From the NCBI GenBank assembly GCA_023150835.1, contig JAKLKB010000012.1:16858-80857 (forward strand): DNA of 64,000 bases, read 5' to 3'. The notes beneath the pieces were generated by a model. The model was not told the origin of the DNA, did not search any database, and saw only the letters and a program-made list of their open reading frames with translations. A program made the translations under genes and the position numbers. The DNA comes from Myxococcota bacterium (GTDB taxonomy: Bacteria; Myxococcota_C; UBA6777). The first letter of the stretch is position 1. The number at the start of each line of letters is the position of its first letter. Below, piece after piece: positions 1 to 64,000 of the stretch.

Positions 1-84
1 CACACCCAAGCCGAAGCCTCCAAACTCCTCCCCAAAGCCGACATCGACGATCTGTTTTCGACCTTCAAACGCCCCGCGCATTGA
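1..84 (+). CDS. C-terminal end of an unidentified protein (partial)
   Basis: Frame 1 is open from the window edge to a TGA at 82-84 and encodes 27 residues ending LFSTFKRPAH. Only the tail is visible, so no family can be assigned. The Lys/Asp-rich composition is compatible with a real C-terminus, and no competing frame is better. The gene begins outside the window. Confidence 0.4.
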   Translation, partial: HTQAEASKLLPKADIDDLFSTFKRPAH

Positions 85-357
85 AAACCCAAAACCCTCT
101 GCGTAAAACATGACCGCAACCGTTGCAAAGCCCCCCACAACTTTTCACAAGCGCTTGTTTTCCGTTGCGCAAGCCTCCCCCAACACTTCAACTCTGCTTT
201 GCAACGATTGCATACGTTCAACAACCTTTTAGAAAGGCTTTGTTTTCGGTTGCAACCACGTTTTCGTCCTTGCGCACGGCTTTGTTTTGCATCGCAACCG
301 ACTTTTTCTTTGTGAGAAAGCACTTTGCAACGACTGCATTCGCAGTTTTACGATTTC
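85..357. other. Intergenic region with imperfect degenerate repeats
   Basis: No convincing gene. The segment is built from related blocks: a CTTTGCAACGA-TTGCAT-like string occurs near 200-212 and again near 331-348, and GCTTTGTTTT-type strings occur near 237 and 282. It lies between the end of the first gene and the convergent SUMF1-like gene. I see no clear terminator hairpin. Confidence 0.3.
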
Positions 358-1407
358 TCACGAACATCTCACAAGCCGGAAACCGATGTTTTTGTATGCG
401 GCAATTGGCAGGTACCAGTCACGGTTTGCTACACGCAAGTCCATCGAGAGATCGTCCAAACAGCCGCCTCGTCTCACGCGGTCCGATGTCTTTACGGCAT
501 ACACAGGATCAACGGTTTGTTCAAGCGTGTACGCGTTGTACTCATACCAGTCATAGCACCACTCCCAGACATTGCCTAACGTATCACGTAGCCCCCAAGC
601 ATTGGCTTGCTTCTGTCCCACCGAATGCGTCTTTCCGTTGCTATTCTCGCTATACCACGCGATCTTGGTCAAGTTCTCATAGCGCTGCGTTGTTGTTCCT
701 GCCCGCGCTGCGTATTCCCACTCTGCTTCCGTCGGTAGCCGCCAGCCCTTGCCTCCCACATAATCGCTTGCTTTGTTCCCCACCCCATCCATGTTGTCCT
801 CACTTCTCACGAAACAAGGCGACAATTCCTCCAAGAGAGACAGCTTGTTCGCAAAGGCCGCTGCGTCATGCCAACTCACTCGTTCCACAGGCGCATCCAA
901 TCCTGCCTCTTTATAATGCGATGGATTTTCGCCGATCACAGCCGTGTATTGGCCTTGCGTGACGGGCGTTTCCATCATCCAAAATCCCCGCGTCAACGTG
1001 ACCTCGCGCCTCGGCTTTTCATCGCGATCATGATAACGAGTCTTTTCGTCCTCCCCTGCTCCCATCCAAAAAGTTCCCGCAGGAATCCAACGCACCCGCA
1101 TCCCTGCCACAGAAGCCACTTCTCGCGCTTCTCCCGCCACACGGCCTTCTTCCCACACGCACTTCGACCAATCTCCCACCAGCCCCTCAAATCCCGTGCT
1201 CTCGCCGCTTCGATGCTTCTCCCACCATCCATACAACGGCCTACGTATCGAATTTCGCTATCCCTTCGTATGTTGTGCCACATACAACACACACATCTCC
1301 CGCTCTGATGCCTCCAGTTCCCCCAAGATCTGACACATCCCTAACCATCCATCGGGGCTCTCTCCCTTCACCAACCATCCTCGGATCTCTGCCAATCCTC
1401 CGCTCAT
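358..1407 (-). pseudogene. SUMF1/formylglycine-generating-enzyme-like protein, interrupted by an in-frame TAG
   Basis: The domain read from 1101 down to 358 is a typical SUMF1/FGE fold. It has an IPAGTFWMG start, a P-V-T-x-G-Q-Y segment, V-x-W-x-D-A-x-x-F-A-N, a W-R-L-P-T-E-A-E-W-E-Y-A-A-R-A signature, G-N-V-W-E-W-C and a final G-F-R-L-V-R. Family members oxidise a Cys to formylglycine or, in many bacterial paralogs, act in modification or ligand binding. The longest uninterrupted frame starts only at a TTG (1236). In the same frame, however, an ATG at 1407 with a good GGAGG ribosome-binding site opens 49 protein-like residues, then a TAG at 1258-1260, then seven residues leading into the SUMF1 part. 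I infer one gene broken by a point mutation (TGG to TAG is a simple route), although translation from 1236 or 1101 could still give the catalytic domain. The substrate is unknown. Confidence 0.6.
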
Positions 1408-1805
1408 CCATACCTCCTTCTCTTCGTGTTTCCACTCCCCCGCGCTTTCTGCTCCGTCTCAGCTTCCCGTGCGCTTTTTCTGCGAGGCTTCAATATGCCT
1501 CAAAAAAAACAACGCATCAACCGCAGGAGTCCTCCACCCATCCCCATCCACATTTCCATCCACATCCACATTTCCATCCCCATCCACATTTCCATCCCCA
1601 TCCACATTTCCATCCCCATCCACATTTCCATCCACATCCCCATCCCCATCCCCATCCACATTTCCATCCCCATCCCCATCCCCATCCACATTTCCATCCA
1701 CATCCACATTTCCTTTCCCTTTCCCTTTCCCTTTCCCTTTTCCTTTCCCTTTCCGTGCCTTCCGTGTATTCCGTGGACTGTTTTTTCCTCCAAGTCCCTG
1801 CAAAT
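1408..1805. other. Intergenic region containing the microsatellite
   Basis: Apart from the microsatellite and the short CACGGAA-type motif beside it, I see no gene here. Reading frames in this stretch are by-products of the repeat. It separates the SUMF1-like gene from the nucleoside hydrolase; both are on the minus strand, so a promoter for the former should lie here. Confidence 0.5.
1536..1756. repeat. Hexanucleotide microsatellite (CCCATC / CACATT-TCCATC / TTTCCC)
   Basis: About 170 bp made of six-base units of the type CCCATC, CACATT and TCCATC in mixed order is followed directly by about 45 bp of TTTCCC units. All frames stay open because the period is a multiple of three, giving artificial products such as DGDGNVDG or FPSPSTF runs. 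These are not counted as genes. Next to it (1750-1785), on the minus strand, CACGGAA occurs three times in a row with two-base separators. Confidence 0.9.
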
Positions 1806-2918
1806 CTAGCTCGACGCCTCGACAAACACCTCGAAAAATCGGCGCGGATCGTAGTCCAAGATGATCCATGTATTGGACTGGGGAGCCAGAACAGACCCCC
1901 AACCGCCGCGTTCTCGGAACAAGGAAACTTCGGCCCATGTAGCGATCGAAGGATCGATGGCGCAACAAGCAGCGAGTGGATCGTGAAACTTTTTGCCGAT
2001 GGGTTCGGCATCTTCGGAGACGGACGGCGGTTTCAGCGTTGTGCGTGCAACAGGCGGAGAGGTCTCGGGTGAGACTTCGATCAGATACCCCCCACGTTGG
2101 CGACTTTGTGCGAGAGCATACGCAGTTGGGCAGATCCCTTGTGAAGCGCCCGCCTCATCGATCCAAAGGACTTCTGAAGCATCGATCTGCTCGTCGTATC
2201 GGAGGGGATGGGGTGCGCGATCGATCTTCTTTTGCAGATACACGTCCATGCCGTCCCAGATCCAAGCGAGGCTTTTGCAGTGGGAGCGGTATGGGGCGAG
2301 GGCTGCGTGGAAGTCTACATCATAAAAGACGCGATGGCAGACGTTTTTGGACACCAAACGCCGCAAGCCGATCCCCGAATGTTCGAGGGCTGCAAGCGCG
2401 GTCTTGGGATCGCCGTTGAAATTGAATGTCGGGACGCTTCGTCGTCCTCGAAACTGCGGAAGCTGTAGGTGTTCAGGGACCACGCCTTCTCCTGCAAATC
2501 CGCCCTGCGCGACCCATCGGCCCAATCGAAATCGCGGATCGCGTACAGCTTCCCGAAGATTTTTGAGCGGTGCGCCCGTGATCAGGGTGGTCTCTTGATC
2601 GCAGATCTCGCGCAACAAGGATTGCGCAGGAACGGCATCATGCGAAGGCTCGATCATCCCGTAGGCTTTTTCGTGCCAAGAAGACACACACGACTTGGGG
2701 TGTTCAAGATCTCCCGCTCCTACGGGGATATCGACACCAAAGGCCGCGAGCGTACGCCGCACAAGACCGACTTGATAGACCGACCCGGGCGTGATCGTGA
2801 CGGCTTTCAAACGCACCTTGGGATGTCCAAGCAACAGCAGCAGCGTGATGTAATCGTCGGGATCATGGGTTTCCATATCGAACACAACAGGCAGGGGATA
2901 CGACAAGACTTCTTGCAT
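1806..2918 (-). CDS. Inosine/uridine-preferring nucleoside hydrolase family protein
   Basis: A 370-residue protein of the IUNH fold, whose members hydrolyse the N-glycosidic bond of nucleosides with a bound calcium. Visible hallmarks are an N-terminal aspartate cluster (DMETHDPDD, residues 14-22, corresponding to the DTDxGxDD calcium site), LITGAPLKNL near 115, an F-N-x-x-x-D-P-x-x-A segment, and a C-terminal H-D-P near residue 317. The aspartate cluster deviates from the consensus, so the substrate is uncertain and some relatives have other roles. The ATG at 2918 is preceded by GGAGG four bases upstream; a TTG one codon earlier is less likely. It lies 37 bp downstream of htrA on the same strand and may be co-transcribed. 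Confidence 0.8.
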   Translation of the reverse strand: MQEVLSYPLPVVFDMETHDPDDYITLLLLLGHPKVRLKAVTITPGSVYQVGLVRRTLAAFGVDIPVGAGDLEHPKSCVSSWHEKAYGMIEPSHDAVPAQSLLREICDQETTLITGAPLKNLREAVRDPRFRLGRWVAQGGFAGEGVVPEHLQLPQFRGRRSVPTFNFNGDPKTALAALEHSGIGLRRLVSKNVCHRVFYDVDFHAALAPYRSHCKSLAWIWDGMDVYLQKKIDRAPHPLRYDEQIDASEVLWIDEAGASQGICPTAYALAQSRQRGGYLIEVSPETSPPVARTTLKPPSVSEDAEPIGKKFHDPLAACCAIDPSIATWAEVSLFRERGGWGSVLAPQSNTWIILDYDPRRFFEVFVEASS

Positions 2919-2955
2919 CAAGCCTCCAATTCAAGCCCCCAAAAAGAACACCGCG

Positions 2956-4089
2956 CTAATACAATTTGACACGGAAGTTGAGGATGCGTCCGCCCCGATC
3001 GATGCGTAAGGTGACGATTTGACCGATCTTAAAGTTTTCGAGGGTGGTCATGAGAGATTCGACGTTGGTGATACGGATCTGATTGATGGCAAGGATGATA
3101 TCGCCGAGGATGATATCGCCGTCTTGGGTGGTACGCATACCTTGGATGCCGACACGACCGGCGGGGCCGTCGGCTTTGACTTGGCCGATCATGACGCCGA
3201 TCTTGCCGAGGCTGCGCATCATCTCGGTATCTTGGTAAGGAACGACGCCAAGGCGCGGATGGCGGAGCCGACCATAGCGGATGAGTTGAGGGACGATCTT
3301 GTTGACGGTATCGACGGGGACGGCAAAGCCGATACCTGCGCTTGCGCGAGAAGGGCTTTTGATAGCGGTGTTGATACCGATCAAGCGGCCTGCGCTATCG
3401 AGCAATGGGCCGCCTGAGTTGCCGGGGTTGATCGCCGCATCGGTCTGGATCACACCGAGGATGGGGCGCCCGCTCAATGAGCGGATCTGCCGATTGAGTG
3501 CGCTGACGACGCCCGTGGTAAGGGTGCGATCCAAGCCGAAGGGATTGCCGATGGCAAGGACATTTTGGCCGACTTGGAGGTGATCGGAGCGTCCAACGGA
3601 GATCGGGAAGAGCTTGCTTGCGGGGGCATTGATGCGAAGCACAGCGATATCGCTGTTGGGAGCGCGCCCGACGACTCTTGCGATCCATGTGCTGCGATCG
3701 GGAAGACGGATGCGTACGGTGGTTGCATCGCGGATGACGTGAAAGTTGGTGATGATGTGGCCACGTCGATCCCAGACAAACCCCGAGCCTGTGCCTTGGC
3801 GGGGAGGTCCATCGCCAAAGATATCGAACGGATCGCGTTGGCTTTGGAGGGTGGTGATAAACACGACGGAGCGCGAAGCGGCCTTGAAGATGCGGATCAC
3901 ATTGCGCTCTCCGGGTTCAAGTTGAGAAGTCGCCTCTTTGGGGCGTTTGGCGCTTGCGGTGAAGTATTCGAGCGCAAACCAACACAACGTCGATGCGACG
4001 GCTGCGCTCACAAACATGCCGAGCCAATTTTTGATAGGGTGATAGGTGGGTGGATTCCACAATCCATCGGAAGATTCTTGTTTTCGCAT
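2956..4089 (-). CDS. HtrA/DegP-family membrane-anchored serine protease with one PDZ domain
   Basis: A 377-residue periplasmic quality-control protease. An N-terminal membrane anchor (about 20-42) is followed by a trypsin-like domain with catalytic His117 (TNFHVIR), Asp147 (NSDIAVL) and Ser225 (NPGNSGGP), and one PDZ domain from about 275 to the end. This is the DegS/single-PDZ architecture, not DegP with two. The same frame is open much further upstream, but that part overlaps the hsp20 gene. The ATG at 4089 has GGAGAG six bases upstream and starts just before the anchor, so I chose it. It follows two small heat-shock genes on the same strand and forms a protein-stress cluster with them, although a terminator hairpin lies between. 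Confidence 0.9.
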   Translation of the reverse strand: MRKQESSDGLWNPPTYHPIKNWLGMFVSAAVASTLCWFALEYFTASAKRPKEATSQLEPGERNVIRIFKAASRSVVFITTLQSQRDPFDIFGDGPPRQGTGSGFVWDRRGHIITNFHVIRDATTVRIRLPDRSTWIARVVGRAPNSDIAVLRINAPASKLFPISVGRSDHLQVGQNVLAIGNPFGLDRTLTTGVVSALNRQIRSLSGRPILGVIQTDAAINPGNSGGPLLDSAGRLIGINTAIKSPSRASAGIGFAVPVDTVNKIVPQLIRYGRLRHPRLGVVPYQDTEMMRSLGKIGVMIGQVKADGPAGRVGIQGMRTTQDGDIILGDIILAINQIRITNVESLMTTLENFKIGQIVTLRIDRGGRILNFRVKLY

Positions 4090-4115
4090 GGACGGCTCTC
4101 CGTGTTGGGAGAAAG

Positions 4116-4153
4116 CAAAAAAAACGGGCCACACAAAGAAGATGTGAAGCCCG
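4116..4153 (-). terminator. Rho-independent terminator after the hsp20 gene
   Basis: On the minus strand a CGGGC...GCCCG stem extended by a TCACA/TGTG part is followed directly by eight T residues. It sits between the hsp20 stop (4229) and the htrA start (4089). It should end or attenuate hsp20 transcription, so that htrA is made at a lower level or from its own promoter. Confidence 0.7.
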
Positions 4154-4228
4154 CGCAAAAGAATAAGCCGACTATGTGCGAAGATCAAGCGAAGCCCGTT
4201 GGTTGGGTCGCGCTTGATTTGGGGATCG

Positions 4229-4597
4229 TTAGGCTGGTTTGATCTGGATGGTGCGGGCCTTGGTTTCGGGTGCTTTGGGGAGATGGATGGTCGCGACACC
4301 CTGTTCAAGTTTTGCAGCGATCTTGTCGACATCGACGCGTTGTTGGACTTGGAAAACGCGGCGATAATGTGTGGGCAAAAACTCCAAACCAAGGGCTTTT
4401 TCGCGATCAAACGGTGATTGTTCACCTTCGATGGTGAGTTGCTGATCGTGAAATTCGATGCGCAGCTTGTTGGCGGATACGCCCGGCAATTCAGCGACGA
4501 CAAGGATCTCGTCGTTGTTCTCGAAGATATCGACCGAAGGTGTTGCGTAGAATCGTTCATCCGTAGCTTCTTGTGCAGTTTTGGTGGTCTGGGACAT
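4229..4597 (-). CDS. Small heat-shock protein (Hsp20/alpha-crystallin), copy 2 of the pair
   Basis: A 122-residue ATP-independent holdase that binds unfolding proteins in the cytoplasm. The alpha-crystallin domain runs from about residue 20 (SVDIFENNDEILVVAELPG) to the end, with the central EGEQSP strand and the L-E-x-G-V-A-T-I-H-L-P motif (normally L-x-x-G-V-L). The C-terminal tail carries an I-Q-I form of the I-x-I anchor. A longer open frame exists upstream, but the ATG at 4597 has AAAGGAGG at good spacing. It is shorter than its neighbour (158 residues) and 64 bp downstream of it; the two probably form an operon. Confidence 0.93.
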   Translation of the reverse strand: MSQTTKTAQEATDERFYATPSVDIFENNDEILVVAELPGVSANKLRIEFHDQQLTIEGEQSPFDREKALGLEFLPTHYRRVFQVQQRVDVDKIAAKLEQGVATIHLPKAPETKARTIQIKPA

Positions 4598-4661
4598 CGC
4601 GGCCTCCTTTAGAGATATTTTTGTATTTTTGTGTTTTTTATTTTGTAAAAATCTTTTTTTC

Positions 4662-5138
4662 TTATTTGGCAGAAGTATGGATCTCGATCTTGCGGGGCAA
4701 GACTTCTTGGGCTTTGGCCATCTCGATGGACAAGATGCCGTCTTGAAGGGTTGCTGTGACGCGCTCGACATCAATACGAACGGGCAAAGCGATGCTACGA
4801 GAAAACTGGAGGCTGGCGCGTTCTTGACGATGGGCGCGATAGCCTTCGGGGGCTTGGACTTTGCGTTCGCCGCGAACGGTGAGGTTTTCGGCATTCGCTT
4901 CGATGGTCAAGTTTTCTTCTTTGAGGCCGGGGACTTGCAGCGTCAACAGCAAACGCTCGCCTTGATCGAACAAGTTGGCTTTGGGCCATGTACGGGCTTG
5001 CAAGCCTTCGCGGCGTAGCGGAGCGGGTACCCATCCACGTTCCAAGTCTTTGAAAAGATGATCCATTTGTTGACGAAGCTCATCAAATACAGGAAGAGTA
5101 TGGTTCAAGCCGTAAAGATTTCCCCAACGTGTAAGCAT
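4662..5138 (-). CDS. Small heat-shock protein (Hsp20/alpha-crystallin), copy 1 of the pair
   Basis: 158 residues, with an N-terminal arm (about 1-50) followed by an alpha-crystallin domain: ANLFDQGERLLLTLQVPG, then ENLTVRGERK, then ATLQDGILSIEMAKA, which carries the conserved D-G-I-L. The C-terminal K-I-E-I matches the I-x-I oligomerisation motif. The ATG at 5138 follows GGAGG by five bases; an ATG four codons earlier overlaps that site and is less likely. First gene of the hsp20-hsp20-htrA block. I see no CIRCE-type inverted repeat upstream; a TTGACA-like hexamer occurs at 5262-5267 on the minus strand without a convincing -10 partner. Confidence 0.93.
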   Translation of the reverse strand: MLTRWGNLYGLNHTLPVFDELRQQMDHLFKDLERGWVPAPLRREGLQARTWPKANLFDQGERLLLTLQVPGLKEENLTIEANAENLTVRGERKVQAPEGYRAHRQERASLQFSRSIALPVRIDVERVTATLQDGILSIEMAKAQEVLPRKIEIHTSAK

Positions 5139-5503
5139 GGTGTCCTCCATTTTTTGGATCGGCGCGAGAGAATCGATAGAATCAACGCGATCCAGATAAT
5201 ACGTTGTAATGATGATTGTTTTTTGCTTTTGGCGAGGGAAAGTTAATTCTTGCAAGGATCTTGTCAAGAAGATTTTTTCGCCTTTGTTTTCCCCAAGATC
5301 CATTGTTTCTCGCCGTTGCAAGAGAGATGTAATCACAGGGCGATCGGTGTCAAGAAAAAAGAATGAGAGGAAAAGAGAGGCGTGAAGCAGTTGGCCCTAA
5401 AAAGCCGTGTTCGCGCTGTTTCAAGCGACAGAGTTGTCCGTGTGGAAAACAATTGATCTGTTCGCCCCTCTCGGGGTCAAGGGGCGACAGTCTATGGTGG
5501 GGT

Positions 5504-5773
5504 GTGGGGCGTTGCCCCATACGCGCCTTGTTAAGGTGGAAACACCGGAGGGTCGAGGATGATCGCCGTTTTGGGTGTCGGCCCCCCCTCATTCCCCCCG
5601 TGAACGGGGGGAAGTTGGAGCAGGCAAAGACGATCTCTCGTGCAAACAGCGTGCGGCATGGAAACCCAAAACCTCGCTGACTCCGACGTTCACTCCCTCC
5701 CCTGTTCACGGGGGAGGGCTGGGGTGGGGGGCCGACAAGCGCTTAACCTAACGCGTATGGGGCGTCGCCCCAC
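5504..5773 (+). mobile_element. MITE-like non-coding element, copy A (about 270 bp)
   Basis: Both ends carry the same inverted terminal sequence: GTGGGGCG-TT-GCCCCATACGCG on the left, and its reverse complement with two changes on the right. Inside are two strong hairpins, one formed by CCCCCCGTGAACGGGGGG near 5597 and one by CCCCTGTTCACGGGGGAG near 5700. A second copy of similar length lies in opposite orientation at 56668-56931 and shares blocks such as CGCCTTGTTAAGGTGGAAAC, the GAAGTTGGA segment and the CTCCCTCCCCTGTTCACGG segment. No transposase is encoded. Target-site duplications are not obvious. Confidence 0.6.
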
Positions 5774-5845
5774 AAAAACAAACCCACCGGGTAAGTCCTA
5801 AAAAGATCAGCGTGGTGGGGAAGGAGGAACGGGTAGAGGACGCGC

Positions 5846-5869
5846 TTGACAGGGTGGGGGTGCTATGAT
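5846..5869 (+). promoter_or_regulatory. Possible promoter (TTGACA / TATGAT, short spacer)
   Basis: A perfect TTGACA (5846-5851) and a TATGAT (5864-5869) lie upstream of the outer-membrane protein gene, but are only 12 bp apart, shorter than the usual 16-18 bp. The -10 carries a TG one base upstream (extended -10), which could make it work without the -35. Confidence 0.3.
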
Positions 5870-5985
5870 ACGACCTTGCGACGCCAAAACAGGGGGATCT
5901 GCGAAAGATGCGGATACTCCGAGAAGCCCGCGAGAAACAAACGGCGAGAAAGCATTGTGGATGCTGTTTTTTGGAGCAGAGAGGA

Positions 5986-7788
5986 ATGGAAGACGTGGTG
6001 GTGGAAAAACACAGAGGGCGCAAAAACGGACGGGCCGAAGCAAGCGGCAAGAGAGAGCGTTTTGGTCGGCTTGGTGTGTGGTTTGTGCTGTGGGTAGCGG
6101 GCGCATGGTTGGCGGGTGGTGGGGAAGCTTGGTCAGCGGATGAAGACGGAGTGCCGAAGACAACGAGCTTTTCGTTGAGCGGTTATTTTCGTTTCAGGGG
6201 CGATGTGCTTCATAACCCGGGGATGGGGGTTGCGCCGCGCACAGACGCCGAGATCGATCCAACAACGAACCCCCGTCGCTCACGTTTTGGACGGTTCCCG
6301 TTTTACCATCCAGCCGCAGCGTATCCGTTGTCTGAGGCGAGCCTTGGGCAGTCTTACAACAACGACAACCTGCCGCGTTGGTTGTCTTATGGGAATATGC
6401 GTTTGCGGGTGTTGGGGACGTTAAATGTTTCCGAGTACGTGCAGATCCATTCGACGTTGGACTTTTTGGACAACGTGGTCTTGGGTTCGACGCCACGAGG
6501 AAATGCGGGGTTGCTGACAGATCCGCTGATGCCGCTCCAAGGGCTAAGCGACACGCAAGTACCCCCAACCTACGGAGCCAACGGATTTACCGATGCGATC
6601 CGTGTTCGGCATATCTTTGCCTCGATCCAGTTGCCTTTTGGGACGTTGGTGGCGGGTCGGATGCCGAACGAATGGGGATTGGGGATCATGGCCAACAGCG
6701 GGATGAAGCTCAACTCCGAGTGGGGCGATACGGTGGATCGTGTGGCCTATATACTGCCGTTGTTTGGGCATTTGATCATCCCTTCGTACGAATTCATGTC
6801 CTCAGGTCCGACGAGTGCTGCACCCAATCAATGGTGGGGACAGCCGTTTGATCTGGAGCAGGGCGATACAGTACACCAAGTGACCCTACGTGCGGGCAAG
6901 ATCGATCGCGGTCAAGAGCTGCGAAAGAAGCTCGACAATGGGGATCTGGTGGTGAATTATGGGATATATTTTTCGTATCGATGGCAGCAGTTGAGTTCGG
7001 AGTGTAGGCCGGGATCGACGTGTACAGGTGGTGCGCTGAATGGGGTGGGCCTTGCGCCGAACCAGATCGAACTTCGCACGCGGGGATTGTCGTTGTTTAT
7101 CCCCGATGCTTGGTTTCGGTTGCAGCTTGGAAACCAGATGCGGATCGAGTTTGAATGGAGCATGATGATCGGCACGATCGAACGGGGCCCCGATGGCAAT
7201 CCCATCGATATCCTGCAATGGGGTGGGGCCTTTGAGTTCGAATACACACTGCTCAACGGCCAACTCAAGATCGGATTTGATGCGGGCATTGCTTCGGGAG
7301 ATCGGGACTTTACATCGAGATGGGGCCGAGCCGCGCTAGACACGGACGCTTCGATTAGCGCCGACAAACGCGGAAAGATCAACAACTTCCTGTTTGACCC
7401 TGACTATCAAATCGACATGATCCTTTGGCGCGAACTGTTTGGGACGTTTACGAACGGCTTTTATCTTCGCCCTCACATTACGTACAACGTGTATGGAGAT
7501 GCTTGGAAAGACGATGGCTTTGGGCTGCGCCTTGCGGGCATCTTCTCGGGTGCGTTGGTTCCCGAAGCGACGTTGGGAGCGGATCCGCTGCTTGGGGTCG
7601 AACTCAATGCGATGGCGCGTTACGCTTCAAGCGATGGCTACTCGATCGTCCTTGCGTATGGTGTGCTTTTCCCGCTCGCAGGGATGTCCTTTGCAGAAGT
7701 CGACAGCACAGGCCGCCGTCTCGAAGACAAAGTCATCGGCGCAGGGATCGCACAACGCATCCAAGTCCGCGTGAACGTGCGTTTCTAA
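5986..7788 (+). CDS. Predicted outer-membrane beta-barrel protein
   Basis: About 600 residues. A basic N-terminus and a hydrophobic stretch (GVWFVLWVAGAWLAGG) ending near A-W-S-A look like a signal peptide. The rest is rich in alternating aromatic and polar strands, with many Y/W/F-ended segments, and terminates in RIQVRVNVRF, the C-terminal Phe typical of barrel proteins recognised by Bam. It is reminiscent of large uncharacterised myxobacterial outer-membrane proteins; I cannot assign a substrate. I placed the start at ATG 5986 (GGAG about ten bases upstream); an in-frame ATG at 5908 would add 26 Cys/Arg-rich residues and is less likely. It stands upstream of dapA on the same strand, probably unrelated. 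Confidence 0.75.
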   Translation: MEDVVVEKHRGRKNGRAEASGKRERFGRLGVWFVLWVAGAWLAGGGEAWSADEDGVPKTTSFSLSGYFRFRGDVLHNPGMGVAPRTDAEIDPTTNPRRSRFGRFPFYHPAAAYPLSEASLGQSYNNDNLPRWLSYGNMRLRVLGTLNVSEYVQIHSTLDFLDNVVLGSTPRGNAGLLTDPLMPLQGLSDTQVPPTYGANGFTDAIRVRHIFASIQLPFGTLVAGRMPNEWGLGIMANSGMKLNSEWGDTVDRVAYILPLFGHLIIPSYEFMSSGPTSAAPNQWWGQPFDLEQGDTVHQVTLRAGKIDRGQELRKKLDNGDLVVNYGIYFSYRWQQLSSECRPGSTCTGGALNGVGLAPNQIELRTRGLSLFIPDAWFRLQLGNQMRIEFEWSMMIGTIERGPDGNPIDILQWGGAFEFEYTLLNGQLKIGFDAGIASGDRDFTSRWGRAALDTDASISADKRGKINNFLFDPDYQIDMILWRELFGTFTNGFYLRPHITYNVYGDAWKDDGFGLRLAGIFSGALVPEATLGADPLLGVELNAMARYASSDGYSIVLAYGVLFPLAGMSFAEVDSTGRRLEDKVIGAGIAQRIQVRVNVRF

Positions 7789-7894
7789 AGCAAGACCTTT
7801 GGATCTTTAGAACAATCCTTTTTGGAAAAAGTAGAATCACCGACGTAAAACACCGAAGGCATCGGTAGTTCGGACGATCTTGGAGAAAAGAACG

Positions 7895-8785
7895 ATGGAG
7901 AAGAAAAGATTTCGGGGTTCGATGGTTGCGATCGTGACACCTTTTCAAGCGGACGGCAGCCTTGATTGGGACGCGATGGCGCGTTTGATCGCCTTGCACA
8001 TCCAAGAGGGAACGCATGCGTTGATCGTTTGCGGAACGACGGGCGAAACCCCAACGCTGACCGCCGAAGAACGCCACGCTCTGCTGACCTTTTCCATCAA
8101 GGAAGCCGCAGGACGCATCCCTGTGATCGCAGGGACAGGAACCAACAACACCGTCGAAGCTGTGGCGATGAGCCGAGAAGCGGAAGACCTCGGAGCAGAT
8201 GGGCTTTTGGTCGTCACTCCCGCTTACAACAAACCCACCCAAGAAGGGATGTTGCATTACTACAACGCGATCATGTCGGCGACTTCGCTGCCTGTGGTCC
8301 TGTACAATGTCCCGGGACGCACCGCCTCGAACCTTTTGCCTGAGACCGTCGCCAAACTCGCCGAACACCCGCACGTTGTGGGCATCAAAGACGCGACTGG
8401 AAATATGATGGTCGCCAGCGATATCGTCGAGCAATGCGGCGATCGGTTGGATCTGTTGTCAGGAGATGACTTTACCGCGCTTGCGTTGATGGCGCTCGGT
8501 GGCAAGGGCTGGATCTCTGTGACAGCCAATATCGTCCCTGCCCAGATGGTCGAGATGTACAACGCCTTTGTCGCGGGTGATATCGCCAAAGCCCGCCGCC
8601 TGCATTACACGCTCCAACCCCTCAACCGTGCGATGTTCTTGCAAAGCAACCCCATCCCCGTCAAAGCGGCACTTTCGCTGATGGGATATTGCAAAAACAC
8701 GCTGCGCTCGCCGCTCTTGCCGATGCAAGGGGCTTCTTTGGAAGGCTTGCGCACGATCCTTCGCAACCAAGGGCTTGTGGACTAA
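7895..8785 (+). CDS. dapA: 4-hydroxy-tetrahydrodipicolinate synthase
   Basis: 296 residues, the usual size. The enzyme condenses pyruvate with aspartate semialdehyde in the first step committed to lysine and meso-diaminopimelate. All active-site elements are present: the TTGETPTL motif with Thr48 and Thr49, Tyr137 and Arg142 in YNVPGRTASN, and the Schiff-base Lys165 in VGIKDATG. The ATG at 7895 has GGAG nine bases upstream; the in-frame TTG five codons earlier overlaps that site. It is followed after 236 bp by dapB, making a small dap block. Confidence 0.96.
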   Translation: MEKKRFRGSMVAIVTPFQADGSLDWDAMARLIALHIQEGTHALIVCGTTGETPTLTAEERHALLTFSIKEAAGRIPVIAGTGTNNTVEAVAMSREAEDLGADGLLVVTPAYNKPTQEGMLHYYNAIMSATSLPVVLYNVPGRTASNLLPETVAKLAEHPHVVGIKDATGNMMVASDIVEQCGDRLDLLSGDDFTALALMALGGKGWISVTANIVPAQMVEMYNAFVAGDIAKARRLHYTLQPLNRAMFLQSNPIPVKAALSLMGYCKNTLRSPLLPMQGASLEGLRTILRNQGLVD

Positions 8786-8934
8786 GACGAACTCCGCCTA
8801 GTGTGATCGACATGGGCAAGGGCCCCCCCGTGTTTGCCTAAGAACAGGGCGATTGCAACGACTCGCACCGACAAGCAGAGCACACTTCCCTCGGATATCG
8901 CGTTATCCCAAACACAACACCACCATACGCCGAT

Positions 8935-9030
8935 GCATCAGAGAAAAGAATGCCGTTCACAAACAACGGTGCATCGGAGAAAAGAATGCCGTTCACAAAC
9001 AACGGTGCATTGGAGAAAAGAATGCCGACA
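8935..9030 (+). repeat. 36-bp tandem repeat duplicating the dapB ribosome-binding site and start
   Basis: The string GAGAAAAGAATGCCG starts at 8941, 8977 and 9013, so the unit is 36 bp with two full copies and a partial third. Each copy contains a purine-rich Shine-Dalgarno-like GGAG or CAGAG and an ATG, all in frame with dapB (8950, 8986, 9022). Inside the unit, CCGTT and AACGG form a small dyad. Confidence 0.95.
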
Positions 9031-9828
9031 GAAGTGATCATGTGTGGTGCAGGCGGAAGAATGGGCCGTCGGATCATGGCCCTTGCGATCGAACAGAACG
9101 CCTTTTCTTTGGTGGGAGCGATCGAGCGTGCAGAAAGCCCGTTGATCGGGGAAGATGCGGGGGTGGTCGCTGGTCTCGATCCGATCGGCGTATCCATCCA
9201 GTCGGCGCATTCTGCCCAAGCGGGCCAAGTCGTGATCGACTTTTCCAGCCTCGAAGCCTTGCCGAGCGTCGTGCGCAGCGTGCGCAGCCAAGGGGCGGCG
9301 TTGGTCTGCGGAACCACCGGCCTCAAAGAAGAACAGCAACAGCACTTGCAAGAAGCATCCAAAGAGATCCCTGTGCTGTACAGCCCGAATATGAGCGTGG
9401 GTGTAAACCTGATGTTCTTGCTTGCGCGGCAAGTGGCGGCTTGGACAGGCGAAGAATTTGATATCGAGATCGTCGAAGCCCACCACCGTTTCAAACGAGA
9501 CGCACCCTCGGGAACGGCGATGCGTTTGGCAGAGATGGTCGCAGAGGGACGCGGCGTAAAGCTCGAAGAGACGGCGCGTTATGCACGAGAAGGCATCATG
9601 CCCGAGCGCACCCGCCAAGAGATCGGCATCCAAACGCTGCGGGGGGGTGATATCGTAGGCGAGCATACGGTGTTTTTTTGCGGGATGGGCGAGCGTTTGG
9701 AACTGACGCACCGCGCCACCTCTCGCGATATCTTTGCGCGAGGCGCTTTGCGGGCCGCTGCGTGGCTGCAACACCAACCTGCTGGCCTGTATTCGATGTT
9801 TGACCTTTTGTCCTTCTCAAATCCCTGA
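9022..9828 (+). CDS. dapB: 4-hydroxy-tetrahydrodipicolinate reductase
   Basis: 268 residues. It reduces the dapA product with NAD(P)H. The N-terminal Rossmann motif GAGGRMG (9-15) binds the nucleotide; CGTTGL follows, and the catalytic signature HHRFKRDAPSGTA carries the His pair and Lys. The C-terminal domain has the expected G-E-H-T-V-F-F region. The native start is most likely ATG 9022 with GGAG six bases upstream, because it begins immediately at the Rossmann strand. Two upstream in-frame ATGs at 8950 and 8986 come from the 36-bp tandem repeat and would add 24 or 12 residues. The stop overlaps the folK start by one base. Confidence 0.96.
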   Translation: MPTEVIMCGAGGRMGRRIMALAIEQNAFSLVGAIERAESPLIGEDAGVVAGLDPIGVSIQSAHSAQAGQVVIDFSSLEALPSVVRSVRSQGAALVCGTTGLKEEQQQHLQEASKEIPVLYSPNMSVGVNLMFLLARQVAAWTGEEFDIEIVEAHHRFKRDAPSGTAMRLAEMVAEGRGVKLEETARYAREGIMPERTRQEIGIQTLRGGDIVGEHTVFFCGMGERLELTHRATSRDIFARGALRAAAWLQHQPAGLYSMFDLLSFSNP

Positions 9829-10349
9829 TGGAACGGGCCTTTGTCGGGATCGGAACCAACCTTGGCCATCGGGAAACCTTTCTCACCTTTGCGCTCCAAC
9901 ATCTCGGACGCCTCGCATCGACGGGCGTATTGCGATGCTCGCCTTGGTATGAAACCGCTGCGGTGGGTGGGCCTGCTCAACCCGATTATCTCAACGCGGT
10001 GGCCTGCTTTGAGACGACGCTGTCTCCCCCTGCCCTACTTCTCCAACTTCAACGCATCGAAACGCTGGCTGGGCGCGAACGTTCGGTCTGGTGGGGGCCG
10101 CGCACTCTGGATCTGGATCTGCTTTGTCTTGGTACAGCGGTTGGGATATGGGAAGATCCGCCGTTGATCTTGCCGCATCCGCGCCTCCATCTGCGGCGCT
10201 TTGTGTTGCAACCGATGGCGGATGTCGCTCCGCACGCACAACACCCGACACTTCATCGAGAGATACAGGAACTTTTGCGAGAGTGCGTGGACCCTTCTGC
10301 TGTGCGTCCCTACATACCGCAAGAACAGCCCAACAAGGAGGCTTTCTGA
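9828..10349 (+). CDS. folK: 2-amino-4-hydroxy-6-hydroxymethyldihydropteridine pyrophosphokinase
   Basis: 173 residues, normal for HPPK. It transfers pyrophosphate from ATP to the pterin in folate synthesis. Signatures visible: GIGTNLGHRETFL at the N-terminus, the substrate loop with WYETAAVGGPAQPDYLNAV, and the WGPRTLDLDLL motif with the metal-binding D-L-D. The LPHPRLHLRRFVLQPM segment matches the family C-terminal signature. The start ATG overlaps the dapB TGA (TGATG), and the gene end likewise overlaps the next start, indicating translational coupling. Confidence 0.95.
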   Translation: MERAFVGIGTNLGHRETFLTFALQHLGRLASTGVLRCSPWYETAAVGGPAQPDYLNAVACFETTLSPPALLLQLQRIETLAGRERSVWWGPRTLDLDLLCLGTAVGIWEDPPLILPHPRLHLRRFVLQPMADVAPHAQHPTLHREIQELLRECVDPSAVRPYIPQEQPNKEAF

Positions 10350-10990
10350 TGAAACCGATCTCTTTTCGTCTGCCCTTCCACCAGATCGCCCTGCACTGGG
10401 GCGTCGTCACGGTTTTTCTCGCCACCGCCATCACGGTCTATCTTCTGGTCTTTGTTCTTCCCTACCAAGGACTTTCGTTGGAGCGTTGCCCCAGCACCTG
10501 CCACTACGATACAGACTGCTGGGTGCCAAACTGCACGCGAAAAGCCCGTTGCATCCGCGCTCAATGCAAACTTGCAGGTGGACACAAGCATTTTTTTAGT
10601 GCGATGTTGATCGGGCTTTTTGGCATCCTTGGCCTACTGTGGACTGGCGTTGCGCTGTTCAAATCGCGTGCGCGTTTGACGATCGACGACCAAGGCCTGC
10701 GTCTGATCCGCCTTCACCGCGAGGTCTTCCTCGCATGGGAAGACTTTTTGGGCATCACCTACCATGGCGTCAACACGCGCTTCGGCCACGAAGCCACCGT
10801 CTACTCTGTGACGGGCGATACGGGGATCTTCTCCTTCTTGACTTCGGGACTTCCCAAAGGCACCAGTACCCGCGATCTTGAACTCGGTGCCCTGTTCTTC
10901 TTTTCTCTCTCTCCTGACGATACCCAACAACTCCTCCAGATCATCCAAGAAAAAACGGGGGCCACCCCTGAAACCGAACACGAGTGGTAA
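10349..10990 (+). CDS. Conserved-looking two-helix membrane protein of unknown function
   Basis: 213 residues, not recognised. Two hydrophobic helices (about 15-40 and 78-102) flank a short loop with six or seven cysteines (CPSTCHYDTDCWVPNCT and beyond) that is predicted to face the periplasm. The C-terminal 110 residues (ARLTIDDQGLRLIRL onward) look like a small cytoplasmic beta-rich domain of the bacterial PH/DUF type. AAGGAG lies upstream of the ATG, which overlaps the folK stop. The Cys loop suggests disulfides or metal binding; nothing links it to folate. Confidence 0.7.
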   Translation: MKPISFRLPFHQIALHWGVVTVFLATAITVYLLVFVLPYQGLSLERCPSTCHYDTDCWVPNCTRKARCIRAQCKLAGGHKHFFSAMLIGLFGILGLLWTGVALFKSRARLTIDDQGLRLIRLHREVFLAWEDFLGITYHGVNTRFGHEATVYSVTGDTGIFSFLTSGLPKGTSTRDLELGALFFFSLSPDDTQQLLQIIQEKTGATPETEHEW

Positions 10991-11376
10991 CACGAAATCC
11001 GCCTATCGTGTGCTCGCAACATATCGGGCCTCGGCTCGCCCTCGTGACAAGATGTCATCCCGCCTCTTCTCTCCGCCCTTTTCGGGTAGCATCACAAAGC
11101 CCCGATGCTGTAAGATATTTGACAAGAAAATCGTTTCTTGCCAAAGGTATGCTTTTTGCTCGCAAGGCTTTTTGTACCGCATTCCCCACCAAGACGGGGG
11201 TTTGGGACTCCAAGGAAAAGAAGCCTCGACGGATACAAAGATGAGGACGCACGCGCCCGAAGAGACGAGAATTGCGAAGTAGTGTAGTGTCACTTGCGCC
11301 GAACCAGCGTTGGATGGACACTGCGCACTCTCAAAGAGACGAGCCTCACGAAGCGATGGCACAAGGAGAAAAAAAC
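10991..11376. other. Intergenic region upstream of the secretin gene
   Basis: About 390 bp with no clear gene. It begins with CGAAATCCGCC-TATCGTGTG, a fragment of the dispersed repeat seen at 32.1 and 54.6 kb. At 11123-11140 a 7-bp inverted repeat (CAAGAAA-ATCG-TTTCTTG) is preceded by an overlapping TTGACA, a possible operator/promoter. The secretin frame itself is open from about 11272. Confidence 0.4.
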
Positions 11377-13545
11377 GTGACGTGCTGGAGAAACAGAAGA
11401 TGGACTTGGGTGCTGCTTTGCGCCTTGTGGGTCGGTGGCATGACCGCTTGGGATGCCCGCGCCGCTCCGCCTTGTCTCCCCCAATGGCGAAAGCTAATCC
11501 GCCTCGAACTTCGCGATCAACCGATCCTCGAAGTGGTGAAAAAGATCTCGGACTTAACGTGCTACCATTTCATTGTTGCGGATCAGGTGCGCGGTAGAAA
11601 GATAACGCTGATCGCCGAAAAAGCCGTCTCTGTTCGTGACGTATACAGCGCCTTTTTGTCGATGTTGGAGGTCAACGAACTCACGCTCGTCAAAGAGGGC
11701 GCATATCGCCGCATCGTGTTTTCCCGCCAAGCCCTCCAGCAACCGATCCCCTACAGCCAAGGGAAGTTTCGAGAAGCCGCCCAAGACCAACTGGTGATGT
11801 ATATGCTGACCGTCAAGCACATCGACGTGTTTCAGCTCAACAACGTCTTGCGCCAACTGGCCAGTCCTGCGGGCCGTACCATCGTCTTTCAACCCTCTTC
11901 GATCATCCTGTTGGTGGACTACGCCAACAACATCCAGCGCTTGCTCAAGATCGTCAACGAGCTTGATGTCGCCGAAGCCAACGTCCGCGAGCGCATGTAT
12001 ATCGTGCAGATCCTCAATGGCCAAGCCCAAGAGATCGTGCAGCGCGTCCAAGCCATCTTCCAAGTCCAACAGATCCAGCCCAACCAACGCAGATTCGGCT
12101 CCAACCAGATCGACGAAAACTACCGCCTCTCGAAGATCATCGCCGACGAGCGCACCAACCGCGTGATCATCGTCTCAGGCCCGATGGCGTTTGCGAATGT
12201 GCGGGGACTGCTCGACAAACTGGATATCTCGCTACCTGACGGAGGCCAAGTTCGCCTGACACGCCTGCGCTTTGCAAAGGCCGATGAGATCGCCCAAACC
12301 CTCTCACAACTGGCCCAAGGCCGTTCGCCCATGCGAGGGCGTGCGCCGATCCGAGCTTCTTCCACCGATCTATTCCAAGGCGAGATCCGCATCACTCCTG
12401 ACAAAGCCACAAACTCCCTTGTGATCGTCGCCAACCAGCGCGATTACGAAAGCCTGATGCGCGTAATCAAACAGCTTGATGTCCGCCGCAAGCAGATCTT
12501 CATCGAAGCCGTGATCATGGAAGTCAGCCTCGAAAAGACGCGAGAGCTTGGGGCCGCCTTTCACGGTGGTTTACCGCTTTCCACCGACACCACCAATCCC
12601 TCCTTTGCGCTCCTAGGGACCCGACTTTCGGGGCTGACCAGCCTTGTACTCGATCCCGCTTCGCTGATGGGCCTTGCGCTTGGTTTGCGCGGGCCACCCC
12701 TTGCCGGAACATCGGGCCTTTTGGGGACAGGAACCTCCATCCCTTCTTTTGGCGTTGTCTTGCGCGCTATGCAGACCAACTCCGATGTCGACTTGATCTC
12801 AACGCCCCATGTCCTCGCCACAACCAACGAAGAAGCCACGCTCCAAGTCGGCCAAAACGTCCCATTCATCGCAGGAACCAACTTTTCTTCGATCGGGATG
12901 GGCGTCGGCTTTCCCGTACAAAATATCCAACGCCAAGACGTCGCCCTCACCCTCAAACTCAAACCCCAAGTCAACGCAGGCGACCGCGTCAAGATCGAGA
13001 TCGATCTCGAATTAACCGAGATCGCGTCCCAAAACCGCGAACTCGGCCCCACCACCACCAAGCGAAAGATCAAAACCACCGTCCGCGTCCGTGACAACCA
13101 AACCATCGTGATCGGTGGATTGATCCGCGATCGTCAGGCCAAGGGCGTCTCGAAAGTCCCTGTACTCGGCGATATCCCTCTTCTTGGGGCGCTGTTTCGG
13201 GTCGAACAAAACTCCACCGAAAAACGCAATCTGTTGATCTTTATGACCCCTCACATCGTCCTGACCGCCTCGGACTTCCGCAAGATCTTTCAACAAAAGA
13301 TGCGCGAGCGCCAAGAGTTCCTCGATGCCTACTACACCGAAAAATACAAAGAGCTTCGTGATAGCGCAAAGCTCCGATCAACGGGCGTATTGGATCATGT
13401 GTTTCGAGATCATGAGTACGTCGAGTCTCGCGCAGCACGCGAGCAACAGAAAAAACGCGAAGCTCAAAAACAAAAGGAAAGCCAAAAAGAGCTCCCTCGC
13501 GCCCAACAAGTCTCCCCCTCCAAAGCCCCGTCCCCCCGCGATTAG
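11377..13545 (+). CDS. Secretin, GspD/PilQ family (outer-membrane pore)
   Basis: About 722 residues with a signal peptide (basic WRNRRW, hydrophobic VLLCALWVGGMTAW, cleavage near DARA-AP). An N0 domain follows (LRDQPILEVVKKISDL..., about 40-110), then N1/N2-type modules with repeated I-V-x-x-L-D-V segments. The secretin core comprises VPFIAG, the DVALTLKLKPQV strand, and the C-terminal signature VPVLGDIPLLGALF with LLIFMTPHIV. The basic tail is rich in K/Q. It forms the gated outer-membrane multimer of type II secretion or type IV pili; the N0-N1-N2 layout without AMIN domains favours GspD. I chose GTG 11377 with AAGGAG eight bases upstream; ATG 11314 and ATG 11356 are alternatives. No other type II genes are adjacent; the minor-pilin operon converges on it. 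Confidence 0.9.
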   Translation: MTCWRNRRWTWVLLCALWVGGMTAWDARAAPPCLPQWRKLIRLELRDQPILEVVKKISDLTCYHFIVADQVRGRKITLIAEKAVSVRDVYSAFLSMLEVNELTLVKEGAYRRIVFSRQALQQPIPYSQGKFREAAQDQLVMYMLTVKHIDVFQLNNVLRQLASPAGRTIVFQPSSIILLVDYANNIQRLLKIVNELDVAEANVRERMYIVQILNGQAQEIVQRVQAIFQVQQIQPNQRRFGSNQIDENYRLSKIIADERTNRVIIVSGPMAFANVRGLLDKLDISLPDGGQVRLTRLRFAKADEIAQTLSQLAQGRSPMRGRAPIRASSTDLFQGEIRITPDKATNSLVIVANQRDYESLMRVIKQLDVRRKQIFIEAVIMEVSLEKTRELGAAFHGGLPLSTDTTNPSFALLGTRLSGLTSLVLDPASLMGLALGLRGPPLAGTSGLLGTGTSIPSFGVVLRAMQTNSDVDLISTPHVLATTNEEATLQVGQNVPFIAGTNFSSIGMGVGFPVQNIQRQDVALTLKLKPQVNAGDRVKIEIDLELTEIASQNRELGPTTTKRKIKTTVRVRDNQTIVIGGLIRDRQAKGVSKVPVLGDIPLLGALFRVEQNSTEKRNLLIFMTPHIVLTASDFRKIFQQKMRERQEFLDAYYTEKYKELRDSAKLRSTGVLDHVFRDHEYVESRAAREQQKKREAQKQKESQKELPRAQQVSPSKAPSPRD

Positions 13546-13639
13546 CGCTGTCTGTTCTCTCTATCCAAAAGCAAATCCCCCTCCCGCTCCCCCTGCCTGA
13601 TACAAACGATGCCCCTGCCCCAACAGCGGAGGCCCGCTC

Positions 13640-16600
13640 TCAGTTATCGAGCACAAGCACCCAGTCTGTCGCCATGATCGTCTTGTTGGAGGGTGGGGTG
13701 TTCATCATCACGGGTGCGTTTCCGCTGCCTGTGTTGTTGGTGGCGTTTTTCACCACGGAGTTGGGCGGTTGCAAGAACTGGTTGGCACCGCTCAAACGGG
13801 ACAACGACACTTGGACGGCCAGCTTACCGCTCTTTTTGACTTCGACGTTCGAGCCTTTCTTGGGATCGGTCGGATCACGCGGGACGTTTTGCAGATCACC
13901 CGGCGTATAAGAAACCGTCGGTCCCATGCTCAGCGTATTTTTCCCGAACGCGTGGTAACGGTAAAATTGGTAATCATTGGGTTGAGTCACAGGTGGCTCG
14001 GTAATCAACATCGGCTGCGTGTAGTTGATATCGTTGCAACGCGCATCCGCCACAGGAGAACTCGCTTTCGGACCATCGACGTACTGCGTGCGCATCCCTT
14101 CGTTTTGGCATTCTGGAGGGTTTGAATGGGTGTTGCAGGAAGTCAAGGCATTGCACTGCTCGACGGGTGTACGGTCGTTGTTGTAACGGCTTGCATTTTT
14201 CAATGCGAGGCAAGTCGCATCGGTGCAAGGTTCCTCGTAGCGGATGCCGTAAAGCCGCGCCTCACCGGGGAGACCACACACGGGCAGCGTATCGCTCGCC
14301 ACGTCGAAGGTTGTAAAATAGGTAATACCGTTCGCTATCACGGGATCTCCCGTAAATTTCTCTCCTGTGTAGCCGCCTGCGGTGTACTGTTTCAACAGAG
14401 TTTGGCTGTTATCCCGATCGTTATACTTGTTGAGATCGCCCATCCACGCATGAACGAGATAACGAAACTCACCGAGCGAACCGAGGATCTCGCGCAACGA
14501 GAAGGTCTTGTTGGTGGCGTCATAAGATTCCACGTTCGTCAAATCGCCCGTTCCACCCGAAAGAACAAGCTCACCGCGTGGGTTCAAAGCAAGCGCCATC
14601 GAACTCATCACAGGTTGAGGAGAAGTGTTGTACTTGAACGGATCATGGACAAAGTGTGTGTTTTGTACGTCCACACCGTTGCACTTGGGCATCTGGGGTT
14701 GGCCGGTCGTCGGATTGACGTTGCCCCACGCCGCAACATCTGGACATCCAAGATCGACTCGGAAGATACGGCCATGTGCATCACCAAAGAAGAAACGTGT
14801 CATGGGTGCCGGCTCGATGGGGTATCCCACAGGCGTACCCGTCACGCCACGCGCATCGTAAAACTCCAAAGGACGGTACGATCCCGTACACCCTGTCGCC
14901 GTTTTGCACGTGTTGTTCGCCATCAGATCGTAAGGAACGATCTCCGACAAGAACATACCTGTCTCCAAATCCACGATGTAGACGACCGCGCCGATGTGAT
15001 TGTTGTTTTTGTCCATCGTGTAGGTGGGCGGGCTATTGTTGATGTTGATATTGACCCCACCGGGCAGGATCGCAACGGCGCGCTCCATCGCGTTGGCGTT
15101 CGCACTTGGGCGGTTGGTGCTGATATCCCACCGCACAAGGACGTTGGCGATGAGCGGGCGTCCAACAGTATAACCAAGGCGATCAAACCGCGTATTGTCA
15201 GGCGACGGTGTGGTGACGATAGCCTTTGGATCTTTGTAGCTGTGGTGATTGATCTCCCACATCAAGCGGGGACGGAACGGATCCGTCACGTCGATCGCCA
15301 CATAGCCGCGCCCTCCCATTCCCATACCAAACAGCAGGACCGAGCGAAACTTGGCATAGACTTCACCCGAGTTGCCGTCATAGAAACGGAACATTTGATA
15401 GTTCCCGACAACTGGACTTCCATCTGTGGTGTAGACGCGCCCGCCACCTTCGCGCATCCCACGAACGGCGTACTTCAGATTCGGCAAGACTGTTTTGGGG
15501 ATAAAGCCCCACAACTCCATCCCGCTATCCGCGTGGAAGGCATGCATGATCCCGTCGTTCGACCCCACAAACAGGACCGTTGGACGGCTCGCTCCGATGG
15601 TCGCTCCACCAATCCCCCCTGCCATCTGCGTTTTCAACCAATCGTTGTAGCGAGGATCTTCGCGATTGGACAGCGGGCGCGTCAACAACGCCGGTGTCGA
15701 ATGATAGATCGCTCCCAACTTAAAGGAGCGCAGCTTGGGGCTTGTCGTATCGTATCCACGAATGAAGTTGACGAGAAACTCGAATTCTTCTTTGCACTCG
15801 TTTCCGCTTTGATCACAACCACCATAACATTCTTCTTGAGTGCAGCAATACGCCCCACGACAACCAAGCGCGCATTGATCTGTTGCTCCACCCGAATTGC
15901 AGCGCAAACGCAGATTGCGGCGAAAAGTGACGTTGATCGGATCCAATCGGTGTTCTGCTGCGGGAGCGAGCGTATTCGAAGACACCGTTCCGGGTTGAGC
16001 GTTGGCGATATCGCTGATCCCGCCGGGCTGAAGGATCGCGATCGGCGGGTTGGCGTCATCATCGTAGATATCAAATCGTTTCGTGGTGGGGTTATAGCCC
16101 GTCATGGTGGTGCTTGGGGTATGGTTGCGGGTCTCTGTTTGCACACGATTGACCGAAAGATCCACAGAATTCGGCACGGTAAAACCGTTCGTTGTCAAAT
16201 CAAGACCATCCAACCTTTCGACGTTGACAAAGATCGTGCGCGGGCTACTGAGGTTTCGCGTATCATCCAGTTGTTTGCCGAATTCCAAATAAGCCTGCGG
16301 CTCGGGTACCAACCGACCGTCATTGGGATCTTCGCAAAGCCCAGAACGCTCCAGTTTCCCTTGTGGCATCATACAGTTGAGCGCTTTGATATAATTGTTC
16401 TTACACCAATTCTTGCATCCATCCCATGCCGTTTGCGAACCGTCCGCGCCTGCGAAAAAATTCACGCGGTTGGTACCGTTGCAAGCGTGGTAGAGCGGCC
16501 ACAAACAACCATTCCCTCCGAAATTGGTGCAGCGCTGGCAATAAATCCCCCATGCCGTCCCGGGCGGGCTGTTTGTGGTGCCTGTTCCTCCGCACTGTGC

Positions 16601-18265
16601 GGCTTGTTTGGCATCGTTGCGACAGATCGCGTTGTAGATCTGATCGATGCGCTGCGAATTGGGATCGTTTGGATTGGCGAGGCAGTACGTGTTGCCGGAA
16701 GCGCTGTTGTCGTTGGTTTCGCTAAACGTACTCAAGAAGGTGTATTGCTTGACTTTCTGGCTTCCCGAAACAGTGGTGCATTGGTTTTGCGTTAAGTTAC
16801 GGTTGATATAAGACGTTGAGACGTTCTTTGTATAAGATTTAAGACAGGTACAACCCGGGACGTTTTCGTCTGTTCGACCGTCGCAGTTGTTGTCCAAACC
16901 GTCGCAGACTTCGGCTGTTGCGTTGTCGATGATCTCTTGGAAAGCAGAGGCCAGCGAGGCCGCGTTGTTGGCAGCATAATAAAGGCAGCTTCCGCCCGTA
17001 CAATTGGCGGGCTTCGTACGACCAAAATGCGCGATATCGTTTAAGCAATTTTTCCCAGCCGTTCCAAGACCATTGCCGAAGCCAACAACGTACGTTTTGT
17101 TTTGGTTACCAAAGTCGTTGAAGACTTGGTTGACCTTCCATTCGGCGCAGTTGCACTGCCCCCCGTGGGTTGTCCCTTTCACTGCGTACGTAAAAGGACT
17201 CAGGCTCGCCATCTGCGGTGTGCAAGTGCTGTTTGTGTTGCTTCCAGAGGGATCGCCGTCGGTCACAAAGAGGATCGCTGTTTTTCGGTTGGGGATGGTG
17301 TCCAGATTGCGCGCTCGTATCATCATATTTCGCGCCAAGTCCAGCCCCGCCCAATAATTCGTCCCTCCCTCAGCGGTTGCGTCGATCAAGGCTTGTTTCA
17401 CGATGGTCGGTGGATCCACCGTGCCATCGTCTTGGACGATACGGTGGTAGACGCTGTTGGTTTTGTCCCAAGCGCTCCCGTACACGCTCGTGTGATAAGA
17501 CCCGTTTGAGAAGAAAACAAGACCAAACCGAACTTTGCGGTCGTTGTAGGAGTTCGCAAGGGTTCCCCCATAGCTATCGACGGACTTGACAAGGGCGTTG
17601 ATAGCGGTGTCCCAACGCGTATAGCGGCAAGTTTTCGCACCCGTCGGGCCTTCACAGGTCGAAGAACCCATGAAATCGAAATACTTCATGTCAGGGTTGT
17701 GCGTCGTGGTTCGGCACTGTGTGGTGGAGGAACAAGCGAATCCACTGTCCACCAGCGAACCTCCCGTAAAATACATACTACAAGAGCGGTCGAGGACGAT
17801 GATCAAGTTGGGCGGTTCGCAGTTTGAAGCGGTGGGGGGGGTGTTGCATTTTCCAGAGAGGCATTTGACTTTGTTTCCGCATCGGGCATTTTGGCAGTCT
17901 TTGTCGGTGGTGCAACTGTTTGGGCAACCCGCTGTGCTGGAAGCACAAGAGTTCGTCACGGCTCCAGAAGAATCCGTCTGTCGACAAACTTGTAGAGAGG
18001 GACAATGATGGTCTTCGATGCAGACGTCACAACGGTTGCTTTTGGGATTGCAATAGGGATAATTACTGACGCCTGAAGTACAACTTCCTCCATTGGAGCA
18101 GTACGCCGCAGAACGACAATAAGCGTCCGAGGTGCAGCTTTGGCGGAAACCTGGGTGAGTGACGGCAGTTTGGGGTGGTGCTGCGTGGGTTTGCGGCGCA
18201 TCGGAAACCAGCCAGAGCAGGACGCCAAAGAGTCCAGCCCGAAGGATGATGGGGACACGTTGCAT
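13640..18265 (-). CDS. PilY1-like type IV pilus adhesin with N-terminal vWA domain
   Basis: 1541 residues. Signal peptide (1-29), then a Cys-rich region (about 44-150) with repeated C-x4-6-C pairs. Next comes a von Willebrand A domain starting at about 153 with the MIDAS Asp159-x-Ser161-x-Ser163, and a calcium-motif-like CDGLDNNCDGRTDE near 460. A long central region is followed by a C-terminal PilY1-type propeller containing V-L-F-V-G-S-N-D-G-I-M-H-A-F-H and the WGFIPKTVLPNL signature. PilY1 proteins sit at the pilus tip and promote extension, adhesion and mechanosensing. AAGGAGG precedes the ATG. It is the last gene of a five-gene minor-pilin operon, exactly where PilY1 is found elsewhere. 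The vWA plus DNNCDG combination suggests metal-dependent adhesion. Confidence 0.9.
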   Translation of the reverse strand: MQRVPIILRAGLFGVLLWLVSDAPQTHAAPPQTAVTHPGFRQSCTSDAYCRSAAYCSNGGSCTSGVSNYPYCNPKSNRCDVCIEDHHCPSLQVCRQTDSSGAVTNSCASSTAGCPNSCTTDKDCQNARCGNKVKCLSGKCNTPPTASNCEPPNLIIVLDRSCSMYFTGGSLVDSGFACSSTTQCRTTTHNPDMKYFDFMGSSTCEGPTGAKTCRYTRWDTAINALVKSVDSYGGTLANSYNDRKVRFGLVFFSNGSYHTSVYGSAWDKTNSVYHRIVQDDGTVDPPTIVKQALIDATAEGGTNYWAGLDLARNMMIRARNLDTIPNRKTAILFVTDGDPSGSNTNSTCTPQMASLSPFTYAVKGTTHGGQCNCAEWKVNQVFNDFGNQNKTYVVGFGNGLGTAGKNCLNDIAHFGRTKPANCTGGSCLYYAANNAASLASAFQEIIDNATAEVCDGLDNNCDGRTDENVPGCTCLKSYTKNVSTSYINRNLTQNQCTTVSGSQKVKQYTFLSTFSETNDNSASGNTYCLANPNDPNSQRIDQIYNAICRNDAKQAAQCGGTGTTNSPPGTAWGIYCQRCTNFGGNGCLWPLYHACNGTNRVNFFAGADGSQTAWDGCKNWCKNNYIKALNCMMPQGKLERSGLCEDPNDGRLVPEPQAYLEFGKQLDDTRNLSSPRTIFVNVERLDGLDLTTNGFTVPNSVDLSVNRVQTETRNHTPSTTMTGYNPTTKRFDIYDDDANPPIAILQPGGISDIANAQPGTVSSNTLAPAAEHRLDPINVTFRRNLRLRCNSGGATDQCALGCRGAYCCTQEECYGGCDQSGNECKEEFEFLVNFIRGYDTTSPKLRSFKLGAIYHSTPALLTRPLSNREDPRYNDWLKTQMAGGIGGATIGASRPTVLFVGSNDGIMHAFHADSGMELWGFIPKTVLPNLKYAVRGMREGGGRVYTTDGSPVVGNYQMFRFYDGNSGEVYAKFRSVLLFGMGMGGRGYVAIDVTDPFRPRLMWEINHHSYKDPKAIVTTPSPDNTRFDRLGYTVGRPLIANVLVRWDISTNRPSANANAMERAVAILPGGVNININNSPPTYTMDKNNNHIGAVVYIVDLETGMFLSEIVPYDLMANNTCKTATGCTGSYRPLEFYDARGVTGTPVGYPIEPAPMTRFFFGDAHGRIFRVDLGCPDVAAWGNVNPTTGQPQMPKCNGVDVQNTHFVHDPFKYNTSPQPVMSSMALALNPRGELVLSGGTGDLTNVESYDATNKTFSLREILGSLGEFRYLVHAWMGDLNKYNDRDNSQTLLKQYTAGGYTGEKFTGDPVIANGITYFTTFDVASDTLPVCGLPGEARLYGIRYEEPCTDATCLALKNASRYNNDRTPVEQCNALTSCNTHSNPPECQNEGMRTQYVDGPKASSPVADARCNDINYTQPMLITEPPVTQPNDYQFYRYHAFGKNTLSMGPTVSYTPGDLQNVPRDPTDPKKGSNVEVKKSGKLAVQVSLSRLSGANQFLQPPNSVVKNATNNTGSGNAPVMMNTPPSNKTIMATDWVLVLDN

Positions 18266-18331
18266 GGGGCCTCCTTGATGGAAAGGTCAGGGGATTCGGA
18301 GAAACAAGGTATGAGCAAGAAAACACAGAGA

Positions 18332-19168
18332 TCATTTACAGAATTCGTCTCCTGTGGCGCTAAGATGGAGATAAGCGCGATAGGTGCGTTCTGCGAGAGA
18401 CATCGGCTTCCACTCCTGCGTGCCGCTTAATTGGCCGTTGGCGAGGAGATCTTGTCGAAATTCCCAAGAAACCAGCCTGCCCGTAGCAACCGCTGTGACG
18501 GTGTAAGTGCAGATGTTATGTTGTTCAAGAGAATTTCCAGCAACAGGAGCGATAAACTGGGATTTTACAGGGTTGAAGACACGTACTTCAAAGTCAGGAC
18601 GAACATTTGGCAGCGCATCGCCTCCGGTGGAGGTAAAGTCGTACAATTTATCAAACTCACGAAAAGAATCCAAAGCGAATGCCCCGGTCAGTCGCTTTTC
18701 TGTGGGATGGCTTGCACGGGGCATCAAGGTTTGTGCGTTCAAGCAAAGCGTACGAGGTTGTGTACAAGCGTCGAGTGAAGTTCCAGAAGTAAGGATACAC
18801 GTTTTTGTACCCGTCGTATCGCACTTTGTAAAATCGCCACAACGATCGGCTGGACAATCGGCATCCGAAGAACAAGACGCTGGACACGCAAGCATCCGGT
18901 TGAGTAGATCGTTTCCGTGGATTGAAAAGTGGTTAGCGGTCGCATGGATGGCACTTTTGGCGATCTGAGAGGCTTGTTGGATGCGCATCTGCGACATGGT
19001 GACTTGGTAGTTGAAGGACGAAGTTTGGAGCATATTGGTGCCGATCAAGGTCAACACCAAAAGCAGAGAGATCACGATGATGATGGCCGCCCCTCGTTGT
19101 GCGCGCAGGCGCTTTTTTGGAGGCTTTGGCCTCGGCATCGTGGGCAAAAGCGAAGAAGTGGTAAACAT
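18332..19168 (-). CDS. PilX-like minor pilin-associated protein
   Basis: 278 residues. A basic leader (about 1-26) ends in the prepilin-peptidase-type site R-G before AAIIIVISLLLVLTLIG. That matches the PilX N-terminal family, which lacks the Glu5 of major pilins. The globular part contains a Cys-rich insertion (CPASCSSDADCPADRCG, near 97) resembling the repeats of the neighbouring PilY1-like protein. The ATG at 19168 has GGAGG four bases upstream; a TTG just before is unlikely. It lies between the pilW-like gene (16 bp upstream) and the pilY1-like gene. Confidence 0.8.
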   Translation of the reverse strand: MFTTSSLLPTMPRPKPPKKRLRAQRGAAIIIVISLLLVLTLIGTNMLQTSSFNYQVTMSQMRIQQASQIAKSAIHATANHFSIHGNDLLNRMLACPASCSSDADCPADRCGDFTKCDTTGTKTCILTSGTSLDACTQPRTLCLNAQTLMPRASHPTEKRLTGAFALDSFREFDKLYDFTSTGGDALPNVRPDFEVRVFNPVKSQFIAPVAGNSLEQHNICTYTVTAVATGRLVSWEFRQDLLANGQLSGTQEWKPMSLAERTYRAYLHLSATGDEFCK

Positions 19169-19184
19169 CAAACCTCCAGAGGGT

Positions 19185-20645
19185 TTATCGGGTTTGCATA
19201 AAGCTGTACAGCATGATCCCGCCTGTCACCGTGCGCACACGAGCGGCGCTTTCGGCGCTCCCCGCTCCGCCTGTGGATGAACGCAGATTGAAAGTCAAAA
19301 GCGGAGCGTACGCATTGTTGCGTACGCGATGCGTCAGACCGCGTTCCTCCACATCACCACGAACGGACAGGCGATAAAACAGCATACGGATCGACTGGGT
19401 TTGGTTGTTTTGGGTAGGCCATCCCGTGGTCAAAGGGTTCACAACAAGAGCCGATTGCGTTCCTGTGGTTGTTCCATCATACAGCGGCACAAAATTGGTT
19501 CCGCTAAAGTTGCTTGGGCCTGAAGGAAGAACGGAGACTGGCGACCATTGGCTGAGTTGGTTGTTGTTTTGTACGGCAAATCCGAATTGAAGGTCGACGA
19601 TGTTCTCGATCAAATCAATGGGCGGAAATACCCGTGTATAGGCAGTGTTTGCGCTGGTCAGATCAGGGATCGCCGTTGCTGCCCACTGGCAGCTTCCCCC
19701 CCCCGAGCAATTCGGAAAAAGAGGCGTGCGGCGCAGGTACCAACGACCGATATCCACTTGGTTACTGGGCGCTGGCGCGTTGTTGCCTAGGCGGATACAC
19801 GCAGGAGCAAGAGACACAGGGTGCGCGCAGATCTCGTAGCGCATCCGCATAATCGGCGCGATACGCACAAGCGTTCCCCGTGCGATGCCGCATTTGATCG
19901 CGCTTGGATTGGTCTGATCTTCGTCGTAACGCAAAAACAGATCCGACGGATCGTTCGTGGGCTTGATCGGCAAACGTCGGCTAATAAAGATATTGGAGGC
20001 AGCGGTATTATCAGAAAAAGTCGAATCATTATTGACTTGAACCAATTGGAAGCGACCCGTTGAGGAACGGACGCTGATCAGTTGCCCTCGGTTAAAAAAA
20101 GCCCGACGAAAACCATCAAAGCCTCCTTCAGGCATATCGATCAGTTCGATCTCGTTGCCTCGGAGTTCTGCACGATAGTCTTGGTTTGTCGCAAAGTTTC
20201 CCATGATCTCCAGCGCGTCTGCGCGGATATGTTGATTTTGTGTATCGCCTTCGAACGTGGGGGTGGGGATGGTGGAGCCGTTTTCAAAATAGATCGGATA
20301 CGGTCCACGAGGTGCGGTGCGACTGGGGTTGTTGTTTCCCCAAAAAGTGCTGGTGCGATGGCAGAAACGGGTATCGTTCGGGCCGAGAGGAGTCATCAGA
20401 CCCGCTCGTCGGAACTCTGCTTCCAAGATCAGGGAGGCGTAGCGGGTGGCGTTGTGGATGGCGTAATAAGAATCTTGGCTCGAATAGATGCGGCTGCTTT
20501 GGATGAGGATAAAAAAGATAAATCCCAAAGAAAAAGCAGAAAGAGAGATCACCGCCATCAACTCGGCCAGAGTAAAACCACGTTGCGCACGATACCTGTG
20601 TTTTGTGGTGCGGGAAGGAAAAGAAGGGCGCGCAAAAAGACTCAT
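19185..20645 (-). CDS. PilW-like minor pilin
   Basis: 486 residues, long for PilW. Basic leader, then the type III signal Q-R-G before FTLAELMAVISLSAFSLGF, with Glu at mature position 5 and a 20-residue hydrophobic helix. The globular domain contains several Cys and many N/T-rich turns. PilW proteins prime pilus assembly together with PilV, PilX and FimU/FimT. The frame is open further upstream but overlaps the pilV-like gene; the ATG at 20645 follows GGAGG by six bases, so I chose it. Thirteen bases separate it from the preceding gene. Confidence 0.83.
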   Translation of the reverse strand: MSLFARPSFPSRTTKHRYRAQRGFTLAELMAVISLSAFSLGFIFFILIQSSRIYSSQDSYYAIHNATRYASLILEAEFRRAGLMTPLGPNDTRFCHRTSTFWGNNNPSRTAPRGPYPIYFENGSTIPTPTFEGDTQNQHIRADALEIMGNFATNQDYRAELRGNEIELIDMPEGGFDGFRRAFFNRGQLISVRSSTGRFQLVQVNNDSTFSDNTAASNIFISRRLPIKPTNDPSDLFLRYDEDQTNPSAIKCGIARGTLVRIAPIMRMRYEICAHPVSLAPACIRLGNNAPAPSNQVDIGRWYLRRTPLFPNCSGGGSCQWAATAIPDLTSANTAYTRVFPPIDLIENIVDLQFGFAVQNNNQLSQWSPVSVLPSGPSNFSGTNFVPLYDGTTTGTQSALVVNPLTTGWPTQNNQTQSIRMLFYRLSVRGDVEERGLTHRVRNNAYAPLLTFNLRSSTGGAGSAESAARVRTVTGGIMLYSFMQTR

Positions 20646-20658
20646 CAAAAACCTCCAA

Positions 20659-21435
20659 TCAGATCCCACCGGCAAGATCGCGGCGAACGAAAAAAGAGTG
20701 ACGGACTTGTCGAAGATACGTTGACGCTCCTGATGTCGCCAACGAGGGACCTGACGCGATGGTGTTTTCGATGGTTTGGCTGTTGAAGGCTCCACCTGTC
20801 GAGCCGCAACCATCGTGAAAAGTGCGGAGAGTCGGCGACAAACCAAGCGGCGAATAAGGCCATGTGACGACGACCGTCACTTCTAACAATTCGCCGTCAC
20901 CGAAGGCTTGTGGGGCAACAACTCCTTGACGAACCACTCCCGGGCTATCCGCACCGACCCAACGATAAGTGTAGAACACACAAAATTGAGCACGAGTGTA
21001 CGTGCGCTCGGCTTCGGGAGCGGTGTTGTTCCAAGCGACAGAGGCGGGTCCGATAGCAAAATCCTCTTTGGTTGAGAATTGGAAATTCACAGGAGAAAAG
21101 GTCAAGGCCCGCCAGTTCGGGTTACCCACCGTTGCAGGAGGATTCGCAAAGTACAACGTTTCGGTCAGATTTTGTCGCCATCGCAGCGCATCGGCTTGGA
21201 GAACTTCGCTGCTTTGGAGCGCAAGATTGTTTGCGACGATCACATCATCCGAAACTTTGTGGGCTTGCATACTGGTGGATTGCATACCGATAATCGCGGT
21301 GGTTGCGATCAAAAGGATACTCATCGCGGTCAGCCATTCGAGGATGGTCACCCCTTGCTGACGTTGATCTCGTACCCGTTTGGAGTGGAAAGATGCAGGA
21401 GGCATTTTCGGTAGGAACGGATTCTGTATGAACAT
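20659..21435 (-). CDS. PilV-like minor pilin
   Basis: 258 residues. The prepilin cleavage region reads Q-Q-G before VTILEWLTAMSILLIATTAIIG: Glu5 is kept but the usual Phe1 is Val, typical of PilV/GspI proteins. The globular part has scattered aromatics (AQFCVFYTYRWVGADSPG), with an E-V-T-V-V-V-T-W strand near 190. The ATG at 21435 has a GAGAGG site. Position between the fimT/gspH-like and pilW-like genes matches the fimU-pilV-pilW-pilX-pilY1 order. Confidence 0.82.
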   Translation of the reverse strand: MFIQNPFLPKMPPASFHSKRVRDQRQQGVTILEWLTAMSILLIATTAIIGMQSTSMQAHKVSDDVIVANNLALQSSEVLQADALRWRQNLTETLYFANPPATVGNPNWRALTFSPVNFQFSTKEDFAIGPASVAWNNTAPEAERTYTRAQFCVFYTYRWVGADSPGVVRQGVVAPQAFGDGELLEVTVVVTWPYSPLGLSPTLRTFHDGCGSTGGAFNSQTIENTIASGPSLATSGASTYLRQVRHSFFVRRDLAGGI

Positions 21436-21464
21436 ATTAACCTCTCCGAGAAAACAAACGAAGA

Positions 21465-22220
21465 TTACGGATCCACCCCACAGCAGGGATTGTTGTTAGG
21501 GGATGCTGTGCAAGCATCTAGATCAGCGCGGCTGACGCGGCTTTGTCCGCTGCCAAGCAAGCGAATATACGTGGAATCGTGAGGCCGAACGCCCGCCGTT
21601 TGGAGGTTGTGGCGCATACAAGCTAAGTGTTCTGCAGGGTAGCAATTGACGTGTGTGATGTAGTTGGATGAGCTACTGATATCGCAGGTCGGCGGAGCGG
21701 GTGTAGGTTCACAAACACTCCCAGAAGGAGAGAAATAGATCCAAAGGCAATTGACAGACTGCGACGCAGCCACAAGGCCGTTGCGATGCAGTCGGGTAAT
21801 CGCCACATCACCATAACGCCGCAAGGCAACGTCTCCAACGATCCAAAGAGGTTGGTTGTTGGGTTTGGTGGAATCAAACTGTCCGGCGATGTTGTTGGTC
21901 ACGCCGAACGCATCGGCCACGCTCGCAGAGTCGCCTTCTTGGATCACCAGCCGCCCACGTTGATCATCAAAAGGGTTGCCTGCCCATGTTTGGAGCATGA
22001 CGCGATGATAGCGGCGGGTGCGGATCGCCCGAGCTCGCGCAAAATCCAACATTCCCGCGATCTCACGCACCGCTTGTCGCCCCCGATAAGTCCGAACCAA
22101 CGAAGTGCTGTTCCATGCTAAAACGCTCGCGATAATCGCGATGATCACCAAGCCGATCATCAGCTCGCCAAGCGTAAAACCGGCTTCCAAACGAGAGGAC
22201 ACTTTACGTACTTTTTTCAT
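21465..22220 (-). CDS. FimT/GspH-like pseudopilin
   Basis: 251 residues. Basic leader MKKVRKVSSRLEAG, cleavage before FTLGELMIGLVIIAIIASVL (Glu5 present), then the GspH/FimT pattern with ARARAIRTRR after the helix. A C-terminal Cys-rich segment ends in NNPCCGVDP. First gene of the minor-pilin operon, so it probably carries the operon promoter in 22221-22400. FimU/FimT-type subunits connect the tip complex to the main pilus fibre. AGGTGG precedes the ATG. Confidence 0.83.
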   Translation of the reverse strand: MKKVRKVSSRLEAGFTLGELMIGLVIIAIIASVLAWNSTSLVRTYRGRQAVREIAGMLDFARARAIRTRRYHRVMLQTWAGNPFDDQRGRLVIQEGDSASVADAFGVTNNIAGQFDSTKPNNQPLWIVGDVALRRYGDVAITRLHRNGLVAASQSVNCLWIYFSPSGSVCEPTPAPPTCDISSSSNYITHVNCYPAEHLACMRHNLQTAGVRPHDSTYIRLLGSGQSRVSRADLDACTASPNNNPCCGVDP

Positions 22221-22453
22221 CGACCACCTGCGATATCTGGAGGAAAACGGCTCAAGGCGCTTTTTGTCTCTTTTCTAAAGGCCGCAAAAATCAGGCCGCG
22301 CACAGATCATATTCCAATCTTTTGTTTTTCAAGTAATTTTTATTTTCGGATGCCTTAAAAAATCCCACACCAGCCCGACCATCACGCAAAGATTGCATAC
22401 CCTCGACTCTTTCTTGCGTGGCCAAAGAAAAGGCTGTTTGACGGAGAATCCAG

Positions 22454-23581
22454 ATGCCCGAGAAGCTCCAGCCGCCGAGCGCAGAGAAGACAAACCGCAA
22501 AAGCTCCAAAACAAGGGGCGAAGGCTCTCAGACAACAGGCGAAGGCTCTCAGACAACAGGCGAAGGCTCTCAGGCAACAGACCCAAAGATCCAGCCGTGG
22601 GTGTGGGGGGCTGTGACGTTGGCGGAAAGCTTTGGGAAGCTGTTGTCTCCCGCGCTGTTGTCTTTGCCTCTTCCGCCTGTGCCGAGAGTGGACTGCGGAG
22701 ATTGTCGGCGTGTCCGAGAAGGCAACGCCAAGGAGACGATACGCTGTTGTGATATCGTGCCGAGGCTACCGAACTTTTTGGTGGGCGAGATCCTGCATCA
22801 GGGTGATCACCCTGTAATACTCGAATGGATCGAACAGAGACGTTGTGATCCGTATTATTTTTTGCCGCCCCCTGCGATGGAACAGCGCTATCTGTCCGCT
22901 CGATCGGACGGCCATTTTGGCCTTCCCTGCCCGTTGTTATTGCCCAACCAAGGCCGATGTTCGATTTATGCGCAGCGTCCGGCACTTTGCATCGGCTATC
23001 ACTGTTATATGCCCGATTTGTTGTGGAGAGAAGCGTGGATGTGCTTGTTGAGCTTGCTGAACTTGTTGCAACACGCGGTGGCACGGGTGTTGGTGCAACG
23101 TGCAGGTTTTTCGATGAAGGCGATGGCGGAAGTTTGGGGGGATGGAGAAGCGGAGATCGCGTTGTGGGACGGGGACAGTCAAAAAGGCTGGGTGTATCGA
23201 GCTTTTTGGCAGGAAAACGAAGGAAAAGAGGCTGATTTTTTCCGAACGTGTTTTGCGCAAGTCCGCAGCGACGGGAGGCGCGTGCGCGAGCAGGCCAGTG
23301 AGCTACAAAAAAGGCTGCTGTGGTCGCGCCTTACGACAACGAGAGCCTTGACAACCGAACGAGAAGAGCGTTGGTTGCGGCCTTTTGAGATACAAGAGAT
23401 CCACCCCGAAGCACCGCCCGAGATGTTGCGAAAAGCGTTGCAAAAGGGCGCACAAGAGGCGGATACACTGGCTTTTAGCATCGAAGAGATGGAAGGTTTT
23501 ATGGCTTGGTATCTGGGGGAGCTACAGTCGCCTTCTTGGTGGCGGTGGTGGAGCAAACGCGCCGAACAGCGGCTATTTTAA
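22454..23581 (+). CDS. YkgJ-like Cys-cluster (zinc/iron-chelating) protein
   Basis: 375 residues. After a variable N-terminus with three GEGSQTT-type heptads (about 22-42), cysteines cluster at DCGDCRR, R-C-C and a final C-S-I-Y-A-Q-R-P-A-L-C-I-G-Y-H-C. The last matches the C-x-x-Y-x-x-R-P-x-x-C-R-x-Y-x-C signature of the YkgJ family, thought to bind zinc or iron. The C-terminal half is helical and charged and not recognised. The stop codon lies inside the first unit of a 36/37-bp tandem repeat. CGGAG precedes the ATG at good spacing. Role unknown. Confidence 0.65.
   Translation: MPEKLQPPSAEKTNRKSSKTRGEGSQTTGEGSQTTGEGSQATDPKIQPWVWGAVTLAESFGKLLSPALLSLPLPPVPRVDCGDCRRVREGNAKETIRCCDIVPRLPNFLVGEILHQGDHPVILEWIEQRRCDPYYFLPPPAMEQRYLSARSDGHFGLPCPLLLPNQGRCSIYAQRPALCIGYHCYMPDLLWREAWMCLLSLLNLLQHAVARVLVQRAGFSMKAMAEVWGDGEAEIALWDGDSQKGWVYRAFWQENEGKEADFFRTCFAQVRSDGRRVREQASELQKRLLWSRLTTTRALTTEREERWLRPFEIQEIHPEAPPEMLRKALQKGAQEADTLAFSIEEMEGFMAWYLGELQSPSWWRWWSKRAEQRLF
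22517..22579 (+). repeat. 21-bp tandem repeat (three copies) inside the YkgJ-like gene
   Basis: Copies of GGCGAAGGCTCTCAGACAAC start at 22517, 22538 and 22559, period 21 bp, the third with one change. They encode GEGSQTT, GEGSQTT, GEGSQAT in the variable N-terminus, so the frame is kept. Confidence 0.95.
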
Positions 23582-23697
23582 GCGTCGAGCCAAAGCGCCG
23601 AACAGCGGCTATTTTAAGCGTCGAGCAAAAGCCTCCGAACAGCGGCTATTTTAAGCGTCGAGCAAAAGCCTCCGAACAGCGGCTATTTTAAGCGGGG
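23561..23697 (+). repeat. 36/37-bp tandem repeat covering the 3' end and stop codon of the YkgJ-like gene
   Basis: CCGAACAGCGGCTATTTTAA begins at 23562, 23598, 23635 and 23672: periods 36, 37 and 37 bp, four copies, the last truncated. The first copy encodes the last codons and TAA of the gene; the others lie downstream and each carry the same stop. The array ends at the 3' end of the convergent glycosyltransferase gene. No hairpin plus T-tract is evident. Confidence 0.95.
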
Positions 23698-23699
23698 CT

Positions 23700-25154
23700 C
23701 TATCGACGTTGCAAGATCGAGCTAAGGGCGACATAAAGGTAGCCGGCTTGAAACATCACAAGGAACGGGAGTGCGGAAAAGATCTGGTTGTAAAAGGTCA
23801 GCACAACGGCCACCGTAAAGTACAAGCCAAAGAGCAGTTCGACGTAAGGCAGCCATGTTTTATGGCCACGATAGAGCTTGGCTTTCCAGTTGTCTTTTTT
23901 CGAGGTGACGTTGTACTTGGGCGTGCGGGTGAATTCGCTTTTGTGCCCAAAAAGGGCTTCAAGAACAGCTTTGCAGTTGTTGAGGCTGATGCCGATGCCG
24001 ACAGCAAGGGCAAAAGGAACCAGCGCACCTCGCCGAATCCACGGGCCACCGATCTCTTTTTGAGAGCATACGTAAAAGAGCATCAAAGAGAGCGTCCCTC
24101 CGACAAGAAACGGGACATCGGCGATCAACGTATAGTGCCAGTTGTGTTGGACGCGGATCCAGATCGAAACGGGCAACAACAGCGCAAGGATCACGATCAA
24201 CAGATACGAAAGGTTGCCCGTCAAGTGGTAGATCGCTTCGGACTTGATCGAAAAAGGCAGGTCACTTTTCAAGACACGGCCAAGGAGCTTGCGTGCGGTT
24301 TCGATGGAGCCTTTGGCCCAACGATGTTGTTGGGTGCGAAAAGCGTTCATCTCGACGGGAAGTTCGGCAGGAGCAACGACGTCGGGAAGATACACGAAGC
24401 GCCATCCCGCAAGCTGCGCTCGGTAGGAGAGATCGAGATCTTCGGTGATGGTGTCATGTTGCCATCCACCGGCTTCTTGGATGCACTCACGTCTCCAGAT
24501 GCCGGCAGTTCCATTGAAATTAAAGAAGCGTCCACTCAAAAAACGCGCAGCGTGTTCGAGGACAAAATGCCCATCAAGGAACAAAGCTTGGGAGCGCGTC
24601 AAGAAAGAGTAGTCGCGGTTGATGTGTTCCCATCGGACTTGGGCCATACCGATCTTGGGATCGGTGAAGGCGTGGACGGTCTTGCGCAAGAAATCCTTGG
24701 GGGGGAGGAAGTCTGCGTCAAAGACGGCGACCAGTTGGCCTTTGGCGACATGAAGCCCTGCTTCGAGTGCTCCGGCCTTGTAGCCGGTGCGATCGACGCG
24801 GTGGATGTGAGCGATATCGAATCCTTTGGCTTGGTAGTTTTGGGCGAGTTGTCGACCGAGTTCTTGGGTGTCGTCGGTTGAATCATCAAGGATCTGGATC
24901 TCAAGGCGATCGCGGGGGTAATCGATCTCAGAGACCGCCTTGACAAGTCGTTCAAGGACGTATTTTTCGTTGAAGACGGGGAGTTGGACAGTCACACGGG
25001 GGAGTTCGTCCTCTGAATAGAACCGCAGGGGTTCAAAGGGCTTGCGCAAGCGGTAGTACTGCATCGTAATGACGTAGCGGTGGGCACCGTAGAGCGTAAG
25101 CAAGAAAAGGACGAGAAAGTAGGTGCTCAGCAAGAGCGCTTCTGGCGTCGACAT
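23700..25154 (-). CDS. Processive family-2 glycosyltransferase, cellulose-synthase-like
   Basis: 484 residues. An N-terminal membrane helix (about 8-28) precedes a cytoplasmic GT-A domain with the D, D, D, QxxRW pattern: DDSTDD (about 90), DAD, TEDLD, and Q-Q-H-R-W. Several C-terminal membrane helices follow, forming the usual polymer channel. Such enzymes extrude beta-linked polysaccharides (cellulose, glucomannan) through the inner membrane. The sequence around FFNFNGTAGIWRR is typical of CslA/mannan-synthase-like members. The frame is open further upstream but overlaps the divergent kinase-like gene; the ATG at 25154 has GAGG four bases upstream. No bcsB or bcsC nearby. Confidence 0.88.
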   Translation of the reverse strand: MSTPEALLLSTYFLVLFLLTLYGAHRYVITMQYYRLRKPFEPLRFYSEDELPRVTVQLPVFNEKYVLERLVKAVSEIDYPRDRLEIQILDDSTDDTQELGRQLAQNYQAKGFDIAHIHRVDRTGYKAGALEAGLHVAKGQLVAVFDADFLPPKDFLRKTVHAFTDPKIGMAQVRWEHINRDYSFLTRSQALFLDGHFVLEHAARFLSGRFFNFNGTAGIWRRECIQEAGGWQHDTITEDLDLSYRAQLAGWRFVYLPDVVAPAELPVEMNAFRTQQHRWAKGSIETARKLLGRVLKSDLPFSIKSEAIYHLTGNLSYLLIVILALLLPVSIWIRVQHNWHYTLIADVPFLVGGTLSLMLFYVCSQKEIGGPWIRRGALVPFALAVGIGISLNNCKAVLEALFGHKSEFTRTPKYNVTSKKDNWKAKLYRGHKTWLPYVELLFGLYFTVAVVLTFYNQIFSALPFLVMFQAGYLYVALSSILQRR

Positions 25155-25290
25155 CGTTCCTCTAATCCATTGAAAAAAATGATCATTCGTGTGTAACAGC
25201 ACGTCGAGGTGAGGTTCCGAGAGCTTTTGGGTGGCAGAGTCTAGCGAGTTCTTGTAGAGAAGACAAGGCCACGAAACAAAAGGAGCGGCG

Positions 25291-26280
25291 ATGATCCACA
25301 CAAACGATGACGAAACGCCTGTACGCCTTGGGATCTTGCTCAACCCCAAGGCACGTAACACAGAGAACCTACAAAAACAAGTGCGCAAGATGCCGTCAGA
25401 TATCGCGTTTTATGCGTCCTCGCATCTGCTCGAAGTTCCGCATTTGTTGGAAAAGTTGTTTTGGGAGCAAGGCGTGACGGTGCTTGGGATCTGTGGGGGG
25501 GACGGGACCATCCATCACACACTACACGCGCTGCTTGATATCTGGCGGAAAAAAAATCTTCCGAACGAGCGTTTGCCGCCGATCTTGCTGTTGGGGGGCG
25601 GCACGATGAACATCTTTTCCCAAGCGATCGGCTGGAAAGGAACGCCTTTTGCGCGGGCGATCCGATTTTGGGAGCGGTATGGCTTCGCAAAACACAAGGA
25701 TCTACCGCTGCTTTCACAACCGTTGTTGTGTGTAGAAAGTACGCATTACGGCGCACGTATGGGGACGGTGTTTGGTAGTGCGCTGACAGCCCGCGCTTTA
25801 CAAGTGTACGAACAACACGAGGGTGGCGGTTACAAGGGGCTTGCTCTGTTCTTGAAGGAGGCGATCTGGGGGGCGTTGTGGAAAACGCCGCTTTGGCAAG
25901 AGAATGCCGATCTGTTGGAAGGCCCCGCTGCATGGGTGCAATGGGGAGAAGAATATTATCCATATCGCGCAGTCGTCGCCTCCACCGTTGAGATCGCGAT
26001 CCTCGGTGGCCTGATCAAGGGGATGTCGATGGAATCGGCCTCAGCGGGAATGATGCAAGTACGGATGCTCGGAGATGTCGATGCAATGGGACTTATACGC
26101 CGTTTACCGCACCTGATCTTTGGTTGGTCCGATCCTGCGATCTTGGATCAAACAAGTGCGCTTTGCTTGCGCTTGTACGGCGATTTTAGTTTGGATGGAG
26201 AAGTGTTTCGCCAAGATCCCGCTGCTTCGGTGATTGTGCATGGAACAACGTGGACCTTACCGATGGTCCGAGCGTTTTGA
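25291..26280 (+). CDS. Diacylglycerol-kinase/sphingosine-kinase-like lipid kinase
   Basis: 329 residues. The N-terminal catalytic fold shows LLNPKAR at the start, the nucleotide motif GGDGT (69-73), and GGGTMN, all diagnostic of the DAGKc superfamily. The C-terminal beta-sandwich follows without a separate domain. Members phosphorylate lipids or transfer phosphate to lipid or sugar alcohols; the exact substrate cannot be read from the sequence. AGGAG lies seven bases upstream of the ATG. Divergent from the glycosyltransferase with about 136 bp between, so the two may share a regulatory region. Confidence 0.85.
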   Translation: MIHTNDDETPVRLGILLNPKARNTENLQKQVRKMPSDIAFYASSHLLEVPHLLEKLFWEQGVTVLGICGGDGTIHHTLHALLDIWRKKNLPNERLPPILLLGGGTMNIFSQAIGWKGTPFARAIRFWERYGFAKHKDLPLLSQPLLCVESTHYGARMGTVFGSALTARALQVYEQHEGGGYKGLALFLKEAIWGALWKTPLWQENADLLEGPAAWVQWGEEYYPYRAVVASTVEIAILGGLIKGMSMESASAGMMQVRMLGDVDAMGLIRRLPHLIFGWSDPAILDQTSALCLRLYGDFSLDGEVFRQDPAASVIVHGTTWTLPMVRAF

Positions 26281-26359
26281 GCGGATCAAAGAACGGCGTA
26301 AAACGACCGAAGAGAGTTTCACGCTTCGTAAGGCGACCAAACGGAGTCTCACAGAGCGT

Positions 26360-26839
26360 TTAGCGGCGCGTCCAGAGGCGAGGGATCGGCGCAAGATAAA
26401 CGCGGCTGACGATGCGCTTGGGTTTGGTGCGGCTCAGCTCGATCTTTTGGGGGTGCTGTTCGCCCACCAGTTCGCCTTTTTCGGGACGATACACAAAAAA
26501 GAACCGCGTCATCTCCGAGCCATCGAGTTCTCCAAGGACATCTTCGGAAAACCCCAAAGATGCTAGATAACCGCGTCCAAGATCACGACGGCGCAAGCGT
26601 AGGCGCGTCCCATCAAACCAGCCGCTGTAGCGTAGTTCACCGCCTGCAACTTCTGCAACTCCCCAAACGTACGGCCCCAACTGCGAGAGATGGATCTCCT
26701 GACGTGGCGCATTCGGATCTTTTTGCTCGAACCATCGGCCACTCACGCGCACAAAAAAAGTTTTGATCCGCCACAGCAAAAACAACACAGGCAGACCAAG
26801 CAGCGCCCCCCACAAAATCAGCGTTGCATTGACGGGCAT
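26360..26839 (-). CDS. Small membrane-anchored protein of unknown function
   Basis: 159 residues. One N-terminal helix (LILWGALLGLPVLFLLW, 6-22) and a soluble C-terminal part rich in basic and beta-strand residues (ELRYSGWFDGTRLRLRRRD). No family recognised. The ATG at 26839 has GAGG about eight bases upstream. It converges with the lipid-kinase-like gene and is separated from the upstream lipoprotein gene by a terminator. Confidence 0.65.
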   Translation of the reverse strand: MPVNATLILWGALLGLPVLFLLWRIKTFFVRVSGRWFEQKDPNAPRQEIHLSQLGPYVWGVAEVAGGELRYSGWFDGTRLRLRRRDLGRGYLASLGFSEDVLGELDGSEMTRFFFVYRPEKGELVGEQHPQKIELSRTKPKRIVSRVYLAPIPRLWTRR

Positions 26840-26856
26840 GATCTAGCCTCACATAC

Positions 26857-26884
26857 AAAAAAACCCCGACGATGCGGGGTTTTC
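26857..26884 (-). terminator. Rho-independent terminator
   Basis: AAAACCCCG-ACGATG-CGGGGTTTT is a near-perfect hairpin with T-tracts on both strands: seven A's on the left (minus-strand U-tract) and four T's on the right. It lies 57 bp after the stop of the Cys-rich lipoprotein gene and upstream of the small membrane protein gene. Confidence 0.85.
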
Positions 26885-26940
26885 ATTGTTTCAAAAGATT
26901 TCTCTACTCAAGGGCAGAAGCGATCATCTCAACATCTCGA

Positions 26941-28173
26941 TTATTGGGCGGTATAGCACAAACGGTTGCTCGGATCACCATTGGTATCGCTGGTGTAGAA
27001 ACCATGCGATTTGTCACGGTTATCGAGGCAGATGGTGAACTTGATCTTGCCGTCCACTTTGTTCGACGGATCGGTCGTGATGCTTGGGTTGCCAGCGATC
27101 GCTCCTTCACCTTTGTGGGTGGTGATGCTTGCGCGTTTGGTGTCGATCGATCCGGATTTGTTGTAGTAGCTAAAGCTAACTTCGACGGTGCCGTTGGCGT
27201 TATCTTTTCCACAAAGGCTTTTGTTTGCGTCAAAGGGACGACAATCGTAGCCGTTGGGACAATCGCTCGTGGTCGTACATTCGGTGCGGCTGCTGTCAGC
27301 GCTCCAACAAGAGTTCGAGGTGATGCGGTTGATCTTCACGTCGTGGATGATGCTGCCTTTGCTGGTTTCGATGCCTGTAGCCCAACCTTCGTTGCCTGTA
27401 GCGTTTTCGTCGCAGGCTTCGTTGGGGACGGCTTGGCAACCAGCTGTTTTGTTGTCGTCGGGGCAGTAGGTTTTCTTGGCGGCTTCGTGACAGACAGCGG
27501 TGGTGGTACAAGCAGCGGGGCCTTCGCAGACGTTGGTGGTGGTGTTGCACTTTTTGCCGCTACAGTTTTGATCCGACACGCATTCCACACATTTTCCAGC
27601 GGTGCTGCAAACTTTGCCGGGCTTGCTTGCGCACTGTGGGTCTGCTGTACACTCACGAGGCGGAGGGACGCACTTTTTGGGACTTGCAGCGGTGTCGCAA
27701 GTCGTGTTGGGGGCCTTGCCTGCGCAATCTGTATCGCCCTTGCACTCGTCGAGTTGTTGTCCGGGCTTCAAACAGAAGCTATCACGGCACTCTTCGCCAC
27801 CCGTACACTGCGTATTATCCGCGCATTTGATCACACAGGTTTTTTTGAAGGGATGACAAGCGTAGGTCGCGCCTTCTTTTGCACAAGCGGTCGCATCGCA
27901 GACGCAGCGGCTCAGGGTGTCATCGCATTTGTTTCCGGGATCGCAGTCTTTGAAGCTTGCGTCTTTGCAGTTTTTGAAGCACATACCTGCCGTTGTATCG
28001 CAGACTTCATCTGTTTTGCACTGCGTGTTGGAAGTGCATCCGCTTGTCCCACCGTCGCCACCGTCGGCGTTGGTGTTTTCGGTGTTGGTTCCGCCCGGAC
28101 ATCCGGCCAAAGTCGTTGCAAGCATCACCGCAAAAGCAGTTCCACACAAAAGGCTTATCCATCTTTGAATCAT
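26941..28173 (-). CDS. Cysteine-rich lipoprotein
   Basis: 410 residues. Lipoprotein signal peptide with lipobox L-A-G-C at about residue 24. A long series of Cys pairs follows (CTSNTQCKTDEVC, CTGGEECRDSFC, CTADPQCASKPGKVC, CVSDQNCSGKKC), a style common in myxobacterial secreted proteins. The last 150 residues lack this pattern and form a beta-rich domain with GKIKFTICLDNRD. Function unknown; surface or periplasmic location is inferred. GGAGG precedes the ATG by six bases. Disulfides here would be substrates for an oxidase of the DsbA type, which this region also encodes. Confidence 0.75.
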   Translation of the reverse strand: MIQRWISLLCGTAFAVMLATTLAGCPGGTNTENTNADGGDGGTSGCTSNTQCKTDEVCDTTAGMCFKNCKDASFKDCDPGNKCDDTLSRCVCDATACAKEGATYACHPFKKTCVIKCADNTQCTGGEECRDSFCLKPGQQLDECKGDTDCAGKAPNTTCDTAASPKKCVPPPRECTADPQCASKPGKVCSTAGKCVECVSDQNCSGKKCNTTTNVCEGPAACTTTAVCHEAAKKTYCPDDNKTAGCQAVPNEACDENATGNEGWATGIETSKGSIIHDVKINRITSNSCWSADSSRTECTTTSDCPNGYDCRPFDANKSLCGKDNANGTVEVSFSYYNKSGSIDTKRASITTHKGEGAIAGNPSITTDPSNKVDGKIKFTICLDNRDKSHGFYTSDTNGDPSNRLCYTAQ

Positions 28174-28842
28174 CACGTTCCTCCATGAGGGGTTGAGGTG
28201 GTCAAAGCCACCTTTGGGAAAGCGTTGTCGCTTTGCTTGTTTCTTTATGTCCTCGCTTGCGCGTTTTGTCAAAGTTTCGCAAGGCCCATTCCATCTTTTT
28301 TCTGCGCCCCCTTACAACACCAGAATCGCAAAACTTTTTTTCAAACCAGTGCGATCTTGCGCGCACACTCGCCCGTTCAAAACAACGCGACCTAGACATC
28401 TGTGTCATACTTTCGGTTCACGGCAGCGACGCTCTTCTTTCAACAAATCTCCGTGAATCGCCAGCGAGCGAAAGATCGGCTCGCCCAAACATAGAAAAAA
28501 TAAGCACGTTCTCTAAATAAGACGAGATAAAACGAGGCATCTCAAAAAGAGATCACCCTCCACCCTGTTTGTCCCCGTTTGCGCACGCTAGGTTCCATCA
28601 AAACAGGCGGAAGATGCTCACACAACAACAGAAGTTTACGTAGGGGCGGTTCGCGAACCGCCCGTGTATCGGGACATCGAGCAGCGAACGGACATACTCA
28701 CACAACAACACAAGTTTGTATGAGCAGCGGTTCGAGCAAGCAACATCCGCTTGTTTGCCTTTTGACGTACAAACGTGTTGTCTTTCCGACAACACAGACG
28801 AAGTGTCCGAGTGTTCGGGGTGGGGGGCCAACCATAGCTTAA
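28174..28842. other. Intergenic region with a perfect 20-bp palindrome
   Basis: No convincing gene. GGGCGGTTCGCGAACCGCCC at 28644-28663 is a perfect 20-bp palindrome, flanked by a direct repeat CTCACACAACAACA-AAGTTT near 28617 and 28694 (about 77 bp apart). The TAGGGGCGG...CCGCCCGTGTATCGG context resembles the dispersed intergenic hairpins elsewhere in the window. The promoter of the Cys-rich lipoprotein should lie at 28174-28400. Confidence 0.5.
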
Positions 28843-30180
28843 TCAGCTCAGGGCTGCTTTGCGCTGCTCTTTGGCTTGAGTGATCCGCTCGACTAGCTCT
28901 TTTGGAAACTGATCGCTGATGGCGCGAAACTGGTTCCATTGTTGGCGCAAGGCATCTAGGCTGCTGGTGCGAAGGATACCATGAAGGATCTTTTTTGCGG
29001 CCTCTTCGGGGTTTGCGATTGCAACACTCTGCTCTGTCTCGATCGGTTCGGGTGTTGTAGGGTGACCGACTTTTCTTCCGTGCGGCTCGCGTTCCGTTTC
29101 GCGTTGCGGTTTGGCTTTTTGGATCTTGGGTTCTTTTTGGTCTGAGGCATCCGAAGCAACTCGTGCGGCGTTTGTTTCAGGTTTCAAAGAAGCGGCTGCA
29201 TCAGCTTGTTCAGGCTTCAAAGAAGCGGCTACATCGACTTGTTCAGGTTGTGTTTGAAGGACAGGCGCTTCTTTCGGGGATTTTTCTTCAGGGCGCGTAG
29301 ATTTTTCTTCGGAGATCGTGTGATGATCTGTGCGGCTATCCGATAATTTTCCGCTCTCGTTGCTGTGTTGAGGTTCGTGATCGGTTTGTGCAACGTCGCT
29401 GGCGATCTGGCGAGAGGCGGATACTTCGGTCGAGTCGTGCGGAGCAACGTCAGCCGTCTCTTGAGAAACGACCGAAACAGTCGAAGCATGGGGTTCTTTG
29501 GCGCGTTCACCGAGTTCTTGGATCATCTGGCTGGCTTGGCTGCGCGTCAGATCGTCGAGATGTGAAGTACCGAAACGACGGTCTAATTCTGCACCCAAGG
29601 CCACCCGCGTCCAACCGATTTGCTTGCTCAGGCCGATCACAGCGTTGCGTTGTTTTTCCGTGGCGTGCAGAGGTTCTTGATCGTTGGTGTGGCTGCGTTG
29701 CTGCACGAGCCATTGGATGCGTTGCTCGTCGTCCAGTTCTTCCACCGCGCAAAACGGAACCGCAAAGGCCGAGCGCATCGCTCGTGCGCGAGCGCGGGTG
29801 ACAGCATGGCGAAACAAGGCGTGTCCTTTGAGTTTTGACGTGGTGGGATCGGCGTCTCCGTAGTCTTCAAAGGGATGCGAGCAAGCTTTTTTCCACACAC
29901 GGGCTTTGACCAGAAAAAAATCCTTGTCCCATCGGGCTTCGATGATATCGACCTCGCAACCGTCGTATTCGGGATCGCGGAGCGCCAGTTTTTGCAAACC
30001 AGCAGCCGTCACATACACTTGCCCGTTGAGGATCATCACTTCGCGAGTCAGAGGATCGAGGCCGTATTGGATGGCAACCAATTTAAGGGTCTCTCGCTCT
30101 TTTTCGTTGCGAACATCCCAGAGATGGGCGTATTGGTCGAGTTGTTCTTGGGAGGATGTGGAGGTTTTGGTGTCTTGCAT
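28843..30180 (-). CDS. RecT/Redbeta-like single-strand annealing protein (putative)
   Basis: 445 residues. The N-terminal 170 (QYGLDPLTREVMILNGQVYV, then GCEVDIIEARWDKDFFLVKARVW, then HAVTRARARAMRSAF) resemble phage Bet/RecT-type recombinases, which have G-L-(D/N)-P-x-x-R-E-(I/V) followed by a substrate-binding Y-x-G/D-G region and an R-A-x-x-R-A-L/M helix. Residues about 185-245 (EKQRNAVIGLSKQIGW, DLTRSQASQMIQEL) form a small helical module often found C-terminal in such proteins. Then follows a long low-complexity E/P/T/S/K linker with two ASLKPEQADAA-type repeats, and a final helical tail. No phage genes are nearby. AAGGAG lies six bases upstream of ATG 30180. Family assignment is tentative. 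Confidence 0.5.
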   Translation of the reverse strand: MQDTKTSTSSQEQLDQYAHLWDVRNEKERETLKLVAIQYGLDPLTREVMILNGQVYVTAAGLQKLALRDPEYDGCEVDIIEARWDKDFFLVKARVWKKACSHPFEDYGDADPTTSKLKGHALFRHAVTRARARAMRSAFAVPFCAVEELDDEQRIQWLVQQRSHTNDQEPLHATEKQRNAVIGLSKQIGWTRVALGAELDRRFGTSHLDDLTRSQASQMIQELGERAKEPHASTVSVVSQETADVAPHDSTEVSASRQIASDVAQTDHEPQHSNESGKLSDSRTDHHTISEEKSTRPEEKSPKEAPVLQTQPEQVDVAASLKPEQADAAASLKPETNAARVASDASDQKEPKIQKAKPQRETEREPHGRKVGHPTTPEPIETEQSVAIANPEEAAKKILHGILRTSSLDALRQQWNQFRAISDQFPKELVERITQAKEQRKAALS

Positions 30181-30399
30181 GGTCTGCTCCTTTGTGCGCG
30201 GTGTGCCGCGTGCATGACGTTTGATTTGCATTGCCCAGCCTACGCCATACTTTCGTCATAGCGCGTCATGCAGCCTCTTGGCAAAGAAAACTTTTATGGA
30301 CCAAGGGGGGGGGCAAGGGGTACAAAAAGACAGCGGGGAAACGGGCTGAAAAAGAGCGATACAAAGAGACAGCGGATCTTCTCGATAAGGCGGGCATCT

Positions 30400-30936
30400 T
30401 CACAGACCGCGAACGATCATCCACCGCCCACGGTAGCGTTCGAGTCGCATGATATGGCGGTTGACATCGCGGTCCCATCCTGCGTTGTACTGGCCGCGAG
30501 GGTATTGGTACACAGCGCGTGTCAACAAGACGACTTGCGCTTCGTTGGGGGTGGGGTAAGTGATCTTTTCGACGCGGATATAGAACGCATAGACCTTGAG
30601 CGCTTGAAATGACGGAGACAACAGCTTTTTTTTGACGTAATCATACCCGTAATCGTCATCTGGATCAGAGGTTCCTTTGGTTTCGTGGTAGCGCGGAGAG
30701 ATCAAACGCAAAAGGCTGCTCCACTTCTTTTTTTGGAATGCCTCTTGGTAGTCCATCAAGACGCTATGAACGTCTTGATTGTCTTGGGTGGCGGGGATCT
30801 CCGTACCTTTGATCATCGCGGGAGTGCAGCCCGTCAGAAACCACAGCGTCCCCGCCGCGAAACACATCACCCAACGCCAAACAAGCACAGGAGAAAAAGC
30901 ACGGTAGGGCAAAGGAGAGGAGGGAGTTCTACGCAT
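30400..30936 (-). CDS. Small predicted lipoprotein
   Basis: About 178 residues with a lipoprotein-type signal (basic start, hydrophobic VMCFAAGTLWF, lipobox L-T-G-C). The mature part (DVHSVLMDYQEAFQKKKWSS, then YHETKGTSDPDDDYGYDYVK) looks like an NTF2/SnoaL-like alpha-beta fold in which one extended strand is VLLTRAVYQYPRGQYN. I do not recognise the family. An ATG at 31017 would give a longer N-terminus; AAAGG precedes it by about nine bases, so the start is uncertain. I chose 30936 because it gives a normal signal peptide. Confidence 0.6.
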   Translation of the reverse strand: MRRTPSSPLPYRAFSPVLVWRWVMCFAAGTLWFLTGCTPAMIKGTEIPATQDNQDVHSVLMDYQEAFQKKKWSSLLRLISPRYHETKGTSDPDDDYGYDYVKKKLLSPSFQALKVYAFYIRVEKITYPTPNEAQVVLLTRAVYQYPRGQYNAGWDRDVNRHIMRLERYRGRWMIVRGL

Positions 30937-31150
30937 GTTGTCAAAATGTCCCTGTTGTTGGGGCGAGTCTGCCAAGTGTGGCACGAGATCCTGAGCGGTA
31001 TCGTAAGCGCTGTACATGACCAAAAGCCTTTGTTCTTTGCCGTGTGAGTCAAGATGCCCGAAGCAAAAAGCGAGACATCTCTACGCGAGATCACGGAGCA
31101 TGGCAAAAAGTAGGCCAGTACAGAACCTACAAACAACGGTTTGTTTTCGC

Positions 31151-31981
31151 TCAAAGATTCGGCAACATCGGCCAGTTCTGCGGGGTGAGATGATGCGCCA
31201 TCTCTTCGCGGGTTGCAAGCGAAAGATGTCGCAGGGGTTTTACATAAGCAGGCGCAGGCGTCAAGCCCAAAAGCATCCGAGGCTGCAACACACGGCCTTG
31301 CGCAGCAAATACCGCAGAAAGCGCCGCAAGTACGGCGTCGAGCGCGTCTTGGCGCTCGATCATCAAAGCGCCCAACGCAGGGGGGACGTGAAGCGGCAAG
31401 ACGGAGACGCAACACGACACATAGCGAGCGCGTAGAGCCGCAGAAGTCCGATACGTCGGTCGGGTGGGTGAAGAGAACGCAAACTTTTTTGCGAGTAGAT
31501 GGGCTGTTCCGCTTGCATAGACCTCGATCACACGCGCCATCGGTCGACAAGGATGGGTTGCCAGTACACGAGAAAGGCGAAGCCATCGCAAGGACAGAGG
31601 CGTGATATCGATAGGCCCACCGTTGCTTAAAGCGGGCTTGGGAGACAACGGTGGCACCGTTCGACGCAACAAGATATCGCAAAGACGATAGTGATAGAAG
31701 ACCTCCCAAGGCTCGCCCAACTCCGTTGCCCACGAAGGAAAAGAACAACCACATCCGAGATCGCAACAGGACGCGCATGGAGGCAAAGACAACGGTGCAT
31801 CGATCCCGCAAAGAGCGTACGTCCCCTCACACAAAAAGCCCATCAGTTCGGCATCATCGCGCAATGGAAACAGCGCAAAAAGCTCCATCTTCTTTCTGTC
31901 CTGTGCGATACATGCCGCAAACGTCCGCTCGCTCAAAGCCTGCCGCGTTGTACTCATGTCGATGCCCGCAAAATACACCAT
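31151..31981 (-). CDS. DUF429-family protein
   Basis: 276 residues. The pattern fits the DUF429 family (RNase-H-like fold, suggested nuclease): YFAGIDMSTTR at the start, C-G-I-D-A-P-L-S-L-P, R-L-C-D-I-L-L-R-R, V-I-E-V-Y-A-S-G, and D-A-L-D-A-V-L-A-A-L-S-A-V. A Cys cluster (CASCCDLGCGC) near 85 is an insertion that could bind metal. The biochemical role is unestablished. AAGGAG lies eight bases upstream of the ATG. An in-frame ATG eight codons in would remove the first strand. Confidence 0.65.
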   Translation of the reverse strand: MVYFAGIDMSTTRQALSERTFAACIAQDRKKMELFALFPLRDDAELMGFLCEGTYALCGIDAPLSLPPCASCCDLGCGCSFPSWATELGEPWEVFYHYRLCDILLRRTVPPLSPKPALSNGGPIDITPLSLRWLRLSRVLATHPCRPMARVIEVYASGTAHLLAKKFAFSSPTRPTYRTSAALRARYVSCCVSVLPLHVPPALGALMIERQDALDAVLAALSAVFAAQGRVLQPRMLLGLTPAPAYVKPLRHLSLATREEMAHHLTPQNWPMLPNL

Positions 31982-32354
31982 CCATCCGACTCCTTGCGTT
32001 TATTTTCTTCGCCGCCAATAAGATCGAGCGTGCGAGAACAACACCGTCCTGCCGCTCCTTTTGCGGGTTCATACGATACCCGAGCGATGTGTGATCGTAA
32101 GATATTGCGTAGACGACCGATTCTTGGGCAGCACACCTGTCTGCCCCTACACCGTTAGGGTAACACTATGGGCGGATTTCGTATCACTCTCCACCGCAAA
32201 ACACGGATCTAAGGATCGCAGCGCAAAAAGGAAGTCCTGTTGCGAAATTGAAAAGGCCGAAGATACGAGCGATCAGACAGGGGATATCAAAAGGAGGGTA
32301 GAGAAGGAAGAGGAAAGGATGGGGTTGGTGGAAGCGAAAGAGGCGGATGTCCGG
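31982..32354. other. Intergenic region with dispersed repeat copy 1
   Basis: Apart from the dispersed repeat, no gene is seen. The stretch after 32200 is A/G-rich, and reading frames there are antisense to the end of the multi-DsbA gene. Confidence 0.5.
32078..32195 (+). repeat. Dispersed intergenic repeat, copy 1 (GGGCAGC...CTGCCCCTAC type)
   Basis: Shares blocks with 54600-54722: TGATGTGTGATCG-AAG, TGCGTAGAC, CGATT-TTGGGCAGC, ACACCTGTCTGCCCCTAC and, at the end, GCGGAT-TCGTATCAC. GGGCAG...CTGCCC forms a hairpin. Partial copies occur around 56600-56665 and 56920-56960, and short fragments (CGAA-TCCGCCTA, GTGTG) just after dapA (8788) and at 10991. Confidence 0.8.
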
Positions 32355-35300
32355 TCACTTGGGGATACGGAGACCTTTGAGAACACGCGGATCGATGCGG
32401 AGGAGACGCGGGGCGGGTTTGGCGTTTCCTGCTTTGGCGAGTTCTTCGTCGATGACGGACTTGAACTGTTCAAAGGGTTGAGCGCCGACAACAGAACGAC
32501 CGTTGATAAAGAAGGTGGGCGTTCCGTTGGCTCCGGCTTCGCGAGCTTGTGTAAGATCAGCCTCGACGTAGGCTTTGTATTTGCCGCTATCAAGAGCTTG
32601 TTGGAAGCGCGCCGTGTCAAGACCTAGCTCTTGGGCCCATTTAACAAAGTTTTCTTTGTTGAGGTTGCGGAAGTTGGCAAACAGCTTGTCATGGAATTCC
32701 CAGAACTTGCCTTGTTCATGCGCAGCCATCGAGGCTTGAGCGGCGAGGTGGGCATTTTGATGGAAGGGCAACGGAAGGTGCTTGAATACCACGCGCACTT
32801 TGCCACCGTAGGCTTTTTTGATCTGTTCGATGGTTGCAGCCCCACGAGAACAGAAGGGACACTCAAAGTCCGAAAACTCCACGATGGTCACTGGAGCGTT
32901 GACAGGTCCGAAGGACGGGGCCTTTCCAGCATCGACCTTCACAACGGGCGGAGCTTGGGGGCGTTCAGGTTGAGGTGCAGCGGGACGGCCAAGTTGCTTG
33001 CCAGCAAGCACATCGTCGATCACTTGCTTGAAGCGGGAGTACGGCTGTGCGCCGACAACGCGAAGGCCGTTAACAAAGAAGGTAGGCGTTCCGTTGGCCC
33101 CGACAGAGCTTGCATAAGAGGCGTCGGCATCGACGTACTTGGCAAGAGCGGGATCATCAAGATCTTTTTTGAAGCGCGCCGTATCAAGGCCGACTTCTTG
33201 GGCCCACTTGAGGTAGTTGTCGCGGTTCAAGTTGCGGAAGTTGGCGAACAGTTTGTCATGGAATTGCCAGAACTTGCCTTGGCGATGTGCAGCCATCGAG
33301 GCGATAGCAGCGGGCTTGGCGTTGCGATGGAAGGGCAACGGAAGGTGCTTGAACACCACGCGCACTTTGTCGCCATAATTTTTCTTGATCTCGTCCATCG
33401 TTTTTGCGCCACGAGAACAGAAAGGACATTCAAAGTCCGAAAACTCGACGATCGTCACCTTGGCATCGGCAGGACCGAGAGTTGGTGCATCGCCAAGATT
33501 GATCTTCACGATGGGTTCGGGTTCGGGTTGACTCGGGCGTTGGGGAGCAGCAGCACCCGGTATCGGCTTTCCAGACAGTGCAGCGTCGATCATCTGCTTG
33601 AAGCGGAAGATCGGTTGCGCGCCCACAAGGACGTGGCCGTTGATGAAGAAAGTGGGTGTTCCGTTGGCCCCGACAGAGCTTGCATAAGAAGCGTCGGCAT
33701 CAACGTATCGGGCAAGAGCGGGATCATCGAGATCTTTTTTGAAGCGTTCGACATCAAGGCCAACTTCTTGGGCCCACTTGAGGTAGTTGTCACGGTTCAA
33801 GTTGCGGAAGTTGGCGAACAGTTTGTCGTGAAATTGCCAGAACTTGCCTTGGCGATGTGCAGCCATCGAGGCCACAGCAGCGGGCTTGGCGTTGCGATGG
33901 AAAGACAACGGCAAGTGCTTGAACACCACGCGGATCTTTCCAGCATAATCCTTCTTCAGTTGCTCGACCGTGGCGGCACCACGAGAGCAGAAAGGACACT
34001 CAAAGTCCGAAAATTCGACGAGCGTCACTTTGGCGTCGGCAGGTCCCCACGCTGGGGCATCACCGATCTTGATATCGACTTTGCTCGGAGGAGCCGAGGG
34101 CGTCGGGCGTTGGGGAGCATCGCCCGGGATAGGTTTTCCGGCCAGTTCGGCGTCGATGATCTGCTTAAAGCGGAAGAAAGGCTGCGCACCACCGAGTTCA
34201 AAACCGTTGATAAAGAAGGTGGGTGTTCCGTTGGCTCCGACAGAGCTTGCATAAGAAGCGTCGGCATCGACGTGCTTGGCAAGAGAGGGATCATCGAGAT
34301 CTTTTTTGAAGCGCTCGACATCAAGGCCGACTTCTTGAGCCCACTTGAGGTAGTTGTCACGATTCAAGTTGCGGAAGTTGGCAAACAGTTTGTCATGGAA
34401 TTCCCAGAACTTGCCTTGGCGATGCGCAGCCATCGAAGCCACCGCAGCAGGCTTGGCGTTGCGATGAAAAGACAACGGCAAGTGCTTGAACACCACGCGC
34501 ACTTGATCGCCGTAGGCTTTTTTCACTTCGCGGATCGTCGCGGCCCCACGAGTACAGAAAGGACACTCAAAGTCCGAAAACTCCACGATCGTGATCTTGG
34601 CGTTGGCGGAACCCCATGTCGGGGCGTTTCCGATCACCATCTTCTTGCGCGCCCCTGCCGCTGCGGGAGAGGGCTGCGGAGCAGGTGTGGGGGCCGAAGG
34701 AGCGGCTTTTCCAGAAAGGATATCGTTGATCACTTGTTGGAAGCGATCGAACGGTTGGGCTCCCACCACACTTTGGCCGTTGATAAAGAAGGTGGGTGTT
34801 CCGTTGGCTCCGTATTGACGGGCAAGAGCGAGGTCTGCATCAACAACGGCTTTGTATGTACCGCCGTCTAGCTCGCGTTGGAAGCGTTCGACGTTTAGGC
34901 CGAGTTCTTGGGCCCATTTGACAAAGTTTTCTTTGTTGAGATTGCGGAAGTTGGCGAAGAGTTTGTCGTGATAAGGCCAGAACTTGCCTTGTGCGTGGGC
35001 AGCCATCGAGGCTTGGGCAGCGAGGTGAGCGTTGCGATGGAAAGGCAACGGAAGATGCTTGAACACCACGCGCACTTGGTTGCCGTAGGCTTTTTTGATC
35101 TGCTCGATGGTTGCAGCCCCACGAGAACAGAAGGGACACTCAAAGTCCGAAAACTCCACGATCACGATCGGGGCATTGTTGGGTCCGAAGGAGGGGGAAT
35201 TTCCTAGTGGGATCGTGTTCTTCGCAGCGAGGCGGTTCAAGCTCGGGATCACAACAGAGGGTTGTGAAGGTCGTACAGTACGGCCTTTTCCGCTCAGTTC

Positions 35301-36626
35301 TTGATCGATAATGGTTTTGAATTGATCGAAGGGTTGAGCGCCGACGACGGACCGACCGTTGACAAAGAAAGTGGGCGTTCCATTGGCTCCTTCACGTCGA
35401 GCTTGTGCAAGATCGGCATCGACATAAGCTTTGTATTTGCCGCTATCAAGGGCTTGTTGGAAGCGAGCGACATCAAGGCCGAGTTCTTTGGCCCATCGGA
35501 TGTAGTTGTCGCGGTTCAAGTTGCGGAAGTTGGCAAAGAGTTTGTCGTGATAAGGCCAGAACTTGCCTTGTTCGTGTGCAGCCATCGAAGCTTGCGCTGC
35601 GGAGTGTGCGTTGCGATGAAAAGGCAACGGAAGATGCTTGAACACCACGCGCACTTGGTTGCCGTAGGCTTTTTTCACTTCGCGGATGGTGCTTGCGCCA
35701 CGAGTGCAGAAGGGACATTCAAAGTCCGAAAACTCCACAATCGTCACTTTGGCGCTGGCTGGTCCCCATGTCGGGGCATTGCCGAGGGCGATCTGTTTGC
35801 GAGGGCCGGTAGGAGCGGCTTCTGGGCGCGGTTGAGGTTTTTGAGCGAGGCCTTTGCCAACCACTGCTTGATAAACACGGCTTTTAGGCGTCCCAGACGC
35901 GATCATCTTTTGCGCGGTGCTGACTTCTTGGTCGATGATCTGCTTGAAACGTGCGAAGGGTTGGGCTCCTACAAGAATGCGACCATTGATGAAGAAGGTA
36001 GGCGTCCCGCCTGCCCCCATCTGTTGGGCATAACGATCATCGGCATCGACGTAGGCTTTGTATTTGCCGCTATCAAGGGCTTTTTGGAAGCGAGCGACAT
36101 CAAGGCCGAGTTCTTGGGCCCATTTGAGGTAGTTGTCGCGGTTCAAGTTGCGAAAATTGGCGAAGAGTTTGTCGTGATAAGGCCAGAACTTACCTTGTTC
36201 GTGGGCAGCCATCGAGGCTTGTGCAGCGGAGTGAGCGTTGCGATGAAAGCTGAGCGGGCGATGGCGAAAAGCCACACGTACTTTGTCGCCGTACACCTTT
36301 TTCACCATATCGATGGTGTTTGCGCCACGGTTGCAAAAAGGACATTCAAAGTCCGAAAACTCAACGATCGTCACTAACGCATCTTTGGGTCCGAAGGATG
36401 GGGCGTTTCCAACCTTCACGTTGTAGCGCTGCACATCCCGTGCAACAGCGCCTTCTTGGCCGCCACCGCGACCTGTCTTGTCAGCTTGTCCTCTGGTTGC
36501 TTTGCGCTCTTTCGTCGGCATCAAGCCCGTGAGTTTGGCGTCTTCAACACCAAACCGGCCCAGCATGAATCCGAAGAAGAGGCCAGCCACCACACCGATG
36601 ATGAGACCTTGCTTCATACCGTTCAT
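32355..36626 (-). CDS. Membrane-anchored protein with seven tandem DsbA-like thioredoxin domains
   Basis: 1423 residues. An N-terminal membrane helix (IIGVVAGLFFGFMLG, 8-22) and a short basic linker precede seven consecutive DsbA/thioredoxin-4-type domains of about 190 residues each. Each carries the active site E-C-P-F-C near residues 95, 303, 496, 687, 876, 1066 and 1255. Each also has the cis-Pro loop G-T-P-T-F-F-(I/V)-N-G and the conserved FRNLN(R/K)(D/E)N stretch. Linkers are P/A/Q-rich (30-45 residues). None has lost its cysteine pair. Single-domain relatives are periplasmic disulfide oxidases or chaperone-like Dsb proteins. Here the periplasmic array could act as a high-capacity oxidase or a tethered disulfide relay. 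It is probably co-transcribed with the single-domain protein 54 bp upstream. The ribosome-binding site (AAGG, about 12 bases away) is weak. Confidence 0.92.
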   Translation of the reverse strand: MNGMKQGLIIGVVAGLFFGFMLGRFGVEDAKLTGLMPTKERKATRGQADKTGRGGGQEGAVARDVQRYNVKVGNAPSFGPKDALVTIVEFSDFECPFCNRGANTIDMVKKVYGDKVRVAFRHRPLSFHRNAHSAAQASMAAHEQGKFWPYHDKLFANFRNLNRDNYLKWAQELGLDVARFQKALDSGKYKAYVDADDRYAQQMGAGGTPTFFINGRILVGAQPFARFKQIIDQEVSTAQKMIASGTPKSRVYQAVVGKGLAQKPQPRPEAAPTGPRKQIALGNAPTWGPASAKVTIVEFSDFECPFCTRGASTIREVKKAYGNQVRVVFKHLPLPFHRNAHSAAQASMAAHEQGKFWPYHDKLFANFRNLNRDNYIRWAKELGLDVARFQQALDSGKYKAYVDADLAQARREGANGTPTFFVNGRSVVGAQPFDQFKTIIDQELSGKGRTVRPSQPSVVIPSLNRLAAKNTIPLGNSPSFGPNNAPIVIVEFSDFECPFCSRGAATIEQIKKAYGNQVRVVFKHLPLPFHRNAHLAAQASMAAHAQGKFWPYHDKLFANFRNLNKENFVKWAQELGLNVERFQRELDGGTYKAVVDADLALARQYGANGTPTFFINGQSVVGAQPFDRFQQVINDILSGKAAPSAPTPAPQPSPAAAGARKKMVIGNAPTWGSANAKITIVEFSDFECPFCTRGAATIREVKKAYGDQVRVVFKHLPLSFHRNAKPAAVASMAAHRQGKFWEFHDKLFANFRNLNRDNYLKWAQEVGLDVERFKKDLDDPSLAKHVDADASYASSVGANGTPTFFINGFELGGAQPFFRFKQIIDAELAGKPIPGDAPQRPTPSAPPSKVDIKIGDAPAWGPADAKVTLVEFSDFECPFCSRGAATVEQLKKDYAGKIRVVFKHLPLSFHRNAKPAAVASMAAHRQGKFWQFHDKLFANFRNLNRDNYLKWAQEVGLDVERFKKDLDDPALARYVDADASYASSVGANGTPTFFINGHVLVGAQPIFRFKQMIDAALSGKPIPGAAAPQRPSQPEPEPIVKINLGDAPTLGPADAKVTIVEFSDFECPFCSRGAKTMDEIKKNYGDKVRVVFKHLPLPFHRNAKPAAIASMAAHRQGKFWQFHDKLFANFRNLNRDNYLKWAQEVGLDTARFKKDLDDPALAKYVDADASYASSVGANGTPTFFVNGLRVVGAQPYSRFKQVIDDVLAGKQLGRPAAPQPERPQAPPVVKVDAGKAPSFGPVNAPVTIVEFSDFECPFCSRGAATIEQIKKAYGGKVRVVFKHLPLPFHQNAHLAAQASMAAHEQGKFWEFHDKLFANFRNLNKENFVKWAQELGLDTARFQQALDSGKYKAYVEADLTQAREAGANGTPTFFINGRSVVGAQPFEQFKSVIDEELAKAGNAKPAPRLLRIDPRVLKGLRIPK
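32400..36430 (-). repeat. Seven tandem copies of a ~570-bp coding unit
   Basis: The same DNA blocks (GACATTCAAAGTCCGAAAAC and GTTGCGGAAGTTGGC types on the plus strand) recur at a spacing of about 570 bp. Near-invariant sequence is located at the active-site and helix positions while the linkers differ. Neighbouring copies share long runs at the nucleotide level, indicating recent duplication, homogenisation, or strong protein-level constraint. Confidence 0.9.
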
Positions 36627-36680
36627 CGTGGTTTTTTACCTTCTGTATAGGGGTGGGAGCAAAAAACAAAGAGAAATCGA

Positions 36681-37805
36681 TTATTTCCCTTGTTTGATCA
36701 GTTCGCTGTATACGTTTTCGGGTTTGATACCGCGCTGGAGCGCTGCGTCCGCGTCTTTGAGGGCGCGATTCGCCACGTCCAACGGGCTATCTTGCTCGCC
36801 CACAGGGTATCCGTTGATGTAAAAAGACGGAGTACCCGGGACGTTGATTTTTGTAGAAAGCTTGAGATCCTCTTGAACAGCGGTTGCGATGGCGGGATCT
36901 TTCAGGTCTTTTTGAAACTTCTCGACGTCCAGTTTGAGTTCTTTTGCGTAACGAACAAAGTCCTCCGCCTTGAGCTTTTCTTGATTTGCAAAGAGTTTGT
37001 CGTGGTACTCCCAAAACTTGCCTTGACGATGTGCAGCCATGGAGGCGATGGCAGCGGGCATTGCGTTTGGATGGAAGGACAGCGGAAGGTGGCGGTACGC
37101 CACACGGATGTTTTGCGCTCCGAACTGTTTTTGCAGCGCTTCCACTTGTTGATGGGCTTGTGCGCAATAAGGACATTCAAAGTCCGAAAAGATGACGATC
37201 GTGATCTTGGCGTTGGCGGGGCCTTTGATCGGTGCGCCATCGACGGGGATGGGGAGGGGCTTGTTGGCAGCGGCCTGTTTGGGAGCTTCTTGACCGACGC
37301 TGTCCAAGACTTTTTTGATCTCGTCTGCCGATTTGTTTTGTTTCACGGCATCCGCCACAAACTCCGCAACGCGCTGGATGCTTGGGCAAGTCTTGGAATC
37401 CGTTTGATAACAGCGCGCAAGGGTCTGGCCGCAACTGCAAGGATGCTTGAGCGTGTTTAGGATCTTCAATGCGAATTCTTGCTTTTCTTTGGAAAGCTCG
37501 GCCAAAGAAACACCTTGTAGATCAGAAGCCTTGAGCGCAGGTTGAGAGGCCGGAGCAGAAAGAACAGGCGCGCATCGCGCAGGGCTGGGTTCTTTCTGTG
37601 CTTTGGCCACCACTTCTCGACGGCGTGCTGGAGGACTTGCCGTAGGAACCGCATTGACCTGATGTGTGGGGTACAAAACGGGATACGCAGGGGGAGGAAT
37701 TAAGCCACCAAACCGACCGAACCACGCCCCAAACAGGAATGCCGCAAAGACCCAACCACTATAAAGAAACATTCGCTTTGAGCTCGAAAGAGCTTGCTCA
37801 CTCAT
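36681..37805 (-). CDS. DsbA-family oxidoreductase with N-terminal CcmH-like Cys segment
   Basis: 374 residues. N-terminal membrane helix (FLYSGWVFAAFLFGAWFG, 13-30) and a Pro/Ala-rich spacer. Then comes a helical segment (about 105-165) with P-C-S-C-G-Q-T-L-A-R-C-Y and C-P-S-I-Q-R-V-A-E-F-V, reminiscent of the CcmH/NrfF heme-handling motif and its D-E-I-x-x-x-L helix. A DsbA domain follows (about 188-374) with active site E-C-P-Y-C and cis-Pro loop G-T-P-S-F-Y-I-N-G. It is thus similar in fold to one unit of the seven-domain protein encoded next. GGAGG precedes the ATG. Functions in periplasmic disulfide formation or cytochrome maturation are inferences. Confidence 0.85.
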   Translation of the reverse strand: MSEQALSSSKRMFLYSGWVFAAFLFGAWFGRFGGLIPPPAYPVLYPTHQVNAVPTASPPARRREVVAKAQKEPSPARCAPVLSAPASQPALKASDLQGVSLAELSKEKQEFALKILNTLKHPCSCGQTLARCYQTDSKTCPSIQRVAEFVADAVKQNKSADEIKKVLDSVGQEAPKQAAANKPLPIPVDGAPIKGPANAKITIVIFSDFECPYCAQAHQQVEALQKQFGAQNIRVAYRHLPLSFHPNAMPAAIASMAAHRQGKFWEYHDKLFANQEKLKAEDFVRYAKELKLDVEKFQKDLKDPAIATAVQEDLKLSTKINVPGTPSFYINGYPVGEQDSPLDVANRALKDADAALQRGIKPENVYSELIKQGK

Positions 37806-38035
37806 CCAACGCCTCCGTAAACAACGATATCCCCAACGATAAAGGGATGTTGCAATGAATCGTGCGCCTACACCACCACGGGTTCCACCCGCACAAAAAT
37901 GAAGAGCCTGTTTGCATAACTGAATTAAAGCCCATCGTCAACCCCAAACCGCAAGCCCTCACACTCTATTCCGTTAGGTCGGTGGATTCTCGAACAGACG
38001 AAAGAAACGTTTGGCGCACCAAGCCTCACGACACC

Positions 38036-38069
38036 GCCGCTTGAAGTGGGGGCAAACGCGGCTTTTTTT
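38036..38069 (+). terminator. Possible rho-independent terminator
   Basis: GCCGC (38036-38040) and GCGGC (38058-38062) can pair around a 17-base loop, followed directly by seven T residues. The stem is short and there is no clear plus-strand gene just upstream, so this may be incidental. Confidence 0.3.
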
Positions 38070-38093
38070 GTCCACTACACGACCCCTATCCTA

Positions 38094-38121
38094 TTGACAT
38101 CGTGATGCGGCCCCCTATGAT
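38094..38121 (+). promoter_or_regulatory. Predicted sigma-70-type promoter for the lipoprotein gene cluster
   Basis: A perfect TTGACA (38094-38099) and a TATGAT (38116-38121) are separated by 16 bp, on the strand and about 200 bp upstream of the first lipoprotein gene (ATG 38327). This is the best-matching promoter-like pair I found in the window. Confidence 0.65.
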
Positions 38122-38326
38122 GCGGCACAAGAACAGAAAAACATCTGCAAGTGTCTTTGATTTTCTTTTTCGATCAAGCAGATAGGATTCTATTGCGTTC
38201 CTTTCCTGCGTTGATGAGCCTTGCGTGTTTTGCTTGGATCTTTGATAACGTGCCAAGAGGAAAGGGTGCGTATTCTTTTTTTGTGGAACTGCGCACGAGC
38301 GCATGGTGTTTGGTGCAGGAGAAGAC

Positions 38327-39649
38327 ATGGACTTCCGAAAGATTGGGTTCGCTCTAGGAACTGCGGCGTTTGTCGTATTTGTCGCACTTGCAGGCGCTTG
38401 TGGCCCCGGCAAAGAAGGCGCACGCTGCCAAGCCACAAAAGAGTGCGACACGGGCCTTCGCTGTGTCGACTTTGTGTGTAAGGCCTCTCTTCCTCAGCCT
38501 GAAAAAACGCTCGAAGAAGCCAGCGCAGACGCCGAACCCATCGGCGAGATCGCAACAGACGCCTCTCCCGAAGAAGCTATCTCCAACCCCGAAGAAGCTA
38601 TCTCCAACCCCGAAGAAGCTGTCTCCAACCCCGAAGAAGCTATCTCCAACCCCGAAGAAGCTGTCTCCAACCCCGAAGAATCCGTCTCCAATCCTGAACC
38701 CCAACCCGAATCAAACCCCGAATCTTCGACGGGTCCGACCCTTTATGATCTCCTTGATCCGACATCTTCACAAATCGGTCAAGAAGGCGCGACGGTCGAG
38801 ATCAGCCAAGTCGTGATGATGTCGCCTGCCTCCCGACTGGCCGCCACATTGGATCTGTTCTTTGTTCAAGAACCCCAAGCACGCCAAGGAAGCTACCGTT
38901 ATGGCGGGATCGCAGTCGTTTTTGAACGCGACAAGATCCAGATCGGCACCCTCTCTGTGGGTTCGCGGATCGCGATCAAAGGCCGTTTTACGCGGTACCG
39001 AACGGTAGATTGGGCGGCCAACTGTACAACGGACGCCGATTGTACAAACGCCCAGAAGAACCGATGTTCCGATGTTTACGACAAAAAAACATCCAGCGTC
39101 GTCAAGCGATGCGCAACGGCCCAGTCCGTTCCACAGATCGAACTGAGCCAAACCCCAAGTGTTGTCGGCGCAGGCCCCGTCCCTGCTCCCGAAGAAGTCA
39201 AAACTTCTGACATCAACAAAGATGGCACAACCGCCCAAGCCTACCTTGGCGTTTACCTCGAAGTCAAACAAGTCCAAGTGACGAACAAAAACCCCGATGA
39301 TCCCAGTGATTTCGGCGAATTTCTGGTCGCCCCCACCAACAACCTCAACGAAACCCTTCGTATCGACGATCAGATCAACACCATCGCCTACACAGGAGCC
39401 AAGTTCTGCGGATGCGGCACAGGCAACCAACCTGACAACACCTACTGCTTGCCGGGCGACACCTGCCAGTGCGTGGGAGCGCAAGTCTGCGGTGGAACCA
39501 AGCGCGGCTGTTGTTTTGCGCAAGGAACACAACCCTCCCAAGACACCCGCTCACAAGGCGATACCTTTGCGTCGATCCGTGGAGTTCTTTATTTCAGTTT
39601 CAACAACTACAAGTTGCTTCCGCGCATTCCCACCGATATGCAAAAGTGA
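38327..39649 (+). CDS. Lipoprotein with NPEEA(I/V)S heptad repeats and OB-like domain
   Basis: 440 residues. Lipoprotein-type signal (FALGTAAFVVFVALAGAC). A short Cys segment (C-x5-C-x5-C) follows, then an acidic region with six NPEEAIS/AVS/SVS heptads (about 82-122), probably a flexible spacer. The central part (TVEISQVVMMSPASRLA, then GGIAVVF, then GTLSVGSRIAIKGRF) looks like an OB-fold of the extracellular nuclease-associated type. A Cys-rich loop (CGCGTGNQPD, then C-V-G-A-Q-V-C-G-G) comes near the end. Function unknown. AGGAG is five bases upstream of the ATG. First gene of a three-gene plus-strand cluster. Confidence 0.75.
   Translation: MDFRKIGFALGTAAFVVFVALAGACGPGKEGARCQATKECDTGLRCVDFVCKASLPQPEKTLEEASADAEPIGEIATDASPEEAISNPEEAISNPEEAVSNPEEAISNPEEAVSNPEESVSNPEPQPESNPESSTGPTLYDLLDPTSSQIGQEGATVEISQVVMMSPASRLAATLDLFFVQEPQARQGSYRYGGIAVVFERDKIQIGTLSVGSRIAIKGRFTRYRTVDWAANCTTDADCTNAQKNRCSDVYDKKTSSVVKRCATAQSVPQIELSQTPSVVGAGPVPAPEEVKTSDINKDGTTAQAYLGVYLEVKQVQVTNKNPDDPSDFGEFLVAPTNNLNETLRIDDQINTIAYTGAKFCGCGTGNQPDNTYCLPGDTCQCVGAQVCGGTKRGCCFAQGTQPSQDTRSQGDTFASIRGVLYFSFNNYKLLPRIPTDMQK
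38569..38695 (+). repeat. 21-bp tandem repeat (six copies) inside the lipoprotein gene
   Basis: GAAGAAGCTATCTCCAACCC-type units repeat every 21 bp with single changes (A/G in the Ile/Val codon; the sixth is divergent). The period of seven codons keeps the frame and gives EEAISNP heptads. Confidence 0.95.
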
Positions 39650-39700
39650 CCAACCTTCGGCTCCAAACAGCTCACAAAAAAATGGACTAGGATCGTAACG

Positions 39701-41356
39701 ATGCGAAGATTGTTTTGTTTTTGGATGGGGGTGATGGCGATCGCGAGCGCGGCATGCTACTCACCCGTCGAACCGCCCACCATCTCGGGGGATTTTGTCA
39801 TAAGCCTGTCTTTCCAACAAAATCCCGATCTTGGAAAAAGCGCCGATAAACCCCGACCTGTAGCGCGCTTGGGCGAGATCGCTCAAATCGACATCCAAGC
39901 CCGCAAGCTCGCCCCCGACGGAACCGCCTCCAACAACGACGCCTATGATGGCTATATCTGCCTGTATTCTTCGCGTGGTTTGCTCGAAGGTACGGGAAAA
40001 GCCGTCAAGTTGTCAAATGGCCGCGCCCAAGTCCCCCTGCGCATCCGTCTGGCTTTTGGAAAGGTCACGCTGTGGGTGGGCGAAGTCAAAGATGATCCCA
40101 CCAACCCCGGCCCAAACGGCGTACCGATCTGCCCTGACAATGCCAACCCACAAGACAAAACTCGCCCATCTGTCGGACAATCGGGATCTTCTGCCCCGAT
40201 CTTTTACCAGCTCCTCAGCGTCGCCGATCTCCAAGAAACAGACGCCAGTTCGGGCGATTCCCCGCTCTACAAACGCCAAGCCGTGTTGGGGAGTGGAAAG
40301 ATGGTTGTCACAGCCGTCACCAACAACGGCTTTTATATCAGCGACATGAACGCCGTCGCCACGGGCTTAAAGTATGCCTCCGCCTTTATCTTCACATTCT
40401 CCGCCCCCAACCTCGCCTTTGAAGATGGCGAAGCTCCCCGCCTGCTCGAAGTCGGCGAACTGATCCATTGCATACAAGGCGGTGTTGACGAGTTCAGCGG
40501 TCATACCCAACTCACCTTTCCCAGCTTTACACCCATCTGGAAAACCTCCACCCCCGAATGCGGAAAACCCCCACCCCAAGGCAAAAATGAGATCCAACGT
40601 ATCCCCGTCGATCAACTTCCGCCACCGATCGAGATCGCTTCGGATATCTTGTGGACGCGATCCAAAATGGAACCCTACGAATCCGCGATCGTCGAAGTCA
40701 AAAACACCGTCGCGATCCCCTTTTCTCAAAGCCAAGACGGATGGCAAGAATTCCGCCAGTGGCCTGTCTTGATGGTCGAAGCGGATCGTCCCGAAGATCG
40801 CGCAGCATGTGAGAACTACATCCGCACCGAATTGATGCTCCACAACGATCCAGCCAAAAACGATCTCGCCAAAAGCACCTACCGTACGGGCCTCAAAGCT
40901 TGCTTCGACGCACGAAAACCCGCCGAAGATGCTTGCACCAAAACCCGCAGCACCTGCACCAAAGAGGCAACCGCTTGTGAAGCCGATCTCACCGCCTGTA
41001 AACAAAAAGTGGTCGACACTTGGTACACTTGCTTTTTTGATGAACGCTTCCGAACCACCGAACCCAAGGGACTTTTCCCTCGCCTCGAAGCCTTTACCCC
41101 CCAAGGCGCTCAGGCTCCTGCCGTCTGTCGTTATGGGATCATGCTTGTGATCTCGAACGCCACCGTCCCCGAGTTGGATGTCACCACCCAAGAACACCTC
41201 ACCCGTCGTTTTACACGGATTCGCGGTGTCCTCCAGCAAACCAAAGCCAGTTCCTACTACGGACTCGTCAACGATCAATATCCCGATGAACTCTCAAACA
41301 ACGGCTATGTGATCTTGGTCCGAAACAGCGACGATATCGTCGTTGAGAAAAAATAG
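39701..41356 (+). CDS. Lipoprotein with OB-like segment
   Basis: 551 residues. Signal with Cys at about 19 (A-S-A-A-C). It lacks the heptads of its neighbour but shares the OB-like pattern: MVVTAVTNNGFYISDM, then S-A-F-I-F-T-F-S-A-P, V-G-E-L-I-H-C-I-Q-G-G-V-D-E-F-S-G-H-T-Q-L. This is typical for domains in secreted nucleases and adhesins. A second part is rich in charged residues, with cysteines spaced C-x-K-T-R-S-T-C and C-x6-C (about 410-440). Starts 51 bp after the previous gene, so probably co-transcribed. Confidence 0.7.
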   Translation: MRRLFCFWMGVMAIASAACYSPVEPPTISGDFVISLSFQQNPDLGKSADKPRPVARLGEIAQIDIQARKLAPDGTASNNDAYDGYICLYSSRGLLEGTGKAVKLSNGRAQVPLRIRLAFGKVTLWVGEVKDDPTNPGPNGVPICPDNANPQDKTRPSVGQSGSSAPIFYQLLSVADLQETDASSGDSPLYKRQAVLGSGKMVVTAVTNNGFYISDMNAVATGLKYASAFIFTFSAPNLAFEDGEAPRLLEVGELIHCIQGGVDEFSGHTQLTFPSFTPIWKTSTPECGKPPPQGKNEIQRIPVDQLPPPIEIASDILWTRSKMEPYESAIVEVKNTVAIPFSQSQDGWQEFRQWPVLMVEADRPEDRAACENYIRTELMLHNDPAKNDLAKSTYRTGLKACFDARKPAEDACTKTRSTCTKEATACEADLTACKQKVVDTWYTCFFDERFRTTEPKGLFPRLEAFTPQGAQAPAVCRYGIMLVISNATVPELDVTTQEHLTRRFTRIRGVLQQTKASSYYGLVNDQYPDELSNNGYVILVRNSDDIVVEKK

Positions 41357-41497
41357 AACCGTCAACGCGATCGGGCCGACCAGCGGCCTTTTTCGATGCT
41401 GTCGTTGCTCCGCAAGCCTCCCCGTGTGCAGCGTTGGTCATGCGCGCACAACACATCACTTTACAGATCAACTGAACCCCTCAAAGGACCGTAGAAG

Positions 41498-43123
41498 ATG
41501 GACCGTCGGATGCAAAAAAACTGTTGGATACTCTCGTGCCTTTTCTTGTGCTTGATCAGCTCGCTCTCTCCGATGCACGCCCAAGCTGGCGACTTTATGG
41601 ATACACGTATCACCTTTGCGCTTTCGGACGACAACCTGTTGCTCGGCCCCGGCCTCAGCAACCCCTCAAGCCCCTCCACCAGCTTCGTCCCGGGCGCACG
41701 TAGCGTCCTCTTCTTCGACAACTACAACAAACGCGACTCGGGCTTTGAATCGCTCTCCCATGTCGCGTTGTACAAAGAGATGCCGTCCTTTTTCAAAGGG
41801 CTTACGACTGCGGCTGCGTTGGTTGTGCGGATGGATTATTTCCTCGAACGTCGCGAGTTTCGCTTGACTGACGCAGGAAGCTACATCCGCACCACCTACT
41901 TCTTCAACCCCGAAGACGCCACCGCCAAAGAAAAACCCAAACTGCGCCGAAACCTCGATATCGTCGCCTTCCCGCTCAGTTCGGATCGTTTTCGGATGGG
42001 TTATAGTTTTCGGATCTCTTGGGGAGGAGACTTCACCTTCCCTCGCCGCTCGATCAAAAGCCCCGTCCCGGGTGTGAAAGCTCAACTAAACTACGATTTC
42101 TCCGAATCTGCGGGACTTTCTATCTTTCTCGGCGGCAAAACTGTGTTGCTCCAACAGCTCATCACCCGCGAACAGATCGAAGAAGAAGTCGGCTACGGAA
42201 TCTTGGGTGGTTTCGCCTTGCGTCTCGGCCAATTTTCATGGGAAGGCGGCGGCGCTTTTTTCAACAAAGGCACCTTCTTTAACCCCACCGTCAAAGCCGA
42301 ACCCATCTACTTTTACGGCGGTTCGACACAGATATCCTACGCGATGGGCATCCCAGTAGGCGTCTCGATGGACTTTGCGCTGTATCGAAACGATCCGCTC
42401 AAACCACAAAAATTCTTCAAACCCGAACAATACGTCCCCGGCAAGTTTAGTTTCATGGTCGCCGCCGAAGCCTCGGTGGTTGCGAACCTTTTGGAAAACC
42501 CCGACCCCGCCCAAGTCGGTGGGATCGTCCCCCAAGTCGGCATCGCAGCCGACCTCAACTTTCGCATGAAATACGGCTATTGGCGGATGCACCTTGATGT
42601 GATGTACCGCGATCTTTCTTTCATCTTGCAAAACGTCCCCGGCTTTGTTCCCTTCCAAGCCTTCGCAAACGATCAAGTCCAAACACCCGAATTCTTCGCA
42701 GCCTTGGGTGTAGATTATCACATCGCCCCCGCTCACCTGACCTTGGGGCTGATCGTCGGTCTTCAAATCCCCTCGACCTTCCGAGGCGTCATCCCCAAAG
42801 AACTCACCGGACAAGTCCCCGTCGGCAGCACCACAGGCCAACAGATCGTCGTCGTGCGCGGTGAAGGCGACTTTGTCCTTCTCCCAACCGTCGATGCTGC
42901 CGGAAACAAAGTCGAGATCATCCCGATCGTCAGCGCAAAACTGACCTTCAAATGGCAACTCAGCGAGTTTATGGCCATCATCGGCGACGTGTTGTTCAGC
43001 TTTGACAGCAACGAAACACGCCTCGAACGCGCCCAATACACGGGCGATGGAACGGTTGTCAGCCGCGTGTTTGTCGATCCGATCCGCCTCGGCTTCAATC
43101 TCATGGGACAAGCCCGCTTCTAA
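41498..43123 (+). CDS. Predicted outer-membrane beta-barrel protein
   Basis: 541 residues. Signal peptide (LSCLFLCLISSLSPMHAQA), then many amphipathic strands with aromatic girdles and a C-terminal NLMGQARF ending in Phe, as for Bam substrates. It follows the two lipoproteins on the same strand (141 bp gap); the trio may form an outer-membrane complex. I do not recognise the family. ATG 41498 is preceded by AAAGGA at a somewhat long spacing; an in-frame ATG four codons later is possible. Confidence 0.72.
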   Translation: MDRRMQKNCWILSCLFLCLISSLSPMHAQAGDFMDTRITFALSDDNLLLGPGLSNPSSPSTSFVPGARSVLFFDNYNKRDSGFESLSHVALYKEMPSFFKGLTTAAALVVRMDYFLERREFRLTDAGSYIRTTYFFNPEDATAKEKPKLRRNLDIVAFPLSSDRFRMGYSFRISWGGDFTFPRRSIKSPVPGVKAQLNYDFSESAGLSIFLGGKTVLLQQLITREQIEEEVGYGILGGFALRLGQFSWEGGGAFFNKGTFFNPTVKAEPIYFYGGSTQISYAMGIPVGVSMDFALYRNDPLKPQKFFKPEQYVPGKFSFMVAAEASVVANLLENPDPAQVGGIVPQVGIAADLNFRMKYGYWRMHLDVMYRDLSFILQNVPGFVPFQAFANDQVQTPEFFAALGVDYHIAPAHLTLGLIVGLQIPSTFRGVIPKELTGQVPVGSTTGQQIVVVRGEGDFVLLPTVDAAGNKVEIIPIVSAKLTFKWQLSEFMAIIGDVLFSFDSNETRLERAQYTGDGTVVSRVFVDPIRLGFNLMGQARF

Positions 43124-43137
43124 TCTCCACAACAGCC

Positions 43138-43247
43138 GCAGGGGACGCGGCCTTGATGGTTAGAGTGCTTGGTCGCAGGGGACACGGCCTTGATGGTTAG
43201 AGTGCTTGGTCGCAGGGGACGCGGCCTTGACGGTTAGAGTGCTTGGC
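43138..43247 (+). repeat. 37-bp tandem repeat (three copies) at the 3' end of gshB
   Basis: GGGGAC(G/A)CGGCCTTGA-GG units start at 43141, 43178 and 43215, period 37 bp with one or two changes each. The third copy contains the stop codon (TTA on the plus strand at 43234-43236) and last codons of the minus-strand gshB gene. The two other copies lie beyond its end and repeat the same stop. Confidence 0.95.
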
Positions 43248-44169
43248 CGAGCGTGTGAAAAATGGGGTCGGTGACGGATTGGGAGGAGACTTGTTGGAGC
43301 TCAGCAAGTCCGATGGGGCAGGAGAGATTCAACTCGATCAACAAGCCATCGCTGACATCGAGGCTCGCCAAGAAGATGCCTTCTTCGCGCAGCACAGGTC
43401 CAACGGTGCGGATGATGGCTTGATCTTTTTCGGAAAGCTGGACGGATACGGGTTTTGCGCCTCGATTGAAAGAGCCGCGTAGCTCGCCCATGCCCGGGAC
43501 TTGAAGCGCCACACCAAGAAAGTTCCCATTCAACAAAAAGAGGCGCTTGTCGCCGTCTAGCTCGGTATCATTGATCATCTTCTGCACAAGGACGTATTGT
43601 TGGCCTTGTTGCGTCAAAAGCTCCGAAAGCAGCTTGGTGTTGGGGTCACCCATCCGCAGGAAAAACATATTGTGTCCTTGGGACGCATGGAGAGGGCGGA
43701 TCGTGGCCTTCCCACCGACTTCGGACAAAAAGGCGCGGATCGCATCGGGATGCTTGGTCACCAAAGAAGGCGGGCAGAACGAAGGGAAGCGCAGCGCAAA
43801 CAGATGTTCGTTGAGGTTGCGCAGCGTGCGCGGGGCATTCAACACAGCCGTCGAGGGCGGAAGCATCTGTAACGCATCCAGAGCAAACAGCGTATCCGGC
43901 GCAAAAGGCGGAGACTTCCGCCACCACAACAGGTTCAACTGATCGAGCGGCGCGAGAAACGACTCGCCCAGTACGACCCGCCCTCCTTCCACCGAGATCG
44001 GAGCCATATAACCAACGGGACGGCTTTGTTGGATGTGAAGATCAGACACTTCCATCCAAAAAAGTTGGTAGCCGTAATTTTGAGCGGCTTGCATCAGCAA
44101 GAGAGTAGTAGTGTCGTTTTCTTCGAGGTGTTCGAGATGATCAGTCACGAAAGCGATACGTTTGGTCAT
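43234..44169 (-). CDS. gshB: Glutathione synthetase (ATP-grasp)
   Basis: 311 residues, close to the usual 315-320. It joins gamma-glutamylcysteine and glycine with ATP. The N-terminal domain matches GshB (IAFVTDHLEHLEENDTTTLLLMQAA). The ATP-grasp core carries the D-T-E-L-D-G-D-K-R-L-F-L-L-N-G motif, R-G-S-F-N-R-G near the phosphate loop, and L-D-V-S-D-G-L-L-I-E-L-N at the metal-binding end. The start at ATG 44169 (CGGAG about eight bases upstream) fits the family. No gshA is nearby, so glutamylcysteine must come from elsewhere or another substrate is used. Its C-terminal codons lie in the 37-bp repeat. Confidence 0.85.
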   Translation of the reverse strand: MTKRIAFVTDHLEHLEENDTTTLLLMQAAQNYGYQLFWMEVSDLHIQQSRPVGYMAPISVEGGRVVLGESFLAPLDQLNLLWWRKSPPFAPDTLFALDALQMLPPSTAVLNAPRTLRNLNEHLFALRFPSFCPPSLVTKHPDAIRAFLSEVGGKATIRPLHASQGHNMFFLRMGDPNTKLLSELLTQQGQQYVLVQKMINDTELDGDKRLFLLNGNFLGVALQVPGMGELRGSFNRGAKPVSVQLSEKDQAIIRTVGPVLREEGIFLASLDVSDGLLIELNLSCPIGLAELQQVSSQSVTDPIFHTLGQAL

Positions 44170-44286
44170 TGCGGCAACTCCGTCGCGAGGGGAAGCGGGT
44201 ACAAGGGCATCTCTGTGGAGGGGTATGATGCCGATTTTCAACCTCTTGTCGAGGGGGAAACAACGATCCGCCACAAAAAGACCACA

Positions 44287-47200
44287 CTATCGAGCGGGTG
44301 GCGGCCAAGGTAGCGGCCTTTGATGTGCAGGCAAGGGCGAACTTTCAGGCTTGGGGGCGTTGAGTTGTCGGCTCAACTCATCAGGTGTGTCTTTGGTGGA
44401 AAGTACGACAGACTCGGATTGTCCGCTTTGTAGGTTGGTGGCCCGAAGCGTCAAGAGGCACTCGTTGCTGAGTTTAAATTGAAGCTCGACTTTGTGGACA
44501 CCTTTGGGAGCGGGCTGTATGCCTGCAAGATGCAAGGTTCCAAGGTATTCGTTTTCTAGGGCGTTTTGGCTTTCGCCTTGGAATATCGGCAAATCGAGTA
44601 CGGTCTGGTTGTCGCGGGTGGTTGCGGTGACGAAGTTCTTTTCAAACGGCAGCGGTGTGTTGGCAGCGATCACAGGAACAAAGCGCCCTCCGGGAAGGCC
44701 GATGCCGATCGGCAACGCCAGAACATCGATCAAACGAACCGCGTTCTTTTTGCCGAAGGAGTGGGCCAACAGAGCCGTCCCGATCGCTACAGCCTCGTCA
44801 GGATGGACGTTTCGGTGAGGCGGCTTGCCGAAATAAGCCGTCAGGCGCTCGTGAATCAAGGGCATCCTTGTCATCCCACCCACAAGAAGAACTTCATCGA
44901 TATCTTCTTTCTTTAATTCACGCGCTTTCATCACGGCTTCACAGACGCGCAGAGTCTCTTCGACAAGGCCCTTGACAAGGGAGTTTAGAGCATCGCGTGT
45001 GATCTCTTGCTCAAGATGGATGGGCTTTCCGCCCCGCTGCAACAGGTACGGGATGTTGATCCGTGTGCGTTTCTCCATCGACAGATCACACTTGGCTTTT
45101 TCGCAAGCATCCCGAACCCGCTGCATCTGGATCGGATCATTGCGAAGATCGATCTGGGTCTCTCGATAGAAGTCGCGGATCACGTGATCGATCAAGATGT
45201 TGTCAAAGTCGACTCCGCCCAAAAAAGTATTTCCGCCCGTCGAGATCACTTCAAACACATCTTTATCGACTTCGAGCACAGAAGCATCGAAGGTTCCGCC
45301 GCCCAGATCGTACACCAACAGGCGCTGTTGGATCCCACGCCCGAAGCCGTACGCAAGCGCCGCTGCCGTCGGCTCGTTGACGATACGCTCGACTCGCAGA
45401 CCTGCCAACAAGCCCGCATCTCGGACGGCTTGGCGTTGTTGATCGTTGTAGTGTGCTGGGACACTAATCACCGCACGATGAACGGGCTGGTGCAGGTATT
45501 CTTGTGCGATATCCCGAATCTCCGCAAGAATCAGCGCAGATATCTGTTCGAGCGTAAAGGTCTTTTGATCGATGTATACCGCCGACCCGCCTTCGGACGT
45601 TTCGACGATGCTGTAGAGAAAACGATCTTTGATCAACTGTACAATCCGCGAGCGATACTTTCGCCCGATCAACCGCTTGGCTCCATAGACCGTGTTGCGC
45701 GGATTCAACATCATCTGATTTTTAGCGGGGTGGCCGATCAACAGCTCGTGTTCGTCACTAAAAGCCACGATCGATGGGATCGTATTGTATCCAAAGCGCG
45801 ACGGGATGACCTTGGGTCGGCCCTCTTCGACGATCGCACAACAACTGTTTGTAGTCCCTAGATCGATGCCGATAATCGGGCCTGTCAGGGGGATATCTTC
45901 GATCTTTCCTTGGAAAAACAGCAGTTCCTCGCGGTGCGAAGACAGCGACGCAAACTGCATCATCGTGGGATTCACCGCCTGCCCTTGGAGTGTCGGCATC
46001 GGCATCGTGCCGCTTGGAGTGTTGGTAGGAGACACGCTTGGGTTAGCGATGCTGATCGGTGCGGATGCAGCGGGAAAACCACTTCCACCGGTGGGAGGGG
46101 TCACGTCTTGAGCAGGCGACACTTTTGGATTTGCAGCGCGGGCAGCGAGCGGCCCCCCCAAAAGCGGCGTCGCTTCGGTCGGGGCATGGGGCGAGAGCGG
46201 ACTCCCAAAAAGCGGTGTTGTTTCGGTCGGTGCATGGGGCAAGAGCGCCCCCGAAAGCATCGGCGTCACTTCGGTCGGATGCGAAGAAACCGTGTGCCCC
46301 GTCAAAACAGGCGTGACCTGCGTTGGTGCATCCGAAGAAGGCAGACTCCCCGCCAACGCCCCCCCCAAGGGGGCCTGAAAGGACGGTGCCCCAAGTGTTG
46401 GCCGTTGCATCGCGCCTGTTCGCGAAAAGATGCTCGGTTGTGGAGGGCGTGGCGGCTGTGGCGAAGCTTGCGGCAGCGAAGACAACGGTTGCGAGGATTG
46501 CTGCGATTGCGGAGAGGACGACAGCAACGGCGATTGCGGCGACTGTTGCAAGGATTGTTGCGGCTGTGGTGAGGGCGACAGCAACGGCGGCTGTGGTGGT
46601 TGTGCAGATTGTGGTGGGGACGTTCGAGAGAGAGCGGGTGGTAGATGCGATGGCTGCGGAGAGTACGATGGTTGCGGAGATTGTGGCGGTGGAGTTCCTT
46701 CGCGTCCAAACGGCGGAGGCGACGAAGGAACAGGGCGTCCGAGTACTGGAGCTGGTTCCGAGGGGGGGTAGGTAGAACGAGAGATGGTCTCCGGTGGAAA
46801 GAAACTGCCTTGGATCACGGGTGGAAGATTCGCTTGCAAAGACACAGGAGCAGGCGTTGGGGGCATCGGGGAGGCGCTTGGCGGTGGAGCTGTACGAGGG
46901 AGGCGATTTCCGAGATCGGGATCACCGCTACCACCGAGTATCGGGGAGGCACTTGGCGGTGGAGCTGTACGCGGGGGCTGCGACCGGTGGGGAGGCGTGA
47001 ACGTAGGGATGATCGCAGAGGACTCCATCGGCAAAGGAAACTCATCGCCGATAGGTTGTTCTTCTCCTGCTGAGCGAAAAAGCGACGGATTGTGCGGGTA
47101 GGTTGCAGGAGGATTGGGGGGAGGCGTTGCAGAAAACACAGGTGCGCTGACGCTCGGTCGGTTGGGCATCTCGATCGGCGGTTGCGAAACAGACAACGGA

Positions 47201-47586
47201 GCGGGTTGATCGTCGGTCGATCCCGAGAACGTCCCTATCTCAGAAGGCGGAAGATCGGGGACGAGCTGCGATCGGGGAACCTTTCGACGCAAGATATTGC
47301 CCAAAAGGCGATGCGTGCGCGGCGTGAGTTCCAAAAATTGAAGCCCCATCCCTGCGGCTGCATGGGATTCTTGCGTGTATGTAGCCACAACGCGACCACG
47401 CCCTTGAAACAGTGTCTCGTCGTTTGAAAGATAAAACGTAAACTCAACCAAACTACCGGCAGGCTGGAGATTTCGGCTCGGTAGAAACATACCAAATGGG
47501 CTGACGTACGGCGCAAACTTACTCTGGAAGGTCTCGATATCGGCATACTTCAAGCGAACTTTGATGGAGATGTAATCCTCGTGCAC
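44287..47586 (-). CDS. PilZ-like domain - proline-rich linker - Hsp70 (DnaK-like) fusion
   Basis: 1099 residues. Residues 1-105 form a PilZ-related domain of the myxobacterial paralogous type ([17 protein letters not shown]-x-G-R-V-V, [10 protein letters not shown]). Residues about 110-565 are a Pro/Ser/Gln-rich linker with four PT(E/Q)xTPxLxG elements (about 420-475). From about 569 there is an Hsp70 nucleotide-binding domain: [41 protein letters not shown] short substrate-binding beta domain ends near 1065 without the helical lid. GTG 47586 with AAGGAG seven bases upstream is the best start; an upstream in-frame extension is not family-like. It likely couples a c-di-GMP-type or other signalling input to a specialised chaperone, but PilZ RxxxR residues are not obvious. 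Confidence 0.9.
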
Positions 47587-47775
47587 GCCTGCACTCCTTA
47601 TCAGAAAGGGAGTCGTACGATGCGGGGGACGGAAAAGATGCACAAAAACAAAGCAGTGTATAGCGATGTTTGGGCGCAAAACGGATCGCGTACCCAGAAC
47701 CCGCGACGTTAACACAAAGCACATCGACTCGCAATCTTCGGCCCAAAACAGCCCCCCTCTCGCTCGTGTTGAATT

Positions 47776-50472
47776 CTAGCCTTGAAGCATCTGCGCAAGC
47801 TGCTGTGGAGCTTGCTCGATAACTTCATCTAGCCGCGCCACATCGGGGCCTCCGCCTTGCGCCATATCAGGCCGCCCGCCTCCTTTGCCACCAAGCAATG
47901 ACGCCAACGGCCCCACGATCTTCCCCGCCTGAAGGCGCGTTTGAAGATCTTTCGAGACCATCACACACAACGCAGCTTTGTCTTTTTGTGCGCCACCAAG
48001 GATCACCACACCACTCTTGAGGCGAGCGAGAAACTGATCTGCAAGATCGCGGATCGCTTTGGGATCATCCAGTTCGGTGCGCAAAGACAGCACCTTGATC
48101 CCTGCGATATCTTGGGCTTGGCTCAACGGATCGCTTTGGTTTTGCCCTGCTTGCGCTGCTTTCACCTTCAAACGATCGACTTCTTTTTGGAGGCTCTTGA
48201 GCTGTTGTTGCATCTTCTCGATGCGTTCGGGGACTTCCTCCACGCGACAACGCAACATCCCTGACAACATCTGCAACTGCTCGAACCAATCGCGGCTTTG
48301 CTGATCCGCTGCGGTTCCTGTGATCGCCTCGATCCGCCGAACCCCTGCTTGGATCCCTTGTTCCGAGATCACACGCAATTGACCGATATCTCCGCTGCGT
48401 TGCACATGCGTCCCACCACAAAGCTCCAACGTCGGGCCGATCCGCACCATCCGCACTGCATCGCCGTACTTTTCGCCAAACAGCGCCATCGCACCCGCTT
48501 TTTTCGCCTCTTCAAAACCAACCACCTCGGTTTTTGTTGGGGCGTTCTCTCTGATCAACAAGTTCACATCCTGCTCGATCTGTCGGATCTCTTCGGGTGT
48601 GATCGCTTCGTAGTGGGCGAAGTCAAAACGCAGCCGATCCGAAGACACCAACGAACCCGCCTGACGGACGTGTTCACCAAGATGCTTGCGCAACGACCAA
48701 TGCAACAAGTGCGTTGCGCTGTGGTTGCGGCGGATCTCGCTGCGTCGGCCATGATCCACTTCAAGCGTCGCGTTCTGGCCCAACTCAACAACCCCCTCGA
48801 CCACTTCACCTGTGTGAGCAAACAGATCTGGCAACGGCTTTTGGGTATCCGTGATCCGAATCGCCCCGCTCTCCGTCAGGATCATCCCTTGGTCCCCGAC
48901 CTGACCGCCCGACTCACCATAAAAGGGCGTCTGCTCAACAAACACCGTCAGCGTTTGACCTTGCGTCGCTTTTGCCACGCGCTCTCCTTGGACCACCAAA
49001 GCGCGGATCGTGGATGGTGCAGCCTCAGCTTCATATCCCAAAAAGACCGTAGGTCCGACTTCTTTGAGCACTTCTTGGTAGATCTCTTGGTGATGCGTGT
49101 CTGCGCCTTTCCACGAAGCCTGACCGCTTTCTTGTTGCTCTTTCATACAACGCTCAAAGCCCTGTTCATCCGAAGTAAAGCCATGCTCTGCGCCGATCAC
49201 ACGCGTCAGATCGGGAGGGAAGCCATGCGTATCATAAAGGCGGAACAAGACTTCGCCCGGGATCTCGGTTGCGCCTTGCTTTTGGAGCTGTGCCATCTCT
49301 TCTTCGAGCAGCTTCAATCCGCGATCAAGCGTGTTGCGGAATCGCTCTTCTTCACGCTGCACCGCTTCCACGATCGTCCGCTTTTGTTGCTGTAGTTGTG
49401 GGTAGATATCTTCCATCTGCCGCACCACTTCTTCACACACGCGATGGAAAAACGCTTCTTTATAGCCCAAGCGATCCCCGTGTCGGATCGCTCGCCGCAT
49501 GATCCGACGCAACACATACCCACGACCTTCGTTGCTTGGCAACACGCCGTCCGCGATCAAAAACGCCGTCGAACGGGCATGATCCGCCACAACACGCATC
49601 GACACATCATCCGCATCATCTTGGCGGTATTCTTTGCTTACACCGCTCGCGATCTTGTCGATCAACGGCATAAACGCATCTGTTTCATAGTTGCTCGGCA
49701 AGCCCATCAACGCCATCGCGATCCGTTCCAAGCCCATCCCCGTATCGATCGCTGGCTTCGGTAAAGGCTTGTATTCTCCGTTCTCTTGGCGATTGAACTG
49801 CATAAACACAAGGTTCCACACCTCGACGTATCGGCCTGTATCATCCGCAGGGGTACTCTGCGTCACCCCATGCGGATCGTACTGCGGTCCCCGATCAAAG
49901 TGGATCTCCGAACAAGGCCCACATGGTCCTGTGTCGCCCATCGCCCAAAAGTTTTCCTTGCTTCCAAGGCGTTGCACACGTTCCGCAGGAACCCCCATCT
50001 CTTGCGTCCAGATCGCAAACGCCTCTTCATCCGAAGGGATGCCCTCTTCCCCCGCAAACACCGTCACCCACAAACGCTCTTTGTCGATCCCAAGCTCCGA
50101 TGTCAAAAACTCCCAAGCATAGCGGATCGCTTCGCGCTTGAAATACGCACCAAAAGAAAAGTTCCCCAACATCTCAAACAGCGTATGATGCCGAGGGGTA
50201 AAACCCACATTCTCCAGATCGTTGTGCTTTCCACCCGCACGCACACAACGCTGGCATGACACCGCCATCTCATAAGGCGCTGGCCGCACTCCCGCAAAAA
50301 AGTCCTTGAATTGGACCATTCCGGCATTCGTGAACAACAACGTTGGATCGTCCGCTGGCACCAACGAAGACGACGCAACCAACGCATGACCTCGCTCTTG
50401 AAAATAAGAAAGAAAACGCTCTCGGATCTCTTTGGCACTTCGAGGGGACGGCTTGGTGGATGATCTCGACAC
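47776..50472 (-). CDS. alaS: Alanyl-tRNA synthetase
   Basis: 898 residues, a normal length. It charges tRNA-Ala. The N-terminal class II core starts at SAKEIRERFLSYFQERGH with motif 1 and the LLFTNAGMVQFKDFFAG region. The editing domain has H-S-A-T-H-L-L-H and the metal ligand C-G-G-T-H. The C-terminal C-Ala domain ends with G-G-G-R-P-D-M-A-Q-G-G. The GTG at 50472 with AAAGGA about nine bases upstream fits; the ATG at 50481 is in another frame. Transcribed with the PilZ-Hsp70 gene 189 bp downstream. Confidence 0.97.
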   Translation of the reverse strand: MSRSSTKPSPRSAKEIRERFLSYFQERGHALVASSSLVPADDPTLLFTNAGMVQFKDFFAGVRPAPYEMAVSCQRCVRAGGKHNDLENVGFTPRHHTLFEMLGNFSFGAYFKREAIRYAWEFLTSELGIDKERLWVTVFAGEEGIPSDEEAFAIWTQEMGVPAERVQRLGSKENFWAMGDTGPCGPCSEIHFDRGPQYDPHGVTQSTPADDTGRYVEVWNLVFMQFNRQENGEYKPLPKPAIDTGMGLERIAMALMGLPSNYETDAFMPLIDKIASGVSKEYRQDDADDVSMRVVADHARSTAFLIADGVLPSNEGRGYVLRRIMRRAIRHGDRLGYKEAFFHRVCEEVVRQMEDIYPQLQQQKRTIVEAVQREEERFRNTLDRGLKLLEEEMAQLQKQGATEIPGEVLFRLYDTHGFPPDLTRVIGAEHGFTSDEQGFERCMKEQQESGQASWKGADTHHQEIYQEVLKEVGPTVFLGYEAEAAPSTIRALVVQGERVAKATQGQTLTVFVEQTPFYGESGGQVGDQGMILTESGAIRITDTQKPLPDLFAHTGEVVEGVVELGQNATLEVDHGRRSEIRRNHSATHLLHWSLRKHLGEHVRQAGSLVSSDRLRFDFAHYEAITPEEIRQIEQDVNLLIRENAPTKTEVVGFEEAKKAGAMALFGEKYGDAVRMVRIGPTLELCGGTHVQRSGDIGQLRVISEQGIQAGVRRIEAITGTAADQQSRDWFEQLQMLSGMLRCRVEEVPERIEKMQQQLKSLQKEVDRLKVKAAQAGQNQSDPLSQAQDIAGIKVLSLRTELDDPKAIRDLADQFLARLKSGVVILGGAQKDKAALCVMVSKDLQTRLQAGKIVGPLASLLGGKGGGRPDMAQGGGPDVARLDEVIEQAPQQLAQMLQG

Positions 50473-50617
50473 GGGCTAACATCCTTTCTTTGGCTTGACG
50501 CGAAGAGGTTTCTAGGTGAGAACCCTCCTGAAAACTTGGCGCGAAACTATAATCCCAAGCGGTCGCGCTTGCAACCGCTTCGTTTCCTTGTAAGACTTTC
50601 GCCCTTCGATCCGTTTT

Positions 50618-50690
50618 CTGGGGCGCTGCCCCATACCCCGCAAGGGAGCAGAGCCCCCTTGACCCCGTATCGGCGGGGAGAACAGACGCT
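50618..50690 (+). repeat. Dispersed GC-rich hairpin repeat, copy at 50.6 kb
   Basis: GGGGCGCTGCCCCATACCCC, then GCAAGGGAGC and a CCCTTGACCCCG end. The same layout occurs at 57098-57160 (opposite orientation) and 62318-62380, with related sequence at 5456-5520. The first part is a perfect-stem palindrome (GGGGC-GCT-GCCCC) and the second is a GGGAGC-type stem. All copies are intergenic. Confidence 0.85.
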
Positions 50691-50768
50691 TTTCACACAA
50701 ACGACGGCTCCGCTTGAAGCCTCGCGAACACGAGGTTTTTTGCCAACTGCGTCGCTCCTACTTCTCGG

Positions 50769-51974
50769 ATGATCTCGATGGACACAAAAGAAAAACACTG
50801 GATGGTTTCAACCGAACAACACGGCACACGCCTTGATGTCTTTTTGGCACAATGCGATCCGATGCTCTCTCGCAACGAAGCCCGCCGCCAGATCGACGCT
50901 GGCTCGATCTGGATCAATGGCCGCCGCAGCCGAAAGATGTCTCGCTACATGAAAAAAGGTGAGCGCGTCACCTTGCGCCCTGAACCTTCCGCAGCTTCCA
51001 AACAACCCACAGCCTCCCAACTTTCCGCAGCTTCCAAACAACCCACAGCCTCCCAACTTTCCGCAGCTTCCAAACAACCCACAGCCTCCCAACTTTCCGC
51101 AGCTTCCAAACAAATCGCGGCTTCCGCTCCACCAAAACAACCCGCTCCCATCGATCCCTCGGAGGATTCGGAAATCGCGCACCGTTTTTTGGAGCAAGCA
51201 GACACACACAGCAGCGCTTTTCCTTTGGTTGCGCCTTCGACTTCACGCAGCAAGACGCCATACGATGCGTCTGTGTTTGGTGAGGCTCCTGCTTTTTTGT
51301 ATGTAGACCGCCACATGGCGATCCTCAACAAGCCCTCAGGAACGCCCGTTGAACCCACGCCCAACGAAGATCTCCACACCTGTTTGCGCCAAGTCGAAGC
51401 GTGGCAACGCGCACGCGGTGTCCATCCCAAAAAACAATACGCCACCGCAGCACATCGCCTTGATGCCGGAGCATCGGGCGCTGTGGCCTTTGCCCTCAGC
51501 AAGACCGCAGCCCGCGTTCTTTCCGCACAATTTGCCCAACACACCGCACGCCGCATCTATTGGGCCGTCGTGGTCGGCTGCCCTGATCCCGAAAGCGGCA
51601 CCTTGCGCGATCACATGGATCACACCGGCCCCGGACTCAAACGCAGCGTAGTCCCTCCCAACCAAGGAAAACTCGCCGTCACCGATTACCGTGTCCTCGA
51701 ACGCCTCGGACCCGCCTCGCTGATCGAGATCCGCCTACAAACGGGCCGCACCCACCAGATCCGCGTACACTTCGCACACATCGGACACCCGCTTGTCGGC
51801 GATTGGATGTACTGCCCTCCCGAAAAAGCGCTGCTTTGCCCTCCCTCCAAACGCCTCTTGCTGCACGCCCGCGAACTCACGCTCACCCACCCCAACGGAA
51901 CCGATATCGCCGTCGTAGCTCCCCTCGATGACGATTTCACCGCTTATCTTGACGCTCTTCGCGCTCGAATGTAG
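50769..51974 (+). CDS. RluA-family pseudouridine synthase with S4 domain
   Basis: 401 residues. The N-terminal S4 RNA-binding domain (TRLDVFLAQCDPMLSRNEARRQIDAG) ends near 70. A variable linker (about 73-135) contains 3.4 copies of the 12-residue SAASKQPTASQL. The catalytic domain follows, with the family motif H-R-L-D (here HRLDAGASG; usually HRLDRxTSG) in which the Asp is the nucleophile, then L-Q-T-G-R-T-H-Q-I-R-V-H and the G-H-P-L-V-G-D end. It modifies uridines in rRNA or tRNA; which site cannot be told. The Shine-Dalgarno is weak; an in-frame ATG three codons later is possible. Confidence 0.88.
   Translation: MISMDTKEKHWMVSTEQHGTRLDVFLAQCDPMLSRNEARRQIDAGSIWINGRRSRKMSRYMKKGERVTLRPEPSAASKQPTASQLSAASKQPTASQLSAASKQPTASQLSAASKQIAASAPPKQPAPIDPSEDSEIAHRFLEQADTHSSAFPLVAPSTSRSKTPYDASVFGEAPAFLYVDRHMAILNKPSGTPVEPTPNEDLHTCLRQVEAWQRARGVHPKKQYATAAHRLDAGASGAVAFALSKTAARVLSAQFAQHTARRIYWAVVVGCPDPESGTLRDHMDHTGPGLKRSVVPPNQGKLAVTDYRVLERLGPASLIEIRLQTGRTHQIRVHFAHIGHPLVGDWMYCPPEKALLCPPSKRLLLHARELTLTHPNGTDIAVVAPLDDDFTAYLDALRARM
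50988..51112 (+). repeat. 36-bp tandem repeat inside the pseudouridine synthase gene
   Basis: TCCGCAGCTTCCAAACAA-type units repeat every 36 bp with three full copies and a partial fourth. Each encodes SAASKQPTASQL, so reading is in frame. Copies appear to be identical at the nucleotide level, indicating recent expansion. Confidence 0.95.
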
Positions 51975-52186
51975 GGTTCGGTGGATGCGATAAGCGATGC
52001 ACAGACAACACAGTGGAGCAAACAGACTCCGCATCAAGCCGCTGTTTCGCTTGATCTGCGCCCTGTCGTGTTGCCTTTGCCCATCAATAACTTCCCTCCA
52101 TACCTCGAAGATCTTTGCCAATCGAAACCAAGGCATCACACTTGCTTTTTGTTCAACGCGCCTCAACATGCCGATGGAAGGACGCC

Positions 52187-53806
52187 ATGCCAAGTACACG
52201 ACCTCACGCACACTTAACCACACGCCACCTTGCCCGAACCGACGGGCGGATGCGTTCTTTGTCCTTGTTTCTCTCGGTCCTGCTGTTCGGCTCCTTCTCT
52301 AGCCATCGCCTCCACGCCCAACAAACCTCAGAGACCAAGACCACCGTCAAAACCAAACGTTGGCGCGCCTCGATCCTCCGAAAACGCTCTCCTACACCCC
52401 AACGCCCCTCCCCTTCCAAACGCCGATTGCGCTGGCTTCCGACGATGGGCTGTAGCCCCACATGGCCTTGTCAAACCACCAAGCCCCAGCCCACCAAGTA
52501 CACCCTCGAACAATTGTTGCTCTTGGCCTACCGCAGCAACCCGATGATCGCAGGTGCGCAGGCCCGCCTTGAAGCCATGAAGGCCCAAAAAGACGAGGCC
52601 CTCTGGGCTGGATGGTGGCCTCAAATGCAGGTGATCGGCCTGATCGCGCCAACACCTCCCGCACGCGGAAACGCCGTCAATAGCGATACGCCCATCCCCC
52701 AATCTTACGGATGGTTCGATCAATACGGCGTGATGACACGCTTTGAGCTGTCGATGATCTGGCCGGTGTATACCTTCGGAAAGATATCTCTCTACCAAAA
52801 AGCCGCTGATTCGGGCGTTCGCATCGGTCAAGCCAACGTCGAAGTCGAACGCGATAAACTGGCGCTCTTGCTCAAAAAGGCTTACTACGGCCTACTTGCC
52901 GCCAACGATGGCCTTACGCTGATCGACGATATGGAAGAGTACATCGAACAAGCCAAAAAGCGCGTCAAAGAAAAAACCGATCAACTCAAGATCCAAGTCT
53001 ATGCTGCCGAACTCAGCGCAGAACGCATCAAAGCCGAAACAGGGCGCGAACTCGCACGCTCCGCTCTTGCCCGACTAACGGGTATCTCCAACTCTGAAAC
53101 ACTCCAACTCCAAGCCGAAGAACTCCCCGAACCCGCCACCAAGCTGCTTTCCCTCAAAGAATACCAAGAACACTCCAAGCGCCACCGCCCCGAACTTCAA
53201 CTGCTCCAACACGCCCTCGACGCCAAGCGTTCCCTCCTCGAAGTCCAACGCCGCGCATGGACCCCCGATTTCTTCTTGATGGGCTTTTTTCGTGGAGCCT
53301 ACACCTCCAACGCCACCGACCAGTTCTCCCCCTTCGCCTACGACCCCTTCAACTTCCTCGACGGCGGCCTCTTGCTTGGCGTGCGCATCAACCTCGATTT
53401 CCCCGTACAGATCGCCCGCACACGCAAAGTCGAAGCCGAATTCAACGAGTTCCAAAGCCAAGAACGCCTCGCTCATCTCGGTATCTCCCTTCAAGTCGAA
53501 CAACACTACCGCGAATCCTTCGCCGCCCAAAGAACTGTCGCCATCCTCGACAAAAGCCGTAAAGCCGCCAACCAATGGCTCTCCAAAGTCATGATCTCCT
53601 ACACCTCCGGCCTTGTCGAAACACGCGAGATCACCGAAGCCCTCGGAGCTTTTGCCAAAAGCCGTTCGGGCTACATCCAAGCCTTACTCCAATATCACAA
53701 CGCTGCTTCCGAGCTTTCCCGCTCTGTCGGCGTCGATATCAACCGACTCAAATCCACCACATCTTCCGCACCCGCCACACGCGGAGGATCGATCGCGGCC
53801 CCCTAG
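52187..53806 (+). CDS. TolC-like outer-membrane efflux protein
   Basis: About 539 residues. After a basic N-terminal region with a hydrophobic signal (SLFLSVLLFGSFSSHRLHA) the mature part has the OEP pattern. That comprises YTLEQLLLLAYRSNPMIAGAQARLEAMKAQKDEA, long alpha-hairpins (KAYYGLLAANDGLTLIDDMEEYIEQAKKRVKE), beta-strands near FDQYGVMTRFELSMIWPVYTFGK, and a second copy of the fold after 300. It forms a trimeric channel that works with an inner-membrane pump. I used the ATG at 52187 (GGAAGGA upstream); ATG 52250 sits directly at the signal. Followed 31 bp later by a MlaC-like gene. Confidence 0.85.
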   Translation: MPSTRPHAHLTTRHLARTDGRMRSLSLFLSVLLFGSFSSHRLHAQQTSETKTTVKTKRWRASILRKRSPTPQRPSPSKRRLRWLPTMGCSPTWPCQTTKPQPTKYTLEQLLLLAYRSNPMIAGAQARLEAMKAQKDEALWAGWWPQMQVIGLIAPTPPARGNAVNSDTPIPQSYGWFDQYGVMTRFELSMIWPVYTFGKISLYQKAADSGVRIGQANVEVERDKLALLLKKAYYGLLAANDGLTLIDDMEEYIEQAKKRVKEKTDQLKIQVYAAELSAERIKAETGRELARSALARLTGISNSETLQLQAEELPEPATKLLSLKEYQEHSKRHRPELQLLQHALDAKRSLLEVQRRAWTPDFFLMGFFRGAYTSNATDQFSPFAYDPFNFLDGGLLLGVRINLDFPVQIARTRKVEAEFNEFQSQERLAHLGISLQVEQHYRESFAAQRTVAILDKSRKAANQWLSKVMISYTSGLVETREITEALGAFAKSRSGYIQALLQYHNAASELSRSVGVDINRLKSTTSSAPATRGGSIAAP

Positions 53807-53837
53807 CCGCCCAACCCTCATCTCTCGGAGTTGTGTC

Positions 53838-54548
53838 ATGCTCTCTACCCTACGCATCCTTTTTCTCGGCCTTGTCCTTGGACTCCCTCAATGGGCCTTG
53901 GCCTCCACACAAGAACCCTTACAACTACTCAAAGATACACAGAAAAAGCTCAAAGCCATCTTGGATCGCAAGATCCCCAAAGAAGACAAAAAAGCCCGCG
54001 AAGCCCGCGACAACGAAATAAAATCACTCTTTCGGCCTTTTTTTGATTTCAAAAAACTCGCAAAAAAAGCCCTCCAAACCCACTGGGACAAGCTCAAACC
54101 CGAACAACACTCCGAATACCTCTTCTGGCTTGAAGCCCTCCTTGAAAATGTCTCCAGCCAAAACATCAACCCCGAAGAAGAAGAAAACGCTGACGAACCC
54201 CAGATCCAATACAAAAAACAAACTTTCCAAGACAACAACACCAAAGCCACCGTCTTTACAGAAGTTCGCGTCCCCCGAAAAAAGAAAAAAGGCAGCACCC
54301 AAAAACGCTGGCGAAAAATCAACGTCGATTGGCTCTTTTACCGCAACAACAACAAGTGGATGGTCGAAGACCTGATCACCAACGAAGAAAGCCTCGCTGA
54401 AAATTACCGCGAACAGTTCGACAAGATCATCAGCAAACACTCCTTCGCCGAACTGATCAAACGCCTCCAAAAACAAGTCAACAAACTGCGCGACAAAGAC
54501 GGACTCCCCGCCCTCTCCTACACCCCCAAAACCTCTTCCCCCGAATAA
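53838..54548 (+). CDS. MlaC/Ttg2-like periplasmic phospholipid-binding protein
   Basis: 236 residues. Signal peptide ending A-L-A-S before TQEPLQLLKDTQKKLKAILDRK. The MlaC-family pattern is clear: LFRPFFDFKKLAKKALQTHW, P-E-Q-H-S-E-Y-L-F-W, then ATVFTEVRVPRKKKKGSTQKR, W-L-F-Y-R-N-N-N-K-W-M-V-E-D-L-I, and a C-terminal helix E-L-I-K-R-L-Q. Such proteins shuttle phospholipids between membranes. CGGAG seven bases upstream of ATG 53838; the open frame further upstream overlaps tolC. mlaD/E/F are not in the window. Confidence 0.85.
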   Translation: MLSTLRILFLGLVLGLPQWALASTQEPLQLLKDTQKKLKAILDRKIPKEDKKAREARDNEIKSLFRPFFDFKKLAKKALQTHWDKLKPEQHSEYLFWLEALLENVSSQNINPEEEENADEPQIQYKKQTFQDNNTKATVFTEVRVPRKKKKGSTQKRWRKINVDWLFYRNNNKWMVEDLITNEESLAENYREQFDKIISKHSFAELIKRLQKQVNKLRDKDGLPALSYTPKTSSPE

Positions 54549-54599
54549 TCCGATCTATCCAACGAAATCCGCACACGGTGTGATCTCGGATCTCGTATC

Positions 54600-54722
54600 A
54601 TACGATATCCGTGTGATGTGTGATCGAAGGGTCGTGCGTAGACACCCGATTGTTGGGCAGCCACACCTGTCTGCCCCTACGTTTTGCGATCACACGCCCT
54701 GCGGATCTCGTATCACACGCTG
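54600..54722 (+). repeat. Dispersed intergenic repeat, copy 2
   Basis: Reads ATCCGTGTGATGTGTGATCG, TGCGTAGAC, CGATTGTTGGGCAGC, CACACCTGTCTGCCCCTAC, GCGGATCTCGTATCACACGC, matching 32078-32195 over its length with scattered changes. Its right end overlaps the stop codon (54713-54715) of the sigma-54 activator gene. Confidence 0.8.
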
Positions 54723-56362
54723 TCTTTGTCCTCCGAAGCTCCGCTCTCTTCGCCATCAGGCCCCTTTAACTTACGAAGCAACGTGTTTCGACCGATGCCA
54801 AGGACTCTTGCGCACTCGGTGCGATTTCCGTTGTAGCGTTGAAGCAAAAATTGGATGTAGCGGTTCTCCAACTCCCGCAACGTCGGCTCATCCTCAAAAG
54901 GATGCGCTGGCATCGACACTCGCGCAGGGGGCGTCGTGGGCCCAAGCAGCATCGACGAGGCCGACGAGATGCCCCGCCAAAACACCTCTTCTTCCTGATG
55001 TCCAACAGCAAACGGAGGCTTGGCTTCGGCCTCTTGGTCTTCGAGACTCGGTAGCATCAAACTTTGCAGCGTGATCACACCATCAGAGAAGATCACAGCG
55101 GATTCAAGGCAGTTTTCCAACTCGCGCACATTCCCGGGCCAATCGTACGAAAGCAAGCGTCGAAGGGCTTCTGGAGACAGGGTGCGCACATCCCGATGGT
55201 GCCGACGCGAAGCCGCATCAATAAAAAAGTTGATCAAGCGGATCAAGTCGTCTTTTCCGCGTGAACGCAGCGGCGGCATCTCGATCTGGACCACCCGCAG
55301 ACGATAATACAGATCTTCTCGAAATCGCCCCGCACGCACAAGCTGCTCAAGAGGCCGATTCGTCGCCGTTATAATGCGGATATCTGCTTTTTGCCGCTGT
55401 GACCCACCGACACGATGGTATGTGCGTTCTTGCAACAACGTCAGCAGCTTGCCTTGCATCAACGGAGGAAGATCGCCGATCTCATCAAGAAACAACGTCC
55501 CTCCCGACGCCATCTCGACTTTCCCTTTGTTGCTTGTGTGTGCGCCTGTGTACGCCCCGCGTTCGTGACCAAACAACTCGTTCTCGATCAGTCCTTCGGG
55601 CAACGTCGTGCAGTCCACTTGGATAAAAGGGCCGTTGTGCCGCGATGAATTGTGATGAAGCGCCCGCGCCACAAGACTCTTTCCTGTCCCGCTCTCTCCG
55701 CGCAAAAGCACCGTCGCATCGGTAGGAGCGACTCGACGGATCATCTGCAAGATCTCCCGCATCGAGGCCCCCTGCCCCACGAACATATTGATCCGATCTC
55801 CCAAAGGCAGCGGATCCACGACCTCTGTTGCGCCCATGTCGATCGATGGAACGTGTTCAGAGATCGGCAGATAGTTCGGCGCGTGTCCGATCGTCGTATC
55901 CCGCAACAGCGCAGACACTTCTTCCGCAAGCAACACAAAGCGTTCTTCGTCCGTTGCCGTAAAGATACCGTTCTGTTTATTCAGGAATTGCACCACACCG
56001 ATCAGCTTCTTTTGCGCGTCGTACAACGGACCTGACAGCATCGAAAGCGTGGTGTACCCCGTTTGCTGATCCACTTGTTGCCAAAATCGCTTGTCTTCTT
56101 GGCAGTATGGGATATTGACGAGCGCCCCCGTCCGCGCCACATACCCCGCGATCCCTTGATCGATCGGCACACGGATCTCTTTCATCTCAGGAAGATGCGC
56201 TGCCACGCTGATCAACTCGCTGCCTTGGGGGTTCAACAAAAAAATACTCGCCCGATCCGCTTCCAACATCGTCGCCATCTGATCCACGATGCTCTGCAAC
56301 AGCCGATCGGCCTGTAGTTCTTTGCGCAACACCGCCCACAATTCTTTGTGTAGGGCATTCAT
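54713..56362 (-). CDS. GAF-domain sigma-54-dependent transcriptional activator
   Basis: 549 residues. GAF sensor (about 15-165; QADRLLQSIVDQMATMLEADRASIFLL and V-P-I-D-Q-G-I-A-G-Y-V). AAA+ domain (about 205-430) with Walker A GESGTGKS, Walker B GGTLFLDEIGDL and the sigma-54 contact loop GAYTGA (consensus GAFTGA). C-terminal Fis-type helix-turn-helix (NRTECARVLGIGRNTLLRKL). It activates sigma-54 promoters in response to a small ligand sensed by GAF. I prefer ATG 56362 (AAGGGA eight bases upstream) over the GTG just before. Its targets cannot be identified from the window. Confidence 0.92.
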   Translation of the reverse strand: MNALHKELWAVLRKELQADRLLQSIVDQMATMLEADRASIFLLNPQGSELISVAAHLPEMKEIRVPIDQGIAGYVARTGALVNIPYCQEDKRFWQQVDQQTGYTTLSMLSGPLYDAQKKLIGVVQFLNKQNGIFTATDEERFVLLAEEVSALLRDTTIGHAPNYLPISEHVPSIDMGATEVVDPLPLGDRINMFVGQGASMREILQMIRRVAPTDATVLLRGESGTGKSLVARALHHNSSRHNGPFIQVDCTTLPEGLIENELFGHERGAYTGAHTSNKGKVEMASGGTLFLDEIGDLPPLMQGKLLTLLQERTYHRVGGSQRQKADIRIITATNRPLEQLVRAGRFREDLYYRLRVVQIEMPPLRSRGKDDLIRLINFFIDAASRRHHRDVRTLSPEALRRLLSYDWPGNVRELENCLESAVIFSDGVITLQSLMLPSLEDQEAEAKPPFAVGHQEEEVFWRGISSASSMLLGPTTPPARVSMPAHPFEDEPTLRELENRYIQFLLQRYNGNRTECARVLGIGRNTLLRKLKGPDGEESGASEDKDSV

Positions 56363-56667
56363 CACGAAAATCCCTTGTTTTCTCTAGAGTTGACTCGCTG
56401 TGGACAAGGCGTCGCAGCGCGTTTGTGTGCTATGTGTGCGCAGCCATCGCCCACCTGTCAAGGGGACAGATCCTTCGATTCCATGATTCCAAAAGGCGCA
56501 AAAAACACGGAGTTCAGCGCGGAGGGAGGAAAGAGTAGGTAGCCGACTTAACGGGGTAGCAAGAAAACTTCACACCATGATCCACCACCCAACGCGATTT
56601 ACACAATATCCGAGCGATGTACACAGCAAAGAAGAGTGCGTAGACGCCCTGTAATAGGGCAGCCGCA

Positions 56668-56931
56668 GGGGGCTGCCCCCATAGGCGTTAGGTGAAGCGG
56701 AGGAAAGCCCCCCACCCCGCCCTCCCCCGTGAACAGGGGAGGGAGCGAACGTCGGAAGCATCGGGGATTTTGTTTTTTCATGACGCACGCTGTATGCACG
56801 AAATGCAGACGCTGCCCGTTCCAACTTCCCCCCGTGAACGGGGGGATTGAGGGGGGGAGAAAAAAAAGGCGATCAAGACCGACTCTACGAGGTTTCCACC
56901 TTAACAAGGCGCGTATGGGGGCTGCCCCTAC
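56668..56931 (-). mobile_element. MITE-like non-coding element, copy B (about 264 bp, inverted)
   Basis: The reverse complement matches copy A (5504-5773) through most of its length: CGCGCCTTGTTAAGGTGGAA, GTTCACGGGGGGAAGTTGGA, CTCCCTCCCCTGTTCACGG, and the terminal GCCCCCATA-GGCGTTAGG. It is flanked on both sides by the halves of the dispersed 32.1/54.6-kb repeat (GCGTAGACGCCC...GGGCAGC on the left, CTGCCCCTAC...GGGCGGATTTCGTA on the right), suggesting insertion into the centre of that repeat. Confidence 0.6.
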
Positions 56932-57097
56932 ATCTTTACGATCGCACAACGGGCGGATTTCGTAGAAGAGGGTGTCTAACACAGCGATATCTTTTGGATA
57001 CGCATACATACTGGAGCCATCCGTAGGCAAAAAAGCCGTGTTCGCAAGCGTTCGAGCGGTAGATCTATTGGCTTTGAAAAAGGCTGCTCGTCCCATC

Positions 57098-57160
57098 TAT
57101 ACGGGGTCAAGGGAGCCGTGCTCCCTTGCGGGGCGTGGGGCAGCGCCCCACAAAAACAGT
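57098..57160 (-). repeat. Dispersed GC-rich hairpin repeat, copy at 57.1 kb
   Basis: CGGGGTCAAGGGAGCCGTGC, TCCCTTGCGGGGCG and TGGGGCAGCGCCCCAC. This is the inverted orientation of the copy at 50618-50690. Confidence 0.85.
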
Positions 57161-57253
57161 TCAACTGCGTAAGTTATCCAACGGGTGCTTAGAACGTGCT
57201 AGAGCGACACCGATCGCAGCGCCCCACAAAAACAGTTCAACTGCGTAAGTTAT
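57141..57253 (+). repeat. 37-bp duplication with 39-bp spacer at the MBL gene stop codon
   Basis: CAGCGCCCCACAAAAACAGT followed by TCAACTGCGTAAGTTAT occurs at 57141-57177 and again at 57217-57253, identical over 37 bp. The second copy includes the stop codon (TTA on the plus strand, 57250-57252) of the MBL-fold gene. Confidence 0.95.
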
Positions 57254-58137
57254 ATCTGGAGGGATAACCGAGAAGACAACGAAGCCGAAGAAAAACTCTT
57301 GGTGGAAAAGGACATCTGCAATTGATCACGGGCATTTTCGACGGCGACTTCGCCATTGGCTGCTTTTTGTGCGATCACCAACTTTTGATCGAGCTTTTCG
57401 TCGGTGTGTGTGGGGTCGTGATGCGTCAACATCAGATGCAAGACGCCTGCTTCTTTCGCCACAGCAACCGCATCCAACGGCGTCGAATGCCCAAAGCCAA
57501 CGCGGTTTTTGTAGTCTTCGGGAAAATATTGCGAATCCATAACCAACAGATCGGCTCCTTGCGCCAACTGCACCAATTCTTTGCGCGAGCCGCGCTGCAC
57601 TTCGACATCTCCCGATAGCACGATGCTCCGACCGCGATAATCAAGGCGATACGCTGTGTTTCCGGGCGAGTGACACAGTTCGCACCAACGGATCGTCAAC
57701 TCTCCTAGCTGCGCCTCCCCTTGCTGCGGGATATCCTTGAACATTAGCTGTGATGGCATGATATCGAGGCCCACAGGGAATGTGGGTTGTGTCATCTGCC
57801 GCGAGATCACGTCCCGCATCGTCGCACCGCTTCGAGGCGTCGCCCAAAACGAATAACGCCCCGCTGGATGAAAGAATGGCCCAAAGAACGGGAACCCTTG
57901 GATGTGATCCCAGTGCATATGCGTCTGCAAAAACAGCGCTTCATAGCTCCGACCGCTCCAGTTCTTCCCCAACTCTGTCAGTCCTGTCCCACAATCGACG
58001 ATCACGCGCTTGGGCGTGTCTTCTTCGGCATCTTCAAACGACAACTCGACGCAGGTCGTCGCCCCGCCGTAACGCTGGAACTCTGGACCCGAAACAGGGA
58101 TGCTGCCGCGTGTTCCCCACAGGGTAAGCGTGATCAT
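57250..58137 (-). CDS. MBL-fold metallohydrolase
   Basis: 295 residues. The fold begins at once with ITLTLWGTRGSIPVSG and R-Y-G-G-A-T-T-C-V-E-L, a pattern of the PhnP/RNase Z-like branch. The dinuclear zinc motif H-M-H-W-D-H is at residues 73-78. Later metal ligands sit in a C-H-S-P-G-N-T-A-Y segment, S-G-D (Asp) and the D-S-Q-Y-F-P-E-D-Y region, with a final T-H-H-D-P. Substrate unknown (a phosphodiester is likely for this branch). The ATG at 58137 has GGAGG with five bases spacing; an in-frame ATG at 58170 has a poorer site (AAGGGGG) and would add 11 residues. Confidence 0.82.
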   Translation of the reverse strand: MITLTLWGTRGSIPVSGPEFQRYGGATTCVELSFEDAEEDTPKRVIVDCGTGLTELGKNWSGRSYEALFLQTHMHWDHIQGFPFFGPFFHPAGRYSFWATPRSGATMRDVISRQMTQPTFPVGLDIMPSQLMFKDIPQQGEAQLGELTIRWCELCHSPGNTAYRLDYRGRSIVLSGDVEVQRGSRKELVQLAQGADLLVMDSQYFPEDYKNRVGFGHSTPLDAVAVAKEAGVLHLMLTHHDPTHTDEKLDQKLVIAQKAANGEVAVENARDQLQMSFSTKSFSSASLSSRLSLQI

Positions 58138-58731
58138 CGTTTCCTCCGTTGGGTGGCTCGTATGACTCATGACAGCCCCCTTCTTTTCGTTACAGGTAAA
58201 CCGCTTCGACGGTAAGTGGTTTGGCATAAAAGCAAACAAAATGCCGACTTCTGCCATTCTGTCCAAAAGCAGCTTATCTTCAAAGGCAAACAAGAATTCA
58301 CTTTCTTTTTGTGCAGATCCTCAACGTGCCCATACGATCCGTTTTGGAACACCTCTGCCTCCTTCTGCGATCCGTTTTGGATCACTTCGCCCGCCTCTCG
58401 GCCTGCGCGTCCCATCTTGGATCGCACGTTCAGCCTACGTTTTCTCATTTCGAGAACATCTCGCCGCTCGCTGCTTGTACGCACTCACCCAACAAAAAAC
58501 GGCAACATAGATCACGCTGATGCTTGAGCAAGCAAACAGCATAAAACAACCGATGCAAAAAAAACAAGACGGGTTCAGTACGCCGCCGCAAAAAGCCGCT
58601 CAACACATTGCCCACAAAGACTTTTTTTTTGTGTGTCTCAAGATGGGATAGGCGTACAAAGAGGAAAGAGGAACAGGAAACAGGAAAGAACGAGCCGATC
58701 AAGAAGCAGACAGATCACGCAAACAAGCGGG
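58138..58731. other. Intergenic region between two minus-strand genes
   Basis: About 590 bp. I see no convincing gene; a GCGATCCGTTTTGGA-type string is directly repeated near 58335 and 58368 (33 bp apart). A promoter for the MBL gene should lie in its left part. Confidence 0.4.
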
Positions 58732-61104
58732 TCAAGGAGCGCGGCATCCTTCGCGGGTACAAAGTCCCAAAAAGTCTGTCGAAACGCACTTACGGACATA
58801 ACCACACACACAAGCGGGCGGATCGCCGCAGATACCCAACGTGCAACCCTCATCCGGCGGTTGATTGCACGTCCGACAAGCCCCCGACGAACATTGCCAA
58901 CCGACGCTGCACAGGTTCCCTTCGTCGGTCGTCCCGTCGCAATCGTCATCCAGACCGTTGCAGGTCTCACCTCGTGAAAAGGTGATCTGAACGCATTGCA
59001 GGCTACCGCTGCGGCATTCGAGACGCCCTGTCGCACAGATCCCACGAAGATTCGTCAACGGACAAGAGGCCCCTCCGCCCGGATTGTTTTCATCCACAAC
59101 GCCATCGCAATCGTTGTCTTGGCTGTCGCACACTTCGGTGGATGGCAGGGTCTGGTTGGTACAAGGCCCCCAGCGGCCTGAGACACAGATCTGCGTACCG
59201 CTGCGGCAGTTTCCGCGATTGAGTGTGCCCGAAGGCCCCGTATAACAAGAGCGGCTTTGGCCCGGGACACACTCGCAGGGCGGATCTTCGTCGATCTGGC
59301 CGTTGCAGTTGTTGTCTTTCCCATCGCCGCAAACTTCGGTGACAGGCTGATTCTTGGAGAGACACGCCAATTGGCCGTTGACGCAAGCTTGCGAGCCTGC
59401 TTTGCACTCGCCCAGTTTGCCCGAGACATCGCAGTTTCGGCCTTTTTCGGGAAAGTCATCATCGACGGTCCCATCGCAGTTATCATCCAAGCCGTTGCAG
59501 ATCTCGTTGGTGGCTTGTTTGTTGGCGACACAAGCAAATGTCCCTCCGACGCAGCGCAGCGCACCGTCTCGACAGATCCCCTGCCCTGTGGTCAGGCAAG
59601 CGATCCCGGGGACGATCCCGTCATCCACTTGGCCGTTGCAATCGTTGTCTTTGTTGTCGCACACCTCCGCCGAAGCAAGCACACTGCCTGTACAGGCCGC
59701 CCATTGGGCATTTTGGCAGATCTGCGTGCCATCTTTGCACTCACCTTTTCCGCGATTGGCCGCAGGCCCCCCGAAACAAGGCTGAGACAGCGCGCTCGTA
59801 GTGGTGGGCTGGTTGTCGACTTGCCCGTCACAATCGTTATCCAAGCCATCGCAGATCTCGATCCCGGGGGCGACTTCGCCTTGGCAGGCTTGCCAACGAC
59901 CGAGCTTACATTCTTGTGCGCCCGCTTTGCAGATACCGAGGCATTGAAACGCGCCGTTGCTATCGGCCTTGCAACCGAGGCTTCCTGCGTAGCAGGGTCG
60001 CGAAAGCGAAAGCTGGCTTCCGCGTTGGTTGTCGATCTGTCCGTCGCAGTCGTCATCTAAACCGTTGCAAGACTCTTCTATCGGCGTGATCTCTCCTTGG
60101 CAAGCCCCCCATTGCCCACCAACGCATCGCTTTGTCCCTGACTTACATTCGCCCTTCTTCTCGGTCTCTGCGGGGCCGCTATAACAGCTTTGTACCAACG
60201 GGCGGTTCGGATCTTGTGGATCGTTGTCGATATTCCCGTCGCAATCGTTGTCTTTGCCGTCGCAATCCTCGATCGTCGGCTGTGTTTGCTGTTGGCAAGC
60301 GCTGTCTTCTTCCCACTTGCCTTCGCGGCAAAGCACAAAGCCATCCTTACATTCGCCCTTGCTTCGGGTATTGGCGGGGCCGTTATAACAGGGCTTTTGC
60401 AAGGGCTTTTGTTCGCCTTTGATGTTGTCGATCTTCCCGTCGCAATCGTTGTCTTTGCCGTCGCACACTTCTTCGGCGGGTTTGACCTCGCCTTCGCAGT
60501 CCGTCCACACGCCGCTTTTGCAACGCTGGATGCCTTTTTTGCACTCCCCTTCGCTGCTTTCGCCGCAAGCACGGGTCTCTTCGGGCTGACAGCAGTTCGG
60601 CACGCCTTCGTCGATCGTACCATCGCAGTTGTTGTCTTTTCCGTCGCAGACCTCGGCTTCGGGTTCTTTCGAGCCGATGCACTTGTCCCACAAACCCGCA
60701 ACACAACGCTGTATCCCTTCGACACATTCGCCGCGCTGGATGCCGCATTTCCGCTCTTTTCCGTCAAGACAGACGCAGTTTTCTTCGTCGATCTTCCCGT
60801 CGCAGTTGTCGTCTTTCCCGTTGTCACAGATCTCTCGGCGTCCCGGATAGACCGAAGGATCGTTGTCATCGCAGTCTTTGTTGCGCGAAAAGCCGTCTCC
60901 GTCGTTGTCCGCTTTCAAGCACTTTCCGTCTTGGCAGATCTGTTCGTTGGTGCATTGGCTGTCGTCTTCGCACTGATAAGTCTTGACGCTTGGCGCGTTG
61001 TCGCAAGCCGAGAGCAGCGCAGGCAAACAACACAGCCCGACGAGGATACACCAGCGCATCCTTCCCAATAAACGCAAAAAAGAAGGTCTCGGATATCCTG
61101 CCAT
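58732..61104 (-). CDS. MopE-like lipoprotein with eleven DNDCDG-type metal-binding motifs
   Basis: 790 residues. Lipoprotein signal peptide (L-L-S-A-C near residue 36). Soon after comes DNDGDGFSRNKDCDDNDP, a thrombospondin-3-like calcium motif. Eleven units of about 50-60 residues follow, each with C-(D/N)-x-x-D-(N/D)-(N/D)-C-(D/N)-G-x-(I/V/T)-D-(E/N/D) and further Cys pairs (GECK-G-x-x-x-C-x-x-G-x-W). The motif is the putative copper/metal-binding motif of MopE and many myxobacterial surface proteins. A Cys-rich tail ends the protein. Surface-exposed calcium or copper binding is inferred. AAGGAG precedes ATG 61104; the open frame upstream of it is not family-like. Confidence 0.85.
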   Translation of the reverse strand: MAGYPRPSFLRLLGRMRWCILVGLCCLPALLSACDNAPSVKTYQCEDDSQCTNEQICQDGKCLKADNDGDGFSRNKDCDDNDPSVYPGRREICDNGKDDNCDGKIDEENCVCLDGKERKCGIQRGECVEGIQRCVAGLWDKCIGSKEPEAEVCDGKDNNCDGTIDEGVPNCCQPEETRACGESSEGECKKGIQRCKSGVWTDCEGEVKPAEEVCDGKDNDCDGKIDNIKGEQKPLQKPCYNGPANTRSKGECKDGFVLCREGKWEEDSACQQQTQPTIEDCDGKDNDCDGNIDNDPQDPNRPLVQSCYSGPAETEKKGECKSGTKRCVGGQWGACQGEITPIEESCNGLDDDCDGQIDNQRGSQLSLSRPCYAGSLGCKADSNGAFQCLGICKAGAQECKLGRWQACQGEVAPGIEICDGLDNDCDGQVDNQPTTTSALSQPCFGGPAANRGKGECKDGTQICQNAQWAACTGSVLASAEVCDNKDNDCNGQVDDGIVPGIACLTTGQGICRDGALRCVGGTFACVANKQATNEICNGLDDNCDGTVDDDFPEKGRNCDVSGKLGECKAGSQACVNGQLACLSKNQPVTEVCGDGKDNNCNGQIDEDPPCECVPGQSRSCYTGPSGTLNRGNCRSGTQICVSGRWGPCTNQTLPSTEVCDSQDNDCDGVVDENNPGGGASCPLTNLRGICATGRLECRSGSLQCVQITFSRGETCNGLDDDCDGTTDEGNLCSVGWQCSSGACRTCNQPPDEGCTLGICGDPPACVCGYVRKCVSTDFLGLCTREGCRAP

Positions 61105-61321
61105 GAGTTGCTCCTTCGTGTTGCAAAAAAGCGGGGAACCGTTCAAAGACCAAAGTCTACGCCATCTCAAAAGATTTTTCCAGAACACATCCATCCTCAA
61201 AAGCGCCACATCCCCAAACAGACCAGCACAGCCGCTTTTTGGTCTCGTGTGGGTGGACAAAACCAGCCGATTGCGATACAACCAACCCCTTTGGAGCGAA
61301 TGAAAAACAGGAGCATGGTCG

Positions 61322-62302
61322 ATGTCGAGAGTTGAACAGATCCCTCGCCAATGGCGGATACTCAAACGTTTGGAAGCCCACCGTTTCGGACTGACCGCTG
61401 CCGATCTCGCAGAAGTCGAAGAATGTCCGATCCGCACCATCTACCGAGACCTCGCCGACTTGGAAGAAGCGGGCTTCCCCCTCGTCCAAGAAAAACGCGG
61501 CAAAAGTTCGTTGTGGAAGTTGGCCTTCCTCAAAAACGGCCCTCAGATCCCTTTCGAGTTTAGCGAGATCTACGCTCTGCTGTTGAGCCGAAGCCTGATG
61601 CGCTTGCTCGAAGGCACCGAGTTTTTCGAGTCGATCAACTCGGTCTTTGAAAAGGTCCGTTCCACCCTCCCCCCCGGCGTCCTCGAACACCTCGAACAGT
61701 TTGAATCCAAGGTCTTTGTCCGCCAAAACCGCAGTCAAGTCGCCTCGCGCTTTTCCGCCTTCCTCCCGATCATCAACAAAGCCCTCGAAGTCTCCGAGAC
61801 TTTGGAGATGGTGTACTTTACCCCGGGCAAAAATGAAAACACCACCCGCCAACTCGATCCCTATCGCTTGTGGATTCAAGACGGCGTGATGTATCTGATC
61901 GGCTTTTGCCATCTACGCCGCGATATCCGCACCTTCAACCTGTCGCGCATCCGCGAACTCAAACCCACAGGCCAAAAATTCGACGAAGACGAAACCTTCG
62001 ATATCGAAGCCTACCTCGCTGGCGGCTTTCGTGTCATGACGGGCGATATCATGGATATCTCTGTGCGCTTTGACCCCGATGTCCGCCACCTCGCCGAAGA
62101 ACGCATCTGGCACGATACCCAAGAGATCATCGAAGAACCCAACGGCAGTGTCCTCTTGCGCTTCCGCGCCTCTGGACTCGTCGAGATCAAAAGCTGGCTC
62201 CTCGCCTTCGGACCCCGCGTCGAAGTCCTCGAACCCAAAGCACTCCGCGACGCCGTCATCGAAGACCTCCGCAAATCTTTCGACCGCTACAATCTCTCCT
62301 AA
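61322..62302 (+). CDS. WYL-domain transcriptional regulator
   Basis: 326 residues. The N-terminal winged-helix (about 1-60; TAADLAEVEECPIRTIYRDLADLEEAGFPL) matches HTH_11/DeoR-type regulators. The WYL region lies around 165-245 (LDPYRLWIQDGVMYLIGFCHLRRDIRTFNLSRIREL; the core WYL triplet is changed to M-Y-L). A WCX-like C-terminal part follows. WYL proteins often sense nucleic acid or nucleotide ligands and are linked to DNA damage or defence. The ATG has AGGAG upstream at a somewhat long spacing. Followed by a decayed restriction-modification-type gene, which fits a defence context. Confidence 0.88.
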   Translation: MSRVEQIPRQWRILKRLEAHRFGLTAADLAEVEECPIRTIYRDLADLEEAGFPLVQEKRGKSSLWKLAFLKNGPQIPFEFSEIYALLLSRSLMRLLEGTEFFESINSVFEKVRSTLPPGVLEHLEQFESKVFVRQNRSQVASRFSAFLPIINKALEVSETLEMVYFTPGKNENTTRQLDPYRLWIQDGVMYLIGFCHLRRDIRTFNLSRIRELKPTGQKFDEDETFDIEAYLAGGFRVMTGDIMDISVRFDPDVRHLAEERIWHDTQEIIEEPNGSVLLRFRASGLVEIKSWLLAFGPRVEVLEPKALRDAVIEDLRKSFDRYNLS

Positions 62303-62317
62303 CCTCTTGGATTGTTG

Positions 62318-62380
62318 GTTATGGGGCGCTGCCCCATGCCCCGCCATAGAGCGCGGCTCCCTTGACCCCGTGTTGGCGAA
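62318..62380 (+). repeat. Dispersed GC-rich hairpin repeat, copy at 62.3 kb
   Basis: GGGGCGCTGCCCCATGCCCC, then a GAGCGCGGCTC stem and CCCTTGACCCCG. Same layout as at 50618-50690 with changes in the second stem. It lies 16 bp after the WYL gene stop. Confidence 0.8.
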
Positions 62381-62588
62381 GAGATCATCGTTTTCCATAC
62401 AGACGACTCTCTCGCTTGAAATCGCTGGAACGACGGGGATGATCCATCCACGTTGTTCCTCTCTGCTCCACTTCATTCCAATCCGCAGGACGCGATCATG
62501 GACGAGATCAGCCACAAAAAATCCATCATCCGAGCACTTCAGTCTTTTCAGACGTCTTCCTTCCGAGAAGCCTCTTTCGGCTTCTTTC

Positions 62589-63368
62589 GTTCCCTTGGAC
62601 GCGGACTTCTTTGACCCCGAATGGATGTTTGGCGATGCCGTCGCCAACGGCTTCGATCTCGTGATCGGCAACCCACCATACATCCAGATCCAAAAACTCA
62701 ACAAAGAACAAAAAGACCAACTTTCCGCCCAAATCTTCGAAACTTACGCCGCCACCGCTGATCTCTATTGCCTTTTCTACGAACGGGGTATCCAGCTTCT
62801 CCGCGATGACGGCCACCTTTGCTACATCACCTCCAACAAGTGGATGCGCGCAGGCTACGGTGAAAAACTCCGCCGATATCTCGTCAGCGGATTCGATACG
62901 TACGCCGTGATGGACTTCGGCATGGCCCAGAACTTCAGCGCCGCCACGACTTACACCAACGTCCTACTCGGTGCAAAACGCCCGCCCTCCAGCTCTTTGC
63001 GCGCTTGCTATGCCAAAGACACCCGCCCCGCCATGCAAGACCCCGCACTCTATTTCCAACAACACGCCGTCGACTTGCCCACTCCCTCCAAAGATCCTTG
63101 GGTCATCCTCTCCCCTGAACGACAACAACTCAAAACCCTTGTCGAATCCCAAGGCATACCCCTCGGAACATGGGATATCAACATCTATCGAGGTGTCCTC
63201 ACAGGTTTCAACGATGCCTTCTACATCACCCAAGAACAGCGCGATGCTTTTGTCGCTGCCGATCCCCGCTGCGCCGAACACCTTGTCCCTCTCCTGCGTG
63301 GGCGCTTTGTCGAACGCTACGCCACCCGATGGGACGGCACTTGGATGATCAATAGAGACCACCACACA
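62589..63368 (+). pseudogene. Eco57I-type N6-adenine methyltransferase fragment (N-terminally truncated)
   Basis: In the frame beginning near 62589 the protein reads PLDADFFDPEWMFGD and then the catalytic motif V-I-G-N-P-P-Y. The family-typical regions follow: A-T-A-D-L-Y-C-L-F-Y-E-R-G, L-C-Y-I-T-S-N-K-W-M-R-A-G-Y-G and the T-T-Y-T-N-V-L-L segment. The start of the target-recognition domain is present (G-T-W-D-I-N-I-Y-R-G-V-L-T-G-F-N-D-A-F). Motif I (SAM-binding) is missing because the frame has no family-like sequence and no good start before 62589. A 38-residue frame starting at ATG 62498 ends at a TGA inside it. At about 63368 the similarity stops abruptly. I infer a gene remnant. Confidence 0.7.
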
Positions 63369-63479
63369 CGACACTTGGCGCGTCATCGCTTTTTCTTCCA
63401 ACCGTCGTCTCCATGTTCCCCAAGCCGCATCCGACACCGACTTTCCCAATCCCGCTTTTTTCAACTTGCTTGCACTCAC

Positions 63480-64000
63480 ATCTCCCACCGCCAGTCGTTC
63501 GCATCGTTCGATCAGTATGGTCGCGAGCTGGTGACGTATCTGGGGGGATTGTCGGAGGTGGGGCGTTGTGAGTCGGTCGGCGGGGAAGTCGAGATCACGC
63601 ATCGTTTGACAGATCGGGTGTTTCGGGTGAACGCGAAGTTGTCGCCCGAAGGGGAACAGGAAGATTTTTTGGTGCATTTGGAGTTTGAGTCATCGTACAA
63701 AACAGGGATGGGGCATCGTTTGGGGACGTATGGGTGGGGGTTGTGTGGGCGCGAGAACTTGCCCGTGATGCACATCGTCTGGTACGTCAGCGAAAAAGCC
63801 CCATCGCATTGGCCTGTCGGAGAGTGGCAAAGAGAACGCGAAGAAGAGATGTGGTTGGGTGGGCGTCTGGTGGGGTTGGTGAGTTGGCGGGAGATCTGGT
63901 TTTCGGGGAAGTACAACGCCGAAGACTTTGTAAAAGAAGCACCTGCGTACTTGTTGCCGTTTGCGGCGTTGATGGAAGGTGCAGAACGGCCCTTCATCAA
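63480..64000 (+). CDS. Rpn-like (PD-(D/E)XK) nuclease-family protein, 3' end outside the window
   Basis: The frame continuing from the methyltransferase fragment without a stop encodes FASFDQYGRELVTYLGGLSE, then an F-L-V-H-L-E-F-E-S-S-Y-K-T-G-M-G-H-R-L-G-T-Y stretch (the E-F-x-S-type PD-(D/E)XK site of Rpn/DUF4351 proteins), and P-V-M-H-I-V-W-Y-V-S-E-K. Rpn proteins are recombination-promoting nucleases or transposase-related. The true start is not clear (no ATG before 63534 in frame; GTG 63531 is possible), and the gene runs off the right edge. It shares one open frame with the truncated methyltransferase. Confidence 0.6.
   Translation, partial: MSHRQSFASFDQYGRELVTYLGGLSEVGRCESVGGEVEITHRLTDRVFRVNAKLSPEGEQEDFLVHLEFESSYKTGMGHRLGTYGWGLCGRENLPVMHIVWYVSEKAPSHWPVGEWQREREEEMWLGGRLVGLVSWREIWFSGKYNAEDFVKEAPAYLLPFAALMEGAERPFI

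Follow-up and report, generated by a model that had tools for sequence, protein, structure and literature searches.

A membrane-anchored protein with seven DsbA-like domains, an extreme variant of a tandem DsbA type of Myxococcota

The array gene and its locus

The stretch of DNA analysed here (64,000 nucleotides of a Myxococcota bacterium, in the following called the window) contains a gene that encodes seven intact DsbA/Thioredoxin_4 domains together with an N-terminal anchor in one protein. It is preceded by a gene for a single-domain relative, and genes for envelope proteins diverge from the pair:

32355..36626, minus strand: multi-DsbA (array) gene, 1423 amino acids, ATG start, seven Thioredoxin_4/DSBA domains
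36546..36602, minus strand: hydrophobic anchor at the N-terminus (MNGMKQGLIIGVVAGLFFGFMLGR...), of the type found as MKPNVIVALLVGLVLGFVGGR in the Myxococcota three-unit proteins
35907..36428, minus strand: DsbA unit 1, CPFC at nucleotides 36333-36344
35283..35798, minus strand: DsbA unit 2, CPFC at nucleotides 35706-35717
34704..35219, minus strand: DsbA unit 3, CPFC at nucleotides 35127-35138
34134..34646, minus strand: DsbA unit 4, CPFC at nucleotides 34554-34565
33567..34079, minus strand: DsbA unit 5, CPFC at nucleotides 33987-33998, AlphaFold model with pLDDT 98
32994..33509, minus strand: DsbA unit 6, CPFC at nucleotides 33417-33428
32424..32942, minus strand: DsbA unit 7, CPFC at nucleotides 32850-32861
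36681..37805, minus strand: upstream partner gene at a distance of 54 bp from the array gene, 374 amino acids, CxCG-C-C module and anchored single DsbA domain (CPYC)
38303..39649, plus strand: probable Cys-rich lipoprotein, divergent, possibly a substrate or partner, with 15 cysteines invariant across three genera
39701..41356, plus strand: second Cys-containing probable lipoprotein, 8 invariant cysteines, synteny kept
41498..43123, plus strand: conserved envelope protein, 60% identical across genera at the same locus

Pfam finds exactly seven Thioredoxin_4 stretches (E 4e-195) and seven DSBA stretches (E 3e-172) in the array protein, the number already given in the preliminary description of this DNA, and the scores of the whole protein are 642 bits for PF13462 and 569 bits for PF01323 against curated cut-offs of 23.2 and 25.6. 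The units can be addressed as DsbA-like since all seven show the CxxC and cis-Pro motifs, and the model, by its Foldseek matches to DsbA-like enzymes, fits a thioredoxin fold with a helical insert. CPFC starts at residues 95, 304, 497, 688, 877, 1067 and 1256 (the positions first reported were right to within one residue), and TPT of the GTPT cis-Pro loop lies at residues 208, 417, 610, 801, 990, 1180 and 1369; each domain thus has the intact cysteines and loop that had been ascribed to it. The 14 cysteines of the protein are all found within its seven CPFC pairs and its pI is 9.6. About 66 residues precede unit 1, comprising the anchor and a low-complexity linker. Hydrophobicity has its maximum at residues 7-27, in agreement with the proposed membrane anchor, and no lipobox was found at this N-terminus. 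Scans for sigma-70 promoters and terminators gave match numbers no higher than in shuffled sequences.

Protein identity among the seven units is 63-82%, with units 4-6 being closest to each other, and their DNA is 66-82% identical (18-34% difference). As the units have diverged to this extent and the longest exact DNA repeat inside the gene measures 59 nt, a short-read artefact is unlikely. We reject an assembly artefact as the likely cause of the seven units also because relatives have arrays too. A congeneric metagenome-assembled genome (KLAP109) contains the three C-terminal units with 94% protein identity up to the contig end, which falls within the gene.

The pair of upstream single-DsbA gene and array gene is kept in four genomes from three genera. 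The whole order (single-DsbA gene, array, lipoproteins, envelope protein) is preserved in G003 and G004, and in G002 as far as the contig reaches. At the loci examined in other Myxococcota this lipoprotein synteny was not seen next to the three-unit genes. The product of 41498..43123, for which Pfam yields no match, is probably an outer-membrane barrel. Cys-rich secreted neighbours had been noticed from the beginning and are confirmed, namely a PilY1/MopE protein, a nine-motif MopE protein and a Cys-rich lipoprotein (26941-28272, minus strand).

In the upstream gene (36681-37805) a CxCG-x(4-8)-C module with one further cysteine behind it precedes the DsbA domain, and the same arrangement is found in some multi-DsbA proteins (L127 8245-13347, L039, L201 and L210). 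This module could possibly bind a metal or form an extra redox site.

Predicted structure and structural neighbours

The AlphaFold model of a single unit (unit 5, pLDDT 98) was compared with known structures by Foldseek. Its best PDB matches are 3gyk, an oxidoreductase from Silicibacter, TsdA/DsbA of Corynebacterium diphtheriae, alpha-DsbA2, ScsC and BdbD, and among these alpha-DsbA2 and ScsC are isomerases. TsdA/DsbA of C. diphtheriae (4pwo, 7unn) resembles one array unit with a TM-score of 0.87 (query-normalised) and 35% identity; it is likewise membrane-tethered and has CPFC, but consists of a single domain.

In a model of units 5-7 the domains mostly reach a pLDDT above 90 and the linkers about 50, with a pTM of 0.60 and no confidence in the relative placement of the domains. 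This is as expected of rigid domain beads on loose Pro/Ala-rich strings, and the array may be pictured in this way; the flexible Pro-rich linkers assumed earlier fit the model well.

Distribution and copy number

Twenty Thioredoxin_4 domains are distributed over eight genes in the window's genome: seven in the array, five in a lipoprotein paralogue, two each in a third gene and in a VKOR fusion, and the remaining ones in four single-domain genes. A 1218-residue frame of this genome (L010:4653-8306, G000:C83) ends in two DsbA units at the C-terminus; the long region in front of them yields no Pfam match.

The syntenic array gene contains four units in G003, seven in the window's genome and eight in G004. 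Partial copies show at least two units in G002 (contig end) and at least three in G001 (contig start). The paralogue has five units in the window's genome (G000), G001, G002 and G004, and six in G003. In a phylogenetic tree of the units, in which many inner branches have modest support, the window's array appears as a lineage-specific expansion with units clustering by genome, and the unit positions of the paralogue are largely orthologous across genera.

The query P0001 was matched in 171 of 195 Myxococcota genomes at E <= 1e-40. The best of these loci that were examined, including those in single-contig genomes, mostly encode an anchor of the type MKPNVIVALLVGLVLGFVGGR followed by three CPFC units. 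The array protein fits this anchored multi-DsbA type of Myxococcota, defined by an N-terminal anchor followed by at least two tandem CPFC DsbA units. With the three-DsbA proteins (about 660-700 amino acids, NCBIfam NF041057-type domains) it shares the type of anchor, the domain, CPFC, GT-cisPro and the Pro/Ala linkers, and it differs from them by having seven instead of three (sometimes two or four) units. Omnitrophota and one archaeal metagenome-assembled genome also possess tandem units.

Against NCBIfam NF041057 (Rcas_1661 thioredoxin-like (seleno)lipoprotein) the array protein sums to 734 bits with a cut-off of 190, a total of seven partial matches of which the best stretch covers positions 72-246 of 247. 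By sequence the catalytic domain belongs here, and the whole array protein is placed outside the equivalog, as it has neither a full-length match nor a lipobox.

A paper of 2009 mentions in passing that some bacterial DsbA-like proteins contain two or three DSBA domains (PMC2757866); they also carry their DSBA domains in tandem in one chain, with a maximum of three. Together with the anchored three-unit form, which is spread throughout Myxococcota, they speak against a unique architecture, and the initial view of tandem DsbA domains as essentially unprecedented has to be given up. That this is a common and already described architecture holds for two or three units; five or more were found only in the window's family among the loci examined in this non-exhaustive census. 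Besides the mention of 2009 we found, in the library searched, no literature on the function of tandem DsbA proteins or on longer arrays. The seven-unit protein is an extreme variant of a known, functionally uncharacterised two-/three-unit type of Myxococcota.

Conservation of the individual sites

A survey of 266 full-length units, taken from 81 proteins in which at least three units occur, reveals CxxC in 263 of them; of the remaining three, one has CPFS and the other two are pieces truncated by a UGA codon in the reading frame. The first cysteine, the cis-Pro and the preceding threonine are invariant in 264/264 aligned units, detected by a profile made from such domains that a badly decayed unit could escape, and GT-cisPro is present in 256/264. 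Per-unit dN/dS is 0.03-0.09; for units 5, 6 and 7, compared between the window's species and its genus mate, it amounts to 0.04-0.09. These ratios indicate that every tested site in the arrays is under purifying selection.

In the b domains of protein disulfide isomerase (PDI) the cysteines are lost. The units of the arrays, in contrast, keep theirs, and degenerate or spacer domains of the PDI b type are ruled out by the first cysteine and cis-Pro found in all 264 aligned units.

Selenocysteine-containing relatives

The window's own array protein contains no selenocysteine (Sec). In relatives, the following loci each encode a tandem DsbA protein in which three active sites have an in-frame UGA, with SECIS-like stems:

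L129:5524-8887 (G004:C31)
L120:5867-9061 (G002:C139)
L062:4629-6642

The active sites of the five-unit paralogue in G004 and G002 read UPFC, CGFC, UPYC, UPYC and CPFC; UGA stands precisely in the place of the first cysteine of units 1, 3 and 4. This UGA active-site pattern occurs three times each in G002 and G004 and is absent from the window's genome. L062 stems from a metagenome-assembled genome outside the window's family and encodes a three-unit protein with UPFC, UPFC and UPYC.

The stem after UGA has seven lower pairs, three of them with double changes, and 78.8% of its cells are paired compared with at most 45.5% when the pairing is slid. Its covariation exceeds that of all 500 shuffles, for a pairing selected after viewing single-sequence folds and a one-position-shifted pairing; an automatic consensus fold of the nucleotides after UGA missed the SECIS-like stem. 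A tRNA-Sec with about 70 bits was detected in G000, G002, G003 and G004, and SelA is present in every genome of the family except G004, which is 86% complete. Since UGA in these genes is restricted to the first cysteine of CxxC and tRNA-Sec is found in both G002 and G004, reassignment of the stop codon is less likely than insertion of Sec.

In two reviews the Sec-containing DsbA-like protein figures as a plain UxxC entry, for which one review gives a single Sec, and neither mentions arrays. Tandem DsbA proteins with several Sec are apparently undescribed. As UGA/Sec occupies exactly the position of the first active-site cysteine in the paralogue of the relatives, the first cysteine of a unit is very likely a true redox nucleophile in the window's family.

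Redox partners

The only oxidase of the DsbB/VKOR type found in the window's genome is a VKOR-DsbA-DsbA fusion (L012:3845-5659, G000:C113) with CPFC and CPSC. This means that of the possible partners in a DsbA-DsbB/VKOR pathway VKOR is available, fused to its own DsbA domains, and DsbB is absent. No DsbB match was obtained in any genome of the family; each has one VKOR and two to four DsbD_TM matches.

Probable function of the array

We give a probability of about one half to the reading that the array is a membrane-tethered, covalently concatenated disulfide isomerase/oxidoreductase that serves Cys-rich envelope proteins. Tandem duplication of one DsbA-like domain would have led to a thiol-disulfide oxidoreductase on the inner membrane that faces the periplasm, in which each of the seven domains is, by sequence and model, a complete catalytic unit. 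Because the Pro/Ala-rich linkers are flexible, the seven nucleophilic CPFC sites could sweep a volume around the anchor. Several sites per chain would most likely allow efficient shuffling and proof-reading of disulfides, i.e. an isomerase or foldase activity like that of ScsC or PDI, and candidate substrates are Cys-rich proteins of the envelope, among them the lipoproteins encoded alongside. The redox state of the array might be maintained by the VKOR-DsbA fusion and/or by DsbD-type transporters, both of which the genome encodes.

This reading is favoured since an array of CPFC/GT-cisPro units on flexible linkers fits, within one chain, the design known from two earlier studies. Strong isomerase activity requires two or more catalytic domains, and GT-cisPro is present in each of the five isomerases compared (PMC6450060); the array, in which seven catalytic domains are linked and have GT-cisPro, combines both features. 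In PmScsC both the linker and the trimer are required, and the monomer from which the trimer stalk is removed turns into an oxidase (PMC5524982). ScsC and alpha-DsbA2 share the DsbA-like catalytic fold with the array, and these two and DsbC share GT-cisPro and several flexibly joined catalytic domains per particle. They differ by having one domain per chain and by oligomerising, whereas the array is covalent and shows, apart from anchor and low-complexity linker, no N-terminal oligomerisation region of at least 50 residues (ScsC/DsbC type). Gene duplication would achieve in the array what oligomerisation does in ScsC or DsbC. Eukaryotic members of the PDI family (PDI, ERp46, ERdj5) consist of thioredoxin-type domains, typically with CGHC, and many have non-catalytic domains in addition. 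They resemble the array in that several redox-active domains of thioredoxin fold are joined in one chain of the secretory pathway.

GT-cisPro by itself is modest evidence for an isomerase and cannot serve as proof, because it is common in single-unit relatives (55/72). Further observations run counter to the isomerase reading: CPFC is also found in the VKOR-fused DsbA of the window's genome, the single-domain TsdA is capable of oxidative folding in vivo (PMC9974433), and the lipoprotein synteny is missing from the three-unit loci examined in other Myxococcota.

The main rival is the multi-site dithiol oxidase or intramolecular relay proposed in the preliminary description, in which substrate electrons would pass via any CPFC to the VKOR-DsbA fusion and on to quinone, giving more oxidase capacity near the translocon. 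A genome with VKOR fused to two DsbA domains, without DsbB and with abundant Cys-rich secreted proteins, is consistent with it, as is TsdA, a CPFC protein able to take the place of the oxidase MdbA in vivo (PMC9974433), and direct exchange has been documented among individual members of the PDI family (PMC4613490). CPFC, however, lacks the oxidising histidine, the loop is GT-cisPro and not the variable or V loop, and the close structural relatives of the unit are as often isomerases as oxidases; for TsdA, which has CPFC and lacks the histidine of strong oxidases, a primary role as oxidizer has been argued against (PMC9974433). A relay moreover requires domain-to-domain exchange, for which the model offers no confident relative domain placement. 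Such a role is possible, but with CPFC lacking histidine, the GT-cisPro of isomerases and multiple linked catalytic domains we do not favour it.

It is unlikely, though a live alternative, that the array acts in reduction and repair, in sulfur stress or as a metal (copper) buffer, with CPFC sites kept reduced by DsbD/CcdA acting on non-native disulfides or sulfenic acids, or with ScsC-like metal binding, and capacity rising with the number of domains. CcScsC binds Cu(I) (PMC8900818), the family genomes contain two to four DsbD_TM loci, a glutathione synthetase gene is close by, and Sec in place of the first cysteine would suit a reductive nucleophile; this last argument, however, applies to the paralogue of the relatives and not to the array protein, and no gene for metal handling or DsbD is linked to the locus. 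A neutral repeat number, with unequal crossing-over varying array length and one or two sites functional, would agree with the varying copy number of the syntenic gene (4, 7, 8) and with units clustering by genome, but is very improbable in view of the near-complete retention of CxxC, the strong purifying selection on each tested unit and the largely orthologous positions of the five-unit paralogue across genera.

Returning to the tethered isomerase/oxidoreductase, known bacterial isomerases gain multiple catalytic sites by oligomerising; a whole phylum apparently builds single chains of several DsbA domains instead, and one family extends the linkage to five to eight sites. We tentatively suggest that covalent DsbA arrays run the envelope disulfide chemistry of this lineage, with two to eight sites of Cys or Sec tuned by duplication and recoding, as a prokaryotic counterpart of PDI that includes chains with three Sec. 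The array offers a direct handle on how the number of sites and their tethering convert an oxidase into an isomerase, and the Sec-bearing paralogues amount to a natural experiment in which Cys is exchanged for Sec at defined positions.

Further genes of the window

The prokaryotic glutathione synthetase gene (43234-44274) lies less than 7 kb from the DsbA array and is followed at 44287-47724 by one frame of 1145 residues in which PilZ and Hsp70 are fused, with an uncertain start codon. A conserved gene at 28843-30231 resembles by eye RecT-type recombinases (without a Pfam hit) and is located downstream of the array in G001 and G004, too. The protein of 902 residues encoded at 58732-61440 contains 93 cysteines and nine motifs of the MopE copper-binding type.
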